Shown here piece after piece: positions 1-64,000 of a DNA stretch of 64,000 nt. The stretch is from contig DASXVV010000009.1 in NCBI GenBank assembly GCA_036504035.1, positions 186,001 through 250,000 on the forward strand. Reading direction: 5' to 3'. The first letter of the stretch is position 1, and each line of letters begins with the position of its first letter. The notes under the pieces were generated by a model, which was not told where the DNA came from, searched no databases, and was given only the letters and a program-made list of their open reading frames with translations. Origin of the DNA: Candidatus Deferrimicrobiaceae bacterium. GTDB lineage: Bacteria; Desulfobacterota; Deferrimicrobia; Deferrimicrobiales; Deferrimicrobiaceae. Made by a program: the position numbers and the translations under genes.

Positions 1-110
1 GCGGGATTCGAGGCAGACGGCGGTGTCCCCCCGATCGTGGGGGATTTGGCCGGCCCCGAACAGGCGGTCGCGAGCATGAGAAGGGTCGATATGACGAATG
101 TGTTTTTCAT
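1..110 (-). CDS. Lipoprotein, N-terminal part (runs off the window)
   Basis: The reading frame opens with ATG at 110 and is still open at base 1. The first residues are MKNTFVISTLLMLATACSG: a short basic start, a hydrophobic stretch and the lipobox-like LATAC, so a lipoprotein signal peptide with Cys about residue 17. It lies 10 bp after the stop of the PilX-like gene on the same strand and is probably the next gene of the pilus operon. Only about 36 residues are visible, so the function cannot be told; pilus-associated lipoproteins are common in such operons. Confidence 0.6.
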   Translation of the reverse strand, partial: MKNTFVISTLLMLATACSGPAKSPTIGGTPPSASNP

Positions 111-120
111 GGCACCCGCG

Positions 121-693
121 TCAGTATTGGTAAAGGATGGAATATTTGACCCGCTCGGACGGGTTGACCTTGCTTTGGGTCAGTTCCTCGATCGTATAGA
201 GAAAGGGCATGCTGACGACGACGATTTCACCGGATCCCGTGTTGACGACGCCGGAGTTTTGCAGACCGGTGTTCGGGCCCGAATTGCCCGCGACCGTGTC
301 GACGATCTTGGAATAGACCCGGTAATCGCCGAGGGTGAAGGCGATATCGTACGTCGCGGGACGCGCCGGGTCGATTACGATCGAGTTATCGTAGCTGTTC
401 GGCCATGCCGACGTCGGGGTGGTCAACTTGTTGACCAGGTCGGGATTGTTGTATTGATCCCACGACGCGTCCAGCGGCGTGGTCAGCGTGCCCCGGTCGC
501 CGATCCACTGGAACGTGATCTCGGCGCCGCCCTTGGCGGCCTGGACCGCCGTTCGATACCGCTTGGCCTGCCCGAAGATGGCGCTGCCCCGGGCGACCAT
601 GTATAGAAGACCGGCGGCCGCGATGAGGGCGACGACGGTCAGGAGAAGGACGAGGATGAGCACCGCCCCTTTTTCGTCGAGAGTTTTTTTCAT
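121..693 (-). CDS. PilX-like minor pilin / pilus assembly protein
   Basis: 190 aa. The N-terminus has a short basic leader ending in KG, then a hydrophobic helix (AVLILVLLLTVVALIAAAG), followed by a soluble part with many Thr/Asn/Asp and a Tyr-rich C-terminus. This matches PilX-type minor pilins, which have a degenerate prepilin site and prime pilus assembly with PilV, PilW and PilY1. Good ribosome site (GAGGTG) before ATG 693. It follows the PilW-like gene by 4 bp. The PilX call rests on position in the operon and the N-terminus, not on detailed similarity. Confidence 0.75.
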   Translation of the reverse strand: MKKTLDEKGAVLILVLLLTVVALIAAAGLLYMVARGSAIFGQAKRYRTAVQAAKGGAEITFQWIGDRGTLTTPLDASWDQYNNPDLVNKLTTPTSAWPNSYDNSIVIDPARPATYDIAFTLGDYRVYSKIVDTVAGNSGPNTGLQNSGVVNTGSGEIVVVSMPFLYTIEELTQSKVNPSERVKYSILYQY

Positions 694-697
694 CGGG

Positions 698-1765
698 TCA
701 CCTCAAACTCGACGGGCGAATGAGGAGGGTGTGCACCTTCCATCGATAGTTCAGGAGGCCCGACATGTCTTTTGGAGCCCCCACCGGGGCAAATGTGTTG
801 TCGCCAACGAAAATGCTGGACTCGGGATGTTTATATCGGTCGTCGCGCGCCCCTTCATGGGCCAGGATGCTGACCCGGACATCGCGCAGTCGCGTCCGGA
901 TCAGGGCCGCGGCGTTGTCGGCCGCCCCGGCGACGTTATCGACTTCGGGCGCGTTTCCGAGCATGTTGATGCCGAAAGCGACCCGGAAATCCCGGACGCA
1001 ATCGAGCAGCGGCAGCAATGGACCGCGGGTGCCACCTCCCGGACCCGTGCTGTTGACGATGACCGACTTGACGAGAACGCCCGTCCCCGGGGCGCAGAGC
1101 GCCGGGACGTTCGTATTATCGATGAAATATTCAGCCCGATTGAAGGGCATGCGTGGCACCGCGCCGTCGGTCAACCCGTGGATCAGGTTGACGGCCGGCG
1201 ACGCAGGCTGGAAGGCGGCGTCGCTCGTGCCGGCATAGGTCGTCATGCCGATATACCGGCGCTGAACCGTCGGGTCGGCTCCCGTTCCGAGGACAAGCAC
1301 CTCGTCGGTGCCGGCAAAGCTCAGGGCGTTGTCACCCCAGGTCCGCTTGATGTCCCCGGCCTGGAGGGTGGTCCACCTGCCGCAGGCCGCGTCCGTTCCG
1401 ACGGAAACAGACTTGATCACGAGGATGTCGGACCCGTAGAGCCCCGCCCCCACGAGATTGATGATGGCCCGGGGCGGATTGCCGTCGTCGCTGGCGTCCG
1501 CCAACACCGCCGCGCCCTCGGTATAGCCCGGCAGGAAGGACCACGGGAGGCCGTAGCCGGCGCTCTCGATATCTTTCCGGAGAACTTCGAGGCCGATGAC
1601 GGTCTCAACGCCGGTCTCCGCGATCTTGCTCTGGCGCCGGAATTCTCCGATGACGTTGAGAAAGAACAGCATCACGGCGTCCATGACGACAAACATGATG
1701 ACGATGGTGATCATGACCTCGATCAGCGTGAACCCCGACCTGCGATCCTCGCGCGGCGCCCTCAT
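698..1765 (-). CDS. PilW-like minor pilin
   Basis: About 355 aa if started at ATG 1765. Classical type IV prepilin leader: MRAPREDRRSG then FTLIEVMITIVIMF, so prepilin peptidase should cleave after Gly and N-methylate Phe. The long soluble domain (about 320 aa) fits PilW-type minor pilins. The start is chosen because ATG 1765 overlaps the stop of the preceding gene in a 4-base ATGA, typical of translational coupling; an open frame further upstream to 1858 is non-pilin sequence. Acts in the inner membrane/periplasm in pilus priming. Confidence 0.85.
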   Translation of the reverse strand: MRAPREDRRSGFTLIEVMITIVIMFVVMDAVMLFFLNVIGEFRRQSKIAETGVETVIGLEVLRKDIESAGYGLPWSFLPGYTEGAAVLADASDDGNPPRAIINLVGAGLYGSDILVIKSVSVGTDAACGRWTTLQAGDIKRTWGDNALSFAGTDEVLVLGTGADPTVQRRYIGMTTYAGTSDAAFQPASPAVNLIHGLTDGAVPRMPFNRAEYFIDNTNVPALCAPGTGVLVKSVIVNSTGPGGGTRGPLLPLLDCVRDFRVAFGINMLGNAPEVDNVAGAADNAAALIRTRLRDVRVSILAHEGARDDRYKHPESSIFVGDNTFAPVGAPKDMSGLLNYRWKVHTLLIRPSSLR

Positions 1766-2196
1766 CGGGACCCGGTCCCCGCGCTGATGACCGTCGTGAT
1801 CTTGTGCCGCTTCTGCGTCGGCACCCAGCGTCCGCCGCTGAACCTGCGTGCAGCCCATGTGACCTCTACGGCCACCTGCGTGTTGTTTCCGTCGAGCGGG
1901 GTGATCGCCCGCGTCACCGAATAGTCCACCGCCTTCCCCCGAATGTTCCGGTAGATGTGGAGCGGCGTCGCCGTGCTCGCGAGGTTGACGAATGTCGTGT
2001 TTCGCGCTGTGTCCATGACGTTGTCGGCTATCAGGACCGCGTCCTCGCGCACCAGGTTGTTCATGTTGTAGTCGAGCGAGACGATCGACGTATCGGCCAG
2101 CGCGATGACGACGATCGAAATGATGGCCAGCGACACCATCACTTCGATCAGCGTGAACCCGCCGTTACTGTTCGATGCAAGTATTGGTCGCGTCAT
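1762..2196 (-). CDS. PilV-like minor pilin
   Basis: About 144 aa. The prepilin leader ends in NSNGG followed by FTLIEVMVSLAIISIVVIAL, the canonical class III signal. Start chosen at ATG 2196 behind GGAAGG; an ATG one codon upstream (2199) is also possible. The start lies inside the 3' end of the FimT-like gene (about 32 bp overlap) and the stop overlaps the PilW-like start. Size and order fimT-pilV-pilW-pilX-pilY1 are those of the minor pilin cluster that initiates type IV pili. Confidence 0.85.
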   Translation of the reverse strand: MTRPILASNSNGGFTLIEVMVSLAIISIVVIALADTSIVSLDYNMNNLVREDAVLIADNVMDTARNTTFVNLASTATPLHIYRNIRGKAVDYSVTRAITPLDGNNTQVAVEVTWAARRFSGGRWVPTQKRHKITTVISAGTGSR

Positions 2197-2704
2197 CATA
2201 CCTTCCCAGTTTGACCCGAGTCGGGCCGATCGAGATGCAGTCGACGTCGGGGTGAAGCGTGGAGTGCAGGTGGACCACCCCGCTGATCGATGCGAATCCG
2301 TTGCGATTGAAGCCGAATGCCGTGAACGTTGTGCCACCTGTGAGCTTCGCAATGACCGGAAAGTGGAACGTCCGCGTAACAACCCGGTGGTCTGCCCCCG
2401 GATCGAGCGTCAGATTGCCGTCCGGAGCAGGATCGGTATCCTCAAAGGTCGTGCAGCCGTTCCCGGTCAACACGACGAACGTGGCGCGACCTTTCTGCAT
2501 GGCCCGGGCGCGTGCATCGATGATATCGGCAAATACCTCCCCGGTCTCGGCCGCCACCCTGTGTTTCGCCATCCAGCCCTGGAACGAAATGGAAACCGCG
2601 ATGAGGAGAATGCCCATGATCGACAACGCGATCATGATCTCGATCAGGGAAAACCCGCGTCCGTTCGATCGGCCGAGCGCCATCCAGGGGCGATTCCGCT
2701 TCAT
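2165..2704 (-). CDS. FimT/GspH-type pseudopilin
   Basis: 179 aa. Prepilin leader MKRNRPWMALGRSNGRG followed by FSLIEIMIALSIMGILLIAV. The C-terminal part holds two Cys (near TGNGC and VDC) that could form a disulphide, as in GspH/FimT proteins. The family forms part of minor-pilin complexes and in some bacteria binds DNA during uptake; nothing here shows which. It follows PilY1 by 10 bp in the same operon. Confidence 0.85.
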   Translation of the reverse strand: MKRNRPWMALGRSNGRGFSLIEIMIALSIMGILLIAVSISFQGWMAKHRVAAETGEVFADIIDARARAMQKGRATFVVLTGNGCTTFEDTDPAPDGNLTLDPGADHRVVTRTFHFPVIAKLTGGTTFTAFGFNRNGFASISGVVHLHSTLHPDVDCISIGPTRVKLGRYDDATNTCIEQ

Positions 2705-2714
2705 GACCTGCTCC

Positions 2715-5700
2715 TCACCGCTCCTTCATGTGCAGGACCCGGTTGACCGGCGGCGGCGGCAGCAGCAGGGACAGCCCCTGGGACGTCGGGGGAACCCCCT
2801 CGATCGAGAAGCTGCGCCTTCCGCCCATGTGGAGCCCGGTGGTGGGTTCGCCGGAGGCGGGCTTGAAGGCCTCGGACATGTCGATCTGCTCGACACTCGC
2901 GGTCGAGACCTGCACCATCGCCTTGCCATGGAGCATGGTCGAAGCGGGAGCCCCGCCGGTATTGTACTGGAGCACCCAGATGAAGCTCTTCCCTCCCAAC
3001 CCGCACTCCTGGCCGTAGGGCTTGAACGTGGTGAAAAACACCAGCCCCGACGTGGACGCCAGCGGGTCGGTGATGACGCGCTCGGCGCGGAAGTAGGTGG
3101 AGACGCCGTTGTCATAGGTGAAGTAGTCCGTCGGGTCGAGGTTGACGTACCACCCCTTGAACCCCGGCTGCATTGCGGCCGTCGCGGTCGGGGCATTGGC
3201 GACGTTGGTCACGTTGGGGAAGTTGGTATTGGCGGTCGACGGGAATGTCACCGAGGCGCTGCAGTCGAAGTTCAGCAGGTTCGAATCGGTGAAGCAGGGC
3301 TCCTTGACCGCCACCAGCCGCCGCTGGCCGTCGGCGTCGTCGATCGAGGGCGTGGAATTGGTCCCCGCGGGCGGCTGTGCATAGAAGAAGCGGCCGGTCC
3401 CGAAGTAGAGCCATTCGTTGTGGAAGACGTTGTTCTGCAGCCGCTGGACAGCCGTGGTCACCGGTCCGACGCCGTCGATGACCTTACTGAAAGTCCAGCC
3501 TTCGCCGACACCGGCGCCGGGCGACACGTTGACCACCGCATTTCCGGTGAGAATCCGGCCGATCCCGCCGTCGGTCCAGGTGGTCCCGGTCTTCTTGGTG
3601 AACCCCACGTAGATCGCGTCGTCCTGGTAGTCGAGGTTGACGTCGGCCGTCGTGTTGATCATCGAGCCGCCGAAGGCGTACGGGATGCCGGTGTCGATCG
3701 TCTGCGCCAACGCTCCGGTCTTGAGGTTCACGACGAAATATTTCAGGTTCTGGTTCGAGTGCGCCAGGAACTGCATGCTGTTGTTGTCGATCGGGCCCGT
3801 GGGCCCCGATCCGAACACGGCGTACCACTCCCCGTTCCGACGCGGATCGCGCGCCAGGGTGTTGGGATTTTTCCCTTGGATGCGGACGATCGCGGGGCCC
3901 GTGGTGGCGAAACCGAGGGCGGGATTCGAGAACTCCCACAGGAGCGATGGGGTCTCGGGATGGGTGACGTCGATCGCGAAGTAGGAGGAGTAGCCCTTGT
4001 CGGTCCCGGGCGTCTTGACGCAATCGTCACCCTTTGCGCAAGTGTTGGCGCAGGCGCCTCCGAACCGCATACCGCCGATGAGGACGGTGCGCCAACTGGA
4101 CTGATCGCGCACGGCTGTGGACTGGTCCCCGGACGCGCCCCCGATGCTCGCATCGAACACGTAGGGCGCCAGGTCGGCATAGAAGATGTGGCAGTAGTCG
4201 GGGTCCTTCAGGTACTGGAGGTACGGCAGGGCGTTCATGGGGACGAAACCCCATATCTCGTCGCCCGGATTGCCCGCGCCGGGATTGGACATTTTCGCCT
4301 TTTCCGTGGCCGACTGCCCGGTCCAGGCGAGCTCGAGCTTGCCCATCTTGAAGGCGTGGAGCATGCCGTCGTTGCCGCCGGTAAACGCCATCCCCCGGTT
4401 CTTGTACACTTCGTTGTCGATGAACGCCTTGTAGGTCGTGTCCTGGTACGTCGTGTGGTACTTGTTGAGCGGGATGCCGCCGACCACGCGCGGGGTGGAG
4501 TTGACCACGTCGCCCAGCTTCCACACGGCGTTGTCGATGCCGAACATGGAGACGGTTCGGTTCCTGAGCAGGATGTTGTTGTCGTCGTAGCCGTGGACGT
4601 ACCGGATGGTCTGGTAGGCGTTGTCCGGGCTTTCCACCATATAAGTGGACAGGTTGCCGGCCACCGTCGTGTCGTTGGGCGCGAAGGGAGTGAAGGAGGT
4701 CCCGTTGATCGTGGTATAGATCGTCCGTCCGTTGGCGGAGAGATCCCGCTCGTAGAGTTTCCTGCCCGCCTCCCAGAGGCTCTTCAGTTTTTCGAAGTCG
4801 ACATTGTCGACAGCGGGGAGGTCCATGGTGCCGTTCCCGTTGTGATCGGTGTACCTCTTGACCCGGGTCTTCTCGGACCCGGCGTCGTAGTAGAATTGCG
4901 CGATGTAATCGTTGGAAAGATTGAGCTTGTTGTCGACGGTCGTCTCCTCGCGGATGTTGGCGTTCGCGAAGAAGGGGTCGACGAAATACCACAGGTTCTG
5001 GAGCGACCCGGTCCAGCCGATGATGTCGTTGCCGAAAACGCGACGGGGGTAGAAGATCGCCTGGAGCAGGTTGGCGCCGCTCCCCTCGCCCGAAGCGAGC
5101 ACCGACGCCGCGGTTCCCGACGAGGCGCGCTTGAGTATGGTCGAAAGCGCATCGCGGATCGATTGTTCGAGCGCCCACCCGTCGTCGGCCCCGTAATAGT
5201 TGTCGGGGATGCCGTTGCCGTCCTTGTCCCAGGTCGACTGATCGTAGGGATAGCCGCTGCCGTTGTCGTCGAAGCCGCCGTTAATGGCCGCGTATTGGAG
5301 GATATTCGAACCGTGCCCGAACGCCTGGACGACATAGAGGGTCAGGTTCTGTTTGCCGTCGATGTCTGAGCGCAGGTCGGTGGTGTGCGCCCACAGCGCG
5401 ACGTCCTCGAGTCCCGCCTCGTTCCCGTTGGTGGAGAGGCTGCCGGTCCCGCCGCACGAAACCGTGTTCAGGTTGAAGGCGGGAAAGGACGCGGTCCCCT
5501 GGGTCCTCGCTGGACAATTCTGGTTGATGCAGTCGAACAAGGACCGATGGGCGGCATTATCCGCGAAGCTTCGGATGTAAGCGGGCAGCTTGCCGTCGGA
5601 GCAGGGTTCCCCGTCGGTGATGATCAACACAAAGCTTTTCTGGCAGACGGGATAGCGGGTGTTACCGCCGGTGCCGTAGTTCATGGGGTCGCCGGTGTCA

Positions 5701-6617
5701 TTAATGGGGTAGTCCCCCCCGCCATTGTACCGGGGCCCGGGTCCCCCGTATAACGAGGCCGTCTTGGAGAAATAGCCGGCCACGGACCAGAGCGCTTCGC
5801 CGAGCGGGGTGTTCGTCGCGTTGTGCGTATTGTTGATCTGGTTGACGGCGGAGCCTAGGCTCGAGCCCCCGACGGGAACAATGACGTTGCCCCCGTCGTC
5901 GTTGTTGAACATCGACAGGCCGACGCGCGCCCGGGCCCCGATCACTTCCTGGAGCACGCCGATGACCGGCGTCGGGACGTCGAGCTGGGGGTTGTACGAG
6001 GAGAGGGTCTTCCCCGTATTGTCCTTGGCCGTCATGGTGTAGGCGCCGGATGAGGAAAAGGTGAAGGACACGGGGGGCTTGTTGGTGGTGATGCTGGTGT
6101 AGAGGGAGGGATTGCCGATCCATTTCGCAATATTGCGGCTGGGGTCGTCGGGCTTCTCGCAGTCGACTACGGTGTTGGAGACGCGCCCCCCGGTCAACAC
6201 TTTCCGGACGATGTCGGTCCGCCGCATCATGAGCCAGTTGAGGAAGCTGCCGTCCCACTCGGTGGCAAGCTTGTCATGGACGGTATGGGTGTTGTCGAGG
6301 CTGACCTTGCGGATGGAGGGAATGAACTTGTTGCCATTGTAGGTATACCAGTAATCGACGTCGAAATAGCCGTAATAGCCGCGGTTTCCGGCCGACGAGA
6401 GGTAGTTGTTGTCGAAGGGCTGCTCGTAGGCGTGATTGAGCATGCTGCCCGAGATGTCCTGGAGGATCATGACGTTCGGGGGGACGTTCTGGATGACGTA
6501 GGGCGGCACCTGGCAATAGTCGGTCATGCCCGCGAAGGCGTAGGACGCCATCACGATGCAGAGCGCTGCGGCCGCCAGGCCGGCGATCCGGAAGCGGGAC
6601 CTGATCTCGCGGAACAT
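2715..6617 (-). CDS. pilY1: PilY1-family pilus tip / adhesin protein
   Basis: 1300 aa, the size of PilY1 proteins. Sec signal peptide at residues 1-30 (ending SYAFAG). A von Willebrand A-like region starts near residue 50 with the metal-site motif DISGSM, and a later VLIITDGEP strand belongs to it. The C-terminal half carries the PilY1 beta-propeller (GGNDGMLHAF, then repeated blades) with a calcium-loop-like DVNLDYQDD segment. PilY1 sits at the tip of type IV pili, works in extension/retraction and adhesion, and in Geobacter-like bacteria often occurs with its own minor pilin set, as here. Strong ribosome site (GGAGGGG) before ATG 6617. Confidence 0.93.
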   Translation of the reverse strand: MFREIRSRFRIAGLAAAALCIVMASYAFAGMTDYCQVPPYVIQNVPPNVMILQDISGSMLNHAYEQPFDNNYLSSAGNRGYYGYFDVDYWYTYNGNKFIPSIRKVSLDNTHTVHDKLATEWDGSFLNWLMMRRTDIVRKVLTGGRVSNTVVDCEKPDDPSRNIAKWIGNPSLYTSITTNKPPVSFTFSSSGAYTMTAKDNTGKTLSSYNPQLDVPTPVIGVLQEVIGARARVGLSMFNNDDGGNVIVPVGGSSLGSAVNQINNTHNATNTPLGEALWSVAGYFSKTASLYGGPGPRYNGGGDYPINDTGDPMNYGTGGNTRYPVCQKSFVLIITDGEPCSDGKLPAYIRSFADNAAHRSLFDCINQNCPARTQGTASFPAFNLNTVSCGGTGSLSTNGNEAGLEDVALWAHTTDLRSDIDGKQNLTLYVVQAFGHGSNILQYAAINGGFDDNGSGYPYDQSTWDKDGNGIPDNYYGADDGWALEQSIRDALSTILKRASSGTAASVLASGEGSGANLLQAIFYPRRVFGNDIIGWTGSLQNLWYFVDPFFANANIREETTVDNKLNLSNDYIAQFYYDAGSEKTRVKRYTDHNGNGTMDLPAVDNVDFEKLKSLWEAGRKLYERDLSANGRTIYTTINGTSFTPFAPNDTTVAGNLSTYMVESPDNAYQTIRYVHGYDDNNILLRNRTVSMFGIDNAVWKLGDVVNSTPRVVGGIPLNKYHTTYQDTTYKAFIDNEVYKNRGMAFTGGNDGMLHAFKMGKLELAWTGQSATEKAKMSNPGAGNPGDEIWGFVPMNALPYLQYLKDPDYCHIFYADLAPYVFDASIGGASGDQSTAVRDQSSWRTVLIGGMRFGGACANTCAKGDDCVKTPGTDKGYSSYFAIDVTHPETPSLLWEFSNPALGFATTGPAIVRIQGKNPNTLARDPRRNGEWYAVFGSGPTGPIDNNSMQFLAHSNQNLKYFVVNLKTGALAQTIDTGIPYAFGGSMINTTADVNLDYQDDAIYVGFTKKTGTTWTDGGIGRILTGNAVVNVSPGAGVGEGWTFSKVIDGVGPVTTAVQRLQNNVFHNEWLYFGTGRFFYAQPPAGTNSTPSIDDADGQRRLVAVKEPCFTDSNLLNFDCSASVTFPSTANTNFPNVTNVANAPTATAAMQPGFKGWYVNLDPTDYFTYDNGVSTYFRAERVITDPLASTSGLVFFTTFKPYGQECGLGGKSFIWVLQYNTGGAPASTMLHGKAMVQVSTASVEQIDMSEAFKPASGEPTTGLHMGGRRSFSIEGVPPTSQGLSLLLPPPPVNRVLHMKER

Positions 6618-6628
6618 CTTTCCCCTCC

Positions 6629-7009
6629 CTATTCCCGCGCCATGGGCGGGTATACGACGACTTCGTTGACACGCTTTTCATTGATCATCAGCGTCACCTT
6701 TGTTCCCTGCCGGAGCTCGGCGGCGCTGGCCGGCTTGCCGTCGGGCCGGACGAACCGGGCGCGCGACACGTCGAACCGGTGGCCCTTGAACGAGATGTGG
6801 CCGGGGCCGGCGACCTCGACCACGCCGGTCACGAAGGGGCCATCCGAGTGGATCTGCTCCCCGGTTCTCGCCTTCGGTTTCGCTGCCTTCCCGGATTTCC
6901 GGGCAGCCTGCGCCCCGAGGGGCGCGGCAAAAACCATAATCGCCAGGGAAAATGCCACCCACGCCCGGAGGCCCGAAATAAGACGTTTGCCCGTTGCCCC
7001 ATCAGCCAT
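6629..7009 (-). CDS. Small exported protein, first gene of the pilus operon
   Basis: About 126 aa from ATG 7009, picked because GGGAGG lies 6 bases upstream; the frame is open further up but looks non-coding. Hydrophobic segment WVAFSLAIMVFAA followed by AQA gives a likely signal peptide with cleavage near residue 35. The mature part is small and basic at first (KSGKAAKPKART) and ends in a beta-rich domain with GPGHISFKG and GTKVTLMINEKRVNEVVVY, resembling small OB-like periplasmic proteins of the DUF5666 kind. Eleven bp separate it from pilY1, so it is probably co-transcribed. Function unknown. Confidence 0.7.
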   Translation of the reverse strand: MADGATGKRLISGLRAWVAFSLAIMVFAAPLGAQAARKSGKAAKPKARTGEQIHSDGPFVTGVVEVAGPGHISFKGHRFDVSRARFVRPDGKPASAAELRQGTKVTLMINEKRVNEVVVYPPMARE

Positions 7010-7142
7010 GCCATGCCTCCCGAAGACACAAGAAAAGACCGGAACCATCACAAGTATACGCAAGAATCGCCACATCTAATACATTCGGTATCAGGTGCGG
7101 AAAACTTTAATATGCAGAAAGCTTTCGGGTGGGGTAACACGC

Positions 7143-7180
7143 GGCGGTTTCCCGATGCTGCCACACGTCGGGAAACCGCC
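7143..7180. repeat. 13-bp perfect inverted repeat in the 7.0-7.36 kb intergenic region
   Basis: GGCGGTTTCCCGA (7143-7155) is repeated inverted at 7168-7180 around a 12-base loop. No T-run follows on either strand, so it is not a normal terminator; it could be an operator or a leader stem-loop between the divergent pilus operon and receiver gene. Nothing else stands out in 7010-7362. Confidence 0.6.
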
Positions 7181-7362
7181 AGCAAGATGAGGAGAGAGAA
7201 AGTTCGGCATTCGGAGGAGGGCCGGCTGCCAATGAACCTATCGGAAAGTCCATCCGTTTTCTTTAGACATTAATTTCCCATTCCCCGTTTTTTCCTCGAG
7301 CCCGTCCCCCCGTCCAGCAAATGCGATAGAATCCCGGGATCATTACGGGGCGGCCAATATCT

Positions 7363-7773
7363 ATGGACAACGATCAGATCGGGGAACGGTTGGGCCGGCT
7401 CGATGTGCCGGAGACGATCCTGGTCGTCGAGGATTCCGAGACGGTCAGGGGACTGGTCTGCGAGATCCTGACGCGGGCGGGCTACGGGATCCTGAGCGCC
7501 GACGGCCCCGAGGAGGCGCTGTCGACGTGCGAGGTTTGCGGGCATGCGATCGACCTGCTGGTGACCGACATCATGATGCCCGGGATGACCGGTCTCGAGC
7601 TCTCCTCGCGCCTGTCGGAGCGCTTCCCGAGGATGCGGGTGCTCTTCATCTCGGGTTATACCGGGGAGACGGTCCTCGAAGAGGGAATGCTCGACGAACG
7701 CAGCGCCTTCCTCCAGAAGCCCTTTTCACCCGACGCGCTTGTGAGCGCCGTCCGGTCGGTGCTCGACGAGTGA
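7363..7773 (+). CDS. Stand-alone receiver-domain response regulator
   Basis: 136 aa consisting of one CheY-like receiver domain. The acidic pair is VVEDS (about residue 23), the phospho-accepting Asp is in LLVTDIMMPGMTG (about residue 70), Thr/Ser follows in LFISGYTGE and the conserved Lys is in FLQKPF. No output domain, so it must act by protein contact or as a phosphate relay. Monocistronic, convergent with the NarL-type regulator that ends 11 bp away. Receivers ending in QKPF with the SGYT motif are usual partners of hybrid sensor kinases; the partner is not in the window. Confidence 0.9.
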   Translation: MDNDQIGERLGRLDVPETILVVEDSETVRGLVCEILTRAGYGILSADGPEEALSTCEVCGHAIDLLVTDIMMPGMTGLELSSRLSERFPRMRVLFISGYTGETVLEEGMLDERSAFLQKPFSPDALVSAVRSVLDE

Positions 7774-7783
7774 CGAAGGCGGG

Positions 7784-8416
7784 CTATTCGGCCAGCCCGT
7801 TCCGGATGGTGTATTTCATGATCTCGGCGTTGTTCTTCAGTCCAAGCTTCTTGAGGATCCGGCTGCGATAAGTGCTGACCGTCTTGACGCTCAGCATCAG
7901 CTCGTTGGCGATCTCGGTCACAGACTTGCCCGCGCCGATCCGGCACATGATCCCGAACTCCCGGTTCGACATCGCTTCGTGGGGCGGCTTCTCGAGATCG
8001 GCCTCGAGGTAGGAGGCCAGCTTCTCGGCGAGCGACGAGGTCACGTACTTCTTCCCCAAAGAGATGCGGCGGATGGCGGCGATCAGCTCCTCGGGGGCGC
8101 TCTCCTTGGTCAGGTAGCCCGCCGCGCCGGTCTTGAGCGCGCGGACGGCGTACTGCTCCTCGGGATAGACGCTCAGGATCAGCACCGGAAGCCGCGGCTT
8201 CTCCGCGCGCAGCTCCTTCAATATTTCGAGCCCGTTTCGCCCCGGCATCGAGATGTCGAGCAGCACCACGTCAAAGTCGTTCTTGGCCACCTGCCGGAGC
8301 AGCTCCTGCCCCGTAGCCGCCTCGCCCGAGACGACGAGGTCGGACGTCTCGGACAGAATCTGCTTGAGCCCCCGCCGCACGATGGCGTGATCGTCCGCGA
8401 TGCAAATCTTCAGCAT
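7784..8416 (-). CDS. NarL/FixJ-family response regulator (first of two)
   Basis: 210 aa. Receiver domain at residues 1-120 (IADDH, phospho-Asp in VVLLDISMPG, Lys in YLTKES) and a LuxR-type HTH at about 145-205 (SNREFGIMCRIGAGKSVTEIANELMLSVKTVSTYRSRIL). Start ATG 8416 overlaps the 3' end of the sensor kinase gene by 7 bases, with GGGGAG upstream; this coupling marks the kinase as its partner. It would act as a transcription factor phosphorylated by the adjacent HisKA_3-type kinase. Confidence 0.92.
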   Translation of the reverse strand: MLKICIADDHAIVRRGLKQILSETSDLVVSGEAATGQELLRQVAKNDFDVVLLDISMPGRNGLEILKELRAEKPRLPVLILSVYPEEQYAVRALKTGAAGYLTKESAPEELIAAIRRISLGKKYVTSSLAEKLASYLEADLEKPPHEAMSNREFGIMCRIGAGKSVTEIANELMLSVKTVSTYRSRILKKLGLKNNAEIMKYTIRNGLAE

Positions 8417-9585
8417 CGGCAATTCTCCCCCCGGATGCATGGCACCTTGACCTCGATCGTCGTTCCTTTTCCCGCCTCGCCGATGATGGAGACGGTGCCG
8501 CCCAGCGCCGCGACGCGTTCGCGGATGCCCATGAGACCGAACGATTTCGCGCTCCGGAGCTGCGCTTCGCGGACCCCCTTGCCGTCGTCGACAATGCGCA
8601 ACGTGCCGTGCTTCCCGTCGCAATCAAGGAGCAGCGAGACCTGGGAAGCCTCGGCGTGGCGGACGACGTTGGTCAGCGCCTCCTGAAGTATCCGGAAGAA
8701 GGCGGTTGCCATCTCGCGGTTCGCAGGCATGTCGTGGTCGGGCAGCGTCACCTTGCAGGCGATGCCGGTGCGTTCTTCGAATTCGCGGATGTAGAGCGCC
8801 ACCGCCTCGACCAGCCCCAGGTCGTCGAGCATCGCGGGACGCAGCGACTTCGAGATCCGGCGGACGGTATTTGCCGTCGAATCGAGCAGCGTCGACATCG
8901 ATTCGATCTTCCGGAGCAGCGCATCGTTGCCGGCCGGGATCCGGTTCCGCATCCAGGCGAGATCGAGCTTGAGCGCGGTGAGGTCCTGCCCGAGCAGGTC
9001 GTGGATCTCGCGGGAGATCCGGGTCCGTTCCTCTTCCCGCGCGGATTCCTGGTAGGCGGCCAGGTTCCGCAATTCCTCGCGGGAGCGTTTCAGCGCCTCC
9101 TCGGCCTGCCTGCGCTCCGTAAGATCGATGATCGAGACCATTACCCGGTCGTAACTCGACGCATGCCCTTTCGCGACACGCCAGCGCAGGAGGATGTCGA
9201 TCGGCTTGCCTTCGAGCGTGTGGTGGACCGTCTCGGTCTCGAAAGCAGGGTCGCCCGCAGCGATGGACAGGACCGACCTCAAGAGTTCATCGGGCCCCGG
9301 CCCGGGAACGGAAATCGTGTCGAGACCGGCGAGCAGCTGTGCCTTCGATTCGGCCCGGTAGAGCTGAAGCGTCCGTTGGTTGACGTCGACGATCTTCTTG
9401 AGCGCCAGGCAACTGCGAACCTCGTCCGGGTTCTCGCGAAGATATCTTCCGAGGTCGCCATGCTTCATCTCGAGCGCGACAAGCCGCGCACGCGCGGCCG
9501 AGAAGTCCACTTCCCAAAGCGAGATGGGTGAATCCTCGAAAAGCGTTCGATCGTGATCGTCGATTTCTTTGCCCGGCAAACTCAT
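8410..9585 (-). CDS. PAS-domain sensor histidine kinase, HisKA_3 (NarX/DegS-like) type
   Basis: 391 aa from ATG 9585. A PAS-like sensing region (residues about 10-165) ends in the VSIIDLTERRQAEEAL signature, then comes a coiled coil and the HisKA_3 phospho-acceptor helix EEERTRISREIHDLLGQDL with His near 195, then an HATPase_c domain with ALTNVVRHAEA (N box), VDDGKGV (G1) and FGLMGIRERV (G2). No transmembrane segment, so a cytoplasmic sensor. It is flanked by two NarL-type regulators on the same strand and could signal to either; the overlap favours the downstream one. Confidence 0.92.
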   Translation of the reverse strand: MSLPGKEIDDHDRTLFEDSPISLWEVDFSAARARLVALEMKHGDLGRYLRENPDEVRSCLALKKIVDVNQRTLQLYRAESKAQLLAGLDTISVPGPGPDELLRSVLSIAAGDPAFETETVHHTLEGKPIDILLRWRVAKGHASSYDRVMVSIIDLTERRQAEEALKRSREELRNLAAYQESAREEERTRISREIHDLLGQDLTALKLDLAWMRNRIPAGNDALLRKIESMSTLLDSTANTVRRISKSLRPAMLDDLGLVEAVALYIREFEERTGIACKVTLPDHDMPANREMATAFFRILQEALTNVVRHAEASQVSLLLDCDGKHGTLRIVDDGKGVREAQLRSAKSFGLMGIRERVAALGGTVSIIGEAGKGTTIEVKVPCIRGENCRC

Positions 9586-9638
9586 CTTTTTATTTTCGCA
9601 GATTACCGCCCTTTTCGGTGAGTGATTCGCAGACCGGC

Positions 9639-10289
9639 TCACAGCGTCCCGAGCTCCAGCCCCTGCTCCATCGCGTACCGCACGATGTCCGCCGTGCCGA
9701 CCAGGCCGGTTTTCCGGCAGATGCGCGCCTTGAAAGTCGCGACGGTCTTGGCGTTGAGCGATAGGGCGGCGGCGATATCCTTCGACCGTTGTCCCAGGGC
9801 GATCCGCCGAAGCACCTCGAACTCGCGGTCGGACAGCCCGGGCAACCCGGTCCGGCTGCCCCTGGACGCCACCTCGGCCGCCACCAGCTCGGCGATTTCC
9901 GGCGTCAGGTATCGCCCGCCGGAAGCCACGGTCCGGATCGCACCGGCCAAGCCGGCCGCGGATCCGTCCTTGGCGAAATAGCCGGCGGCGCCTTTCCGCA
10001 ACGCCCGCAATGCGTATTGATCCCCGGGATGGATGCTCAGCACGAGCACGGGCGGCGCGCCTGCGCCGCGCGCGCGAAGCGGCTGGATCAGGTCGAGGCC
10101 GTTCGCATCGGGCAAGGAAATGTCGAGAAGGACGACGTCGAACGGGAACGTCGCCATGGCGAAACGGCGACGGGCCTCCGCGGCGTTCGACGCGGTCGCC
10201 CGAACCCGGATGTCGCGCGTGTCGGCCAGCAGCCGCTCGATCCCTGACCGAACCAGTTCGTGATCGTCGACCAGGTAAACCTTGATCAT
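9639..10289 (-). CDS. NarL/FixJ-family response regulator (second of two)
   Basis: 216 aa. Receiver (LVDDHE, phospho-Asp in VVLLDISLPDANG, Lys in YFAKDG) plus LuxR HTH (SDREFEVLRRIALGQRSKDIAAALSLNAKTVATFKARI). Its ATG at 10289 overlaps the lgt stop in ATGA, and the kinase gene starts 53 bp downstream, so lgt-like / regulator / kinase / regulator are probably one transcript. The two regulators share architecture and could be an old duplication. Confidence 0.92.
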   Translation of the reverse strand: MIKVYLVDDHELVRSGIERLLADTRDIRVRATASNAAEARRRFAMATFPFDVVLLDISLPDANGLDLIQPLRARGAGAPPVLVLSIHPGDQYALRALRKGAAGYFAKDGSAAGLAGAIRTVASGGRYLTPEIAELVAAEVASRGSRTGLPGLSDREFEVLRRIALGQRSKDIAAALSLNAKTVATFKARICRKTGLVGTADIVRYAMEQGLELGTL

Positions 10290-11158
10290 TCGGGGGGGGG
10301 GACGGAGGACGTCCTGCGAGCGGCCCCGACGACACGGACCATCGCCCAGACCACGACCGGCATGGCCGCTAGCGCCGCCCACTGCCCGGGCGTCAGCCCG
10401 TGATACCGCACGTCGGCGATTCGCAGGAAATCGAAGGAGAAGCGGACAGGGATATAGAGCAGCAGGAAGAGCAGCGGGAAAAAGCCCTCCGGACGGGGCC
10501 GCCGGTCGAGCAGCAGGAACATCGGGCAGATCACGAGCAGCGTGTAGAGAAATTCGTACCAGCCGAGGTCGTGGAATCCCATCGAGGCGAGCCGGTCCCA
10601 CGGGGGAAGCTCCGCCAGCCGGCCGGCCTCCTTGTACATCCCCGCGATGAAGCCGCGCGCCGCCTCTGTCTTGAGCGAGATCGCGAGCGGGAACGTGGTC
10701 ACCGATCCCGGGTGATCGTGGGCTGTCGTACAGGCGAGCCGGCCGACGGCCCAGGCGAAGGGGAACGCCCAGGCGATGGCGTCGGCGTAGGCCATCCGCA
10801 CGGCGAAGGTGAGTGACTTGCCTTTTAGCCGCAGGAACAACCAGATCCCGAAGACGCCTCCGACGATGCCGCCGAACGAGCTGATGTCTTCCCATATCCG
10901 CAGGATCAGCAGCGGATCGGTCAGGAGCTGGCGCGGGAAATAGGCCAGCACCGAATAGAGGTGGGCGACCACGAACCCGGAGACGACCGTGAAGAACGCG
11001 AGGTCGGCGCAAAGGTCGGGGGAAAGCCCCTTGGCCTGGCATCGGCGCATGGCGATATGCGAGCCGAGAAGGACGGCGACGGCGACGATAAGACCGAACG
11101 CGTGGATGGTGAGGGGGCCGGCGACATGCCACGAAGGTTGGGATATATAGGGGACCAT
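10286..11158 (-). CDS. lgt: Divergent Lgt-family prolipoprotein diacylglyceryl transferase
   Basis: About 290 aa, polytopic, starting MVPYISQPSWHVAGPLTIHAFG, which matches the usual Lgt N-terminus; an in-frame ATG at 11179 is an alternative start. SSFGGIVGG and GRLACTT segments correspond to the Lgt core, and RFSFDFLR/YHGLTPGQW to the C-terminal signature. Lgt moves diacylglycerol from phosphatidylglycerol to the lipobox Cys in the inner membrane. The usual GRxxNFxNxE signature is replaced by GRLACTTAHDHPG, so this belongs to a divergent branch and may not be the housekeeping enzyme. It heads the two-component operon. Confidence 0.8.
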   Translation of the reverse strand: MVPYISQPSWHVAGPLTIHAFGLIVAVAVLLGSHIAMRRCQAKGLSPDLCADLAFFTVVSGFVVAHLYSVLAYFPRQLLTDPLLILRIWEDISSFGGIVGGVFGIWLFLRLKGKSLTFAVRMAYADAIAWAFPFAWAVGRLACTTAHDHPGSVTTFPLAISLKTEAARGFIAGMYKEAGRLAELPPWDRLASMGFHDLGWYEFLYTLLVICPMFLLLDRRPRPEGFFPLLFLLLYIPVRFSFDFLRIADVRYHGLTPGQWAALAAMPVVVWAMVRVVGAARRTSSVPPPE

Positions 11159-11299
11159 GACGCGGTAGTATACATTCATCCGAACGGGCAGAAAAATACG
11201 CAAGATTTGTCGCCGTTCGGCCGATAACTACCGGAAGCCCTTCGGGGGCAAGGGGGAAGCGCCATCATCACCACCATCCGCAGGAAAACGCTCTTAGGC

Positions 11300-13324
11300 G
11301 TGGGCGCCGCGCTGTTCGCGACGGCAGTCCTGATGGCCCTTTGCGCCAGGCTCATCCTTCCCTCCACCGGAAATTTCCTGTACTTCCTGCTGGCCTCCAT
11401 CCTCGTCGTGGGGGGCGCGGGCTACGCCATCCTCCGGTTCATCGACCTGCTCATCCTCCAGCGGCTGGGCCGCCTCGAATCCGCCGTCCGCGCCATCGGG
11501 AAGCTTGGCGAGATCTCGGCGCGCGTCACAATGCCCGGCACCGACGAGCTGTCGAGCCTGGCCACCTCGGTCAACGGCATGCTCGACGCCCTCGCTTCGA
11601 CCCAGAAGCAGCTGCGCTCGCAGGAGATGCTCAAGAAGAGCGAGGCGCGCTACCGCGGGCTCATCGACAACCTTCCCGAGGGGATCTTCCTGTTCCGCGA
11701 CGGCAAATGCATCTTCACCAACCCGGCGGGCGCCGGGCTCCTCGGCGAGATCGACCCGTCGGTCGTGGTCGGAAGGAAGCTGGCCGACGTCGTCCCCGCG
11801 TCCGAACACCAGGTGCTTACCGAGTTGATCCGGCAGGCGATGGCCGGCGAGAAGCTGCCCCGCCTCGAAGCCAAGCTGCTAAGGCCCGAGGGCGAGGTGC
11901 CGGTCGACATGTCGATCGGCATGGTGACCTTCGAGAACAAGCCGGCCATCCAGATGGCGGCGCACGACCTGTCCCGGCTCAAGGAGGCCGAGAACCGGCT
12001 CGACTACCTGGCGTACCACGACTCCTTGACCGGACTCCCCAACATGCTCCTGCTGAACGACATGCTGACGCGGGAGATGGCGCGGGCCAAGCGAGCCGAT
12101 GCGATGGTCGCCCTCCTGCACTTCGACATCAACCGGTTCAAGGAAATCAACGACACCCTCGGCTTCACCGTGGGCGACCACGTGCTGCAGGGAATCGCCC
12201 GCCTCGTCGGAAGCGCCCTGCGGGAAAGCGACGCTGTCGCCCGGATGACCGGCGACAAGTTCGTCCTCCTCCTGCCCGGCATCAAGGACGCAGCCGACAT
12301 CGAGGAGACCTGCCGCCGCCTGCTCGAGCTGTTCCAGACCCCGCTGCGGGTCGACGGCCACGAGATCTACATCACCCCATGCATCGGGATCACCCTCTAC
12401 CCCTCCGACGGCGAGACGGGCGACACGCTGTTCAAGCACGCCGAGATCGCGATGGACCGCGCCAAGTCCCAGGGAACCGGCTACCAGTTCTTCTCCGCCG
12501 AGATGGTCGAGCGGGTGGCCGAGCGCAAGGCCGTCGAATTCGACCTTCGCAAGGCGATCGAGCGGAACGAGTTCGTGCTCTTCTACCAGCCCGAGATCAA
12601 CCTCGCCACGGGCGAGCTCGTGGGCGCCGAGGCGCTGCTCCGCTGGAGGCATCCCGAGCGAGGCCTCGTCCCCCCCATGTCGTTCATCCCGCTGGCCGAG
12701 GAGACGGGGCTCATCGTCCCGATCAGCGAATGGGTCCTGCACGAGGCCGCGCGCCGCAACAAGGCGTGGCAGGATGCCGGGTTCCCGCCGATCCGCGTCG
12801 CGGTCAACATCTCCGCCCGCTCGTTCGAACGGCCCGACTTCGTCGACACCGTCACGGCGGCCTTGTCGGAATCGGGCCTCCCCCACCAGTATTTCGAGGC
12901 CGAGGTCACCGAGTCGATGGCGATGAAGGATTTCGACACGACCATCGCGATCCTGGGCCGCCTCCACGCGCTGGGGGTCCCCATCGCGATCGACGACTTC
13001 GGCACGGGGCATTCCTCGCTGGCCTACCTAAAGAAATTTCCGGCCCACATGCTCAAGGTCGACCGGTCGTTCGTGAAAGACATGACCCCCGACTCCGACG
13101 ATGCGGCGATCGCCCAGGCGATCATCGCCATGGCGCATTCTCTCAAGATGTGCGCCATCGCCGAGGGCGTCGAGACCCTCGAGCAGCTCGAGCTTCTGCG
13201 CGGATTCGGGTGCGACGAGATCCAGGGATTCTTCTTCAGCAAGCCGTTGCCCGAGGACGAGTTCGAGCGGTTCATGGTCGAGCAGCCGCAGCACAGGAAG
13301 TTCGACTTCTCCCGCCCGGCCTGA
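11300..13324 (+). CDS. Membrane PAS-GGDEF-EAL protein, probable c-di-GMP phosphodiesterase
   Basis: 674 aa from GTG 11300. Two N-terminal membrane segments, a HAMP-like linker, PAS domain (about 115-235), GGDEF domain (about 240-400) and EAL domain (about 412-660). The GGDEF signature is changed to ARMTGDKF, so cyclase activity is unlikely. The EAL residues are present (GAEALLRW, VNIS, EVTES, DDFGTG, KVDRSF, AEGVET), so it probably hydrolyses c-di-GMP with the GGDEF part regulatory. Twelve sensible codons lie in frame upstream of the GTG behind AGGGGG at 11251-11256, so the true start may be the rare codon ATC 11264. Confidence 0.9.
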   Translation: MGAALFATAVLMALCARLILPSTGNFLYFLLASILVVGGAGYAILRFIDLLILQRLGRLESAVRAIGKLGEISARVTMPGTDELSSLATSVNGMLDALASTQKQLRSQEMLKKSEARYRGLIDNLPEGIFLFRDGKCIFTNPAGAGLLGEIDPSVVVGRKLADVVPASEHQVLTELIRQAMAGEKLPRLEAKLLRPEGEVPVDMSIGMVTFENKPAIQMAAHDLSRLKEAENRLDYLAYHDSLTGLPNMLLLNDMLTREMARAKRADAMVALLHFDINRFKEINDTLGFTVGDHVLQGIARLVGSALRESDAVARMTGDKFVLLLPGIKDAADIEETCRRLLELFQTPLRVDGHEIYITPCIGITLYPSDGETGDTLFKHAEIAMDRAKSQGTGYQFFSAEMVERVAERKAVEFDLRKAIERNEFVLFYQPEINLATGELVGAEALLRWRHPERGLVPPMSFIPLAEETGLIVPISEWVLHEAARRNKAWQDAGFPPIRVAVNISARSFERPDFVDTVTAALSESGLPHQYFEAEVTESMAMKDFDTTIAILGRLHALGVPIAIDDFGTGHSSLAYLKKFPAHMLKVDRSFVKDMTPDSDDAAIAQAIIAMAHSLKMCAIAEGVETLEQLELLRGFGCDEIQGFFFSKPLPEDEFERFMVEQPQHRKFDFSRPA

Positions 13325-13353
13325 CCGCGCCCGGCCCTCGCCGCCCCTTTCCC

Positions 13354-13716
13354 CTACGGGAAGCGCGCCAGCACAACTCCAGCAAGGAAAAGCCCCACCG
13401 CGATGAATGCCGCGAACAGCGCCGTCAGCACCGTGAGGCGCTTCTCCGCCCGCTCGACCTTGGGCCGCAAGGCGGCGACCTCCTTCGAGAGCTGCTCGAC
13501 TTCCACGGCAAGCTGCTCCCGTTCCTCCCGGACCAACCGCATTTCATGTTCGATCGCGCGGATCCGATCCCCCGCCGAGCCGACCTCGATCTCTCCTGTC
13601 CCTGCCGGCAGCGCCGGGCCCTGAGCGCCGAGGGAGCTTCTCAGCAATTTCCCCGTCTCGTAGATCTCGGGCCCGCGGCGAAGCAGAAAAAGGACGCTTT
13701 TCAGGACGATCCCCAT
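13354..13716 (-). CDS. Coiled-coil membrane protein of unknown function
   Basis: 120 aa. Residues 50-90 form a heptad coiled coil rich in Glu/Arg/Leu (HEMRLVREEREQLAVEVEQL), followed by one transmembrane helix (LTALFAAFIAVGLFLAGVVLA) ending near the C-terminus. AGAGGGGTGAC before ATG 13716 is a good ribosome site. Convergent with the EAL gene and just upstream of tRNA-Leu. Not recognised as a named family. Confidence 0.75.
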   Translation of the reverse strand: MGIVLKSVLFLLRRGPEIYETGKLLRSSLGAQGPALPAGTGEIEVGSAGDRIRAIEHEMRLVREEREQLAVEVEQLSKEVAALRPKVERAEKRLTVLTALFAAFIAVGLFLAGVVLARFP

Positions 13717-13845
13717 GTCACCCCTCTTGACGTCTCGGATTCCATCTATTTCATGGAAACACGGGCGACCGTGCGAAACCAGAGGGTATTTGAATGAAGG
13801 GGTTGATTTTCTCCGGCCAACCTACTAAAATCCTCGGTTCCACGT

Positions 13846-13930
13846 GCCGAAGTGGTGGAACTGGCAGACACGCCATCTTGAGGGGGTGGTGGAGCGATCC
13901 GTGCGGGTTCGAGTCCCGCCTTCGGCACCA
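13846..13930 (+). tRNA. tRNA-Leu, anticodon GAG
   Basis: 85 bases including an encoded CCA. The acceptor stem GCCGAAG pairs with CTTCGGC, the anticodon stem is CCATC/GGTGG around loop TTGAGGG (anticodon GAG), the T arm is GCGGGTTCGAGTCCCGC, and the long variable arm is that of class II tRNA-Leu. It reads CUC/CUU codons. Its 3' half is the integration site of the island: the integrase gene starts within 25 bases and the same sequence recurs at 60,085. Confidence 0.97.
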
Positions 13931-13940
13931 TGAATTTTAA

Positions 13941-13973
13941 AGGGGAATCCGGTCATGCCGGGTTCCCCTTTTT
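13941..13973 (+). terminator. Rho-independent terminator after tRNA-Leu
   Basis: AGGGGAATCCGG and CCGGGTTCCCCT form a strong stem around a short loop, followed by TTTTT. It ends the tRNA transcript and overlaps the 3' end of the convergent integrase gene. Confidence 0.85.
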
Positions 13974-15074
13974 CGTCTTTTTTTCGGAATGGGACAGTTT
14001 TGGGACAGCGGGCGAAATTCGATGCTCCGGCATCGCCGGAACCTTGATCGCTCCCAGCGCTTCGATGGCGACTCGGGTCCGCGCCTCAACGACACCAAGG
14101 TACGGCATCGATGACCGTAAATCAGCATGCCCCATGGCGGATGTGATGGAGACGACATCGGCGCCGTAGGCCGCCATGAGCGTGCCGAACGTGCTCCGGG
14201 TGTTATGAATTTTGACTCGCTTCACGCCGGAACGTTCGCACGCGGCGTTGAGTCCGCCACGAATGTCGGAAAGATGTTTCCCCGGGCGATGCCCCGGGAA
14301 AAGAAGCGTGTTGCCATCTTGGGCGCCAAGACGTTTTTTCACGACAACCTCCAGCGCCTCGTATGCTGGTTGATTGAGGGGGATGGACCGGTCTTTTTTA
14401 TTCTTCGGAGTCCATCCATTTCTTGCGCGGACGTGAAGTAAGCGCCCTTCAAGGTCGACATCCTCGATATGCAAATGCGCAAGCTCCGCCTTCCGGAGAC
14501 CCGTGAAAAACAATACCTGCAAACGCATCCTGACCGCCGGCGTTGCTGCCGCCAGGACGGCGGCGATCTCTGCTTCGTTTAAATACACCGGACTTTTTCT
14601 CGGAACGCTAAGGCGCCGAATTTTGGGCATCGAATCAAGGTACTCGTTTTCGATGCCATATTTGAAAATCCCACTGAGGGTTTTCAATTCGTTGTTCATT
14701 GTCTCGGCCGCGATTCCTTTCGCTAATCGATTCGTTTTGTAAAATTCCACATCCCGCACCACGATCTCATTCGCCAGCCCCGTAAAAAACGGCTTGAGGT
14801 GGACACGAATGATTATTTCTCGTTCGCGGCATGTTCGGGGCGCAAGATTAGTCGCCGCCCACGCGAGGTATTCGTCGGCAAGGAGGTCAAATGGAACCTT
14901 CCGATCCCTGAGTTTTTTGTTGCGTTCGATTCGTCCCTCCAACTCACGGAGCCTCGCAAGTGCTTGCCCCTTTGTGTCTCCGCCGACCACCTTGTAGCGC
15001 TGCCCCTGGTAAGTGATGCTGACGTACCAAGAGGTCTTCCCGCTTTTTGATACTCGTTTGAAAACGCTGCTCAT
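13953..15074 (-). CDS. Tyrosine recombinase (phage-type integrase) of the island
   Basis: 373 aa. An N-terminal AP2-like arm-binding region (SWYVSITYQGQRYKVV), a SAM-like core-binding domain (about 60-150) and the catalytic domain with GLRKAEL (Arg), NKKDRSIPL (Lys), IHNTRSTFG (His-x-x-Arg), MGHAD (His) and the nucleophile in MPYLGV (Tyr). All catalytic residues are visible, so it is probably active. The stop lies 22 bp from the end of tRNA-Leu, the classical layout of an island that recombines into the tRNA 3' end. Its 5' end overlaps the upstream HTH gene by 131 bp. Confidence 0.96.
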   Translation of the reverse strand: MSSVFKRVSKSGKTSWYVSITYQGQRYKVVGGDTKGQALARLRELEGRIERNKKLRDRKVPFDLLADEYLAWAATNLAPRTCREREIIIRVHLKPFFTGLANEIVVRDVEFYKTNRLAKGIAAETMNNELKTLSGIFKYGIENEYLDSMPKIRRLSVPRKSPVYLNEAEIAAVLAAATPAVRMRLQVLFFTGLRKAELAHLHIEDVDLEGRLLHVRARNGWTPKNKKDRSIPLNQPAYEALEVVVKKRLGAQDGNTLLFPGHRPGKHLSDIRGGLNAACERSGVKRVKIHNTRSTFGTLMAAYGADVVSITSAMGHADLRSSMPYLGVVEARTRVAIEALGAIKVPAMPEHRISPAVPKLSHSEKKTKKGNPA

Positions 15075-15309
15075 GGATCATCTCCCGCAGAGATATCTGC
15101 GAACGCACATCACCTATTTCCACCGGGTTCGAAACCCGGTTGACGATCAACCGATCCAGGTCCTCACGACGAAATTTCAACCCGCCAAGCTTTAGATGGG
15201 GAATAAGCCGTTTGAGCCGGGTGTAAACGTACCCTTTGGAAACCCCGATGTACGAGGCCGTCTCCTCGACGTCCATAAGGGGGGAAACTATCGTCATGGT
15301 GTTATTCAT
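14944..15309 (-). CDS. MerR/AlpA-type HTH protein, likely excisionase or integrase regulator
   Basis: 121 aa. The first 65 residues form a winged-helix excisionase fold: MDVEETASYIGVSKGYVYTRLKRLIPHLKLGGLKFRREDLDRLI. GAGG lies 8 bases before ATG 15309. The last 45 residues are encoded inside the integrase gene in another frame (131 bp overlap) and look like out-of-frame sequence, so the functional part is the N-terminus; the long overlap probably couples translation of the integrase. Role inferred: directing excision or regulating int. Confidence 0.8.
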   Translation of the reverse strand: MNNTMTIVSPLMDVEETASYIGVSKGYVYTRLKRLIPHLKLGGLKFRREDLDRLIVNRVSNPVEIGDVRSQISLREMIHEQRFQTSIKKREDLLVRQHHLPGAALQGGRRRHKGASTCEAP

Positions 15310-15327
15310 CTCGTCAGCCTCTATTTT

Positions 15328-15645
15328 TTACCGGACGGTTGCGAACCCGAATTCGTTCTCAATCTCGGCGGTGTCCATGCCATGCCAGTCAGCCCAATCG
15401 CACGCTTCATCCGAGGCCAACACAGATATTCCGGCGTCACCGCGTAGCTCACCGCCTTTACCTGAACAGCTCCAACGGCTCAGCTTCCCGCCCTCGCCGA
15501 CGAGAAAATAAATTTCTTTCGAGCCACGGTACAGAGCGGTGTGTTCGTAATCCTCGTCCCCGGGTTTCCCGACATTAATTTCGTGGAGCTTTGTCGCCGT
15601 TGTCGTATCGAAAATCACGCCATCGATTTCCAGTCGTAAGTTCAT
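15328..15645 (-). CDS. Hypothetical protein in the island replication/integration block
   Basis: 105 aa, unrecognised. Start ATG 15645 overlaps the stop of the DnaC-like gene in ATGA, with AGGTG upstream. The sequence is acidic and beta-rich (LRLEIDGVIFDTTTATKLHEI, YFLVGEGGKLSRW), no membrane segment. Tight coupling to the loader and HTH genes suggests a core function of the element rather than cargo. Confidence 0.75.
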   Translation of the reverse strand: MNLRLEIDGVIFDTTTATKLHEINVGKPGDEDYEHTALYRGSKEIYFLVGEGGKLSRWSCSGKGGELRGDAGISVLASDEACDWADWHGMDTAEIENEFGFATVR

Positions 15646-16343
15646 CGATTCACCTGCCTGCGGTCAGAGCCGTTGTAGTAGATTTGTCGGCACGTCTGCC
15701 GGAGGCGACTGGTAATCCGCGGCTCGCGGAGCCTCTCTCCAATCTGGTCGATAGAGAAATTGGACGTGAAGACGCTCAGGCGGTTCTTGTTGTAACGATT
15801 GCCAATGACAGCACGATAGATGCTCGTTGCAGTTGGAGTAGGTTGATCGGCACCAACATCGTCCAGGACAAGCAGAGTCCGATCGACATAACGCTTGATG
15901 GCTGCATCTTCCCCCTCGACACCCGCCTCTGTTTTTCGCCATTTTGCGGCTTGGATGTCCCGCACCATGTCGGCCGAATCGACGAAGCAGACATCCTTGG
16001 CTCGATATGCGTTGTAGTCGGACAAGGCCTCGAACATTTCGAGGTGCATACGGTGGCGAACCCATGCCCGACCGATTGCGACCGCGAAATGAGTCTTTCC
16101 AACCCCCAGAGGGCCGAAGATATAGATTCCGAGGCGGCTATCAAATAGCGGCTGGACTCCCCCGGCGAACTCCTCAGGGTATTTTTTCAGATCCGCCGCC
16201 CCAACCTCCTCCGGAAAGTTCGCCTTCCGAAGGATCTTTTTCACCTCATCCTCCCTCTCGGCCGGCAAAGGTGAGTACCACGGCATCGGTTGGTGGGGCG
16301 TCACCACCCGGAGCATCGGTGTATCTCGGGGTTCTATGGCCAT
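15642..16343 (-). CDS. DnaC/IstB-like AAA+ helicase loader
   Basis: 233 aa from ATG 16343, chosen because GGAGG lies 6 bases upstream. Walker A IFGPLGVGKTH near residue 85, Walker B LLVLDDVGAD near 155, sensor FTSNFSI near 200 and an Arg-rich C-terminus (RITSRLRQTC), the pattern of DnaC-type ATPases that load replicative helicase. It overlaps the upstream replication gene by about 100 bp. Together they suggest that the island can start its own replication after excision, as some integrative elements and satellites do. Confidence 0.88.
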   Translation of the reverse strand: MAIEPRDTPMLRVVTPHQPMPWYSPLPAEREDEVKKILRKANFPEEVGAADLKKYPEEFAGGVQPLFDSRLGIYIFGPLGVGKTHFAVAIGRAWVRHRMHLEMFEALSDYNAYRAKDVCFVDSADMVRDIQAAKWRKTEAGVEGEDAAIKRYVDRTLLVLDDVGADQPTPTATSIYRAVIGNRYNKNRLSVFTSNFSIDQIGERLREPRITSRLRQTCRQIYYNGSDRRQVNR

Positions 16344-17199
16344 CGCTGCCTCCACTGGTCATCTGCGCCAGAATGGTGTCAAGGTGCTTCTGCAGGAGAT
16401 CAGGGCGAGACACCCTCCCGCCCCAAAATTCGTGGCTCAGAGCAAACCGTATTGCTCCTTCGATCGTTCTGGGTGACACGCCGGAATCGAGGATCGGCTG
16501 GAAATCACGACTCCACCGAACCAGCGTCTCCCCCTTCCGCTTTGTTTGCAGGCTTTGGATTTTAGGGACCCTGGCAATCAATGAGTCTGCGAACACGCGC
16601 GCGAGGCGGCCAGCCTCAGCTGCCGCCGGTGTGTGTTCCTTTTTCTCTTTTCTCTCTTCTGTCTTCTCTTTTGTACCGGGTGCCGATTCCGATACGGTAT
16701 CGGCATGGGTGTCGGATACCCCCCCCGGAGGGGCTCCAGGCGGGGGATCTGATTCGGCACCAATTGCGGTATCTGGATGGATATCCGATACCCTATGCGA
16801 TGGGATACCGGAATGGGTTGGGGTTGCCCCGTATCGGACGCGGATCGCCTGGACGCATGGAGATTTCTCGCTGTGTTCTGCCGCCTTCCCAAATACCGAG
16901 GCGAGTTGTTTCGAATTGAGTTTTCCACCCGCTTGCCGTTCGGCCATGCCTTGAACATAGACAAGGCGTCGATTGTCGTCATAAACGATCCACTCGGCTG
17001 TTACGAGGACATTGAGAGCCCCCTTGACGATATCGAGAGAGAGGCCAATCTCCTCCGCAATATCATCGGGGGCTAAAGGGAATAAACCGGAAAAGTGAGA
17101 GCGCGGTGACGTCTCAAGGTAAATGGCTACCAGCCGAACTTCGGCGGGGAAGGTAGCCAAAGCCTCCCAGAAGCCTTCGTGGACGATACGGTAGCCCAC
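16246..17199 (-). CDS. Replication-initiation (primosomal, DnaD/helix-turn-helix) type protein
   Basis: 317 aa from GTG 17199, preceded by AGGGG at 8 bases and lying 10 bp after the HTH gene; the longer open frame to 17394 is shadow. The first 110 residues (VGYRIVHEGFWEAL, SGLFPLAPDDIAEEIGLSLDIVKGALNVLVTAEWIVYD) form a winged-helix domain typical of phage/island replication proteins. A disordered Pro/Gly/Asp-rich linker follows, with repeated SDTxxDT-like pieces, then a C-terminal helical region. Paired with the DnaC-like gene. Exact family uncertain. Confidence 0.75.
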   Translation of the reverse strand: MGYRIVHEGFWEALATFPAEVRLVAIYLETSPRSHFSGLFPLAPDDIAEEIGLSLDIVKGALNVLVTAEWIVYDDNRRLVYVQGMAERQAGGKLNSKQLASVFGKAAEHSEKSPCVQAIRVRYGATPTHSGIPSHRVSDIHPDTAIGAESDPPPGAPPGGVSDTHADTVSESAPGTKEKTEERKEKKEHTPAAAEAGRLARVFADSLIARVPKIQSLQTKRKGETLVRWSRDFQPILDSGVSPRTIEGAIRFALSHEFWGGRVSRPDLLQKHLDTILAQMTSGGSDGHRTPRYTDAPGGDAPPTDAVVLTFAGREGG

Positions 17200-17209
17200 G
17201 GCTGCGCCC

Positions 17210-17437
17210 CTACCGAGTCGCCGGCACGTCCGTGGGTTCGATCGTGTTTCGAATAAGGAAAGCGAGGGCATCGGAGCGGAAAAATCGGACCAACTTGCCG
17301 ACGTGGACAGTCTTAAGGCGTCCCTGCCGACCCAGCCTGTAGACTGTGTCGTCCGAAACGCCCAGGAGAGTAGACATTTCCTGCGCGGTGACAATTTCGG
17401 GGATAGTTGTAGGGACAGTTGAATTTCCCGTGTTCAC
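17210..17437 (-). CDS. Small excisionase-family HTH protein
   Basis: 75 aa from GTG 17437 with GGAGG 6 bases upstream. The HTH_17/excisionase signature is plain: IVTAQEMSTLLGVSDDTVYRLGRQGRLKTVHVGKLVRFFRSD. First gene of the leftward integration/replication block, so likely its regulator or a directionality factor. A second protein of this kind sits next to the integrase, so the element carries two. Confidence 0.85.
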   Translation of the reverse strand: MNTGNSTVPTTIPEIVTAQEMSTLLGVSDDTVYRLGRQGRLKTVHVGKLVRFFRSDALAFLIRNTIEPTDVPATR

Positions 17438-17930
17438 GGTGATCCTCCGGCAGAGTAGTGGTCAGGTACGCAGCTGCGTCCTGATTGCCCGTCTGCCTTA
17501 TGGCAGCAGGGCCACAAACCTCTGCGGAGTAAATCCGCGACACATGCGGGTTGATGGCCCGCGAACGAGGAGAAACACCCTCATTGACTGCAACTATATC
17601 AACGTAACAGTGATATGTCAAGTATATTTTTTTAATTATTATTTGTATTAGCTAAGGATATTTATTGTATATACGATAATCATCAAAAATGATCATATGT
17701 AATAGTTTTTATATCGTATGACAACATTATATCGTCATATGAAATCGTTTTCATATCTTATGACAACATTCCCTGCCTAAATCGGATATAAACATTATGA
17801 TGAGCAGATTGCTCGCCATCGTACCTCCGAGTTCCCGTCTCAATCCAGGTTCTCCTTATAACGGCGTGGTCTGTCTAGTGTGGGTGCTCGTCTTTCATGG
17901 GGTGGTGGGATACCAAGAAATGTCGATCAC
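17438..17930. promoter_or_regulatory. AT-rich control region with direct and inverted repeats
   Basis: The stretch holds no gene. It is far more AT-rich than its surroundings. Two near-identical copies of ATATCGTATGACAACAT (17,711; second copy near 17,754 with one change) bracket a perfect 8-bp inverted repeat, ATATGAAA/TTTCATAT (17,737-17,756). It lies just upstream of the leftward HTH/replication genes. It could be their operator-promoter or the element's replication origin; the sequence alone does not decide. Confidence 0.55.
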
Positions 17931-20753
17931 TTAGATGGAACTCAGTTGGTCGTATAGTTGCCGCATTCCCGGTAGATCGCGGAGTCGCTCCGCGTAGGTT
18001 ATGGCGTCTGCCTTCCGGCCACGGTCTGCCAACTTCGCCAGCAACGACTTTATCCGATCCTGATAATCCCAAGAGGGACGGTACGTTTCAATCACTCTTC
18101 CGAAGACAGCACTGACTTCGGCAACGTTCTTGTCGGCCAATAGGTCCAGCTTTTCAATAAACTCGTCGGCGTTGTGGGCTACGTAAACATAAGGCGCCAC
18201 CGCGAGCAGCCATTCCATTTCTTTGTCTCCGATGGATTCCAGGTAGCAAACCAGCCGGCTTAAGCTCGACAAGAGACCTGATGGGAGCTCTGAAGCGGTG
18301 CGGCTCCAGGCAACGCACCGATCCCAGAAACTGAGGATTCGTTCGACCCGGTCATCCGACAATTCCTGATTGCTTACGCTCCAGAAAAACCCGCTGGCGT
18401 CCTCGAGATCTCCGACAAGACCCGCCTCGAAAAGGTATTTGAACCTTGGTGAATCAAGTTCCTCATCGCCCACAAGATAGGCAACCGCCATCCGTTCTAT
18501 CAGCTTCTCCCGTGTATGACGCCCATTGAGTTCTTGTTGCAGAGCCCTGTCCAACACCCCACTCTTGACGAGCATGACGTAGATGGATTGGCTCGCAGGG
18601 GCAAAAGCAAGCCCTCCGAGGGCGCAAATAAAGTTCGCTGGAAAATCGGGGGAGAATATCCGGGGGACACGATTCTGCAACCATTCGTGACTCATGTAAT
18701 CGAGATTTGTGAGATAGGCCCCCGCCAAAGTCGAAAATTCGTAGTTGGCGTTCTCGCACCGCGCCAGCTCGCGTTCAAATACAGGCTCCATTTCTGCCCA
18801 TGCCTTTGCATGCGAACCGGACATCTTGTCGTCCAATCGGCAAACCCTCAGAGCGTGGTTAATCAGAGATTCAATCACCTTGCCCTTTGATGAGTTGATT
18901 GCCTGGTGCATTGGATCGTCGCCGACTTCCTTTTCGGCTTCCGCGTGCTCCAGCAAGATTCCGATCAACGCCCATGTGCGCGGCAGAAGTCTCTCGGGGT
19001 ACGCCTTTGCATCGTTTCGCGTGCCGGCCTTAAGGAACTCGGCTACCATTGGCGGAATCCAGTCCCGGGTTGGCGTAAGACCCTGTTGGTCGAGAACCAT
19101 CTCGTCCCAAAATTCCGGACTGCCAATCAGGGCCTCAAGATATTCCACCAGCAAATTCCAGGCGCGATCCCAGTCGATCCGGGGTTGATTCCCATTGGGA
19201 GACTCCCATAGACGCTTGAACCCGTTGATGACACCGTATTGGAAGGGCCGCTTAACACGAAGAAACGCGGGGAGCAGGCCAAGAAAGGTTTCGGGGGCAA
19301 GACCGACGGCCTCCTCAAGCACATCGACGAGTGCCTTTGTCGACGGCCCCCGCCACTCATCGAGTTGCTTGAAAGCGTTCAGCTTTTCGGCAATGGTCCC
19401 GGTTTCAGCGAAGAAGAGAAGTTCTTGCACCTCATAGGGTGTCGGACCGGACCCAAAGAATGACTCCATGTAAGAAATGAAATCCGGATGTACCGATAGA
19501 GCCCCGAGCGTCCTGTCGGATTGAAGTTCCTGGAACCAGGCATCCGCAACCGCGTGTCCTTTGCCCTCGATTGCGGATAGCCACCTACGCTGCGTACGCT
19601 TCCGCCGCCGCTCCGGCTCGTTTCCTTCCGGCAGAGGAATTTGCCGGATTGCCTCCAGCGTCCGGTCCTTCTCTCCCAGCTCCATCTGGTCGAAGCGCGC
19701 TTTGAGCAAACCATAAAGTTCGTGCAAATGTATTTCTTCGAACAGTCGTGGTCCGAGAACAGGCGAATAGATGTCCCGAAGATCATCCCAACGTTGCCCT
19801 AGGACATAGATTCCAATTCGGCGGACTATCCCAGCTTCGTCACGCAACAGCGCCTCGATGAAAGGTTTGGCGGCGGCGCCATCCGTCGCCACCCAACTCA
19901 AGAGCACGTCACGAAGTCCTTCGACAAACCGATTGAACGGCGTTTTCTCCCTGTAATTCTGGTCGTGTTCTTCGACGGCCTGGCGGAAAGGCTCGCGAGA
20001 TACACCCCAATTTTCCCGTTCGAGAACCTCCCGGATCCGTTCGAGGAGAATCTCTGAGGAAACCTTGCCCACTTTACTTCCCAAGGTGTTTGAGTGATGT
20101 GCGATCAGCACCTTGAGCCAATAATCCTCCACCACCGTCTCCGGTATTTTTTCTCCTTCGGCGGGTCCTCGTGCATCGACCCGGCGTACGGCGGTCACGT
20201 GACGAAGGATTTCAACCGCCTTAACCAATTCGTCAAGCGAGTCGCTAGCCAGGAAACGATGGAGTGCTCCTTCGTCCAGTGCATGCCCGACCATCCCTCG
20301 CTCGAATCTGCCTTCCAGCCAACCGGGGATCAGACTCAGGTCGTCCATGGAAACCGCGGCATTTGGTACCAGACCGATGATTTCGGCGAATATGCGAGAT
20401 GTGTGGTAGTTGTCTCGGATACCGCCATCCGGTTCGCGAGCCCGACTGACGGCCCGGACGACAGTCATGACCTTTTGTGCAAGTTCCAGATCCTTTGTCT
20501 CGTCGGAAATTTTCGCAACGGCTTTTAGATAGTCCAACGCCCCCCAAAAAGACACTCGGAAAAACCCGGCCTCATCCGCGGGCACAGGAGCTGGATTGCA
20601 AGTCGGGTCGAACAGTCCCGCGCCTTCGAGTGCGTCGAAATATGCTTCGAAACCGGGACGCGCGAGGAGCATTTCGAAACCGCGTCGCGCGTGCTCTTCG
20701 CTCTTCTTCATGAGCGTGATGAAAGACTCCTGGTTGGCCGACAACTTATCCAT
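17931..20753 (-). CDS. Large alpha-helical protein coupled to the SIR2 gene
   Basis: 940 aa from ATG 20753; this start overlaps the end of the SIR2 gene by 8 bases, and the frame further upstream is not coding. Almost entirely amphipathic helices (for example RGFEMLLARPGFEAYFDAL, LFEEIHLHELYGLLKARFDQ), compatible with a HEAT/TPR-like scaffold; no Walker motifs, nuclease motif or membrane segment were found. I do not recognise the family. Position as last gene of the defence operon and strict coupling to SIR2 suggest it senses the trigger or holds the SIR2 effector inactive. Confidence 0.8.
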   Translation of the reverse strand: MDKLSANQESFITLMKKSEEHARRGFEMLLARPGFEAYFDALEGAGLFDPTCNPAPVPADEAGFFRVSFWGALDYLKAVAKISDETKDLELAQKVMTVVRAVSRAREPDGGIRDNYHTSRIFAEIIGLVPNAAVSMDDLSLIPGWLEGRFERGMVGHALDEGALHRFLASDSLDELVKAVEILRHVTAVRRVDARGPAEGEKIPETVVEDYWLKVLIAHHSNTLGSKVGKVSSEILLERIREVLERENWGVSREPFRQAVEEHDQNYREKTPFNRFVEGLRDVLLSWVATDGAAAKPFIEALLRDEAGIVRRIGIYVLGQRWDDLRDIYSPVLGPRLFEEIHLHELYGLLKARFDQMELGEKDRTLEAIRQIPLPEGNEPERRRKRTQRRWLSAIEGKGHAVADAWFQELQSDRTLGALSVHPDFISYMESFFGSGPTPYEVQELLFFAETGTIAEKLNAFKQLDEWRGPSTKALVDVLEEAVGLAPETFLGLLPAFLRVKRPFQYGVINGFKRLWESPNGNQPRIDWDRAWNLLVEYLEALIGSPEFWDEMVLDQQGLTPTRDWIPPMVAEFLKAGTRNDAKAYPERLLPRTWALIGILLEHAEAEKEVGDDPMHQAINSSKGKVIESLINHALRVCRLDDKMSGSHAKAWAEMEPVFERELARCENANYEFSTLAGAYLTNLDYMSHEWLQNRVPRIFSPDFPANFICALGGLAFAPASQSIYVMLVKSGVLDRALQQELNGRHTREKLIERMAVAYLVGDEELDSPRFKYLFEAGLVGDLEDASGFFWSVSNQELSDDRVERILSFWDRCVAWSRTASELPSGLLSSLSRLVCYLESIGDKEMEWLLAVAPYVYVAHNADEFIEKLDLLADKNVAEVSAVFGRVIETYRPSWDYQDRIKSLLAKLADRGRKADAITYAERLRDLPGMRQLYDQLSSI

Positions 20754-21747
20754 CCAGCAAATTCTCCATCTCTTTAAAATCTTGGAGAACCATGGGGTCG
20801 GATGCGGGAACAAGACGCGCGAACGCTTCCAGCACTTCCAATAGTTGGCGCCAATCCCTGTGGTCTCGCAGATACGGAAGGAGTTCGATCCCGCACGCTT
20901 CAAGGTAGTAACGCTTCAAGCTCCGCATAAGTTCTTGTTCGTGCGAGAAGAACCCCTGAAGCATGAAGTGCTTGGCTTCCGGCGGGCCAGTCCCGGACAA
21001 CCGTCGAGCCTTCAGGATCACGTACTCCAGGATTTCAAGTTCCTCCAATCCATACCCGACGAACAGGACGGTCTTCTTCTCGAACAGGTATTCCAGAAAG
21101 GTCAGGACCCGGTTTTCCGTACCGGTGTCGCCCGAAAGGCGATCGTTCGCATAATGTCGCACATAGTCCTGAGTAGTCATCACCATGTCATCGGGGGCGA
21201 GCAACGACCCATGCAGATGAATCACGGTCCCGGGTTGGTTCAGGCGGGCCGGAATCAGATCATTTACATTGTGGATTACCTTTCTCTCCCGGTTAACCAA
21301 AGGCGCTGCAGGATTAGGAACAGCCCCAAGCGTTAATCCGGGACCGGCAATTTCTTCGTCGAGCCATTCGTCGTAATTCGTTGTGACGAATATTTTCCCT
21401 AAGCGCGAAAGACTGCCGTAGAGTTTTTCGCCGTCGTCACTCACACGTCCCTTCGGATGGAGCAACTTCCGAAAATCAATGGGAAGTTTGTGCTCCTTCT
21501 GAAGCGCCATCGCCAGTGACAGTTTGACGCGCGGATTGAGATGTTTAATCTGGTCGAGTTGCGAATAGGTGAACATCCCATGGGCGACAAAGTGGCTTAA
21601 CGCGCCATCCGCAAATTCAGCCCACCCTGGACATCCCGCAAGAATAGATGCCCCTGCCCCCACGAAGGGAATCAACGTCCCGCGTTGCGCAGCCTCTCTG
21701 AGACCGGCAGGAACATCAGTAGGTTTCTTCGGTATTCCGTCGCTCAA
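20746..21747 (-). CDS. SIR2-like (SIR2_2) NAD-processing effector protein
   Basis: 333 aa. SIR2 core: LIPFVGAGASILAGCPGW (Gly-rich NAD loop, residues 25-42), VTTNYDEWLDEE (TTNYD, about 115), VIHLHGSLLAPDDMVMT (catalytic His, about 175) and LFVGYGLEELEILEYVI (about 235). Proteins with this domain deplete NAD during phage infection in several defence systems. Last but one in a leftward operon behind helicase and methylase genes, 84 bp after the nuclease gene. NAD cleavage is inferred from the family; the trigger is unknown. Confidence 0.9.
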   Translation of the reverse strand: MSDGIPKKPTDVPAGLREAAQRGTLIPFVGAGASILAGCPGWAEFADGALSHFVAHGMFTYSQLDQIKHLNPRVKLSLAMALQKEHKLPIDFRKLLHPKGRVSDDGEKLYGSLSRLGKIFVTTNYDEWLDEEIAGPGLTLGAVPNPAAPLVNRERKVIHNVNDLIPARLNQPGTVIHLHGSLLAPDDMVMTTQDYVRHYANDRLSGDTGTENRVLTFLEYLFEKKTVLFVGYGLEELEILEYVILKARRLSGTGPPEAKHFMLQGFFSHEQELMRSLKRYYLEACGIELLPYLRDHRDWRQLLEVLEAFARLVPASDPMVLQDFKEMENLLDG

Positions 21748-21831
21748 AGTTTCATCGTTCGATCATGATCTCGTTGTTCCATGGTAGCTTACTGCTTTGT
21801 TGGGTGATCCAATTCGAAATTATATAATTTT

Positions 21832-23346
21832 TCAAACTACTCCTTTTTTCGCCTGCTTCCTTTTGTCTCTTACTTTTGATGCGGATGGCTTATTTTCTGA
21901 ACACGCATTGATCATAACTATGTCTCGCCTATCGGATAAGTTGAGTTCAGTAAGTATACTTTGGACCTTCGATAATTCGGCGTCTGAAAAATACAGAATG
22001 GCTTTTATTGATTTTTTCGTATCATTAGCGGTTTCGTAGACTCCTACCTGATGCTTCAAGTTTTGTTTCAATTTCCCGTTTGAAGCGAGCTTGAATTCCA
22101 CCAAAGTCTTGTCTATTTTTCCTTTGGATATTTTGAAATCGACTGGCCCTCGTCCGTTGTTTACCTCACGGTTAACGTCGTATGTTGTTGCGTACCACGT
22201 GAGGCGATACATAATTTGAAGGTCGGCCTCTCGCTGAACCGGTTTCCCTTTCAGATAAAATATTCTATAACCGTCACGGTTCTCTATCTCATTTTTCAGG
22301 AAGTGCAGACGCCTTAACGATTCCTCGAAACTATCGCCAAGTTCATAAAACTCCGTCCCCACTAAATGATTATTGACCAAACCCTGAATCTGTTCGACAA
22401 ATTGAACTTCTGTTTCTCTAACTTTCAAATCACTTACTTTATGAGCCTCTTCTCCAGTGCATTCCTTATCTCTAATGTAATAATCAATTACGATAGGGTA
22501 TTTTTCTATGGCATCAGTTGCAGCTGCGCGAACTTCTTCCTTCGTTGAATCATCAGAAAGTCGACGTAAGAAATAGTCGTCCACTTGTGCTCTTAATTGC
22601 TCATTGGGCAGAGCTTCATATATCTCTTGAAACCGGTCAAGGAGTTCACTGCGATTAATCCAGGCCTCATCCTTTGTTAAAATATTCTTTGGAGTGAGGA
22701 GGACATAATCTGAATTCAAATATGGAAGATCATAATTTCCACGTTTCCATCGTCTGGTACTGTAATCGAAAGTCACCCTCTCAACGGGAAAATTCTTACG
22801 GAAAGATGGATCAATGTGCTTGCGCGCAAATTTCTGGGTATATTCGAGCAAATATCCTTTTATCAAGTTCGTCGTGAAATCGCTCAGATGATCCCGGCCC
22901 ACCCCATCCGCGATCAGGCAAAGTTTTTCAAGATGGCTTCCACGTGTAATTGTTTCTTTACCGAATTCGTTGAATACGCGACTCAGGTTGCGATGAAGGG
23001 AAGCGGCAAAATCTTTTCCGAGCCCGCTTCCCCTATTTCCCTGTTTGCTAAAACCAAGCCAGTTCTGACTGACCTCCGGGAATCTAAACCAACTTCCGAG
23101 CAATCCCTTATCGATCGAACCATCGGCCGAGATATCGCGCAAAAACTTCACGTATTTAATTATTTCCTCATGAAGTAAATTGTATTTGGCATCTTTACTA
23201 TCAAAAAGAAGAAATGGATCGATGAACAAAGGTAAGTCGTTAATCAGCGATATATTAAAAGCCCCATATTTTTCCAGAACCTTCGATGAAACCTCAAAAT
23301 AATCGGTGAAATAAATCTTGGCGCCAACTTGTATCTTTTTATTCAT
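21832..23346 (-). CDS. Putative PD-(D/E)XK nuclease, low-GC gene inside the defence operon
   Basis: 504 aa, not assigned to a named family. The C-terminal part (residues about 398-415) has GPVDFKISKGKIDKTLVEFK, where Asp and Glu-x-Lys on adjacent strands fit a PD-(D/E)XK nuclease core; a helix with QVGVYE follows at the expected place. The N-terminus (YFEVSSKVLEKYGAFNISL, PLFIDPFLLF) is unrecognised. The gene is visibly AT-richer than both neighbours, pointing to separate acquisition. Gaps of 44 and 84 bp keep it in the operon. Nuclease activity is inference from the motif. Confidence 0.75.
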   Translation of the reverse strand: MNKKIQVGAKIYFTDYFEVSSKVLEKYGAFNISLINDLPLFIDPFLLFDSKDAKYNLLHEEIIKYVKFLRDISADGSIDKGLLGSWFRFPEVSQNWLGFSKQGNRGSGLGKDFAASLHRNLSRVFNEFGKETITRGSHLEKLCLIADGVGRDHLSDFTTNLIKGYLLEYTQKFARKHIDPSFRKNFPVERVTFDYSTRRWKRGNYDLPYLNSDYVLLTPKNILTKDEAWINRSELLDRFQEIYEALPNEQLRAQVDDYFLRRLSDDSTKEEVRAAATDAIEKYPIVIDYYIRDKECTGEEAHKVSDLKVRETEVQFVEQIQGLVNNHLVGTEFYELGDSFEESLRRLHFLKNEIENRDGYRIFYLKGKPVQREADLQIMYRLTWYATTYDVNREVNNGRGPVDFKISKGKIDKTLVEFKLASNGKLKQNLKHQVGVYETANDTKKSIKAILYFSDAELSKVQSILTELNLSDRRDIVMINACSENKPSASKVRDKRKQAKKGVV

Positions 23347-23390
23347 GTCGTTTCCCGTCCTGACTTTCTAGGCTCACTTAACAGTACAGA

Positions 23391-26300
23391 TCATCCCCAA
23401 TGCGTATGTTCTTGCTCTAGGCGGTCCCAGGCAGCGAGGACCAGGCGTTGGGTGCGGTATTCACCGAACTTGCGAGTCTCGTTGTTTTTCAGGACGCGGA
23501 AGGTTTCGCCCGGGAAATCGGGACCGAACACTTCGGACGGGTCGAGAATGTAGCGGAGATCGTCGCGGGTCAGGCCGTACAGTTTCGCGTAGAGAGCGTC
23601 GAGTTCGGCGCGAAGGAGAGCGCGGCGTTCGGGGTCCCACGGGAATGGGTCGACTGTGTACCCAAGATCCTCCGCGAAGGGACGCAGGTTGTCCGCGGTG
23701 TAGACCAGCTCGAGGACGCGGGGGGCGATGAATTCAATATCCTCCTGGGAATATCGTTCCGGGGGAAGGACCGCGATCTGTTTCATCACGTGATACTTGA
23801 GGTGAGTTCCCCCGACCTTCATGCGAGCGACTAAATCCAATGCCAAGCAATTGAGATTGCCAAGCAGACAAGCAATGAGTCTGGGGGCTTTTGTACCCGG
23901 CATGATCAACAGAAATGTATCGCCAGTCCCGACCCTTGGTACCACTCCGGCGATCATGGTCCGCTCGTCGGTTGATCGGCAGATATCACGCCAACCCATC
24001 AGCCACTTGCGGGTCCAGTTCTTGTCGTTCAGCCGTTTTTCGACTTCCTCCTCCGGCACCCAGTATCGCGGCATGGGCGCGTAAGACGGATCGGATTTGT
24101 CATCGTCGGACACGTCCCGCGAGTCGGTCCCGTTCGATTCGTAGGTTGCCCACCGGTGGTCGAACTGGTGGACCATCTTCGCTTCATAGAGCGGGACGTA
24201 GCGTGAGTCCCTGGATGTGCGGTACGACATGTCCTCCATCATCACTGGGCCTTCGGCGCACAATTCTTTACCAGTGACAAAGAGTCCGCTATCGCTGGCC
24301 ATATTGAATAACCCCTGCCGAAACGTGATCCCCCACGGGTTACCGGCAGCGCTCCTTCCTTCCTCGATCAGCACCGGCACGCGTCGATAAATCTTTTTCG
24401 CCAGTTCAGCATCGAGGCCACTACGGAATACGGGGCACGTCTTCGAATTCGGATTAACCAAGCGAATATCGTTGGGCGAAAGGGTGAACCGACGATGCGG
24501 ATCGGAGAGTTGGGTGGTGTCGCCGGCGAAGAAAACAAACTCAGTTGAAGCGATATCCGCCCCCAGCGTCATAAGAGAAAATTTGTAGCTTTTATGAACG
24601 CTTGGGAATATCCCGTCTCGATTTTCAAAATCATACAAACTCGCCAAGCGCTTGCCGCTCGCGACCGCATTGAAGAACACCTTCGTGTTGTCGTCTGTCA
24701 CGATGCCCGTTGGAACGATGATTCCGGCCCGGCCCGTGGGAGAAAGAAGGTTCAGAAAAAGTTCGGAGAACAACGAGTAGGTGTTCAATTTCCCAAAGGC
24801 AGTAAGTCGAAATTGCCCACTTTCACGAATGAACTGATTGGCCGCCTCAGATCCGCGCTTGTCTTCCTCATACTGTTTCCAAACCGCTGGGGCATCAGTT
24901 CTCAACGCCTCAATTGCCTTCTTGCGCTTCGCTCCTGCCAAGGCAGCGATTCGTGGGGAGATCGTTGCGAAATATTCTTCCTCGCCAAGTTGGGAAACCT
25001 CCCAAGGCGGGTTGCCTAACACGACGTCGAAACCGCCCTTTGAAAATACTTTTCGGAAGGCGATGGGCCAATGGAAGAACTGGTTAGCAACCGATGTCTG
25101 GTGGACGGCCTCGGCCACACCGGGGCGCATCGCGATCCCCTTTTCGGCGCGCGTCAGATCCTCGGTCAACGGAACGCGGTCGAACATCTCGGGCGTCTTG
25201 GGCAGGAAGAACGCGGCTGTGAAGAGGTCGGCGGCCAGCCGTTGCGCTGAGGTCTCCGCCGCTTCCTGGTATTTCGCCCATGCGGCAGCTTTCGCCTGGA
25301 TCTGCTCGATCGTCTCCTCGGGCATGGCGTCGAGGTCGATCGTCGACTCGACGGACTTCAGCGCAGCCGGTGCATAGAGGCTTCCCTGAACCGCTTTGAC
25401 ACCCGCGACATTCCGTTTTTTCAGGTCGCGAGCAGCGGTCTTGACGTCACCTGAGAGCGCGGCGTATGCCTCGTCGGGAATTCCGTCGTCAAGGATCTTG
25501 AGATCGCGCACCCCGACCAGCGAATCGCCGCACCGGATGTGTGCGTCGAGAAAACCCAACGGGCGTCCTGGCTCGACCGTTTCGAGCCACAGGGCGGTCT
25601 TGCACAACTCGACTGCCAGTGGATTGCGGTCGACACCATGGATGCAGTAACGCACTACCTCGCGCAACGCGTGACGGCGCAGCAGCTCGTCGGGAATGTC
25701 GGCGTCGGCATCGAGGCGTGCCACCTCCATCGCCACACGACGGGCGGCAGCCAGCAGGAAGTGGCCGGAACCGCAGGCGGGGTCGATTATTTTCAACGAG
25801 AGGAGCGCAGCACGCGGATCTGCCGGATGGTCGGCCAACGTTTTCGCGATCACAGGCTCAAGTGCGCTCTTGATCAGTTCGCCTACGAGACTTTGCGGCG
25901 TGTAGTAGCTGCCGCTCAGTTTCCTCTCGGAACCTTTGCCGCGATCGCCCGATTCGTCTCCCACGAACGCGAAGGTCCACGGTGTAGCCTCGACCGACAG
26001 GATCGGGTGAAGTTCGAGGAGGCTTTCGTAGACGCTGCCCAGCTCTTCGGTGTCCATATCGCGATAGTTGACGCGCGACAACGCAGTCCCGGTCTTGAAG
26101 AAGGCGAGCGCGTAGATCGCCCGCAACAGGAAGCCGTTCTCGATGAGCGCCCCATCGAGATTCGGACACGCGCCGGGAGCGAACAAACCACCCAACGGGG
26201 GAAGCGCGAGCGGCGCGGCACCGTCAGCCAGGCCGCGGAATACGACCCGCAGCGCCTCCCATCGGTCAACGTAGGAATCGTAGCCATGGCGACGTAAACT

Positions 26301-27302
26301 CTGCTCCCGAAGGCGGGCGATTCCATACCCTTGGGCGTACAGATCACGTGCTTCGGCGTCGGACGCGTCATCGTGGAGCACTTCACGGTCCTCGACCGTC
26401 AACAGGAAGATGAAGCGGTAGACGAGCCGGAGCAGTTCCCGGTAATAATCCTGGGACGAAAGCGATCCCGACCGGAGCGCCTCGCGCAGGGCATCGTTGC
26501 TCGTTTGGCAGACGAAACCGTTTCCCAGTTGCCGCAGAGCATCTGTCACCCCGTCCCTCAAGTGCGCCAGCGCCCGCTCGCCCGTCTTCTGCGCCTCATG
26601 CCGCCACTGTTCGAGAATGCATCCATCAGGCTTTTCGCCCAACACGCCGAAGCGGCTTGCGTGAAAGATCAGCCAGAAGGCGGCGAAGTCGGAGAAGAGC
26701 CCCTCTTCGAACATTCGTTCGAGATTGGCTTCGACGTAGGCCGGCCGGGTCAGACTCGGATTTTTACGCAACAGTCGGATCACGAGACCGTTGGAAACGA
26801 TCCCCCACAGGCTGGCGTCCTCGGCGTTGAGAAATTCCTGGAGTAGCGCGTGGGGCGAACGTCGGCGACCCTCTTCACCAAAGCGTACGTTCCCCTTGTC
26901 GAGCGGGATGTCGGCGGTCGTCATCACCAGCGGTACCTTGCCGCCGGCCGCGTAGTGCCGAACCGGGAAGGTACGGCCGCCCAATATGGCGGCTTCGGCC
27001 CCGGCGATGTCGTCGAACCCGAGACCGCTTTTCAGAAGCTGAGCGAGCCAGCTTTCGATACCCACTTTGACGGGGTCGGCGCCTGTCCTTACGACACGCT
27101 CCCGGTATTCCTTCCATTCCGCTAACGCAATTCGCCACGCCCTGCCGATCTCGTCTTTCAGGTTCAGTCCCCGAGCTATCCAGTAATCATCGCCCTTCTG
27201 GCGGTTCGCTTCGAGTGCGGCGACTTTCTGCAGGAAACCCGAGGGGAGGATGCCTCCTTCCGTGCGAAGCGCCGTGAATCCGATGCCGTTATCGCGTCTC
27301 AT
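23391..27302 (-). CDS. Eco57I-type N6-adenine DNA methyltransferase (DrmMI-like)
   Basis: 1303 aa. SAM-binding motif I DPACGSGHFLLAA near residue 505, catalytic motif IV NPPWE near residue 762, and the surrounding Eco57I-type methylase layout. The long N-terminus (about 480 aa) and C-terminal target-recognition half give the size of methylases in BREX and class 1 DISARM. It should mark host DNA by adenine methylation so that partner helicases/nucleases act on unmodified DNA. It follows the SNF2 gene by 18 bp. The DrmMI assignment is inferred from size and neighbours; the methylase call is firm. Confidence 0.9.
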   Translation of the reverse strand: MRRDNGIGFTALRTEGGILPSGFLQKVAALEANRQKGDDYWIARGLNLKDEIGRAWRIALAEWKEYRERVVRTGADPVKVGIESWLAQLLKSGLGFDDIAGAEAAILGGRTFPVRHYAAGGKVPLVMTTADIPLDKGNVRFGEEGRRRSPHALLQEFLNAEDASLWGIVSNGLVIRLLRKNPSLTRPAYVEANLERMFEEGLFSDFAAFWLIFHASRFGVLGEKPDGCILEQWRHEAQKTGERALAHLRDGVTDALRQLGNGFVCQTSNDALREALRSGSLSSQDYYRELLRLVYRFIFLLTVEDREVLHDDASDAEARDLYAQGYGIARLREQSLRRHGYDSYVDRWEALRVVFRGLADGAAPLALPPLGGLFAPGACPNLDGALIENGFLLRAIYALAFFKTGTALSRVNYRDMDTEELGSVYESLLELHPILSVEATPWTFAFVGDESGDRGKGSERKLSGSYYTPQSLVGELIKSALEPVIAKTLADHPADPRAALLSLKIIDPACGSGHFLLAAARRVAMEVARLDADADIPDELLRRHALREVVRYCIHGVDRNPLAVELCKTALWLETVEPGRPLGFLDAHIRCGDSLVGVRDLKILDDGIPDEAYAALSGDVKTAARDLKKRNVAGVKAVQGSLYAPAALKSVESTIDLDAMPEETIEQIQAKAAAWAKYQEAAETSAQRLAADLFTAAFFLPKTPEMFDRVPLTEDLTRAEKGIAMRPGVAEAVHQTSVANQFFHWPIAFRKVFSKGGFDVVLGNPPWEVSQLGEEEYFATISPRIAALAGAKRKKAIEALRTDAPAVWKQYEEDKRGSEAANQFIRESGQFRLTAFGKLNTYSLFSELFLNLLSPTGRAGIIVPTGIVTDDNTKVFFNAVASGKRLASLYDFENRDGIFPSVHKSYKFSLMTLGADIASTEFVFFAGDTTQLSDPHRRFTLSPNDIRLVNPNSKTCPVFRSGLDAELAKKIYRRVPVLIEEGRSAAGNPWGITFRQGLFNMASDSGLFVTGKELCAEGPVMMEDMSYRTSRDSRYVPLYEAKMVHQFDHRWATYESNGTDSRDVSDDDKSDPSYAPMPRYWVPEEEVEKRLNDKNWTRKWLMGWRDICRSTDERTMIAGVVPRVGTGDTFLLIMPGTKAPRLIACLLGNLNCLALDLVARMKVGGTHLKYHVMKQIAVLPPERYSQEDIEFIAPRVLELVYTADNLRPFAEDLGYTVDPFPWDPERRALLRAELDALYAKLYGLTRDDLRYILDPSEVFGPDFPGETFRVLKNNETRKFGEYRTQRLVLAAWDRLEQEHTHWG

Positions 27303-27320
27303 CGTACCCGCGCCCCGCCC

Positions 27321-30167
27321 CTAAAAGGATGCCACCGGCATCAGCACGTAGACGCCGATCACGTCTACGGGGAGGCACGGGGTCACGAGATAACTGATGC
27401 CCTTCGTCTTGCCGGCATCGCGCACGCGTCGATGATCGGCCAGCAGCTCTTTCGCACGCCGCGTGGCGATCGTTTCGAAGGCCATATTCAATCCGGTGAT
27501 CGCGGCGATCGCTTCGCCAAGCAGCCGTTCACGCTGGGCTGGTTCCATGTTTCTCGCCACCCCGGCCTGCATCAGGGCGAGCGCATCCGCGTTCTCTACT
27601 AGGACGGGAGAAGTCGCCCCGCGAACCGCAACCGCCACACATTCCTCGGACAGTAGCACCTGATCGCCATCGCCGCCGCGAATGACTTCAAGCTGACTGC
27701 GAAGACGAAGGAGGTAGACGGTTGTTCTCTCGGTGACCGTCTGGGTGAAGAGTGCCCCGCACCGGGAGCCAATGTCAGGCGTGCCCTCTTCAAGCGAGAT
27801 CTCGGAGATGTAATTGGATATCGCGGCCACCAGCGGGTGGGCACGGTGGACGTGTTCGGCGCCTGCCGGCGGATGGGAAAAAGCAATTTTCATCATTTCG
27901 GGAAAACCGTTCGACAAAAGTTGCTCCCGCAACACGCCGGGCAGATGGCGAATCGGAAGGCGGAAGAATCCCTTACCGGTATCAAGCGGTGCGCCCAACC
28001 CTTTTGCGGCGACCGTCACGAACCGGGAAACATCTTCCTCTCCCCCAAGAACGTCAACCGCCTTGCGCCATTCTGGCAGCACCTCTTCAGGCCGCATCCG
28101 GCGCTGGGCAAAAAGCGTATTGCTCTGCTTCGCCTTTTCACGGGCGCTAGCCCACGCGGCATCGACTTCGGCTTCTTCCTTTGGGAAAGCCAGTTGCAGT
28201 TGATCAGCTGCGCCAGAGGCGCTGCTTTTCCGGAGCAGCACCGCCTCCATGATGGCCTGCGTCACCTTGTTCGCGTCGGTCGGCATCGGGACCGACACGT
28301 CCAGCTCTTTACGGATGACGTCGGCCTTCCGAAGAATGACGCGGAGAACCGCTCCATCGACCGGATTGTTGTCGCCATACAACATCACCGCACGGACGAC
28401 CTTCGATCGCTGGCCGAAGCGGTCGACACGCCCCTCCCGCTGCTCATGGCGCGCCGGATTCCAGCTCAGGTCGTAATGGACGACCGCATCGAACCCGGCC
28501 TGCAGGTTGATCCCTTCGGAAAGACAGTCGGTCGCCACGAGGATGCGTCGATCTTCACCCGACAGAGCAGCCACCTTTTCTTCCCGTTCCTCGGACGCCA
28601 GCTCGCCGGTGACGGCCTCGATGGCCACCGCTTTCCCCGACAACTCAGACTGCAATTGTTCGGCTACGTAGTGGGCTGTGGCGATATAGCGGCAGAATAC
28701 GACCGGATTGAACCCGTCCCTGACTAGGGCGTTCACGATGCTGATCAGGGTGGCCAGCTTGGGATCCTTCGCCTTCCCGCGAAGCTTCAGCGCCCGTTCT
28801 GCGAATGACGCGAGCTTCTTCCCAGCCGACGATTCCGGAATAATGGCTTCCGGATGGGCGGCAGGCACCGTTTCGTCGCCGGAAAACAGCTCTTCGCTTT
28901 CGCCATCGAACACGGTCTCCACACCCGCCTGTTCGAGCGCGGCGATCTGCTCGGCTTCTGTCACCCCTTCGACCGCTTTTAGACGCGTGTTGATCGCGAT
29001 CGCTGCCGCTGCGGGACTGGAACTGATGCAGCGCAGCATTGCAAGCGCGGCCCACCAGTTCATCCGCTGCCGGAGGATCGAATCACCCCGGACGCTCTCG
29101 ACCATCTCGCGGGCAAACGCCAGCACGTCTGTAAACAGTGAGCCCCAATCGCCCGTCAAGCGGTAAGTCTCTTCCTTGGTGTGCCGATCAGGGAATAGAG
29201 TGGCGTCTTTCCACTCGGCGATATTTGCTCGACGGCGCTGAACGAAATGGGATGCGAGCTTTTCGCGTTGTGCATCCCGGATAAGACCGGTCTGGCCCCG
29301 CATATCGCGGAACGACGGATCGAGCAAACCGAGCAGGTTGTAAAACGCCTCGTCGTCGCCGCTGTGCGGTGTCGCCGTCAGCATGACCATGTGTCGATCG
29401 GGATCGGCGGCCAAGCCCTTCAGTAACTGGTATCGCTGGTGCCTGGTGCCAGGGTTGCCTTGGACGCAAGTGTGCGCCTCTTCGATGACGACGAACTCGG
29501 GGCAGGAAGTAAGGAAGCTCTCGCGTCGGCGGTCGGACTTGATGTAGTCGAGACTGACCACGGTAAACGGATGCGCTTCGAAAAGAGACCTGCCCGAGGG
29601 GAGGCCGCGCTCGAGACGGCCGGCGGTGCCGGTTCTCACCACCTCGGCGTGAATATTGAACTTGGACTGTAGTTCCTGCTTCCACTGATCGCACAGGTGG
29701 GGCGGACACAGGACGGACATCCGGCGGATTTCGCCGCGGTCGAGCAGTTCGCGAACGATAAGCGCCGCCTCAATGGTCTTGCCGATCCCCACGTCGTCTG
29801 CGATGAGCAACCGGACCGTGTCGAGCTTGAGCGCCATGAGCAGCGGCACAAGCTGATAGGCGCGCGGTTCGACGCACAGGTTGCCGAAGCTGCGGAACGG
29901 ACCCGCCCCAGCGCGAAGTTTGAGTCGGAGCGCATCGCGCAGGAGTAATCCGGCTTCGTGGGTGCCCGCTTTCTTCGGGTCGGGCGGCGCAAACGTGGCG
30001 GGCTGCGGCGGCACCGGTTCTAGCGGCACGTAGATGCGGGTGGCGTCCTCGTCACTTCCACCCAACGGGCGAAGTCGAAGAACGTCGGGACGCTCTTCGG
30101 GAAGCACCACCCATTCGCGCCCCCGCGCCTTGACGAGCGATCCAGGGCGAAAAGTTGCTTGTGGCAA
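27321..30167 (-). CDS. SNF2-family helicase, DrmD-like
   Basis: 948 aa. TTG start at 30167 with GGGAGG 8 bases upstream, placed in the tail of the helicase gene. The N-terminus FRPGSLVKARGREWVVLP resembles DrmD of DISARM. Walker A DDVGIGKTIEA (about 125), DEAH-type box VIEEAHT (about 226), motif III LTATPHSGDDEAFYNLLG, and motifs V-VI ATDCLSEGINLQ ... HEQREGRVDRFGQ (about 545-585). Likely an ATP-driven translocase on DNA working with the methylase downstream. Class 1 DISARM has drmD next to drmMI, as here. Confidence 0.9.
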   Translation of the reverse strand: MPQATFRPGSLVKARGREWVVLPEERPDVLRLRPLGGSDEDATRIYVPLEPVPPQPATFAPPDPKKAGTHEAGLLLRDALRLKLRAGAGPFRSFGNLCVEPRAYQLVPLLMALKLDTVRLLIADDVGIGKTIEAALIVRELLDRGEIRRMSVLCPPHLCDQWKQELQSKFNIHAEVVRTGTAGRLERGLPSGRSLFEAHPFTVVSLDYIKSDRRRESFLTSCPEFVVIEEAHTCVQGNPGTRHQRYQLLKGLAADPDRHMVMLTATPHSGDDEAFYNLLGLLDPSFRDMRGQTGLIRDAQREKLASHFVQRRRANIAEWKDATLFPDRHTKEETYRLTGDWGSLFTDVLAFAREMVESVRGDSILRQRMNWWAALAMLRCISSSPAAAAIAINTRLKAVEGVTEAEQIAALEQAGVETVFDGESEELFSGDETVPAAHPEAIIPESSAGKKLASFAERALKLRGKAKDPKLATLISIVNALVRDGFNPVVFCRYIATAHYVAEQLQSELSGKAVAIEAVTGELASEEREEKVAALSGEDRRILVATDCLSEGINLQAGFDAVVHYDLSWNPARHEQREGRVDRFGQRSKVVRAVMLYGDNNPVDGAVLRVILRKADVIRKELDVSVPMPTDANKVTQAIMEAVLLRKSSASGAADQLQLAFPKEEAEVDAAWASAREKAKQSNTLFAQRRMRPEEVLPEWRKAVDVLGGEEDVSRFVTVAAKGLGAPLDTGKGFFRLPIRHLPGVLREQLLSNGFPEMMKIAFSHPPAGAEHVHRAHPLVAAISNYISEISLEEGTPDIGSRCGALFTQTVTERTTVYLLRLRSQLEVIRGGDGDQVLLSEECVAVAVRGATSPVLVENADALALMQAGVARNMEPAQRERLLGEAIAAITGLNMAFETIATRRAKELLADHRRVRDAGKTKGISYLVTPCLPVDVIGVYVLMPVASF

Positions 30168-30171
30168 CGGG

Positions 30172-33100
30172 TCAGCCTCCCGTTCCGAAAACGTCGGGAT
30201 AGGCGGCCACTATTCCGGGCCAGTCGGTACGAGTGCCCGGGAAACGGATCGGAGTGATACCAGCGTCCTTCAGTTTCCCGTCGAGTGACTGGTCGGTGGC
30301 AAACTGCTGGGCCGTCGCATGCGCAGAGCCATCGACATATATGACCGCCTGGACATGGCGATAACCGAAATCGGGACGGGTATGGAACACATCGAGATTG
30401 AACTTCCCGGTATCGGGCAGGCGATAGCCGTTTCCTTGCAGGAACCGGAGCCAGTCGGTTTCGAGAGGTGAGCTGCACTCGGCGATCAGTGCCTCGAAAT
30501 GAACATCCGCCGATCGACCGCCGGCGCCTCGTTTCGCTTCGCCTCGCGTCAGACGGCATAAAAGTTCGAATGCCCCGGAACTCTTGCGGTCGATCACCTC
30601 GTGATCCATCTGGTTGTAGTAGCTGAGCAGGCATCGGTAGCAACCTGCTTCGCATGGATTTGGCGTGCCGGGCTTGGCGGTATCCTCAGCAGTGCCGACA
30701 TCCCAGACTCCGTCCTTGGGCTTGTAATGAATGATTTCGAGGGCTCGCACAGCGACCCGTCGAAGCGCGTCGGCATCGTTGGCCAGATGCGTGAGTACTC
30801 CCGCGCCCCCTTCGGCTGACTCGTAGAACAGAATCGCGTTGCGGGTGTCGCGACCGGGCAGCGGCTCGGCCATCAGCTCGCTTTCCTCAAGTTGGAATAC
30901 CGATTCTATGCCGCGCTTGAGGGCGTACTGCAGCGTCGCCATGTCTTCCGCTTCCAGCATCCCCTTCGGACGAATGACCAGCACATTGCGTCGGTCCTCA
31001 ACGAACGGGATGATCCGCTGGATGGTGCTGCCATTAGCGTTGCCGCTTCCTTCCGCCTCGGCGTCCTGATCTTCGGGCGCCTGCGAATCCTTGCTCCAGA
31101 TGCCGGTCACGCGGTCGATGTTGAACCCGTAAATCGTCTTTTCTTTCCGGCGACGCCAGCCGAGGTTGATCCGCCACACGGTAGCCGCCGGTCCGTAGTG
31201 AAGTTCGAGCAGTTCGTCGGCCCCTTCCGTGAAACTCGTCTTGACCACCTGGAGCGTGTCGTTCTCGCGGGCATATTCCAGGGTGGTCTGCATGTCGTAG
31301 CCCTGGCGCTGCCGTTCCTCCTCGTCTGAGGTGATCCGCATCGCACGCCGGGTGCTGACGTTCTCGACCCGGTAGAGGGCGGAGAGCATCTTCCCAGATG
31401 AAAGCGGATGATCGCACGCCATGCACCGCTCGGCGTCCTTGTTGGTTCCCAAGTGGCCGTAGCCGCATTCAGGGCAGATCCGCGCCGCCCGGACTGGCAA
31501 GCCCACGCCGCTCGCGGTCCCTTCTTCATCCCGCACCCCGAGAATGACCTTTCGAACACGGTACTGGCTCCCCTCGTGGTAGATGATGCTCAAGGGGCCG
31601 AACTCGGATAGCGCAAGGAAACGTGGTCGGGAGAGAAACGAATCGCGCCCGATCTTCTCCCGGCGGGCAGGAATGAAGGCGAGCAGCGGCAAACGCGGGA
31701 AATTGTAGCCAGGCAGAAAGCCGGTGCTGGCGAGGTAGCGGTAAGTATAGAAGTCGGAGTTCATGGTCGATTTGGACTGCAGCAGCAGATCCTGCTGGAT
31801 GCGCGCCTCGGTGTGGCGCAACCGCGCTTCGTCCCTTTCCTTCTCGGAAGATGCCAGACTGGTCAGCACTTGGTTGGCAGATTCCATTTGCCGGCGTGTT
31901 GCCCGATAGAGAGAACGCCAGCGGTCGAACGCGGCGTCGAATGCGCGAAAGGCGCTCCGGACCGTCCGATCGAGCCAGTCTTTCTTGAACCAGGGGGCAG
32001 ACGCAGGCGTGAGATCATCCGCCAGCATCGATAGGATCCGATTCGCACGAAACGAAGTTCGGGTTCGCACGCCTTCGAGATCCATGGCGGCAGCGAGATC
32101 GGTGCGAAGCGGCAGGTTCTCGTTATCTTCCGTCCCGAGGATTCCCTTTACCGAGTTTTCGAGCTTCTGCCCCGTTTCGGCCAACCAGACGGCGTGAAGG
32201 TGGCTTTTGACGAGATCCTCGTTGGCGAGATCAAGCGTCGGCGGGTTGACCGAACCGGCGACCATTCGGGCGGGCGCCGAGAAGAAATACTGGTCGTGCG
32301 GACTGCCGGCCGCGCAATAGGTAACGACGAGCGCGGGCTGCCGGTTCCGGCCTGCGCGACCACTCCGCTGCGCATAGTTGGCGGGTGTGGGCGGGGTGTT
32401 GCGCATGTAGACCGTGTTCAGTTCGGAGATATCGATGCCCAGTTCCATCGTGGGGGAGCAGAAGAGGACCGGCAGAAGCGCCTTCTTGAAATCCTCCTCG
32501 CGCTGTTCCCGTGTCTCGGAATCGACCTGCGCTGTGTGTTCGGCCGCCTTCAGCTGGTGCAGGAAACGGCTATGGTCGCGCAACGACTGGGCGACGTTCT
32601 CGTAGAGCGCCTGGAAGAAGCGGTTATCGGTCTTCCGGACGCCCCGGCCGTCCTGGAGGGCCTCACCCTCTTCGGGCAACCGCCAGCGGAGCGCGGACGC
32701 CGAGATGCGATATCCCTCGGTTCCCTTGGAGACCTCGACCGGCTCGACGATCCCGTAGAGCGTAAGCGCCTTGAGCAGTCCGGCCAGAATTCCATAGCAG
32801 TCGTCCTCGGTTATCTTCGGCGGCAGGCGAGGGTTTGCGATGCCTCCCCAGCTACCCGGTTTTTTGAGGTGCCTTCCGGGACCTGATTTGGCCGAGATGT
32901 AATGCGCCCTCGGATCGAAATCCCGCCCGGCGGGTCTGGATCCGGGAAGCATGTAGCGACCCTCAAACAGCCGCTCGTCTTCGGTCAGCCCCCACGGCTC
33001 CTTCAAAGCGTTGAAGCTCGCGTTGCGGATGCGCTCCTGCTGGTACCGGTCAAGATAATTCGTCTTGATGCAGAGAGCCCGTCGCATGGACGAAAGGATT

Positions 33101-35424
33101 TCGATCGCCGCGTCTCTTCGATGTTCCGGCGTTCCTCCCGCGAGCAGCGGGTGCGCCCCCGCCCATGCCTCGGGGTCGGCGCAACATTGGTCTATCGTGG
33201 CGTAATCGATGCGCAACATCCCGAGTTGTTCGAGGTTGGGATTGGTCAGCCGCCAACCGCGCTGCAGGTCGAAGTAGAGCCGATAGCCAAGCACGTCGCG
33301 CAATGCCTGCCGGGCATTTTCCTCGGCCAGCCCCTTCGCTTCGGGATTTGATGCGAAGTCGGTCTTTTCGAGCCGAAGATGCTGGGCGACCGCCTGGGTC
33401 AAAGTCTCGTCAGTGAGATATCCCTTGGGCGCATCGGCGATGGCAGCAAGCAGGCTGCCCCTCAGCAGCAGGATCTGGATGAAGTCATTGAAGTGGCCCG
33501 CCTGAAGCGATGCGTCCTGCCGATTATCGGTAAAGCTCAGTATCTTCTTCGCGCGGGGATCGAGATCCTTTGCTTCCTCCATCAGATGGCGAAGCGCGGA
33601 TAAAGTCAGCATCGTGGTGGCCGAGCTGCGTCCTTCCATACTGAGGCTGGAAAGTTTTGAGAAGTCGGAACGGATGCTGCCATCGTAAAAAGCGCCGCAG
33701 TCGGGATTGAGGCAAAACCGGAACGAGCCGGGGAGGAACCATCCCGGGAGTCCGCGCTCGGCCGGACTTCCCTCTGTATCGACGATCAGCGGCCGGGGAG
33801 CGAATTTCTTGAACGACGACTTCAGTTTCGGATCGCCCTTGCTATAGTCGAGCCACTCCTCGGGATAGGCGGTTTCGAGATCCGAATCGTCCCATTTGCC
33901 GACTGGGTCCGGCATGAAATAACCGAATCGGACGTCCTCGTCCTCGTGAGAGCGTTCGCCCAGATCGCGGGGAGAGATGCCGGCCAGAACCTTCCCTTCC
34001 ATCGGTGCCCAGACGGGGAAATATTCCTGTCCGCAGACGCGGCAAAAGGTCGAGTTGAACAGACGCTTGCTGCGATCGCCCGGCATATATTCCTGGCCGT
34101 CGATCGTGAGGTAACGCTCCCCTTCCGGCTCGAGTGTGGCGAACAGGTCGCCTGGGCCGGAGATGAACTGATGCAGTCGGAAGGCGAATAGCCCCTTGCC
34201 GCTTGCGTCTTTGGTGTTGTAAGCCAACAGCAGGAATTCGGCGAGGCGGGAGCGCACCGTTCCCGGCGGGAGACCGGTAATCTCGGACAGTTCAGCGGCA
34301 GCGTTTTCAAGACTGCGCGGGCAGGCTCTAACCCACTTGTCTTCCTGCCAGGCAAGACCGAGATTCAACTCGACCCAGATCGAGAGCGGGTGGGAGCGAA
34401 GAGCATCGAAGGACGAATCGCGGGGGAGATCCGATTCGAGAGCAGTCTTCAGTTGTTGCGGAGTCGGTGAGTTTCCATCTGGCGTAACACGTTCCAGCCT
34501 TTCGGTGATGACATTGTTGGTCAAGACCGGAGAGCCAAATAGACGCCCAGCCACCTTAGCGATGACAGCCTTGCGCTCCTCGGCCGTCCCTTCGGTGGCC
34601 ATGGTGGCAGATGTGCCGACGCAGAGCAGTTCGCTGTTGAGCGCCTCACGGACGCGCCTTACGAGCAGCGCCACGTCGGCGCCTTGGCGCCCGCGGTACG
34701 TGTGCAACTCATCGAGGACGAGGAAACGGAGACCCTTCGCTGCCTGAATGATCTTGCGGTCGATGTCGGCGTCCTGCCGGGTCATCAGCAGTTCGAGCAT
34801 CATGAAGTTGGTGAGCAGGATATCGGGCGGATTCGCCGCCATTTTCAGTCGCTCGTCCTGTTTCTCCTGACCGGTGAAACGGCCGAACGTGACCGGCTCG
34901 TTCCCCTCGCCAAATCCATCTTGCAGAAACTTGCGAAGCTCTTCCAACTGGCTGTTGCACAGCGCGTTCATCGGATAGATGACGATAGCGCGGATACCCT
35001 TCTTCCCCTGCTCCGCCTTTTTTTCCTTCAGTACCGCATCGACGATCGGGATGATGTAAGAGAGCGATTTGCCGGAGCCGGTGCCGGTGGTCAGGACGTA
35101 GGATTCGCCGCGGTCCGCGGTGCGAATCGCTTCCTCCTGGTGCTTATGAAGCATGAGCGTGGGACCGCGATTGCCATCCTTCTTGCCGAAGCGGAAGATG
35201 TCGTCGCACTTGGGATCGAGGATGCCTTCGCGAACCAGTTCCTCGACGGTTCCACCGGAGACGAAGCTCGGGTTGAGCTGGATCAGCGGATCGGGCCAGA
35301 AGTGCTGTCCGGCGTAAATTTCGTCGACGTAGGATCGGATATCGTCAGAGAGGATTCGGGCGAAGGAACGCGAGAAGGTGCTGTAGTCGAGAACAAGCTG
35401 CTCTCGAAATCGGAAGACATCCAT
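30172..35424 (-). CDS. Giant DEAD/DEAH helicase with DUF1998 and C-terminal nuclease-like domain (DruE/DrmA-DrmB-like)
   Basis: About 1750 aa, first gene of the operon. Walker A TTGTGSGKSLSY (about 110), DELH box LVLDELHTYRG (about 235), SAT motif VGTSATMA, and motif VI QRSGRAGR (about 1020). Several zinc sites follow: CRVCG, CPECGYG ... CMACDHPL (about 1325-1345) and the DUF1998 signature CYRCLLSYYNQMDHEVIDR (about 1600). The last 90 residues (RPDFGYRHVQAVIYVDGSAH ... LKDAGITPIRF) look like a Vsr/DUF559-type fold. In DISARM the helicase (DrmA) and DUF1998 protein (DrmB) are separate; Druantia DruE joins them. Start ATG 35424 is 13 bases after AGGAGG; GTG 35436 is an alternative. Confidence 0.88.
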   Translation of the reverse strand: MDVFRFREQLVLDYSTFSRSFARILSDDIRSYVDEIYAGQHFWPDPLIQLNPSFVSGGTVEELVREGILDPKCDDIFRFGKKDGNRGPTLMLHKHQEEAIRTADRGESYVLTTGTGSGKSLSYIIPIVDAVLKEKKAEQGKKGIRAIVIYPMNALCNSQLEELRKFLQDGFGEGNEPVTFGRFTGQEKQDERLKMAANPPDILLTNFMMLELLMTRQDADIDRKIIQAAKGLRFLVLDELHTYRGRQGADVALLVRRVREALNSELLCVGTSATMATEGTAEERKAVIAKVAGRLFGSPVLTNNVITERLERVTPDGNSPTPQQLKTALESDLPRDSSFDALRSHPLSIWVELNLGLAWQEDKWVRACPRSLENAAAELSEITGLPPGTVRSRLAEFLLLAYNTKDASGKGLFAFRLHQFISGPGDLFATLEPEGERYLTIDGQEYMPGDRSKRLFNSTFCRVCGQEYFPVWAPMEGKVLAGISPRDLGERSHEDEDVRFGYFMPDPVGKWDDSDLETAYPEEWLDYSKGDPKLKSSFKKFAPRPLIVDTEGSPAERGLPGWFLPGSFRFCLNPDCGAFYDGSIRSDFSKLSSLSMEGRSSATTMLTLSALRHLMEEAKDLDPRAKKILSFTDNRQDASLQAGHFNDFIQILLLRGSLLAAIADAPKGYLTDETLTQAVAQHLRLEKTDFASNPEAKGLAEENARQALRDVLGYRLYFDLQRGWRLTNPNLEQLGMLRIDYATIDQCCADPEAWAGAHPLLAGGTPEHRRDAAIEILSSMRRALCIKTNYLDRYQQERIRNASFNALKEPWGLTEDERLFEGRYMLPGSRPAGRDFDPRAHYISAKSGPGRHLKKPGSWGGIANPRLPPKITEDDCYGILAGLLKALTLYGIVEPVEVSKGTEGYRISASALRWRLPEEGEALQDGRGVRKTDNRFFQALYENVAQSLRDHSRFLHQLKAAEHTAQVDSETREQREEDFKKALLPVLFCSPTMELGIDISELNTVYMRNTPPTPANYAQRSGRAGRNRQPALVVTYCAAGSPHDQYFFSAPARMVAGSVNPPTLDLANEDLVKSHLHAVWLAETGQKLENSVKGILGTEDNENLPLRTDLAAAMDLEGVRTRTSFRANRILSMLADDLTPASAPWFKKDWLDRTVRSAFRAFDAAFDRWRSLYRATRRQMESANQVLTSLASSEKERDEARLRHTEARIQQDLLLQSKSTMNSDFYTYRYLASTGFLPGYNFPRLPLLAFIPARREKIGRDSFLSRPRFLALSEFGPLSIIYHEGSQYRVRKVILGVRDEEGTASGVGLPVRAARICPECGYGHLGTNKDAERCMACDHPLSSGKMLSALYRVENVSTRRAMRITSDEEERQRQGYDMQTTLEYARENDTLQVVKTSFTEGADELLELHYGPAATVWRINLGWRRRKEKTIYGFNIDRVTGIWSKDSQAPEDQDAEAEGSGNANGSTIQRIIPFVEDRRNVLVIRPKGMLEAEDMATLQYALKRGIESVFQLEESELMAEPLPGRDTRNAILFYESAEGGAGVLTHLANDADALRRVAVRALEIIHYKPKDGVWDVGTAEDTAKPGTPNPCEAGCYRCLLSYYNQMDHEVIDRKSSGAFELLCRLTRGEAKRGAGGRSADVHFEALIAECSSPLETDWLRFLQGNGYRLPDTGKFNLDVFHTRPDFGYRHVQAVIYVDGSAHATAQQFATDQSLDGKLKDAGITPIRFPGTRTDWPGIVAAYPDVFGTGG

Positions 35425-35634
35425 CGGTGGGAACACGCCTCCTGAATGCTAAGCAGCTAATCGGCAAAAAGCATTCTTATGCTTACATAAAATTGAACAA
35501 AGTGCAGGGAGAATACCAATGGGTCTTTCGCCCCCAAGAGCGATCTATCGCCTCCAAACGGCGTCGGATCGAATTGTGGAGGTAATAGCGTATGGAATGG
35601 AGATTTGAATTCGTCGACCTCGGTGTTTGTCATC

Positions 35635-35711
35635 GCCAAAAAAAAGAGGCCCCGGGAAACAAGGGTGTGTTCGCGTAAACGCGAGACACAAAACCTTGCC
35701 CGGAGCCTCTG
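35635..35711 (-). terminator. Long hairpin terminator between the helicase gene and the next gene block
   Basis: A nearly continuous stem built from GAGGC/GCCTC, CCGGG/CCCGG, CAAGG/CCTTG, GTGT/ACAC and TCGCG/CGCGA around a TAAA loop (35,646-35,711). On the minus strand it is followed by eight T's, so it should end the leftward transcript of the genes at 36,736-35,721. It is unusually long for a terminator. The rest of 35,425-35,720 holds only the upstream region of the helicase operon. Confidence 0.75.
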
Positions 35712-35720
35712 ACTCTCAAA

Positions 35721-36065
35721 TTACCCGTTGGACGCCGCTGTCGAATCCGTGAGTTTCAGGTACTCGTACTTGACGAATTCCTTGAATTTCCGAAGTTCAC
35801 TTTTGTTGACATCGACGTTCGCGGAGTGCTCTGGACTGTCATCGACCAATGCACCGCGAAGCAGTTCGTAGTACCGAATGCCACCCGCCGTCGCGTAGGA
35901 ACGCGAAGGGAGAAGGACCGTCGGAGCCTCCCCTTTTTGGGTGCGCCAAACGGAGCATCCGATTAGTTTCATCCCGGCGAGCAGTCCTTCCTCGAAGTGG
36001 ATCTCAACATCCGCCAGTTTCGATTCCGGTGTGCCGCCGTGATTTAAAACGTAGTGCAAACGCAT
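35721..36065 (-). CDS. Hypothetical protein
   Basis: 114 aa, not recognised. Compact mixed alpha/beta sequence: MRLHYVLNHGGTPESKLADVEIHFEEGLLAGMKL, then VLLPSRSY and a C-terminal charged helix (KSELRKFKEFVKYEYLKL). It follows the next gene upstream by 8 bp and ends just before a terminator, so it closes that transcript. SpoVG-like small regulators have a similar short strand-loop plan, but the match is too loose to claim. Confidence 0.7.
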   Translation of the reverse strand: MRLHYVLNHGGTPESKLADVEIHFEEGLLAGMKLIGCSVWRTQKGEAPTVLLPSRSYATAGGIRYYELLRGALVDDSPEHSANVDVNKSELRKFKEFVKYEYLKLTDSTAASNG

Positions 36066-36073
36066 GTTGCCTC

Positions 36074-36736
36074 CTAAACACCTACCGCTTTGGTGGCGGT
36101 AGTCGTCTGTTCATCGCTTTCGCGCTCGGCTAACGAAAATTCGAGCGTTCGAATCGCCTGCCTGATTGTCTCGTTGTCACTGACATTCAGAGTAATCACC
36201 CCCCCATCACTGTTCCCGACGAAAACCACGTATCCGGTCTGCGTGGTTTCAGGGATTTGCCGGGCGAGCGTCGCAATATGGCCAGCCGGCAAACCCATGT
36301 TTCTCTCCACGCCGCCAATAAATTTTTCGGGCGTTTGCCTTCCGGAAAGAATAGAAAGTTCAGCTACTGCACGGGTCTGGCTTATAACCGACCGAACAAT
36401 CTCACGCTTTTTCTCGACCGGAACGTCGTTCGGACGGGTTCCGTCCGACCACCCGCCCTGCCTGATCGCAGCACCTCGCGCAGCCTCTAAATTCTTGGCG
36501 ATGTCCAGCAGGGCATGCGTCTCCGGATTGCGAGCCACCATCACCCTTGTGTTTTGCTGGACCGCCAAAGCTACCTTCTCGAAGGCAGCTGATGGAATTG
36601 TCAGCTCCATCGTGTCGCGGTTGCGATGGTGGATTGCAGCCTGTAACCGGTGATATGACTTGCGCACCCGAACATCCATTTCCGGATTGCCTGTCGTGAT
36701 TAACCTGCTGGCTCCCAGGTCGATACGATTCTTCAT
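36074..36736 (-). CDS. Hypothetical protein
   Basis: About 220 aa from ATG 36736, chosen for GAGG 8 bases upstream; ATG 36772 is also in frame but poorly placed. Mostly helical and charged, with VRKSYHRLQAAIHHRNRDTMEL, a DVPVEKKREIVRSVISQTRAVAELSIL segment and a beta-rich end (TGYVVFVGNSDGGVITLNVSDNE). No known domain. Co-transcribed with the 114-aa gene. Upstream 36,737-37,286 contains no gene that I can support, only a 6-bp stem hairpin near 36,970. Confidence 0.7.
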   Translation of the reverse strand: MKNRIDLGASRLITTGNPEMDVRVRKSYHRLQAAIHHRNRDTMELTIPSAAFEKVALAVQQNTRVMVARNPETHALLDIAKNLEAARGAAIRQGGWSDGTRPNDVPVEKKREIVRSVISQTRAVAELSILSGRQTPEKFIGGVERNMGLPAGHIATLARQIPETTQTGYVVFVGNSDGGVITLNVSDNETIRQAIRTLEFSLAERESDEQTTTATKAVGV

Positions 36737-37286
36737 CGCCCAATCCTCATATCCACCGGTGCGATCCTGCATGCAAATGCGTACGACTTTTTCACGATTT
36801 TCCTCCTTCAGAGTTTTTTGTGTTTGAAGCGAGTCCCGGTCACTACAAGGAAACTGAGGTCATAGCTATGACCCTCTTTTTCGGGCGCAAGACGCACGAA
36901 TACCGCATCCGGAACGGAGGCGACGAAATGCCAGCCGAATCAGAAACGGTTAAAGGTTACGAAATGCGAACCCAATATTTTGCTGGGTTATCGACAGGCT
37001 GAAAAACACCAAGGTTCGGTGCTAGCGTGTCGCGAATAGCCCCCGGGAGAAGGCTTTACTTCACCGCGCTCTTGAAGGGGAGCGCGTTTACCGGCGATGC
37101 AAAAAACCGCATGGCCGGCCGTCGGGTGTGGGCGATTCTCTTAATAGAGAACCTTGAAGGACCCGACGAAAGAAAGCATCTCCTTCTGTGCCACGACGCA
37201 AAATACTGACCAAAGGGTAAAACCGTTTCGGTTGGTATGTCAAGATCGAAAAAGAGCGACGATGGCCGAACCGATCAATGGAACGG

Positions 37287-37805
37287 TTACGGAAGGTTTC
37301 CTCGCCAGTGGCGCTCCCCCATAAGCCGCTCGCCGTCCACCCCATAGTAGACGATCTCCACGAATTCCGTTTCCGGGCGCTGCATGATTCCAACATGAGA
37401 TATTTCAGCGATTCGGTGGGCAAATGCTACCCGAGCGCAAATCGGTTCCAATTGCTGGCCGACATACTCCCCGACCAAGGTGCTTGCCGCTCGCTGATAC
37501 TTCTCCCAATTCTCGTTGCCCGTTAACCGACGCCCGCCGGGATAGAAAATCCCAGCGCACAGGTAAAGCGCCTTTGCTGCCTCGTTGCGCAATTTCGCCT
37601 CCCGTGACTTCTCTTCCAGTAGTAAGGGGAGATTGAAAATTTCGACTAGCGGTTTGCCACTAGTTGGCTGACCGTGCTGCTCATATATTTTTTTAAGTGC
37701 CGGAACGCAAGGATCGGCCGCAGATTGTAACGACGCCCAACCCATGCATGTGGCCATGTTGATCTCTCGTCGACGCCGCTTCTCATTGAACTTCACTTCT
37801 CCCAT
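37287..37805 (-). CDS. Hypothetical protein
   Basis: 172 aa, with a strong ribosome site (GGGAGGAAAT) before ATG 37805. Basic N-terminus (NEKRRRREIN), a helical middle (PLLLEEKSREAKLRNEAAKALYL) and a C-terminal segment ending in YYGVDGERLMGERHW. No motif recognised. It lies 25 bp after the 146-aa gene and belongs to the same leftward group of island genes. Confidence 0.7.
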   Translation of the reverse strand: MGEVKFNEKRRRREINMATCMGWASLQSAADPCVPALKKIYEQHGQPTSGKPLVEIFNLPLLLEEKSREAKLRNEAAKALYLCAGIFYPGGRRLTGNENWEKYQRAASTLVGEYVGQQLEPICARVAFAHRIAEISHVGIMQRPETEFVEIVYYGVDGERLMGERHWRGNLP

Positions 37806-37830
37806 ATTTCCTCCCCCAAAGGGTTTGAAG

Positions 37831-38271
37831 TCATCGATTGGAACCCATTGAAAATGAGTTCGTTAGCCGACGCTTTTCGATTACGAATCCTGGCCCTTGA
37901 CCGCAGTCGTTTAGCCATGGGGCGCCATCCGATGTAAATCGGATTTTGCATTCCCGCTCCGAGTGAGCATCAAGGACTGCCAGCATTGATAAGCGGAACA
38001 GAGTCAAAATAATCTTCCCCGGTGTTAGAACCGCCAAACGTGCGATCGCGTAAAATTCCCGCGTTGGAATCCAGCACACATCGCGTGAATATTCCTGAGA
38101 TCGATGAAGGAAATAACCTCCATCGGGTGACCGAACCCAAGTCGGGATTAGTACCCGGCGTTCGCCGAGGTCGACAACACCATTGGGGTTCATTTGGCGC
38201 CAAGCCCGCTTAAAGCGAGACAACACTTCAAAATCAGACCCACTAAGATCTTTTCGATGCGTCGTTCCCAT
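37831..38271 (-). CDS. Hypothetical protein
   Basis: 146 aa. Starts 3 bp after the stop of the 357-aa gene with GGGAG about 9 bases upstream, so translation is probably coupled. Contains RFKRAWRQMNPNGVVDLGERRVLIPTWVRSPDG, a hydrophobic stretch ILTLFRLSMLAVL and one Cys-Lys-rich end. No recognisable family. The pairing with the gene upstream suggests a two-gene unit. Confidence 0.65.
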   Translation of the reverse strand: MGTTHRKDLSGSDFEVLSRFKRAWRQMNPNGVVDLGERRVLIPTWVRSPDGGYFLHRSQEYSRDVCWIPTREFYAIARLAVLTPGKIILTLFRLSMLAVLDAHSERECKIRFTSDGAPWLNDCGQGPGFVIEKRRLTNSFSMGSNR

Positions 38272-38274
38272 TTA

Positions 38275-39348
38275 TTACCACTCCCTGTGTGGGTTAAAAA
38301 AAGTGACGTAGACATGCTCGGGAACCCGAGATGGGTCCCAGAAAAAATTCGGTTTATTCGAAAAGGACCGATCACAGCTTTTGGTTTCGAAGAGGCTGTG
38401 CAGCATTTCAGGTAATGCTCTAGCTCTCGACTCAGCGCCGCTGAGCCTTTTGATTTTCTGCCGTATCCAACGTGTTAGATCGAGGATTTGCGGAAGCGCG
38501 GATTTGGCATATTTGGCGTGTTCAACGAAGTCGCGTATAACGCGCTCAAGCAATATTATTCGGTAGGCTGGAGTCGTTCTCGCTCGGAGAGTGGCGTGTA
38601 CTGCTGCCCGAAATGTTTCGATGCGGTCATTTGAAATTAGGATGTCGATTTTCCCGGTACGGCCGACCCGAACGTGGCGGACCTGGTAATCCCACAGTTG
38701 GGCGTAACCGTCGCGGATGTCCACCGCCCCAGGGAACTGCTCACGCTCCAATCGAACAAATTTATTGCCGAGTCTAAGACCAGCAGGCCGATCGACCGAG
38801 AAAATTATTCCGTCGAATATTTGGGCCGCCAAACGGCTGCGCGCAATGTCGCCCGCCCCATAGTGAGCCAAGAAAAGATCCCTAACGACATCGTCATAGA
38901 AACGGTGGTCGTGTATGCCAAGAACATCGAGATTTCGTCGTAGGCGATCCTCATCGATGGACCGCGGAAGATCACTAATCCCTAACCACCAGTGGGCAAC
39001 TCTCGAATTAGCTTGGCGACGAACCCACGTTAATAGATGCCCCCGATGCCAGTCACACCTGAAAGCCTCACGTTCGCGCTGCAATACGGGAGCCAGCACA
39101 AGATATAGACCATATAGCTGACGGACATCATCGAATACGGCCCACCCCTCGCTCTTACAGCGCGGGAAATATTTCGTGGCTAATCGATCCGCGTAAGTGC
39201 GGACCGAAGCTGATTGAAACTTCTCAAGGAGCTCGCCATCGGGGAAGGATCGAACACGCGCGAGTCGGCCCTGCATCCGACGCAAATTGTAATAGATGGA
39301 ATTAGGAACTGGGGAGGTAATCGAGATCGGATTAGTAGCATCGTCCAC
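38275..39348 (-). CDS. Hypothetical Arg/Trp-rich protein behind a structured leader
   Basis: About 357 aa from GTG 39348 (AGG 6 bases upstream); ATG 39276 is another possible start. The frame is open to 39483, but that part is made of GC-rich hairpins and reads as non-coding. The protein is basic with many Arg, Tyr and Trp (FQSASVRTYADRLATKYFPRCK, HLLTWVRRQANSRVAHWWLG, TRWIRQKIKRLSGAESR) and could bind nucleic acid. No known motif found. Island-internal, leftward, followed by the 146-aa gene. Confidence 0.65.
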   Translation of the reverse strand: MDDATNPISITSPVPNSIYYNLRRMQGRLARVRSFPDGELLEKFQSASVRTYADRLATKYFPRCKSEGWAVFDDVRQLYGLYLVLAPVLQREREAFRCDWHRGHLLTWVRRQANSRVAHWWLGISDLPRSIDEDRLRRNLDVLGIHDHRFYDDVVRDLFLAHYGAGDIARSRLAAQIFDGIIFSVDRPAGLRLGNKFVRLEREQFPGAVDIRDGYAQLWDYQVRHVRVGRTGKIDILISNDRIETFRAAVHATLRARTTPAYRIILLERVIRDFVEHAKYAKSALPQILDLTRWIRQKIKRLSGAESRARALPEMLHSLFETKSCDRSFSNKPNFFWDPSRVPEHVYVTFFNPHREW

Positions 39349-39371
39349 GGGAGACCTGCCAGCAGAGGTAG

Positions 39372-39464
39372 CCGCCCCATTTGGGCGGTGAGTCACAAAC
39401 CTCGAGCGGGAGGAACCCCGCTCCCGGCCGGCAGGCCGGAAACATGAGGGGGCATTTTGGCCCC
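39372..39464 (-). promoter_or_regulatory. Leader with four consecutive GC-rich hairpins
   Basis: Stems read on the plus strand: CCGCCC/GGGCGG (39,372-39,388), GAGCGGG/CCCGCTC (39,404-39,423), CCGGCC/GGCCGG (39,424-39,439, directly abutting) and GGGGC/GCCCC (39,449-39,464). All stems are perfect and there is no T-run. They would fold in the 5' leader of the gene starting near 39,348. Function unknown; a translation-control or attenuator-like leader is possible. Confidence 0.55.
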
Positions 39465-39616
39465 GTACGGTAGTACCAATCAATTAGATGCTGATTTTGG
39501 ATTATAAATAAAACAATCCAAAGGTGTCAATATCTTTTTTGCTTAGAAAACACCATTTTCAAACGCAATACTTTCTTTGCAAATGACATCAAGCTCAATG
39601 TAAACCAGAATACTCT

Positions 39617-39695
39617 ATAGATATCCATAAGCCCCCCATAGATATCTATAAGCCATCTATGGATATCCATAACCACTTTCAGGATATCCTTGAAG
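39617..39695. repeat. Four 21-bp iteron-like direct repeats
   Basis: ATAGATATCCATAAGCC (39,617), ATAGATATCTATAAGCC (39,638), ATGGATATCCATAACC (39,659) and CAGGATATCCTTGAAG (39,680), exactly 21 bp apart, so two helical turns with the same face of DNA. Each core is a palindrome around GATATC. This is the layout of plasmid iterons, partition sites or co-operative operators. The fourth copy is degenerate. Confidence 0.75.
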
Positions 39696-39716
39696 ATCAT
39701 ACTTCTCGGGATCTTG

Positions 39717-39803
39717 CGGCCGCCTCTTTGGCGGCCGTTATTGTTGATTGCAATCGCCCGTCCAGCCAATCGGAGATTGGCTTATATTACGGGCGGTTGC
39801 AAA
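39717..39803. repeat. Two strong inverted repeats next to the iterons
   Basis: CGGCCGCC/GGCGGCCG forms an 8-bp perfect stem (39,718-39,738). A second compound hairpin at 39,749-39,803 pairs TTGCAATCGCCCGT with ACGGGCGGTTGCAA (one mismatch), with an inner stem AGCCAATC/GATTGGCT. The set of iterons plus hairpins resembles a replication or partition site, or the start of the structured RNA that follows. Confidence 0.6.
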
Positions 39804-40155
39804 CCATATATTGAAGTGGGTATAGATTTCCAAGCGGCCCTTGACCTCGCTGTTGGTTACTCTTACGCTGGTGGCTATTCCAACCCGTTTCAACTTTAAT
39901 GGCGCCGAGCGCCCTCGTCCCACGGTTTTCCAGCCGCGCTGGAACAACTCGTTTCAATATAGATTGGACCGTGTCCACTCGTTTCAGACCTAAATCCGGC
40001 CGTGCCGTCAAAGGAGGTGACGCACCAAGTGTAGGCCAGGTCTAGTACGAGTGACACGACCCCAGCAATCCGCTCAGGCGGTTAAAATACGTCGTGTTCA
40101 TGGGATTTTAGGAGCAGTTAACGAAACACAAACAAATGCGCGAAGCTCTTTCCAT

Positions 40156-41155
40156 AGGATGTCTTGCCAACATCCTGAAATCGGTTGCCAACCGATTTCC
40201 AAACAAGAGAGAGATAAGCGCGCAGGTGGAGAGCCGGATGCGAGGGAAACCCGCCCGTCCGGTTCGGGAACCAGGTCCTGGAGGCTGCCGGATCGTCTAA
40301 AAAGCGATTGCCGTCGCCAGATCCGATGCGGTGACCAAGACTTGAGTTCATTCGTTCTTTGAAAATCGAATGTGGTGCGCCTGGATACTTGATTTACCCT
40401 TTTGGTCAGGGGACTAGGACTAAAGCGCTTCAGCGTATGTCCAAGTAACCTGCAAGGCCCTCGACGGATTTATCGGGATAAGCGCATAGACGGGCGGCAA
40501 CCCATCTAGAACTAGGCAAGCGTGAAGCCGATAGGTTTGGAGCAGTCGAGGTAAAGCCGGAAACGGCGAGCTGAGCAACTATGGCGACGGGAAACTGGAA
40601 GCCCTCTCGTAAAGTCAGGAGACGGATGATGAGTAGCGCCAGCTGTGACACTTCGCAGCGCGAAAGTCCGAAAAGTGGCCGCATCGGGGCCACCATCTAT
40701 TTCTTGGCACAGGGGCCGCCTAAAGTTGCATATGGGGTAAGTGGGGTAAGAGCCCACGACGTCGGGCTGCCGCAATCCTGCCTTTTAAGGTAGATCGCGG
40801 TCAGTGGCGTTTTCAGGGAATCGGGGATCGAACCTGCCGGATCGTTTGGCGATGATCCGGTTGGAGACAGAGGCTCCGTAGTAATCCCCCCGCACAAGGG
40901 GCAACATCTGCGTCCGACCTACGCGTTAAGAGCGCGAGGCGCCTGAGGGACTGGCAATCTCGAGGGGTAAGCGAAGGACAGACGGCATTGTGAAAAGCGA
41001 TGCGGACGAAGGGAGTTAGCCTGAAAGATTCGTGTTCGTTCCTGTTTCGAAATCCGGACGGATCGGCCGCACTGCGGTCGCTGTCCCTTCTGAGAAACCC
41101 CGTCCCCCAGGTCGCCATTTAGGCGACTCTTTGGGGGGACGGGGTTTTCTTTTTC
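40156..41155 (+). ncRNA. Long structured RNA; candidate circularly permuted group II intron
   Basis: No convincing gene lies in 39,484-41,196, but the plus strand is packed with stems and ends in a strong terminator. Stems seen: AGGATGT/ACATCCT (40,156-40,176), AAATCGGTT/AACCGATTT (40,178-40,198), GCCG-GAAA-CGGC (40,556-40,567), GTGGCC/GGCCAC (40,675-40,693), CCGGATC/GATCCGG (40,837-40,860). The hairpin at 40,231-40,265 matches group II domain V: AGC triad in GAGCC, GAAA loop, two-base CG bulge, closing GGTTC; it has one extra bulged A. The typical intron start GTGCG lies downstream at 40,375, so the domain order would be permuted. The 5' end and domain VI are not resolved. Confidence 0.55.
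41098..41155 (+). terminator. Very strong Rho-independent terminator of the RNA locus
   Basis: CCCCGTCCCCC (41,098-41,108) pairs with GGGGGACGGGG (41,134-41,144), with an inner stem GTCGCC/GGCGAC, and is followed by TTTTCTTTTT. There is no T-run on the other strand, so a rightward transcript ends here, although no protein gene points into it from the left. Confidence 0.88.
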
Positions 41156-41196
41156 GCGGAGGCGACGGCCAAAAGCGCCGTCGGCGACTTCGAGGT

Positions 41197-41757
41197 TTAC
41201 CGTTCCCTCAGAATTCGCTCGATCACCGGAAACAGTTCCTGGAGTTCCGATGCGTCTAAAATTTCAATTCTCTCCCGAAGCCATCGCTTGCGCGATTTTT
41301 CCGAAACCGGGAGGATGGACAGAAATAGCGGTTCCTCCTCAAGGTTGGTGCCCGAAGGAAGTCGGAAATATTTGCAGATCGCCCCCAGATTCGGTTTCTC
41401 GGGTCTCGCTTTCCCACTGAGCCAGCCGGAAATGGTTGTCGGATGAAGACCCAACGAATTTGCGAAGACCGATTTTTTCCCGCTTCCAAGGCCGTTGATC
41501 AGTACCCTAAGATTTTCGAACAGGATATCGACCTGGCTCGCGGCCAACAGATCTATCCCCTTCAACTCAGTTGCAGAAATTCTGAGGCTGGCGGCGATCA
41601 GGGCCAGTTCCTTGGCGCCAGGCTCTTCGCCTCGCAACAGATTTTCGGCCCTCCCACGCTCGCATTTCGCCAGAACCGCGAGATGAGCGGTCCAATCCCT
41701 TCGGTCAATTTGTTGTTTCCAAAAGAGAAACCGGATGTTCTTGGATGCATTGCCCAT
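41197..41757 (-). CDS. Double-HTH XRE-family regulator
   Basis: About 186 aa from ATG 41757. Two helix-turn-helix regions: an atypical one at residues 15-70 (HLAVLAKCERGRAENLLRGEEPGAKELALIAASL) and a clear XRE domain at 85-140 (SVFANSLGLHPTTISGWLSGKARPEKPNLGAICKYF). A Glu/Arg-rich helical tail could dimerise. Divergent from the exported-protein gene at 41,943 across an AT-rich gap, so it may regulate it and itself. Faces the structured RNA tail-to-tail. Confidence 0.82.
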   Translation of the reverse strand: MGNASKNIRFLFWKQQIDRRDWTAHLAVLAKCERGRAENLLRGEEPGAKELALIAASLRISATELKGIDLLAASQVDILFENLRVLINGLGSGKKSVFANSLGLHPTTISGWLSGKARPEKPNLGAICKYFRLPSGTNLEEEPLFLSILPVSEKSRKRWLRERIEILDASELQELFPVIERILRER

Positions 41758-41942
41758 GCGGGTAAGCGTTTCATGCCCGCATTTTGTCGTCAAAATATTA
41801 GACAATTTGCAATATAAATCTAATTTGTTATCATCAATATTCGATGCCATGCGTGAGAGACGAGTTGCGCTTTAGCTCTTGTTTGGCATGAACGACCGCG
41901 TTCAGCCCACCAAGGCGGAACGGGTGCGATGTGGGAGTTTGC

Positions 41943-43043
41943 GTGTTCCGAAGAATCGCATCGGCTTTACTGTGCGTTTTGTCCCCCTCTTTAATCGGTT
42001 TCTCAATCATTTGCGTTTTCTCCCCAGACGTTTCTTTCGCCGCTGACTGGCGGTCGTTGCAGCAGGCCGAACCCGAGTCGTATCAGAAAGGGAAAGAGCT
42101 GATCGATCAGCGCGAAAAAACGGCCGACGCGGCAGCCGAAAAAAGAGAAGACGAGATCAACAAAATCGCTCCCGATGCTGCGAAATATGAGCGCTCTTAC
42201 CTCTACCTTTTTGCCGGCGGCGGCGTGGCGGAACGAAGCGCCTCCCAAGAGGGAACAGACAACAGGAACACGGGCACTACGTTGACTGCGGGGATGGATC
42301 TCGACTCGCGCATGTGGCCGGGCGCAATCGAACTGTTCTTCCGCCACAACACCGGCGGTGGCACGACGGTCAGCAACACGATGGGTGTGGTTTATCTCGA
42401 ACTTCCGCTGCCCACGTTCGGAAGCGTTCCGACGATTGCGGAAATGACCGGCGATCCGAATGCGCGGTCACTCTCCAAAGAAGAACTCTGGAAGAAATAT
42501 CCGAACGAAGCCCGCCGATGGATGAGCAGCAAATCTCCGATCCGAATCGGCATCGGCACGGGGTTCGGAGGAGTCGCACTCGACAGCGCCAACGGAACTC
42601 AGATTCTCGCCGGGTCGACCGTCACCCATGACAAGTCCCGCGCTTCCATCTGGGGCACACCTGTGGCAGCGCGAATCGGATATTTCGGACCTGACACGAT
42701 GGCGCGCCTGACCGGGTACTACTTCGGATCGTGGGCATCTTCGGACATCGGCGTGAAAGGGATGCGCGACACGATTCTCGGACAGGACGAAATATCAGAA
42801 CTCGTCGGGACAAAGGGACATTACGGCGAACTCAAACTGGATATCTACCACCGGGATGACGACCGAGTTCTGCGCCGCAAGATCATCAGCGGCTACGGTG
42901 TCACGCTTTCTTACCGACAGGGAAGCGTTTCGGGGCAGACCTTCAACCGGAACCTTGGCGTCGGCAACAGCACGGCGGTCACCCTGCCGGATATGAATTT
43001 CCGGCAAGCCGACCTTCTCTTCACGATCGGGTACATGAGATAG
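41943..43043 (+). CDS. Exported protein, possibly outer-membrane-associated
   Basis: About 366 aa. GTG 41943 has GGGAG 5 bases upstream; GTG 41931 is an alternative. Signal peptide with hydrophobic ALLCVLSPSLIGFSIICVF and a likely cleavage after SFAA. A coiled coil follows (EKTADAAAEKREDEINKI), then alternating strands rich in Gly and Tyr (YLYLFAGGGVAERS, RIGIGTGFGGVALD, GYGVTLSYRQG) ending in LLFTIGYMR, whose aromatic-Arg end resembles beta-barrel proteins. Family not recognised. Followed closely by two small genes on the same strand. Confidence 0.75.
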   Translation: MFRRIASALLCVLSPSLIGFSIICVFSPDVSFAADWRSLQQAEPESYQKGKELIDQREKTADAAAEKREDEINKIAPDAAKYERSYLYLFAGGGVAERSASQEGTDNRNTGTTLTAGMDLDSRMWPGAIELFFRHNTGGGTTVSNTMGVVYLELPLPTFGSVPTIAEMTGDPNARSLSKEELWKKYPNEARRWMSSKSPIRIGIGTGFGGVALDSANGTQILAGSTVTHDKSRASIWGTPVAARIGYFGPDTMARLTGYYFGSWASSDIGVKGMRDTILGQDEISELVGTKGHYGELKLDIYHRDDDRVLRRKIISGYGVTLSYRQGSVSGQTFNRNLGVGNSTAVTLPDMNFRQADLLFTIGYMR

Positions 43044-43048
43044 AGGGC

Positions 43049-43267
43049 ATGCCCCAAATCGATATTGCCAACAGAGCCAGGCTCATCACGCCTGCAGCAA
43101 TCGTTTGCGACGGTGTCGCTATTGTCGACGGAATCACAATGGACTGGAGTGCGACATATCTCCGAGACCAGCCACCGCCCGGGTCATGGACGATCAACGT
43201 TGTACCTTCGGGTGAAAGTTTGGCCGTCAAAAAACTGATCGTGCAGAAAATAATGCAGGTTCTATAA
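43049..43267 (+). CDS. Small hypothetical protein
   Basis: 72 aa, ATG 5 bp after the stop of the exported-protein gene, with GAGGG close upstream. Beta-rich sequence (ITPAAIVCDGVAIVDGITMDWSATYL, WTINVVPSGESLAVKKLIVQKIM), no membrane segment. Not recognised. Its spacing makes it part of the same transcript. Confidence 0.6.
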   Translation: MPQIDIANRARLITPAAIVCDGVAIVDGITMDWSATYLRDQPPPGSWTINVVPSGESLAVKKLIVQKIMQVL

Positions 43268-43292
43268 CTTCGAAAGCGCGAGGTGACCAATC

Positions 43293-43730
43293 GTGTTGAT
43301 TGAAGCGATCAAAACGATATTCTTTGGCAAGAGGAAATCCAACTCGGGATATGGCGGCGAAAACCTCGAAGAGGCATGTAAACGCCTGATTCACGAACGC
43401 GCGACCCTAGGTTATTGGGGGTATCTCACCGGCAAAGACAAAAAACTCGAAGTGGAAATCGACCAAATATTTTTCTTGTGGCGGGCGGAATCGAGAGCCG
43501 AATGGTCGATTTCGAACAGTGGGGCCGAAACAATCGAAGGTTGTTCTCGGGCATTCAGGAATCTGACCAATTCAGACTTCACTGACACTTGGTCCAACCC
43601 GGGATCTCCTAGATACATCGCCGACCCCGGAAAGTCGCCACTCGATCCCCTGGGGGCGATCAGAGTAGGCAATGCAGGGCATCCGGATGTTTTCGGAAAA
43701 TTCATGAATCGCTTCGGTTCGTGTTTTTAA
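43293..43730 (+). CDS. Hypothetical protein
   Basis: 145 aa from GTG 43293 with GAGG 8 bases upstream. Contains NLEEACKRLIHERATLGYWGYLTGKDKKLEVEIDQIFFLW, a plausible helical start, then a polar end. No family recognised. Third and last gene of the small rightward group; downstream sequence is a mosaic of decayed fragments. Confidence 0.6.
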   Translation: MLIEAIKTIFFGKRKSNSGYGGENLEEACKRLIHERATLGYWGYLTGKDKKLEVEIDQIFFLWRAESRAEWSISNSGAETIEGCSRAFRNLTNSDFTDTWSNPGSPRYIADPGKSPLDPLGAIRVGNAGHPDVFGKFMNRFGSCF

Positions 43731-44122
43731 ACCGCGCGACGAACCCATTGGTTCCTGAGAACATCGCAGCATCGCCGATATTCTACTCACATGCCAGCAC
43801 ACATCGGCGCCATCGGGAATAAATCTCAAAGCTGATCGAACCGCATCCGGCTGACCAGAGAAGTATATTGATCTGCTCCTCGATCCAAGTGCCGGTTTTT
43901 TATAGCCGCTCTTCCCGACCGGCCTTGTTCGCCTTCACGATCTTCGGCGAGTAGGATGACCTCGAAGCTGAACTTCTCGCGCTTTTCTTCTAGGAAGCTC
44001 CTCTTTGCTTTCGCGAACGAACTTCCGCCACAATGACCCGATCACTTCCTTGGTGTGATCGTTGCGCCACAGCGGGTGCACCACGATGCCCCCCAACTCC
44101 TCATCAATCAGTTTTTTCAGGT
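43731..44122. other. Gene-poor stretch with decayed coding fragments
   Basis: Only short broken reading frames are seen. One minus-strand piece (about 44,138->43,935; MLSDLNLKKLIDEELGGIVV ... GSLWRKFVRES) reads like real protein, and a different frame continues it (FEVILLAEDREGEQ near 43,960), so at least one frameshift has occurred. No family could be assigned. Confidence 0.4.
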
Positions 44123-44494
44123 TCAGATCGGAGAGCATCCCCTGGTCGCCAGCCTGTCCGGCCGGCGCATTTTCCTCTCTGATCCGGTTTTGTTAACCAG
44201 CGCCGCGAGATCCCATGGCTTGCAATAAACAGGTGTCAATAGTAGTCTCACGCCATAAGTTGCTTGTGTGACCTTCCAAGGAACGGTACCGGGCAAGGAT
44301 TTTAGGGAGCGAATGAAGGATTCCGCATCCTCTCAGACGGCGGTAGCCATCGGTTTTTCCTTGAAAAACCTTGCGAAGCGCCTTATCCAAAGCAGGAGCC
44401 ATCGCCGGTTCGCCTCGGGCAACTTACTGATCTCCAGTGCGCGAAGGTACGGCGCAAACCAGGATGGATCGATTCGGTCATTGTTGTTGTCCAT
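44123..44494 (-). pseudogene. Broken tyrosine-recombinase gene, N-terminal domain only (possible integron integrase remnant)
   Basis: ATG 44494 has a strong ribosome site (AGGAGGGG). The frame reads MDNNNDRIDPSWFAPYLRAL, then RRWLLLWIRRFARFF, a TGA at 44,335-44,333, then in the same frame EDAESFIRSL ... VPWKVTQATYGVRLLL before a second TGA at 44,125. This is the SAM-like core-binding domain of XerC/IntI-type recombinases interrupted by a stop; the catalytic domain is missing. It points away from the attC array to its right, exactly as intI does in integrons. Without the catalytic part its identity as IntI cannot be proved. Confidence 0.6.
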
Positions 44495-44750
44495 TGGTTC
44501 CCCTCCTTTCTGGATAGAATGGTCAGAATTAAAAATGCCGTCGCGGCACAGACTGGATATTGACGCCGCGGCACCGACTGGATATCACAATGGCCGTCTT
44601 CCACACTCAGGACCGCCATAGCCCCAAATGCAAAAAACCGCCACGACATAATCAACTGTTAGAATGACTCCCAGATCAAAACAAGTGAAGGGAAAACAAA
44701 TAAGAAATAGACTAGCAATACCTCGCACAATTTATGACGAATATGTGTAA

Positions 44751-44975
44751 GGCATAGAAGGCTAATGAGATCCAGGGCATAGAAGGCTAAAGAGATTTGA
44801 GGCATAGAAGGCTAAATAGATTTAAGGCATAGAAGGCTAAATAGATTTAAGGCATATAAGGCTAAATATATTTAGGGCATAGAAAGATAAATAGATTTAG
44901 GGCATAGAAAGCTAAATAGAGTTAGGGCATAGAAGGCTAATAAGATCCAAGGCATAGATAGCTAATGAGGTCCAA
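44751..44975. repeat. 25-bp minisatellite, nine tandem copies
   Basis: Nine head-to-tail copies of GGCATAGAAGGCTAAATAG-ATTTAA (25 bp) with scattered changes; copies 3 and 4 are identical. A tenth degenerate piece may follow to about 44,995. The array is AT-rich and lies between the broken recombinase gene and the insertion sequence, where the attI site of an integron would be. No reading frame runs through it. Role unknown. Confidence 0.9.
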
Positions 44976-45040
44976 TGATATAAAGTATTTAGAGGTCAAA
45001 TCAAATAGTGCTAATTAAAGCTAAAAGTCGGTGAACGATC

Positions 45041-46342
45041 GGACACATAGGTAACACTTTAGTCCGGAGACATGGGTTACACATTGCTCCGGTCGCTCCG
45101 TGATTTCCGTCCTCGATCATCTTCGATCTTTGAGTCTCGTTCGTCAAGGCGTCCAAGACGTACCGGGCCGAAGTGGACCTCCCAGATTCCGTTGTCGATC
45201 TCTTCGAGTCCCACGTATTCTCCCCCCAGGACATGGCTGACGTTGACCCACTTTGAGCGCCAGCGGATGCCGCCGTTTTCGCTGACTAAGCGCACTTCGA
45301 AGTGGGGCGGGTATTCCAGTTGGGGGAGACGGTTCGGGAACGGCCGGTCCGATGGTTTGTAGAGCGAAGCCGGCAACTGCTGGCCTAGCGCCTCGTGGGG
45401 CCGTTCGTGGTTGTATGCCTGCCGGAACGCGTCGAACCGGATCTGCTGTGCCTGGTTGTCCGCGGCGGCAGGCCGAGCGGTCCCGGCTTTTAGTGTCCTG
45501 TGCATCCGCTCGTGTTGACCGTTCTGGTCCGGGCGTCCGAGCTCGATCAGCTCCGGGTAGATCCCGAGCCGGACCCACCAGACCGAGAGTTGCGACAGGC
45601 GGCCGATGGCGGTTGTGGCGAAGGGGTTTCCGTTATCGGTCCGGATGAAGCGGGGCAGGCCGTACTCGCGGAACAGCCGCTCGAAGACCGGCTGGGTGTT
45701 CTCGTGGGACGGCGACAGGAAGCCGCGGACGTCGAACAGGAATCGGGAGCAGCCGTCCGCGATGGTCAGCGGGTAGCAGTAGATCCCGTCGCCGGTCTTG
45801 AACTGGCCCTTGTAATCGGCGGTCCAGACGTCGTTGGGTTCCGTCATCGGCGTTGTAGGTCGGCCCGGGTGGCCCAGCTTGCGGCGCCTTCTGGGCGAGG
45901 TGACGAGGCCGCTCCGTTTGAGGATGTCGCAGATGGTCGAGCGCGGCGGCAGCGCCATCTCGGGGAACTTCCGCCCGAGGAGCCACAGGATCTTCTTGGC
46001 TCCCCAGTCCGGGTGATGCCCGCGGGCGTCCAGGATGCGCTCGACGGTTTCGGGCGGCGTCGAGCGCACGACGTGGTGGGGGCGGCGTGATCGGTCGACG
46101 ATCCCCTCGGGGCCGTGCTCGACGTACCGCTTGATCCACTTGTAGCCGGTCTTGCGGCTGATGCCGTACCGGCGGCACGATTCGGAGATCGGAATGGAGT
46201 CGTTGATGCAGTCGACAAGGAAGAGCATTTTCTGGTCCATGGGTGTGGTCTCGCTCCAAGGCATAGGGCACCTCCTGCGGCACCCTTTAGATTGCCGGGA
46301 GTGTTACCTATGTCTCCGGACTATTTTGTAACCCATGTGTCC
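45041..46342. mobile_element. IS481-type insertion sequence
   Basis: About 1.3 kb with one transposase gene. Ends are inverted repeats GGACACATAGGTAAC (left) and GGACACATGGGTTAC (right, read inward). A second, related inverted pair CCGGAGACATGGGTTACAC / CCGGAGACATAGGTAACAC lies about 25 bp further in at each side, giving nested ends. No clear target duplication is seen. It splits the region just before the first attC. Confidence 0.88.
45077..46264 (-). CDS. IS481-family transposase
   Basis: 395 aa, intact. N-terminal HTH (ISESCRRYGISRKTGYKWIKRYVEHG), a second HTH-like region, then the DDE integrase core with TADYKGQF (first Asp), FIRTDNGNPF (second Asp) and PDQNGQHERMHRTLK (Glu), and the C-terminal NHERPHEALGQ motif usual in IS481/IS3-like enzymes. 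The frame is whole and the inverted ends are present, so the copy may be active. Confidence 0.95.
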   Translation of the reverse strand: MPWSETTPMDQKMLFLVDCINDSIPISESCRRYGISRKTGYKWIKRYVEHGPEGIVDRSRRPHHVVRSTPPETVERILDARGHHPDWGAKKILWLLGRKFPEMALPPRSTICDILKRSGLVTSPRRRRKLGHPGRPTTPMTEPNDVWTADYKGQFKTGDGIYCYPLTIADGCSRFLFDVRGFLSPSHENTQPVFERLFREYGLPRFIRTDNGNPFATTAIGRLSQLSVWWVRLGIYPELIELGRPDQNGQHERMHRTLKAGTARPAAADNQAQQIRFDAFRQAYNHERPHEALGQQLPASLYKPSDRPFPNRLPQLEYPPHFEVRLVSENGGIRWRSKWVNVSHVLGGEYVGLEEIDNGIWEVHFGPVRLGRLDERDSKIEDDRGRKSRSDRSNV

Positions 46343-46360
46343 AGACCGTACCCGGTCGCA

Positions 46361-46462
46361 TTCTAACAAAGCGTTGAAGCTGACAGATCCTTCAGTCACG
46401 CTTTTATGTATTTCGCTGGCAAAAGCGCGCCTTCGGCCTGCAGCTTAACGCTAGCGTTAGGC
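46361..46462 (+). other. attC site 1 (cassette recombination site)
   Basis: R''-like TTCTAAC at the left, GTTAGGC (R') at 46,456-46,462, and complementary arms GCGTTGAAGCTGAC / GCAGCTTAACGC with a long central stem-loop. About 102 bp. The cassette it belonged to is cut off by the IS481 element 18 bp to its left. Very similar to attC sites 2 and 5. Confidence 0.88.
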
Positions 46463-46525
46463 TTGCAAACATAACATTAAATAATTTAATAATAATATAT
46501 ATATTTCCCATCAGTGGAGTTAAAT

Positions 46526-47095
46526 ATGAGAGTGGAAATTAAGCGAAAATTCCTCCACATACTTCTTACTTCATACCCATTATTCTATGCAAAATCGGAT
46601 AATTTTACGCGGTTGCATATCGAAATTACAATTGGGTTTATTATTGTTTGGTGCATGTCGGAATGGTTAAGGGTAAACTATAAATTAGTACACGCACCTA
46701 CTTACATATTGCTAAAGCACATGACTCGAAAGAAAGATGATGTTCTAACTTCCGGTTTTAAAACCCCAAACTGGTTGATCGGATATCTTATACCTAGTAT
46801 GCTATTTTCGCAAATACATATTATTAATGGCGTTTGCGTCCTATGTTTTGGAGATACTGCTGCGTCCCTTTTCGGTAAGATTGGGCAACGGAAAAGTTTA
46901 CAGGGGAGCATTTCTGGTTTCATTGTATCTTCAATATTTTGTTACATCTTTACAAATAGCATATTATTGGCCTTGGGCGCTTCATTTGTTGGTATGCTTA
47001 TTGAGTACATGACTTTAAATATAAAGGACAATTACGTTGTACCGTTAGGCGGAAGCATTGGAAGCTATATGATATCTCTCATAAAGGTGCAATGA
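46526..47095 (+). CDS. Membrane protein resembling dolichol/phytol kinase-type CTP-dependent enzymes (cassette 1, gene A)
   Basis: About 189 aa from ATG 46526 (GGAG 6 bases upstream). Five or six membrane helices. The segment CFGDTAASLFGKIGQRKSLQGSISGF matches the conserved GD-A-GK-KS-EGS signature of dolichol kinase, phytol kinase and phosphatidate cytidylyltransferase relatives. It could phosphorylate a lipid alcohol at the membrane. Very AT-rich, unlike the host. Its stop overlaps the next start in ATGA, so this cassette holds two coupled genes. Confidence 0.7.
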   Translation: MRVEIKRKFLHILLTSYPLFYAKSDNFTRLHIEITIGFIIVWCMSEWLRVNYKLVHAPTYILLKHMTRKKDDVLTSGFKTPNWLIGYLIPSMLFSQIHIINGVCVLCFGDTAASLFGKIGQRKSLQGSISGFIVSSIFCYIFTNSILLALGASFVGMLIEYMTLNIKDNYVVPLGGSIGSYMISLIKVQ

Positions 47096-48066
47096 TGATA
47101 GATAAAATTCCAGTATGCATCAGTTCGGTTTATGTCAAAGAAGAAAGTTTCAAATATTTAAGATCAATGGCGAAGGATATTATAGATAAACATCCATTTC
47201 TTATAGGAATTAGAAATCCTGAAGATGTTAAAACCCAAGAACAATTTGACAAGAATATAGGTGAATCGTTTGCTCTGATTCTAATATTAGGAAGCACTCA
47301 AAGTAAAGCTGTGACCAAGGAGATGCATCTAGCATTGGAAAGGGACATACCGGTAATCCCCCTTATCCAGACATCCTCCACAGGGAAAAAGATTAAACCA
47401 TCAAATGCAGTCAAAAAATTATTAGACCATGTAGATTGGAATTTCGAAAACACTAAGATATATTTTAGTGAACCAGATGATTTTAAAGAAATATTGGAGC
47501 AACAAATAAAATATAAAATTATTAATAGAATTAAATTAAATGCCAGTGTATACCCAAACCGGATTGATGTATATGACAGTATTATTGAGTCTCTTGACAT
47601 GTGTAGGAAAAGATGCGTAATTGCCCAAAAAACTCCAACCATATTTCTCGGCCCAAAGAATTATGACCCAAGAGACAAGAAACTATTTATAGCACAATAC
47701 AATTTATTAAAAAAAGTTAAAGAAGGCAAGCTGGGTCAGTTATTGATATTTTTTAATCACGCCCAAACAAGAGATGCGATTAATGACATTAAGACATACA
47801 AAGAAATTGAATTTGTTAAAAAAACCGTTTTGCCTTTACTATTATCAATTAAAAACAACATAGATCTACGAGTTACCAACGGGTCATTGTCGCCATTTAT
47901 TATTACGGATCATAATTTTATATATAAACTCGAATTGGGAATATCTTTTAGATATATGGTTTTGCCAACAGCAATACTAAATATAGATCAAATAAAAGAA
48001 GTTTGTGGGTTTTGCGAAACTATGGGGGATAGCCTGTCTATGGATTCACTTCTAAGTCTATATTAA
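47092..48066 (+). CDS. Protein with TIR/DUF4062-like N-terminal domain (cassette 1, gene B)
   Basis: 324 aa, coupled to the kinase-like gene by a 4-base overlap. Residues 1-110 show a Rossmann-like pattern, ICISSVY-like start (VCISSVYVKEESFKYLRS), then FALILILGSTQS, KEMHLALERDIPVIPLIQ, as in TIR/DUF4062 sensor-effector domains, with Glu before the LALERDIPVIPL strand as a possible catalytic residue. The C-terminal 200 residues are unrecognised. AT-rich. A signalling or NAD-active role is inference; the two-gene cassette could be a small defence or modification module. Confidence 0.65.
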   Translation: MMIDKIPVCISSVYVKEESFKYLRSMAKDIIDKHPFLIGIRNPEDVKTQEQFDKNIGESFALILILGSTQSKAVTKEMHLALERDIPVIPLIQTSSTGKKIKPSNAVKKLLDHVDWNFENTKIYFSEPDDFKEILEQQIKYKIINRIKLNASVYPNRIDVYDSIIESLDMCRKRCVIAQKTPTIFLGPKNYDPRDKKLFIAQYNLLKKVKEGKLGQLLIFFNHAQTRDAINDIKTYKEIEFVKKTVLPLLLSIKNNIDLRVTNGSLSPFIITDHNFIYKLELGISFRYMVLPTAILNIDQIKEVCGFCETMGDSLSMDSLLSLY

Positions 48067-48173
48067 TTATAACAATACAATAATATTATTTATTAGATCC
48101 ATGTTATTGCTGTTATGCGTATGTATGTTTAGATATCAATATGCAGAACTATGTGAGGGGCTATGTGTTTGAA

Positions 48174-48265
48174 GCCTAACAAAGCATTGAAGCTGGCGGT
48201 TCCTTCAGTCACGATTTTATTATTCTTGGCAAAAGCGCGCCTTCGGACCGCAGCTAGCGTTATGC
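48174..48265 (+). other. attC site 2
   Basis: R'' GCCTAAC at 48,174 and R' GTTATGC at 48,259-48,265, with arms CATTGAAGCTG / CCGCAGCTAGCG and the same central sequence (AAAAGCGCGCCTTCGG) as sites 1 and 5. About 92 bp. Closes cassette 1. 48,067-48,173 holds only AT-rich tail. Confidence 0.9.
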
Positions 48266-48412
48266 GGCCCGGAGAGGGCATCACCACATGCCGCCGATAG
48301 AGAAGCTTAAAAGAAGACGTGCATTTTTTGAGATGCGGACGGCTTTGATAAGGGTGATACTACATCCATGCACAACACGCCCAAAGTAGATGCTGATGGT
48401 GAGTGAATAACT

Positions 48413-50185
48413 ATGAATCAAGACTGGATTCTCCAAAGAAAAGAGACTCGCCGAATCTTCGCCAATGCCACATGGGTTCCATTGCGAGCGTCTTTTAACG
48501 ACGAACAAAGTCAAGTTGGTGTTACTGAGATAGGTTATGTCAACGAATTCTTTGGCTGCGGATCAGTCGCATTCCCGCCAGAACAACGAGAAGTCGCAGA
48601 GCGCCTAGGCTGGAGTGATATTGGCATCGGCCACAGTGCGCAACCATATGCTTACAAAGATGGTCACTATTCATCTATTGATCAGTACCAATACAACGAC
48701 AAAGAAGCAATCGGCGTTGAGTTTGTTTTCGAACACCATCAGCCGGTAGTCGGCGGTATGCTGTGGATATTGAACCCTGACCTGGTTGTCGCTCTACATC
48801 TCATAAAAGAGGGAAACAACTGGGTAAGGCCAGAAGATAATTTCGTTGTCGTGGCTCGTGATGTTCTTGATGATAAAGGAAATAATCGCCTAATCGAGAT
48901 CAAGCGAGAATTTCTCATCGACTATTTGGCGGCAAGGAACCTTTCACTTCGCCTCTCATATTACCGCCAAAGAGTAGAAAATGTTGCCGCGCTTGAAGGC
49001 AGCGAATACGCAAGTCTAGAGAATAGACAAGAACAACGAGACGGTGGGCGATTTGAACTCCTAATTCGCAGTTTAAAGAATGTTTATGGCGGAAGCTGGG
49101 CTTCATTCCGAGTGTGGAGAACTGATGTTGATGCGGATGAAGATGCCCCAGTGATGGGGCCGGAAAGTGATGACAACACTGCATTTGAAAGCTCAAAAGG
49201 GCATCGCAGTGGTTACCAAGGTGTGCGGGTAGAGGGTGAGTTTTGGCGAGACGAATGGATCGATCATCAAGGGCATAGCGTGCGTGTTCGAGGAGATGCG
49301 GATCAAACTCTACCTCAATTCATCGGGGAGACGGACGGGACGCGAATGGCATCTGTCGAATTAGACGATGAAGGCATTGGTCGATGGCTTTGGTTCCGGT
49401 CTAGCGTAGTTAGCGATCTTCTCGGTCATCGTGGTTTTTCTCTTGAGTGGTATACGGCGGAAACTGGGGGTATTCGCTCCACGTCTGGGTATGTGACGCA
49501 CTTTGGCATCAACTCCTCGGATTTGATTACGGTATACGCCTATGATGTTGCCCGCCTTGCCGCGTGGGAGCAGCACATTTGGGCTGCTCATAACGTTGTC
49601 CCAGATGGGAAAGTGCCAAATGAGTTGCTAGCAGCACAGGTAAGAACTCAGCCAGCATCTACACATGCTGTTGAAGACTTACTATTCAAAAGTATGCGGA
49701 TGCTAGAGGCTGGTTTTCGTCAAAAGCTCAGCATTTCTCTGTTCACTCACGACATAGATGATGCGGCAGTTATTCAACAGGTGTCCCGCTTCGCGAGCAA
49801 GGATCAAGCCTCATTACTGATGTTGGCGAAAGAGCTTGTTCGTGTGTTCTCGGATCGGCTGAATGTTCGGGAGCTTCGCAAGCTTTCAACCCATGCAGAG
49901 AAAGAAAAGCTTGGTTCAAACAAGCTTCTTCAGGATGTATTGACCCAGAAGGTTGGGGCTGATAAAGCCCGCCACATCCTTGGCGCGGTCGCTGGCGCAT
50001 ATGACATGCGAGTAGGGGATGCACATCCGACCGGTTCAAAAATTGGAGATGCCATAAAACTTGCTGGAATTGACGAGAGCAACTCGTTCTTGAGACAGGG
50101 TGAACAACTCATTTGCAACTTCGGACGATCAGTTTGGTGGATAGGCAAATTGCTTTTTGGGCAACCGGAAAGTCAAAGAAGCTAG
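48413..50185 (+). CDS. Large cassette protein with HEPN-like C-terminal motif (cassette 2)
   Basis: 590 aa, unusually large for a cassette gene. Middle part is beta-rich (FEHHQPVVGGMLWILNPDLVVALHL; SLEWYTAETGGIRSTSGYVTHFGIN). Near the end, AGAYDMRVGDAHP contains Arg-x4-His within a helical region, the pattern of HEPN ribonuclease-type domains, preceded by long helices (FASKDQASLLMLAKELVRVF). No named family recognised. Closer to average GC than the neighbouring cassettes. A role in phage defence is possible but not shown. Confidence 0.75.
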   Translation: MNQDWILQRKETRRIFANATWVPLRASFNDEQSQVGVTEIGYVNEFFGCGSVAFPPEQREVAERLGWSDIGIGHSAQPYAYKDGHYSSIDQYQYNDKEAIGVEFVFEHHQPVVGGMLWILNPDLVVALHLIKEGNNWVRPEDNFVVVARDVLDDKGNNRLIEIKREFLIDYLAARNLSLRLSYYRQRVENVAALEGSEYASLENRQEQRDGGRFELLIRSLKNVYGGSWASFRVWRTDVDADEDAPVMGPESDDNTAFESSKGHRSGYQGVRVEGEFWRDEWIDHQGHSVRVRGDADQTLPQFIGETDGTRMASVELDDEGIGRWLWFRSSVVSDLLGHRGFSLEWYTAETGGIRSTSGYVTHFGINSSDLITVYAYDVARLAAWEQHIWAAHNVVPDGKVPNELLAAQVRTQPASTHAVEDLLFKSMRMLEAGFRQKLSISLFTHDIDDAAVIQQVSRFASKDQASLLMLAKELVRVFSDRLNVRELRKLSTHAEKEKLGSNKLLQDVLTQKVGADKARHILGAVAGAYDMRVGDAHPTGSKIGDAIKLAGIDESNSFLRQGEQLICNFGRSVWWIGKLLFGQPESQRS

Positions 50186-50195
50186 TCAACATTCC

Positions 50196-50267
50196 GAATA
50201 ACAAGGCGCTGCACCGGACGGCAATTCAGCTTCGCTCCATTGCCGCCGGTTAGCTTGGTCGTTATGT
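50196..50267 (+). other. attC site 3
   Basis: GAATAAC at 50,196 and GTTATGT at 50,261-50,267, with inner complementary arms CCGGACGGCAAT / ATTGCCGCCGG around a short loop. About 72 bp; sequence unlike sites 1, 2 and 5, so this cassette comes from another integron pool. The gene stop lies 11 bp before it. Confidence 0.85.
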
Positions 50268-50293
50268 AGACTAAACAACAAAGGAATAATTAC

Positions 50294-51373
50294 ATGAAGG
50301 ATATAAAAGAAAAAATCCAGTATATTTATCATAATATAGACGGAATTTATTACTTTTTAGCAAACACAGGCATCAATGATCATTCAAAACGATGTGTATT
50401 AAGAAGATTTTTTATCTTAGTTGATTCATATTTTGAAATGATAGGTTACTTAAAAAATAACCTATTTAAATATAGGACTATAAACATAACAATAAAGAAA
50501 TCTATTGAAGATAAAATTGCTTCTATAAAAAAAGAATGGGATAAGAATTACGAAATTATAAGGAACAAGTATTCAGCTCATCATCAAGAAGTGGATGATT
50601 TAATTCTACTTGAGTGGTGGAATGAAATAGATTACTCAACTATTACATATTTTTATAAAGAAATGAATGAAATAAGAGCAATTATTACACAGCATGCTAA
50701 TGTTTTGACTCTCACGCCTACTGATTATTTTGAAATAGACTTTTCAGATACCTGTTTGAAGGAGAGGGATGAAGGTGTTTATTATTTGGCACATGATAGA
50801 TTGGCCATTTCAAAGAAAAACACTGTTGGAATTATAAGTGGCAACGAATTTCAAAGAAAGTGCATGCTTATTCTTTCAATCGTCGATTTTATTTTTATCA
50901 ATTGCTCATTAACCAGGAAAACGGAAAACTATACAACTCATTACAATAAGATCCTATTTGACTCAGCCTGGTTACTGTTATGTTGTGACACATATTCTTT
51001 AATTGAAAATATGTATGAGGATAGTGATTATGGATCTTCTTTGCTGTCTTTAAGTCCACCTGATTGGAAAGGAAAGTTAATTATTGAAGATGGCAGCTCA
51101 AATCGGGATAAACCATTTGAAGAAAATCTGAAAATTTTAAGAAATAATTTCGCAGCACATATAGACACAAAAAAGGAATTCACTTTATTAGTTGAATTAT
51201 TTGATGATTTTGATCTTAAACGCATCCATGAGAATTGCATTTTAAATATGCAGATTTTTCAACGTGCTTGCATTTCAGATATTCGTACAAAAATGTTTGC
51301 ATTTCGTGATCAAAGACTATCAACCGATATTTTGGGTATTTCTTTTAGTGGACACAAAACAATTGATAAATGA
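50294..51373 (+). CDS. Protein with two HEPN-like R-x5-H motifs (cassette 3)
   Basis: 359 aa, strongly AT-rich, with AAGGA before ATG 50294. All-helical. IRNKYSAHH (about residue 95) and LRNNFAAHI (about 290) lie in equivalent helical settings, which suggests two tandem HEPN-like domains; HEPN proteins are often metal-independent RNases in defence and toxin systems, with Arg-x4-6-His as active site. I do not recognise the full family. Sits 27 bp after attC site 3, the normal cassette layout. Confidence 0.75.
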   Translation: MKDIKEKIQYIYHNIDGIYYFLANTGINDHSKRCVLRRFFILVDSYFEMIGYLKNNLFKYRTINITIKKSIEDKIASIKKEWDKNYEIIRNKYSAHHQEVDDLILLEWWNEIDYSTITYFYKEMNEIRAIITQHANVLTLTPTDYFEIDFSDTCLKERDEGVYYLAHDRLAISKKNTVGIISGNEFQRKCMLILSIVDFIFINCSLTRKTENYTTHYNKILFDSAWLLLCCDTYSLIENMYEDSDYGSSLLSLSPPDWKGKLIIEDGSSNRDKPFEENLKILRNNFAAHIDTKKEFTLLVELFDDFDLKRIHENCILNMQIFQRACISDIRTKMFAFRDQRLSTDILGISFSGHKTIDK

Positions 51374-51397
51374 GTTCTTTGTTCAAATAAAGTCATC

Positions 51398-51456
51398 ACA
51401 TAACAAGGATAATATAGCCGACGCAAAAATCAGCCGGCTGATTAGCGGCGTTAGGC
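51398..51456 (+). other. attC site 4
   Basis: ACATAAC at 51,398 and GTTAGGC at 51,450-51,456, with arms ATAGCCGAC / ... CAGCCGGCTGATTAGCGGC folding into a short hairpin. About 59 bp, the shortest of the array and of a different sequence type. Confidence 0.8.
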
Positions 51457-51512
51457 TTGTTTTGTTGATTGTGTAAAACAGATAAAAGCTTTGGATGCCA
51501 AAGGGGGAGTAA

Positions 51513-52274
51513 ATGTTGGAATACGTTTTTAGTAATATAGAGTACTATCTGCCGGTGTTTATTCCTATATTTTTAACCGTGTTAAGTGTGCTTTCAGGCA
51601 TATTGACAGGGAGAATAGAGAAGAATTTTGCTAGTGTTTTAAAGATACACAATGATATCGTATTGGGTCTATTCAGTTTTATTATATGGGCACTCGTATC
51701 ATATCAGCAAACAGGGCTAATAAAATTAAATAAAGATTTTTCTATAAGCTTTATAAGGGTTATCGTACTGCTATTTATTAATTTCATTGCAGTTATCATA
51801 GGGCTAATATTGGTCAATCACAAATGGCATAGCAACAAAAATGCACCAAATGATTTGGAACATCAAGAACACATAGGGCAACCAATTATACATAAAAGCA
51901 CTAAAAGCATTAAAAAGGAAAACTTTTTTAATGGGGCTTTTTTGTTGTTTACAATATTTCTTGTATTCCTTCCATTATTCATAAAAGTCAAGACTGTTGA
52001 ACCCAAAGAGAATAGAAGTAAAATTGATTTCCGTGTTGCAATTCCATATTACGACGAATCAATCGCGCAACAAGTCGGGTTGGCGAGATGGGGTAGTAGG
52101 TCTCTTTGCGAATTATATGACATTAAAGCTAACGATAAAAAAGACGCCATTACCCAGGCTTTGCAAGAATTTGATAGGGCAGGGAGAAATCAACAGGCGT
52201 ATAGACATAAAAATACATCAAGCCAAATTGTAAATATAAAAAACGATTATATATTATGTGTTCCGGAAGAATAG
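51513..52274 (+). CDS. Membrane protein of unknown function (cassette 4)
   Basis: 253 aa, GGGGGAG just before ATG 51513. Helices at about 13-30, 47-65, 75-98 and 145-162 (for example FNGAFLLFTIFLVFLPLFIKV), then a soluble C-terminal domain of about 85 residues. No known family. AT-rich. Its stop codon runs into attC site 5, as usual in cassettes. Confidence 0.75.
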   Translation: MLEYVFSNIEYYLPVFIPIFLTVLSVLSGILTGRIEKNFASVLKIHNDIVLGLFSFIIWALVSYQQTGLIKLNKDFSISFIRVIVLLFINFIAVIIGLILVNHKWHSNKNAPNDLEHQEHIGQPIIHKSTKSIKKENFFNGAFLLFTIFLVFLPLFIKVKTVEPKENRSKIDFRVAIPYYDESIAQQVGLARWGSRSLCELYDIKANDKKDAITQALQEFDRAGRNQQAYRHKNTSSQIVNIKNDYILCVPEE

Positions 52275-52376
52275 CCTAACAAATCGTTTAAGCTGACAGA
52301 TTCTCCAGACACGCTTTTATGCTTTTTCGCTGACAAAAGCGCGCCTTCGGCCTGCAGCTTAACGCTGGCGTTAAGC
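52274..52376 (+). other. attC site 5 (end of the cassette array)
   Basis: GCCTAAC at 52,274 and GTTAAGC at 52,370-52,376; arms ATCGTTTAAGCTGACAG / CTGCAGCTTAACGCTGGCG with a long central loop. About 103 bp and nearly the same as site 1, so the array starts and ends with attC of one integron lineage. Confidence 0.9.
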
Positions 52377-52454
52377 GAATTCAATGTGGAGTTTAATTCT
52401 ATGGTTCGAGTTACATTTTATCATCCGCCCGTGACTAAACGAGTGCCTTTCCCG

Positions 52455-52751
52455 CTAGACGCTTAAGAACTTTACCGCTGCCTTCGCCACTTGAGCAACA
52501 CCTGCCCCACAAGATTCTAGCCGCGTTTGCAAACTGGCAAGATCCATGTTTTTAGCGTTGGCCTCTTCGATCACGGCAATGAACTGGTCATACGAAGCTT
52601 GGTCTGTGATCTTCGGACGTAACGCTTCGAGATCGGTTTTTGTCGCTTTATTGAGAGACTCGTACTCCTCCGCGAGCAGGGCGTCTGTCCTCTGCGCGGA
52701 TTCCTGCGATTTCTGCCTGAGCTTCGCCTTCAGATCGTCCTTGCCGCTCAC
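52455..52751 (-). CDS. Small helical hypothetical protein
   Basis: 98 aa from GTG 52751, which overlaps the lipoprotein stop in GTGA. Mostly charged helix (DDLKAKLRQKSQESAQRTDALLAEEYESL), no membrane segment. Unrecognised; coupled to the lipoprotein gene and probably its partner. Confidence 0.65.
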   Translation of the reverse strand: MSGKDDLKAKLRQKSQESAQRTDALLAEEYESLNKATKTDLEALRPKITDQASYDQFIAVIEEANAKNMDLASLQTRLESCGAGVAQVAKAAVKFLSV

Positions 52752-53419
52752 TGTCCGGTTCCTCCCTTGGTTTTTTCGAGCAACTCTTTCTTCTTATTGC
52801 TCAAATCGTTGACCTTGCTCTTCACCCCTTCCAGCTTGGTAAGGGCCGTTTCCGCTTTCCTTGATGCGTCGATCAGCTTCTGGTTTACCTCGTCTCTAAG
52901 ATCCGCTAGCTTGAGGGATTTTAGCGTTTCGTCCTGCACCTCCTGAACCTTCCGGATGCTATTGAGGTGAGCGGTGATCGTCGCATTGGCGCGGATCAGA
53001 CGGGCAAAGGCATCATCAACACTGGCCTGCAACGCCCTCTCGTCTTGCTCGATGGGCGTCAGCAATTCCTTCTTCTTTTTTTCGATATCTTCTATTGCGA
53101 CCTCGGCCCAAGTGCTTACACCCTCGAACGCCTTCAGCGGATCGGGATCCTTGGCCATGGCCACAAGATCCCCGCTCTTTATGAAGTCGCCGAGGTAGGC
53201 CGGGGTCCAGCGAGTGTCGATGTAGGTCGTCGTCTGTGTTCTGAGGCTATCGAAATGCTCACGGATCAGTGCCTTGTATGAGACGTGTACGGCTTCGATG
53301 TCTTGGCCGACCGTGTAGGAAAGCTGGACGACTTCTTTCGGGACGGTTGCACAGCCCGCGATCGAGAGAGGGAACAGAAAGACCATAAGGATCGACAACT
53401 GCTTCACTGTGATTTTCAT
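52748..53419 (-). CDS. Putative lipoprotein with long coiled coils
   Basis: 223 aa. Signal peptide ILMVFLFPLSIAGC gives a lipobox LSIAGC with Cys near residue 23. The rest is nearly all helix with Lys/Glu heptads (EKKKKELLTPIEQDERALQASVDDAFARLI; LEGVKSKVNDLSNKKKELLEK). Likely anchored in a membrane and facing the periplasm. Family unknown. First gene of a two-gene unit with the 98-aa protein. Confidence 0.75.
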   Translation of the reverse strand: MKITVKQLSILMVFLFPLSIAGCATVPKEVVQLSYTVGQDIEAVHVSYKALIREHFDSLRTQTTTYIDTRWTPAYLGDFIKSGDLVAMAKDPDPLKAFEGVSTWAEVAIEDIEKKKKELLTPIEQDERALQASVDDAFARLIRANATITAHLNSIRKVQEVQDETLKSLKLADLRDEVNQKLIDASRKAETALTKLEGVKSKVNDLSNKKKELLEKTKGGTGQ

Positions 53420-53650
53420 AAGCGAGATCTCCGTTGGAATTTCTTCCCCTCGGGTTTAGGGAACGGGTCATGTTGGGACGCAGATAAACGCATATTACTC
53501 TTTTCCGCAATGATCGCCATTTCAACCGCACATTCATCCTTCAGTGAGCACCAACCAACGCCCTAAAGGTGTTTTTTTCCGGAAGTGGCTACGGCGAATT
53601 TTGGCGGCGCCAGGCGTTCCACTTCTTGGGGCTATCCTACCCCTTCACCG

Positions 53651-54106
53651 TTAGGCCACCAGCGGAATACTCCGCTTGTCGATGAGCCCGTCCAAAACCA
53701 AATGGGAAATATAGGCCGTGACCATGCCAGCGGGAATTCCCGCCAAAACTCGAAAGATCACCTCGGCGAGAAAATGGAAAAACTGCACAATGGGATTCAA
53801 GGAAGGATTTTCTCTTGCGGCCCGGTGATACTCGGCGTGCTCCCGGCACCATTGTTCCCATGAGTCGATAACAGGAAAGGAGTTGCCAAGAAGTCCGATC
53901 ATTCCAACGCTATGGAAAGCACTTCGATGGCGGGATGAAGTTGCCGGTTCGAAAATGTCAGGCAGTTTCCCGCCCACGTAACCGCCCAATCCGCCGCCGA
54001 AGGCCTCCGCGAGTTGCATGCTCGGTCGTTGATCTCGTGAGCGATAAATTCCAGTTATGGTCCCGGTCACAACCGCGACCGGGGTGTGAATTATTGTGCT
54101 AGGCAT
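53651..54106 (-). CDS. Small membrane protein resembling YdjM/DUF457-type metal-dependent hydrolases
   Basis: About 151 aa from ATG 54106 (AGGAG 8 bases upstream). Starts MPSTIIHTPVAVVTG; KLPDIFEPATSSRHRSAFHSVG and AYISHLVLDGLIDKRSIPLV carry the spaced Asp/His residues (LPDI ... H-R-S-x-x-H ... SHLVLD) typical of YdjM-like inner membrane proteins, with hydrophobic helices between. The reaction of this family is poorly known. Co-directional with the next small genes. Confidence 0.65.
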   Translation of the reverse strand: MPSTIIHTPVAVVTGTITGIYRSRDQRPSMQLAEAFGGGLGGYVGGKLPDIFEPATSSRHRSAFHSVGMIGLLGNSFPVIDSWEQWCREHAEYHRAARENPSLNPIVQFFHFLAEVIFRVLAGIPAGMVTAYISHLVLDGLIDKRSIPLVA

Positions 54107-54161
54107 TTTTCGATCTCCTGTGGATTGTCGGGGGGAGGCCACCCCTCCCCCCGTGTTTACT

Positions 54162-54356
54162 TCACTTGCCGCGGCCGGAGTTGTTATTCGTCGGATCGTT
54201 CATGACGTATACCTGTCCGGATTTAGGAGTTGGGGGCATAGGTTCACCTTTGGTAATCGTTCGCTCCGTACCGATATCTGCCCCCCTGGGGCCTTGTATA
54301 CCGTACTGTCCGGACCTGGGGGCGGGAGTGCCTGGCTTAAACGTGTCTTTAGACAT
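54162..54356 (-). CDS. YjzC-like small protein
   Basis: 64 aa from ATG 54356 behind GGAGG. The sequence (DTFKPGTPAPRSGQYGIQGPRGA ... TITKGEPMPPTPKSGQVYVM) follows the short YjzC pattern: an FKPG-x-x-AP-x-SG-x-Y start and a G-x-x-FPP-like end. Function of the family is unknown. Follows an upstream gap with the 44-aa ORF. Confidence 0.65.
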   Translation of the reverse strand: MSKDTFKPGTPAPRSGQYGIQGPRGADIGTERTITKGEPMPPTPKSGQVYVMNDPTNNNSGRGK

Positions 54357-54560
54357 TTTTCGTTCCTCCATGATGTTGGCGAGCCCTTCATCGTCTATGC
54401 TTCCCGGCAGAGGTGGCCCGCCGTTGCTGTTGACGTTTCTGGTCCCCGCTGGTTATAGGTGAGCCCCTTGCTCACCTTTTTCTCGGGCCGAAGAACAAAA
54501 TTTCTTTCGGCTCGAAGGCTGGTATTCAGGAGTGGGGAGGGTTGCCCTCCCCCACCTGGT

Positions 54561-54695
54561 CTACGCTTTCACGAGAATGCGAAACGCTCGCAACCCGTAC
54601 GCAGAAGCGTAGACCCGAGTCCCGTTTTTACGAGTCACGTAAGAAACGAAGACATACGTGAACCCGTCGGGCGGCTCCGGATACACCTTTCCCAT
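54561..54695 (-). CDS. Small ORF, 44 aa
   Basis: ATG 54695 has GGAGGTG 4 bases upstream, an excellent ribosome site. The peptide starts MGKVYPEPPDGFTYVFVSYV and ends in a basic stretch. It is strand-rich and looks like a real small protein, co-directional with its neighbours. Unrecognised. Confidence 0.55.
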   Translation of the reverse strand: MGKVYPEPPDGFTYVFVSYVTRKNGTRVYASAYGLRAFRILVKA

Positions 54696-54870
54696 GGGGC
54701 ACCTCCTTCCTGCCCCACCAACATCCTGTTGACGTGATTTTATTCAGAGGAGTAAACTAGAACTTCTGAATCGAGGCAGCCGGCCTCTCACGTCCTTCGG
54801 GGCTGATGGGGCTATGTTGGGGAGTACGGACGCCAATCCGTCTCCCCAATTTTGTTTCTACGACATCGCG

Positions 54871-55428
54871 TTAACCAATGCCAAGATTTCGGACTCGAAT
54901 ATCAGCAGCTTGATACGAAACGTTCAACCTGTCCGCGATCATGCTCGGGCAACCGAATCTATTCGACATGATTTCCCGAACCGCGTGTTCCGGCATGAGC
55001 AGCGTTGCCGCCAGTTCGTTTGCTTGCCACTCAGGGTCAAGGTACGCAGGAAACTCACCCCTTCGCTTCAACCCCTCCATCCCGCGATTGACCATGACCT
55101 CTCGAACTTTCGCCGCGTGCAAAATTACATGGCTGGCCTCATGCATCATCGTGAACCGCGCCCGGCCGTCCCCGTTGCACATCTGGTCGTAGATGTCAGG
55201 TGGGATAATTACCATCTTGTCCTTCGGATGGGTAAGCCCCTCCATCCCTGCAGGGAGCTGTTGAAGGTCGAAGATGAACCCGTGGTCATGAACGATTTTC
55301 TCGAACACCCAATCGACTTCCAAGGGGGTGGCCGCAGTCAGGCACTCGGGCTGATATTTAGAAAGTAGCCGGTGCCCCTTTTCCGAGATTGCCTTTCTGG
55401 ACAACGGGTCGACGACGGGCACTTTCAT
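54871..55428 (-). CDS. ImmA/IrrE-family metallopeptidase
   Basis: 185 aa. Zinc-protease motif MMHEASHVILH (HExxH) near residue 97, followed by the downstream Glu in EWQANELAATLLMP, the ImmA/IrrE signature. These enzymes cut or inactivate XRE repressors in mobile elements and stress responses. Two bp separate it from the XRE gene, its expected substrate. Function inferred from family and context. Confidence 0.88.
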   Translation of the reverse strand: MKVPVVDPLSRKAISEKGHRLLSKYQPECLTAATPLEVDWVFEKIVHDHGFIFDLQQLPAGMEGLTHPKDKMVIIPPDIYDQMCNGDGRARFTMMHEASHVILHAAKVREVMVNRGMEGLKRRGEFPAYLDPEWQANELAATLLMPEHAVREIMSNRFGCPSMIADRLNVSYQAADIRVRNLGIG

Positions 55429-55430
55429 GG

Positions 55431-55787
55431 TCAGAGTCCTTTCGCTCGGTTAAGCAATTCAGTGATTTTATCGGCCGTGTCCTCATCCATGTCTTCGAAC
55501 GTCCGAGCGAGGGCAAATGCCATATTCCGAATCGGTTCCGTCTTGGTGTCCACGTCGAGTTCAATTTTTTTCCGATCCCGCCGAGCAAGTTCCGACATCT
55601 CGTCAAGGTTCGCACCAAGCAACTCGCAAATTGCGGCGAGCTTAGTCGACCCGGGTGGATTCCGCCGAGACATTTCAATGTCGCAGAGGTACGCTGGGGC
55701 CATTTCGAGCTTCCCGGCAAAAGCTCGCAAGGAGAATTTTTTGGCCATCCGTAGCTGTCTCAACAGTGGGCCAAATGATCCTGCCAT
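55431..55787 (-). CDS. XRE-family repressor, partner of the ImmA-like protease
   Basis: 118 aa. HTH at residues 5-60 (LLRQLRMAKKFSLRAFAGKLEMAPAYLCDIEMSRRNPPGSTKLAAICELL). The C-terminal acidic helix (FEDMDEDTADKITELLNRAKG) could be the oligomerisation or cleavage region. GGGGAGG precedes ATG 55787. As in ICE-type ImmR/ImmA pairs, it probably represses its own promoter, which carries matching repeats upstream. Confidence 0.88.
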   Translation of the reverse strand: MAGSFGPLLRQLRMAKKFSLRAFAGKLEMAPAYLCDIEMSRRNPPGSTKLAAICELLGANLDEMSELARRDRKKIELDVDTKTEPIRNMAFALARTFEDMDEDTADKITELLNRAKGL

Positions 55788-55825
55788 GATATGTTCCTCC
55801 CCTCCCGTTAGGGATTAATACCCCA

Positions 55826-55854
55826 ACGTTAGCGAACATGACGAACACTGTCAA
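55826..55854 (-). promoter_or_regulatory. Promoter and likely operator of the XRE/ImmA pair
   Basis: On the minus strand TTGACA (55,854-55,849) and TAACGT (55,831-55,826) are 17 bp apart. Two TGTTCG copies 9 bp apart lie in the spacer and could be the repressor site. Confidence 0.6.
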
Positions 55855-56375
55855 GCAATTCTGAAAGCCGGTGCTCATTCGCCCTTCCCAAACCGATTTT
55901 ATTCAGCCCCTCACGACCCATGGTTTATCGCACAACACGGTAAGGAAACCACACAGTTACATATATAGTGTGATTTTCTGCCTGACATACAAGATATGGG
56001 GGCTGTCAGGCGCTGTCAAGGGAAAGGACGTTATCGTATGCAGATTTTTATAACCCATTGATTTCGCCGCGGTTTTTAAACTTACCCAGACGACGTTCCT
56101 GCAAAATGAGTGGTGGAATTTCCTGTGGAACGGCATCATTTTCCGTCCATTAACACCCTGTTTCTATGAAGTATTATTATGGTACCCCGCCCCATTTCTG
56201 TGAGAAAGCTTAGTGATCATATTGGTTCGAATTTACCTCATGTAAAATAGATCGGTAAGGTCGTATTCTGAATCGCTCCACTTACGGGCGCAGGACCTTC
56301 TCCTCCGAGGCTGAACGAGTAGGCATCAGCCCCGGCACCCGATAACCTTTCATGTTATTTGTGCCAGCCTCCCGA
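55855..56375. other. Gene-free stretch between the XRE pair and the protease gene
   Basis: About 520 bp with no reading frame I can support. AT-rich around 55,940-56,250. No repeat or attachment-site signature was seen. Confidence 0.5.
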
Positions 56376-58595
56376 TCAAAGCCTGATCGGCACAGCGATC
56401 TGAGGAACGAGCGCTTGAAGCACGTTGTGCGCGTCCAAAATTTCCTGATGAAGCTTGGGGTGCCTCGGAGCAACGACAGTCACAACCAACGCATAACGTA
56501 TAAGTGGCGCCCCTGATGAGGCCGCGCCGCCCGCCTCCCGGGCGTTGTAGTGCACATCGAAAACCGGACCGAGCAGACTGGAACCCCGGAACGTTTTCCC
56601 AGCGTGAAGAACCGTTTCCCACTTCCCGAGGTCTGATCGCAGTTCGGCCTCAGGCCGGTACACGGCTTCAGGGAAGAAAGTCTTGGAAATCGCATTTGCT
56701 GCCCTATCGTCCCGCTTATCTCGATGGGGGCGGAAAGTTATACTCAATCCAGCTTTCGTGTAAGCCGCAGCGTCCTGCGGATCGACAGGGCTGGCATAAC
56801 AGAACGTGGCCAGAAGCAATACGTTCCCTTGAAGTTGGACTTTTGGCAAGGGAACCGGCGCACGCAGAAATTTCCCGGGTCGCAATTCGCCCTGGTAAAT
56901 AATTCTCGCGACGCCGTCGTCACAGGTTATCAACTGGTTCAGGTCGGCGGGAACGCGCCCCCAACCAACCTCAAGCGGGTCGCCAACCTGTCCACCTTCG
57001 CAGCCGTGGATCAGTAATGCCTTTATCGTGAGCGGGTGCACCTCATCGCCGAGGATGGCACTAATCCCAACAGCCGAACGGAGCGCGAGTGGTGCCGCAA
57101 AACTCGTCCCGAGTGTGGCAGCCAATTCAGTCGTTGAACCGGGGGTAGCGACATGAAAATACTCCCGCGGAGATCCCCCGAAGGCGAGGAGATCCGGCTT
57201 TCTGCGACCAGGGCTGCGACCAGGTCCTTTCGCGCTATAGGGCGCTCGACGCCAACCAGCGGTGGTATGATCTGCGGCTCCAACTGACAAAGCGTTGACG
57301 CTGTCGGATGGGACTTGAATTCGACTGAGCCCCGTAAGGTCGTCCCGCTCTCCGTTATTGCCAACCGCCACGGTCATTACGGTTTCCCCGTCGCTGAGGA
57401 TGCTGTCGATCACTGCCGTCCACGCGTGGACATCGTGGTCTTCGATCGCCAGACTGGGACCTAGGCTCAAGTTGATGAACTGGTATTGACGGGAGAGCAG
57501 CACGGTTTCAACATGAGCCAAGGTGCGGTAGAGCTCATATTGATCTTCAGCATCGCTCTTCGCGTCCAACACCCTGTGATGGTCAACAGGTGCGTATGGT
57601 CGAGAAGCAACAGAATCAGGCTCGATCGGCCCGAAAAGCAGAGCCGACGTCACGCCAAGCCCGTGCGATAGGTATTCCGGCACATCACTTGCGGCCGGAT
57701 CAGAAAGAAAATAGCGACGAACGTAGCCACCTAGCACATGCTCGTCTGGGAGACCTCCGTCGAGCACACCGACCCTAGGCTCTTTCGACAAAGGTCCTCC
57801 GCTCGGTAATCTGAAACTAACCGACAACGGAGTGCTGCGCACCATTGGTCGCACGCCTCGGAGCTTGGGCATGCCGCGGACAACGCGCATCATCGTAAAC
57901 TGAGCCAGTCGCTCGATTCCGGCAGGATCCCCTTCAATAGCGAGGAACATGAGTCGGCCAGCCGTAAAAGCGAACTCATCGTTCACTCGGAAACCGCAGG
58001 TTGCTGCGTAGTCGGCAAAAAGTGCGCGCATGTCAAGGTCGACGCCTTCGGGCGGCAAATGGAGGCCAACCTCAAAAACATGCTCTTCGGAATTGTTGTT
58101 GCCCTTAATCCTGTCAGCCGCGACCATCGGGGCAAAGGCCTCAATCTCGGTGAACTGCTGGGCGCCCGGCATTTCCTCGGTCAAGTGGCGGGCGAAATCC
58201 GTAAGTTGCCTTAGCATCGAACGCCGACCTGCAACGAATAACTCGGTTGTTTCGACTTCGACCGGCGCCGTGGATTTCACCACATGTCTCGGCCGAATTC
58301 GCAGGGTACGGGACCCAACTGACGCAAGCCCCGTCTGATCGAGCAAAGCTTTAGGGAAGTACGACTTGGCGATGTAGGCCGGATGAAGTGTCAACCTCGC
58401 TACGACGATCTCGCCCGGACACGCCTTGGACGGCAAAGCCGCAAACGTTTCGTTGGCTGCGCTTATTTGCGGCAGAATCGCCTCTTGGGCTTCTGCCAAC
58501 GTATACGGGCGTGCCTTCTCGCCCATTCCCTTCTTCGGGGCATCGATCCGGTAAGTCAGCAGTTCGCCCCTTCCGATCAGATAGCGAGTCGGCAT
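56376..58595 (-). CDS. Subtilisin-like (S8) serine protease, partner of AAA+ ATPase
   Basis: 739 aa. Catalytic triad of the S8 family: Asp in PRVGVLDGG (about residue 274), His in LSHGLGVTSALLFG (about 311), Ser in GTSFAAPLALRSA (about 505); oxyanion Asn in AVGNNGE. The first 260 residues form a separate domain without a signal peptide, so the enzyme is intracellular. Its ATG directly follows the ATPase stop (TAAATG). Such ATPase-protease pairs recur in defence islands; that this one acts in immunity is inference. Confidence 0.88.
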   Translation of the reverse strand: MPTRYLIGRGELLTYRIDAPKKGMGEKARPYTLAEAQEAILPQISAANETFAALPSKACPGEIVVARLTLHPAYIAKSYFPKALLDQTGLASVGSRTLRIRPRHVVKSTAPVEVETTELFVAGRRSMLRQLTDFARHLTEEMPGAQQFTEIEAFAPMVAADRIKGNNNSEEHVFEVGLHLPPEGVDLDMRALFADYAATCGFRVNDEFAFTAGRLMFLAIEGDPAGIERLAQFTMMRVVRGMPKLRGVRPMVRSTPLSVSFRLPSGGPLSKEPRVGVLDGGLPDEHVLGGYVRRYFLSDPAASDVPEYLSHGLGVTSALLFGPIEPDSVASRPYAPVDHHRVLDAKSDAEDQYELYRTLAHVETVLLSRQYQFINLSLGPSLAIEDHDVHAWTAVIDSILSDGETVMTVAVGNNGERDDLTGLSRIQVPSDSVNALSVGAADHTTAGWRRAPYSAKGPGRSPGRRKPDLLAFGGSPREYFHVATPGSTTELAATLGTSFAAPLALRSAVGISAILGDEVHPLTIKALLIHGCEGGQVGDPLEVGWGRVPADLNQLITCDDGVARIIYQGELRPGKFLRAPVPLPKVQLQGNVLLLATFCYASPVDPQDAAAYTKAGLSITFRPHRDKRDDRAANAISKTFFPEAVYRPEAELRSDLGKWETVLHAGKTFRGSSLLGPVFDVHYNAREAGGAASSGAPLIRYALVVTVVAPRHPKLHQEILDAHNVLQALVPQIAVPIRL

Positions 58596-59762
58596 TTATT
58601 TCATCCCCCTTCCTCGTCTCGGTGACGGCCCCGCGTGTTTACGAATCGTGTCTCTCGACACACCCGTCAACTGACTAATTTGCTGGTGGGTGTGCTTGCC
58701 AGCCTTGGCGAGTTCAATGGCCAGGCTTAAATGCTCGGCCTTGCTAAGCGTACTTGTCCCTTGTCCCACAAGACTACAGACCAGTTCCTCCAGCGGGGCC
58801 GTTTGAAGAGCATTACCACGCCGCAGTGAATTGACCGCACGCTCGACGTCCGAAAGCGACCGGCCTCGCATCGCAGCTGCAATCACGTCGACCCAAGGCT
58901 CAAATACAGCCGCGTCGTCCCCCAGAAATCGTGGCACTGCAGCATCGATTGCGGAATCATCAGGCGAGTCGAATTGGAGCACGGCATCGAATCGCCGCCA
59001 TAAAGCTGTATCAACCAATTCCGGATGATTGGTGGCGGCCAACAACAGGCCGGTGTCTGGCCACTGGTCCACCTCCTGCAATATCACGGTGACAAGACGC
59101 TTGAGTTCTCCGATGTCCGATTCGTCGCTGCGGCGTTTAGCAATCGCATCGATTTCGTCCAGCAATAGCACTGCCGCGTGCGCTTTCGCATGATCCAACG
59201 CTGCGCGTATGTTGCTACCGGTCTTACCCAAGAAACTACTCATGACCGCTGTCAAGTCCAGAACCCAAAGCGGTTTCCCAAGGGACCTCGCGATCCAGCG
59301 CGCTGAGAGGGTCTTGCCCACACCAGGCGGCCCGACCAGCACCGCTGAACGAGTAGGGCTGATGCTCCGAGCAACTAGACGGTCACGCTCCAGGCGCTCA
59401 TTTATAATCGCCTGTATTTGGCGAAGCAGCCCAACCGGCAACAAGGGAGGTGCCAATCCCTCTCTGTCATCGAATACCCTTATCAACGCTAGCTGAGAGT
59501 CGCCATCCACAGGCGCGGCGTCACTCGCAACATTGCCAGCTAATGCGCCTCGACGAAGTACCGCGCTTCCGGCAGAACGTGTCTGTGTGGTCTTTAAGCT
59601 CTCATCGAGGCGATCAGCCAGAGCGGGATGGCGCTGGCGATACTTGCGCACCAGTCGTGCAAGGAATAGGCGAACATCATCATAAGACTGGGAGGCAGCA
59701 AGCCTCGCCAAATTGGCGATATCGGCCTCTATATCGCTTAAATCATCATTTCCATTGGTCAT
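58596..59762 (-). CDS. AAA+ ATPase with C-terminal HTH
   Basis: 388 aa. Walker A LVGPPGVGKTLSA (about 143), Walker B LLLDEIDAIAK (about 200), sensor AATNHPELVD, arginine-finger region LWRRFDAVLQF, and a small C-terminal helix-turn-helix (THQQISQLTGVSRDTIRKHAG). Resembles classical FtsH/Cdc48-type AAA modules. It probably presents substrate to, or switches on, the coupled subtilisin-like protease. First gene of the two-gene unit. Confidence 0.88.
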   Translation of the reverse strand: MTNGNDDLSDIEADIANLARLAASQSYDDVRLFLARLVRKYRQRHPALADRLDESLKTTQTRSAGSAVLRRGALAGNVASDAAPVDGDSQLALIRVFDDREGLAPPLLPVGLLRQIQAIINERLERDRLVARSISPTRSAVLVGPPGVGKTLSARWIARSLGKPLWVLDLTAVMSSFLGKTGSNIRAALDHAKAHAAVLLLDEIDAIAKRRSDESDIGELKRLVTVILQEVDQWPDTGLLLAATNHPELVDTALWRRFDAVLQFDSPDDSAIDAAVPRFLGDDAAVFEPWVDVIAAAMRGRSLSDVERAVNSLRRGNALQTAPLEELVCSLVGQGTSTLSKAEHLSLAIELAKAGKHTHQQISQLTGVSRDTIRKHAGPSPRRGRGMK

Positions 59763-60084
59763 TGCCTTATTTTACCTGCATATTCTATAATTTTATTAAT
59801 GGCTAATTTTATGACGATTAATATTATTTAGTCAATATTAATTTGACCTGGTGGATTTGACCCAAGGTATTTATCACATTTCGCCTCTCCCCTGGTTTTT
59901 TCCGATCTCCTCACTTTCGCAAGCGATTCAATGGTGAATCATGCCACGGGATTGGGACAAATTTGGGACCGATATTTATTTTTGTGGGGGAAAACCGGGT
60001 GAAAACTGCAACGACAGCAAAACCCCCTTCATAAAAAGAAGTCTATAATCAGCTACTTGTGCGGATTCATAGAATTGCCGGACA
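59763..60084. other. Gene-free right border of the island
   Basis: AT-rich upstream region of the ATPase gene (59,763-59,860), then about 200 bp without a gene. A short minus-strand piece ending at 59,928 (SVPNLSQS) recalls the C-terminus of the island integrase (AVPKLSHS), but is too short to be sure. Confidence 0.45.
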
Positions 60085-60138
60085 CTTGAGGGGGTGGTGG
60101 GGAAACCCGTGCGGGTTCAAATCCCGCCTTCGGCACCA
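60085..60138 (+). repeat. attR-like copy of the tRNA-Leu 3' half
   Basis: 54 bases align without gaps to tRNA-Leu 13,877-13,930, with 48 identities; the acceptor and T-arm ends are intact and changes fall in the variable arm and T loop. No complete tRNA is present. It marks the right end of the island whose integrase lies beside the intact tRNA. Confidence 0.88.
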
Positions 60139-60550
60139 TGTTGAAATCAGAAAGGCCCCCGGGTTCCTCATCCGGGGGCCTTTTTCAGTTTCAACTCGAG
60201 CCGAAGGCGGGATTTGAAGGGAGCATGGCGCCGACCGATAGGGAGGATGAGCGGCCAGGGATGGCCACGGAAGCCATGCGACCCGGCCCGGAGCGAGAGG
60301 ACAGGACGTCCGAGCGCGGAGGGAAATCCCGCCTTCGGCACCATGTTGAAATCAGAAAGGCCCCCGGGTTCCTCATCCGGGGGCCTTTTTCAGTTTCAAC
60401 TCGAGCCGAAGGCGGGATTTGAAGGGAGAGCGCCGCCGAGCGGATAGCGAGGATCAGCCCGCATGGATGCGGGCGGCAGGCGATCGACCCGGCCCGGAGC
60501 GCGAGGACAGGACGTTCGAGCGCGGAGGGAAATCCCGCCTTCGGCACCAT
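60121..60550. repeat. Tandem 205-bp units, each starting with the tRNA-Leu 3' end
   Basis: Units start at 60,121, 60,326 and 60,532 (third is only the first 19 bases). Each full unit holds the tRNA end, then a terminator hairpin GGCCCCCGGG/TCCGGGGGCC with T-run (60,151-60,185; 60,356-60,390), then a 15-bp inverted repeat CCGAAGGCGGGATTT (60,201-60,215) pairing with AAATCCCGCCTTCGG (60,324-60,338), repeated at 60,406/60,530. The middle parts have diverged. Likely footprints of successive integrations. Confidence 0.85.
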
Positions 60551-60759
60551 CGCAATAAGCAAAGGGAAGTCAGCTTTACGCCAGGTTCCCTTTTTTCATG
60601 GAATCGGCCCGACTGGCTCAAAACTGGCTCGCGTGGCCTGGAGGCCTGATTTCGCTGGCTGAAAAACCGACGATTCCAACCGAGTCCCTGTTTTGACTTC
60701 TACCAATCTCAGGACCAGAATACCGGATATATTCAGGCATAAATGGACAGGAGACGCCC

Positions 60760-61635
60760 CTGAGCTTTGTTGTTCAGAGGCATTCGCGCACCATTGCCGA
60801 CGTAAAGATCACGAGCATCGGAGGCCGGAAAGGACTTGGTCATGCTCGCCTCCTTATTTACTTGGAGCTCGACCTTCCGCGACTTCCGGAAAACACTACC
60901 GCCTTCCTCATGGAGATCGGAGGCGACCTTTCAGTCAACCGAGGAGCAATCAGCGTCCCCTTGGGGGCGCTCCACCCATGTGATCGCCCAGGAATCACTG
61001 AAGCCTTATTCGAAAATTCACGGAAGGACTACAGGACCCTGATGGTCGAATTGGACCACCGACGAATTGAAGCGTTGGAAGATATCCGCCAAGGCGGCGA
61101 CCTTACTTTTTCGGCCACCCTTTGGGCACACGTGAAATATCGCAATGACATGGAAATTTCCACCGATACCCTGACTCACTTCATCAATCAGGGGGTATGG
61201 GTCAAAATCCTGAAAGAGCTGGGCTACGCCGAGCTGTTGTTGCTCGAAGTGCCTGTGCCCAACTCAAACATCCACCCCGAATTTTCCAAGGCGGTAAAAC
61301 ACCTTGAGAAGGCGCATCGATTCATGATGCAAGGATACTGGCGCGACGCCGTCGGAACATGCCGCAATGTACTCGAGTCCCTGCGAGTAGCCTTAGGAGA
61401 GAGAAAATATAAGGACCCCACAACAGATCCATGGTTCGCCAATCTGCGGGAAAAGAGCAAAGACGAGCGACTTGAAATAATCCGGAAAGCGCTGGAGGTA
61501 TACACGCATCCCGCTCACCATGCTGATGAGAACGCCGCCGGAATCGAATGGGACCGCACGGACGCCGTGGCCATGCTATCCATCCTTTCGGCGCTGTTGG
61601 GATGCTACATGAAGCCTGCAAAGGTTTCGGAGTAG
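60760..61635 (+). CDS. Hypothetical protein with HEPN-like C-terminal region
   Basis: 257 aa from TTG 60862, or about 291 aa if CTG 60760 (AGGAG 6 bases upstream) is used; the extra N-terminus (VKITSIGGRKGLGHARLLIYLEL) reads like true coding sequence and no ATG lies between. The N-terminal half is beta-rich, the C-terminal half helical (YWRDAVGTCRNVLESLRVAL ... YTHPAHHADEN), similar in plan to HEPN or Apea-like domains. Followed 34 bp later by a second gene with an Arg-x4-His motif, so the two may work together. Confidence 0.65.
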   Translation: MSFVVQRHSRTIADVKITSIGGRKGLGHARLLIYLELDLPRLPENTTAFLMEIGGDLSVNRGAISVPLGALHPCDRPGITEALFENSRKDYRTLMVELDHRRIEALEDIRQGGDLTFSATLWAHVKYRNDMEISTDTLTHFINQGVWVKILKELGYAELLLLEVPVPNSNIHPEFSKAVKHLEKAHRFMMQGYWRDAVGTCRNVLESLRVALGERKYKDPTTDPWFANLREKSKDERLEIIRKALEVYTHPAHHADENAAGIEWDRTDAVAMLSILSALLGCYMKPAKVSE

Positions 61636-61669
61636 GTTCGTGTCCATATTTCGTTAACTGGATGCCCGA

Positions 61670-62263
61670 ATGACAGACTCCATTTGGATTCGCACAGACG
61701 AGCGCACCGAAGCCCTGAAAGCTCTAGAGATGGTCGTGGACTCTCTTCGAGCCGCAAGGATTGATCCATATCGATGGAAATGGGCCATTTTGGCTATGCA
61801 GAATGCGATCCAAGCCCTTATCGTAACCACCATCAGCGGTACCGATGGATTGGGCGCTCTCCGCCCCGATATCGCAAGGAAGTGGATGGAGGCCTATGAG
61901 AGCGGAACAGATAATTTTCCGGCGGAGATGAAGATCGACTGGTTCCCTGAGCTATATGATCGGATGAAGAAAGAGTTCAGTTACGCTCCTGCCAGCGCCG
62001 TAGACGATGGCGTGACTAAGGTCAACAATCTCCGAAATCGTTTCGTGCATTTTTCAGCCCAATCATGGTCACTCAATCCAAGCGGACTTCCGCAAATGTT
62101 CAAGGATTGTCTCGCTGTAGTCTCCTTCTTGATCGGGAAGGCGGGAGGCATCCCAGCATGCGAGATCGGCCTGATCGAAAATTTGACACATGCCCACGTG
62201 GAAGCAGTAAAGCTGGCTGACGAGATCGACTCGATGTACCACCCGCGAGGGGGATTTTTCTGA
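61670..62263 (+). CDS. Putative HEPN-like protein
   Basis: 197 aa, helical. VNNLRNRFVHFSAQSW (about residue 122) carries Arg-Asn-x3-His, the HEPN active-site pattern, in a helix following an acidic segment. This would suggest an RNase or a HEPN-type scaffold. No full-length family recognised. Second gene of a rightward pair outside the island's attR, still in the same hot spot. Confidence 0.7.
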   Translation: MTDSIWIRTDERTEALKALEMVVDSLRAARIDPYRWKWAILAMQNAIQALIVTTISGTDGLGALRPDIARKWMEAYESGTDNFPAEMKIDWFPELYDRMKKEFSYAPASAVDDGVTKVNNLRNRFVHFSAQSWSLNPSGLPQMFKDCLAVVSFLIGKAGGIPACEIGLIENLTHAHVEAVKLADEIDSMYHPRGGFF

Positions 62264-62441
62264 TAGCAAAGAGACGGATTTAAGAGAAAACTCTCGTGTG
62301 ATTAATCTGCATATCTTAAAGAAGCCTTCTCTATGTCGAGCGAGAAATCGTCGATGGAGCCTTTCGTATAGCGCAAGTTCAGCACCTTCATCGAAAATCC
62401 CGGAAGTGGTTTACCGCCATCGAGTGGGGCAGCGGACGGCG

Positions 62442-64000
62442 CTACTTCTCCCGCAGGTCGCTCAGCAACCCGTCGAACATCCCACGCACGTCGTCGACGT
62501 ATGAATCGGTCGATCGCCTTGGACCGTCATCCAGCGACTCGGGGTCGGTGCGCTCGCTTTCGACTTCATCGGCACGTCCGTACAGGCGCTGAGTGAATTC
62601 GTCTGTGGCAACGCCCAATCGCTCGCCCACATATTCGATGTCCGATGCTACCGAGCGCAGCGTGTCGGGATCATCGTCCCACCCGAGTGGATGATCGGAT
62701 GCGAACTCCACAAACTGCCGCCGTAGCGTCTCCTGCTCCACCTCCGATACAGCATCTGGAAATTTTTCGCAGAAATTCGCGACAGCGCGAAACTCTTCAT
62801 CCGTATCGAGATTCGTCAACAAGCATTGTCGCGCGGCGACGAACGGCGCATCCCCCTGCTTGAGACCACGCTTGCTCAACATCTCGAGTAGCCTGACCAG
62901 GTCCTCACGGTCGGCGTTGCCTGATTTCCACCGTTCGGCCAGTGACCCGATGACCGACGCGACTAGATCCTCTGTGTGTGGACTTTTCAGGCCATCGAGG
63001 ACGCTGATGAAGAAAACCATCCGGCTTTCGTACGATGGCGGGTACGGCACCAACCCGATCGTTTGACCATACCGGTCCACCTGTCGGATCGTCGTGGCGC
63101 TTTCACTCCACAGGTTAGCAGCCAGCCTCTTGACGTAGTCGCGGCTCGCGGCATCGATGCCGGGATAGCGCCGCCCTCGCCGGCCATTCCATAGCCTGTT
63201 GTACTGCTCATAGAAGTACGCGCTGTGAAAGAGGTCGGCGATGTCCACGTCAGATCTCGCCAAAAACTGTTCCATGAAATCTTTGACTGACGGATTGTGA
63301 AATGAGATGGCAATGTCGCGCCCGAATTCCCCGCTCTTGATGAAATTACCGTCCAACTCCTTCAACGCGTCGAGCCAGTCGCCGGGTACCGTCGCAAAGC
63401 CAAAGCGCTTCTGGCGGAATGCGTAGAAAGTCCAGAAGGCTCTTTCGAGGTTTTCCAGTTTTGTTTCGTCCGGTAGGGACGTCAGCACGATCAAAAGGTG
63501 CCGAGCCGCCTCCGAAATCTGGTGCCGGAACGCGTGGTCCCACAGCCGCGACGGGTTGTCGAGGCTTTCGACGAACTCGCGCAGGTATAGGGTTGGCGCC
63601 ACTGTCGTCGCATGGCACGGCTGCGTCATATACTCGATGACGCGCGGGTTGTAATTGTGGTGCTCGAGAATCTTTTCGTACCCGCGCCCCTCAAGCAGAG
63701 CCAGTTTGTATTCCTTCGGCACCTCTGAGAAATAAATGTGGTTGTAAAGGATTTTGGCCCTCACCGGGCGCGTATAGTCGTTGAGGTTGACGACGCACAA
63801 CGGTAGATCAATCGACGGATGCGCAAAGGCTTCGTAGCGGTTCCGAGCGATGTTGAGGATGTATTCGCGGGTGGTGAGAATGAAGCGCCAGTTCGGATTC
63901 TCTGACACCCCCTCCATGAGCTCGATGATCTGCTGGTCTTCGTTCTTCTGCAGCATCTCTAGAGAGGTCTTTCCCAAAAAATCATCAAAGTAGAAAACCT
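62442..64000 (-). CDS. STAND-family NTPase (nSTAND3-like), C-terminal part, truncated by window end
   Basis: The frame is open past 64,000; about 519 residues are visible. At the very start is VFYFDDFLGKTSL, a Walker B strand; then FILTTREYILNIAR (sensor), LNDYTRPVRAKILYNHIYFSEV and HHNYNPRVIEYM, the winged-helix signature of nSTAND3 ATPases. The C-terminal 250 residues are helical repeats, the likely sensing part. In defence islands such proteins recognise an invader and activate an N-terminal effector, here beyond the window. Convergent with the HEPN-like pair. Confidence 0.8.
   Translation of the reverse strand, partial: VFYFDDFLGKTSLEMLQKNEDQQIIELMEGVSENPNWRFILTTREYILNIARNRYEAFAHPSIDLPLCVVNLNDYTRPVRAKILYNHIYFSEVPKEYKLALLEGRGYEKILEHHNYNPRVIEYMTQPCHATTVAPTLYLREFVESLDNPSRLWDHAFRHQISEAARHLLIVLTSLPDETKLENLERAFWTFYAFRQKRFGFATVPGDWLDALKELDGNFIKSGEFGRDIAISFHNPSVKDFMEQFLARSDVDIADLFHSAYFYEQYNRLWNGRRGRRYPGIDAASRDYVKRLAANLWSESATTIRQVDRYGQTIGLVPYPPSYESRMVFFISVLDGLKSPHTEDLVASVIGSLAERWKSGNADREDLVRLLEMLSKRGLKQGDAPFVAARQCLLTNLDTDEEFRAVANFCEKFPDAVSEVEQETLRRQFVEFASDHPLGWDDDPDTLRSVASDIEYVGERLGVATDEFTQRLYGRADEVESERTDPESLDDGPRRSTDSYVDDVRGMFDGLLSDLREK

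Follow-up and report, generated by a model that had tools for sequence, protein, structure and literature searches.

A likely circularly permuted group II ribozyme and its divergent maturase-like neighbour in a Deferrimicrobiaceae genomic island

We analyzed a 64,000-nucleotide (nt) stretch of the genome of a Candidatus Deferrimicrobiaceae bacterium (GenBank assembly GCA_036504035.1, contig DASXVV010000009.1, positions 186,001 to 250,000; hereafter the window, numbered from its first letter). The 16S sequence of this host is an exact match to probe SRB385Db, in keeping with, though no proof of, a deltaproteobacterial (Desulfobacterota-like) lineage. A structured RNA element on the forward strand of the window belongs to a genomic island whose start is marked by a tRNA-Leu with a tyrosine integrase. 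Read from 5' to 3', this element consists of two hairpins (P1 and P2), domain 5, domain 6, a 23-nt 'exon' and domains 1-3, with the loop motif UUGCCA present in both hairpins 5' of domain 5, and a protein-coding gene is transcribed away from it on the opposite strand (Table 1). The island also contains a defence-type cluster with Dpd/Druantia-like helicases, comprising an Eco57I-type methylase (23,391-27,302) and, at 27,321-35,436, a DpdE-like SNF2 helicase (27,321-30,167) and a DruE-like helicase (30,172-35,436).

Table 1 Features of the element and its neighbours (window positions, except for the last row, which gives positions in a homologous locus)
Feature	Position	Strand	Observations
P1 hairpin	40156-40176	+	7-bp stem, loop CUUGCCA; read from sequence and centroid fold
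P2 hairpin	40178-40198	+	7-bp stem, loop UUGCCAA, core UUGCCA at 40185-40190; covaries across known permuted RNAs and the window
Domain 5	40231-40265	+	Canonical-looking: AGC triad, GAAA loop, CC bulge; RF00029 match, compensatory changes in homologues
Domain 6	40268-40349	+	RF00029 match; basal pairs kept in all copies
Bulged branch-point A	40345	+	Within domain 6, 7 nt from predicted 3' splice site
3' splice site, AU	40350-40351	+	Cut after 40351; A-GUUC-AU; CAU before the cut in all copies
Permuted 'exon', predicted 23-nt RNA circle	40352-40374	+	IBS1-EBS1 pairing kept despite changing exon sequence and length
IBS1, GAA(U)GUG	40368-40374	+	End of permuted exon
5' splice site, GUGCG	40375-40379	+	GUGCG in all copies
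Domain 1 scaffold	40375-40864	+	End approximate; consensus structure of 11 sequences
EBS1, CACUUC	40649-40654	+	In hairpin loop 40642-40659; every other copy has CACCUC, with compensation in IBS1
Domain 2	40905-40984	+	Loop core UGGCAA at 40952-40957 pairs with P2 loop
Domain 3	40985-41017	+	Hairpin at 40985-41002
Possible closing helix (split domain 4), 3' strand	41023-41032	+	Partner at 40141-40152
Strong intrinsic terminator	41096-41155	+	Read from sequence; terminator-like hairpins also 3' of other complete copies
Divergent maturase-like gene	38275-39483	-	Homologue of gene A from 12 permuted loci; actual start probably near 39300
Sigma-70-like promoter, TTGACA-18-TATAAT	39501-39530	-	Perfect, 12 of 12 matches; faces maturase-like gene
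Gene B and gene C in locus L125, respectively	2736-3152 and 2150-2692		

The Rfam model of group II intron domains 5 and 6 (Intron_gpII, RF00029) matched 40,229-40,351 with 43.8 bits, which lies above its gathering score of 40 (E = 8e-7 for a 2.1-kb stretch), with no second match in either the window or the whole 3.17-Mb genome. The sequence GTGCG is found 3' of this match, at 40,375-40,379, and the domain order is therefore permuted, which rules out a canonical group II intron running from domain 1 to domain 6 with terminal splice sites. An initial annotation, made by a model without database searches, had proposed a circularly permuted (CP) group II intron on the basis of a domain-V-like hairpin upstream of GTGCG, and this interpretation is supported by homologues, covariation and the Rfam match to domains 5-6. 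Its placement of the hairpin at 40,231-40,265, the reversed order and the roughly 700 bases of structured RNA downstream all held, as did the strong terminator (given as 41,098-41,155 and now found to begin two bases further 5'), but the bulge that it read in domain 5 as CG is in fact CC. The circle that it expected to be about 100 bases or less is refined to the predicted 23 nt.

Several other searches were uninformative or negative. The initial annotation had looked to a domain V match upstream of a match to domain I; the former was obtained 5' of the 5' splice site, while the Rfam models of domains 1-4 had no match in the window. The same models also miss the plasmid pTT8 RNA, a proven CP group II member, so their silence carries no information. 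A covariance model (R1) scanned across the phylum was silent even in the genome of the window itself and is likewise uninformative. A profile made from the sequences of eleven known CP RNAs gave no match in the window and a weak one on a contig from a Hydrogenedentota metagenome-assembled genome (L040). Searching plasmids and phages with the window element by BLAST returned ordinary domain 5 sequences only, and pattern scans of viral contigs recognized no CP element.

We then relied on homologous elements, which were identified by a BLAST search of domains 1-3 against 395 genomes of the same phylum. This search revealed two copies, both in genome G064 and both aligned with the window over the whole element (E = 1e-40 and 1e-34). 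A search of the family of genomes to which G064 belongs located the element at 14 places in nine same-phylum genomes, with up to two per genome, 72-100% identity and one copy (L115) truncated at the edge of its contig. The copies keep P2, domain 5, domain 6, the exon, GUGCGC (GUGCGA in one copy) and domains 1, 2 and 3, and each of the six homologous loci scanned with Rfam (six of six) has a single domain 5-6 at its 5' end. A profile built from ten homologues, with the window excluded, matched 40,227-41,019 (E = 9.3e-60) and left the rest of the 64-kb window at noise. In sister genomes neither the ribozyme RNA nor the neighbouring protein was found, suggesting horizontal gain.

Covariation was evaluated from a consensus fold of 11 sequences, in which 126 of 256 predicted pairs show at least one double-sided change; because this fold is automatic, its long-range pairs call for caution. 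Domain 5 covaries among the homologues through compensatory changes, and the initial annotation had named the lack of such covariation as grounds for refutation. We isolated the P2 stem, the domain 2 stem and the pseudoknot joining their loops by hand in ten sequences; in this set, 98.6% of cells were paired versus 81.7% in shuffles, with a covariation score of 0.557 versus 0.180 that collapsed when the partners were slid. The pseudoknot, a feature exclusive to CP group II RNAs, pairs UUGCCA with UGGCAA in the window, where a double compensatory change (A-U to U-A) sets it apart from all other copies. Exons of the homologues vary freely except at their final six or seven bases, whose pairing partner is a conserved loop, GACACCUCG; in the window the EBS1 loop reads GACACUUCG and the exon ends in GAAUGUG, both sides having changed in step, with a single base bulged. 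Summed EBS1-IBS1 pairing reached 51.5 compared to 25.3 for shuffled exons, with none of 5,000 shuffles as good, and was found across predicted exon lengths of 14-16 nt in homologues versus 23 nt in the window. These shuffle controls ignore kinship among the copies, which inflates the numbers, but their direction is clear. An earlier guess for EBS1, at about 40,745-40,760 from a class-wide alignment, was replaced by the site at 40,649-40,654 identified from homologues. Among the ten other copies, the helix expected to join the 5' and 3' ends of the element, as a split domain 4, is strong and covaries, but in the window copy its pairing does not exceed chance.

The CP reading is settled by the fact that homologues keep domains 5-6 at the 5' end and GUGCG downstream, with covarying pairs in domain 5, at the splice sites and between P2 and domain 2. 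We thus consider it very likely that 40,156-41,032 (+) is a CP group II ribozyme: the domain order, the splice-site and pseudoknot pairing and the conservation are established by sequence comparison, as is the gene linkage described below, while catalysis is inferred.

CP group II ribozymes ('T-large' RNA) were described by Roth, Weinberg and Breaker in 2021 (PMC8637638) as RNAs with domains 5-6, a short exon and domains 1-4, bearing extra P1/P2 hairpins and a pseudoknot between the P2 and domain 2 loops. According to that report, circles of the class span 15-86 nt, five CP RNAs yielded circle and branched RNA in vitro, additional pseudoknots (P1 with the 3' end and domain 3 with domain 1) are phylogenetically restricted, the neighbouring gene AcpG is frequent but not universal, and no maturase was found near the ribozymes (PMC8637638). 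To our knowledge, no function is known for the class. We recovered CP members from plasmids of Thermus, Polaromonas, Sulfuriferula, Burkholderia, Paraburkholderia, Azotobacter, Gluconacetobacter and E. coli, mostly by way of AcpG genes, and their P2 loops are mostly UGCCA-like and their domain 2 loops UGGCA-like, as are those of the window.

The window element shares with this class its order of domains 5, 6, exon, 1, 2 and 3, P1/P2 hairpins with GCCA loops, the P2-domain 2 pseudoknot, a bulged branch-point A, an NU/AU 3' splice site and EBS1-IBS1 pairing in domain 1. It also resembles the class in its small exon (predicted 23 nt) between reversed splice sites, the absence of an internal open reading frame (ORF) and its stand-alone setting beside a divergent gene. 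Unlike the domain 5 sequences of pTT8 and pPNAP05, which fall short, that of the window fits the canonical Rfam model; it has a CC bulge and an A (A40232) that can pair, whereas the class has a UN bulge and leaves the A of the AGC triad unpaired. At the 5' splice site, the class reads GGGCG while the window and all family copies have GUGCG, the canonical group II form, and in place of AcpG there is an apparently unrelated maturase-like protein. A scan of genome contigs for P2 plus domain 5 identified one true CP relative, on the Hydrogenedentota contig (L040, 1,380-2,460), which is intermediate between the known class and the window family in having a canonical-type domain 5 but GGGCG. In a joint alignment of P2 and domain 5 from seven proteobacterial CP members, L040 and the window, 15 of 19 pairs show double-sided changes; P2-domain 5 linkers were shortened by hand and the L040 linker is inexact by two bases beside the P2 stem, leaving domain 5 and the loop unaffected. 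We conclude that the window family forms a divergent branch within the class that Roth et al. described in 2021, kin by its order, P2 and the P2-domain 2 pseudoknot, and that it constitutes a new CP variant because its domain 5, 5' splice site and partner protein depart from the class.

That partner, which we call gene A, is divergent from and upstream of the RNA in all 12 loci with sufficient flanks (12 of 12), at 601-811 nt, or 0.6-0.85 kb if the window is included. Its product is about 350 amino acids (aa) long (277 aa in two copies, probably owing to mis-called starts). The window gene at 38,275-39,483 (-) is open over its full length and homologous to gene A (HMM E = 4e-18 over 285 residues), scoring 404 bits in a genome search with a profile that includes the window protein. 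Among the 395 phylum genomes, gene A is confined to the two with the RNA, and it was found in one of 26 genomes of the class; the linkage of RNA and gene A is known from two lineages only.

Sequence evidence for the identity of gene A is weak. Its best Pfam family is GIIM (PF08388, maturase domain), found for five of 13 members with a best E value of 0.0045, below the curated cut-off; the two gene A copies of genome G481 are its top two GIIM places. Profile comparison with LtrA-type proteins by hhalign gave E = 1.4e-4 over 169 columns (probability 53%), collinear from palm to X domain. A Foldseek search with the model of a homologue returned group II reverse transcriptases (RTs) or maturases as its top eight PDB matches (8fli_B, E = 4e-4, probability 1.00), with Prp8 lower, and a window-led model placed two group II ribonucleoprotein (RNP) chains at the top, with weaker scores (E = 0.028 and 0.09). 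These AF2 models are mostly of low confidence (mean pLDDT 48) and rise well above it only in the C-terminal part, where more confident strands and a three-helix bundle are predicted. The structure search is the main reason to regard the C-terminal half of the gene A protein as probably similar to the thumb/X domain of group II intron maturases.

The initial annotation had stated that no RT is present, which holds for the element, but the adjoining gene is maturase-like. The locus has no match to RVT_1, and twelve gene A homologues contain no YxDD motif; an FYDD string in the window protein sits where homologues lack it, so YxDD is not conserved. Three other carrier genomes have no RT match, which makes gene A their sole maturase candidate. 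Gene A is probably the dedicated maturase of the ribozyme, a role that is inferred only, and a maturase-like partner had not previously been reported for the CP group II class.

Compared to canonical group II introns with LtrA-type proteins, the window has a similar domain 5, domain 6, GUGCG/AU ends, EBS1-IBS1 pairing and maturase-like partner, but its order is permuted with the splice sites inside, and its ORF lies outside on the other strand without the RT catalytic motif. Stand-alone organellar maturases, such as the nuclear-encoded ones of plants, serve ordinary introns in organelles. Gene A is similar in that its inferred maturase function is separate from intron and RT activity and differs in adjoining a permuted bacterial ribozyme. 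Like AcpG (the TTHC007 family), it is a small, divergent neighbour of a CP group II RNA with unknown biochemistry. Homology of AcpG to gene A was not supported (pairwise BLASTP not significant; hhalign probability 5%). The two profiles do align weakly and collinearly across three C-terminal helices (E = 0.007, probability 5%), and AcpG, too, could be an X domain that has diverged strongly.

The element has those determinants of back-splicing that could be checked, and its predicted processing, the release of a very small circle by self-splicing, is inferred from published work on related RNAs, with no activity measured. The transcript would fold into a group II core ending in the split domain 4, and the branch-point A (40,345) would use its 2'-OH to attack the 5' splice site (40,374/40,375), selected by the pairing of EBS1 with IBS1. 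The 3'-OH thereby released on the 23-nt exon would then attack the 3' splice site (40,351/40,352), yielding a 23-nt circle and a T-shaped branched RNA. In this scheme, the maturase-like protein, which appears to retain a thumb/X domain without the RT catalytic motif, may bind and stabilize the ribozyme, replacing an intron-encoded protein; both its role and any cellular benefit are inferred only. As a whole, including the inferred catalysis, products and protein role, a CP ribozyme with a divergent maturase-like helper is very likely the best explanation (probability roughly 0.85). The biological purpose of the ribozyme is unknown, and back-splicing to a 23-nt circle and branched RNA with maturase-like help remains the most likely, inferred reading.

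Alternatively, the locus could hold the remains of dead introns, with domains 5-6 of one lying by chance just before the 5' end of another. Its domain 5 is indeed canonical, and closely similar ones occur in ordinary LtrA-encoding introns of Agrobacterium. However, the arrangement recurs at 14 places across nine genomes with 72-100% identity, each scanned locus has one domain 5-6, splice-site and pseudoknot pairing are maintained and the P1/P2 hairpins are a CP-only feature; conserved order and covariation refute this reading, which is all but excluded. It is also very unlikely that the family is active elsewhere and the window copy alone is decayed and inactive. Such decay would fit its longer domain 6 and exon, weak closing helix, CC bulge in domain 5, single copy and absence from sister genomes, but the branch-point A, both splice sites, EBS1-IBS1, P2-domain 2 pairing and domain 5 are intact, with compensatory changes, and the maturase-like gene is fully open with a perfect promoter match.

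A CP ribozyme without a functional tie to gene A, whose protein would merely be a passenger of the same mobile segment, is a more serious rival but still unlikely. In its favour, AcpG in the published class is linked but not always present, and the maturase match is weak by sequence; against it, gene A is divergent at 13 of 13 loci, the window shares gene A but not genes B and C (described below) and the protein resembles exactly the cofactor that group II ribozymes use. In a bolder reading, which we regard as very unlikely, the branched CP ribozyme and the RT-less maturase would form a stable RNP acting in trans via EBS1 to cut or reverse-splice into foreign or host RNA or DNA, with the tiny circle as a by-product. 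If this were true, the place of the window copy in a defence-rich island would not be accidental.

Under the preferred reading of a CP ribozyme with a maturase-like helper, gene A is a concrete protein candidate for the CP class, for which the absence of a nearby maturase in the 2021 report left open how so large a ribozyme folds in the cell. A lineage with canonical domain 5 and splice sites and an apparent dedicated maturase also ties the CP class back to ordinary group II introns. If confirmed, it would represent a group II RNP that gave up reverse transcription and intron removal and was kept for other use, as well as a possible means of producing very small RNA circles.

Finally, we made several minor observations around the element. 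Three CRISPR-repeat-like CGTTTCA motifs lie 5' of the ribozyme (39,883-39,985), where no array was recognized. Between gene A and the ribozyme, three 21-nt repeats arranged head to tail and sharing palindromic ATAGATATCCATA cores (39,617-39,679) look as though they could be operator or iteron sites, a possibility inferred from sequence alone, and these repeats were not found in three homologous loci. Gene B (about 140 aa, no Pfam family) and gene C (weak helix-turn-helix) follow gene A in 12 of 12 and nine of 12 homologous loci, respectively; window genes at 37,831-38,271 and 37,287-37,805 were considered as their homologues and rejected. In loci L121-L132, the spacer between gene A and the RNA is 0.6-0.8 kb, kept in all loci and alignable between copies, which is longer than a divergent promoter needs, and it may hold a further conserved element.
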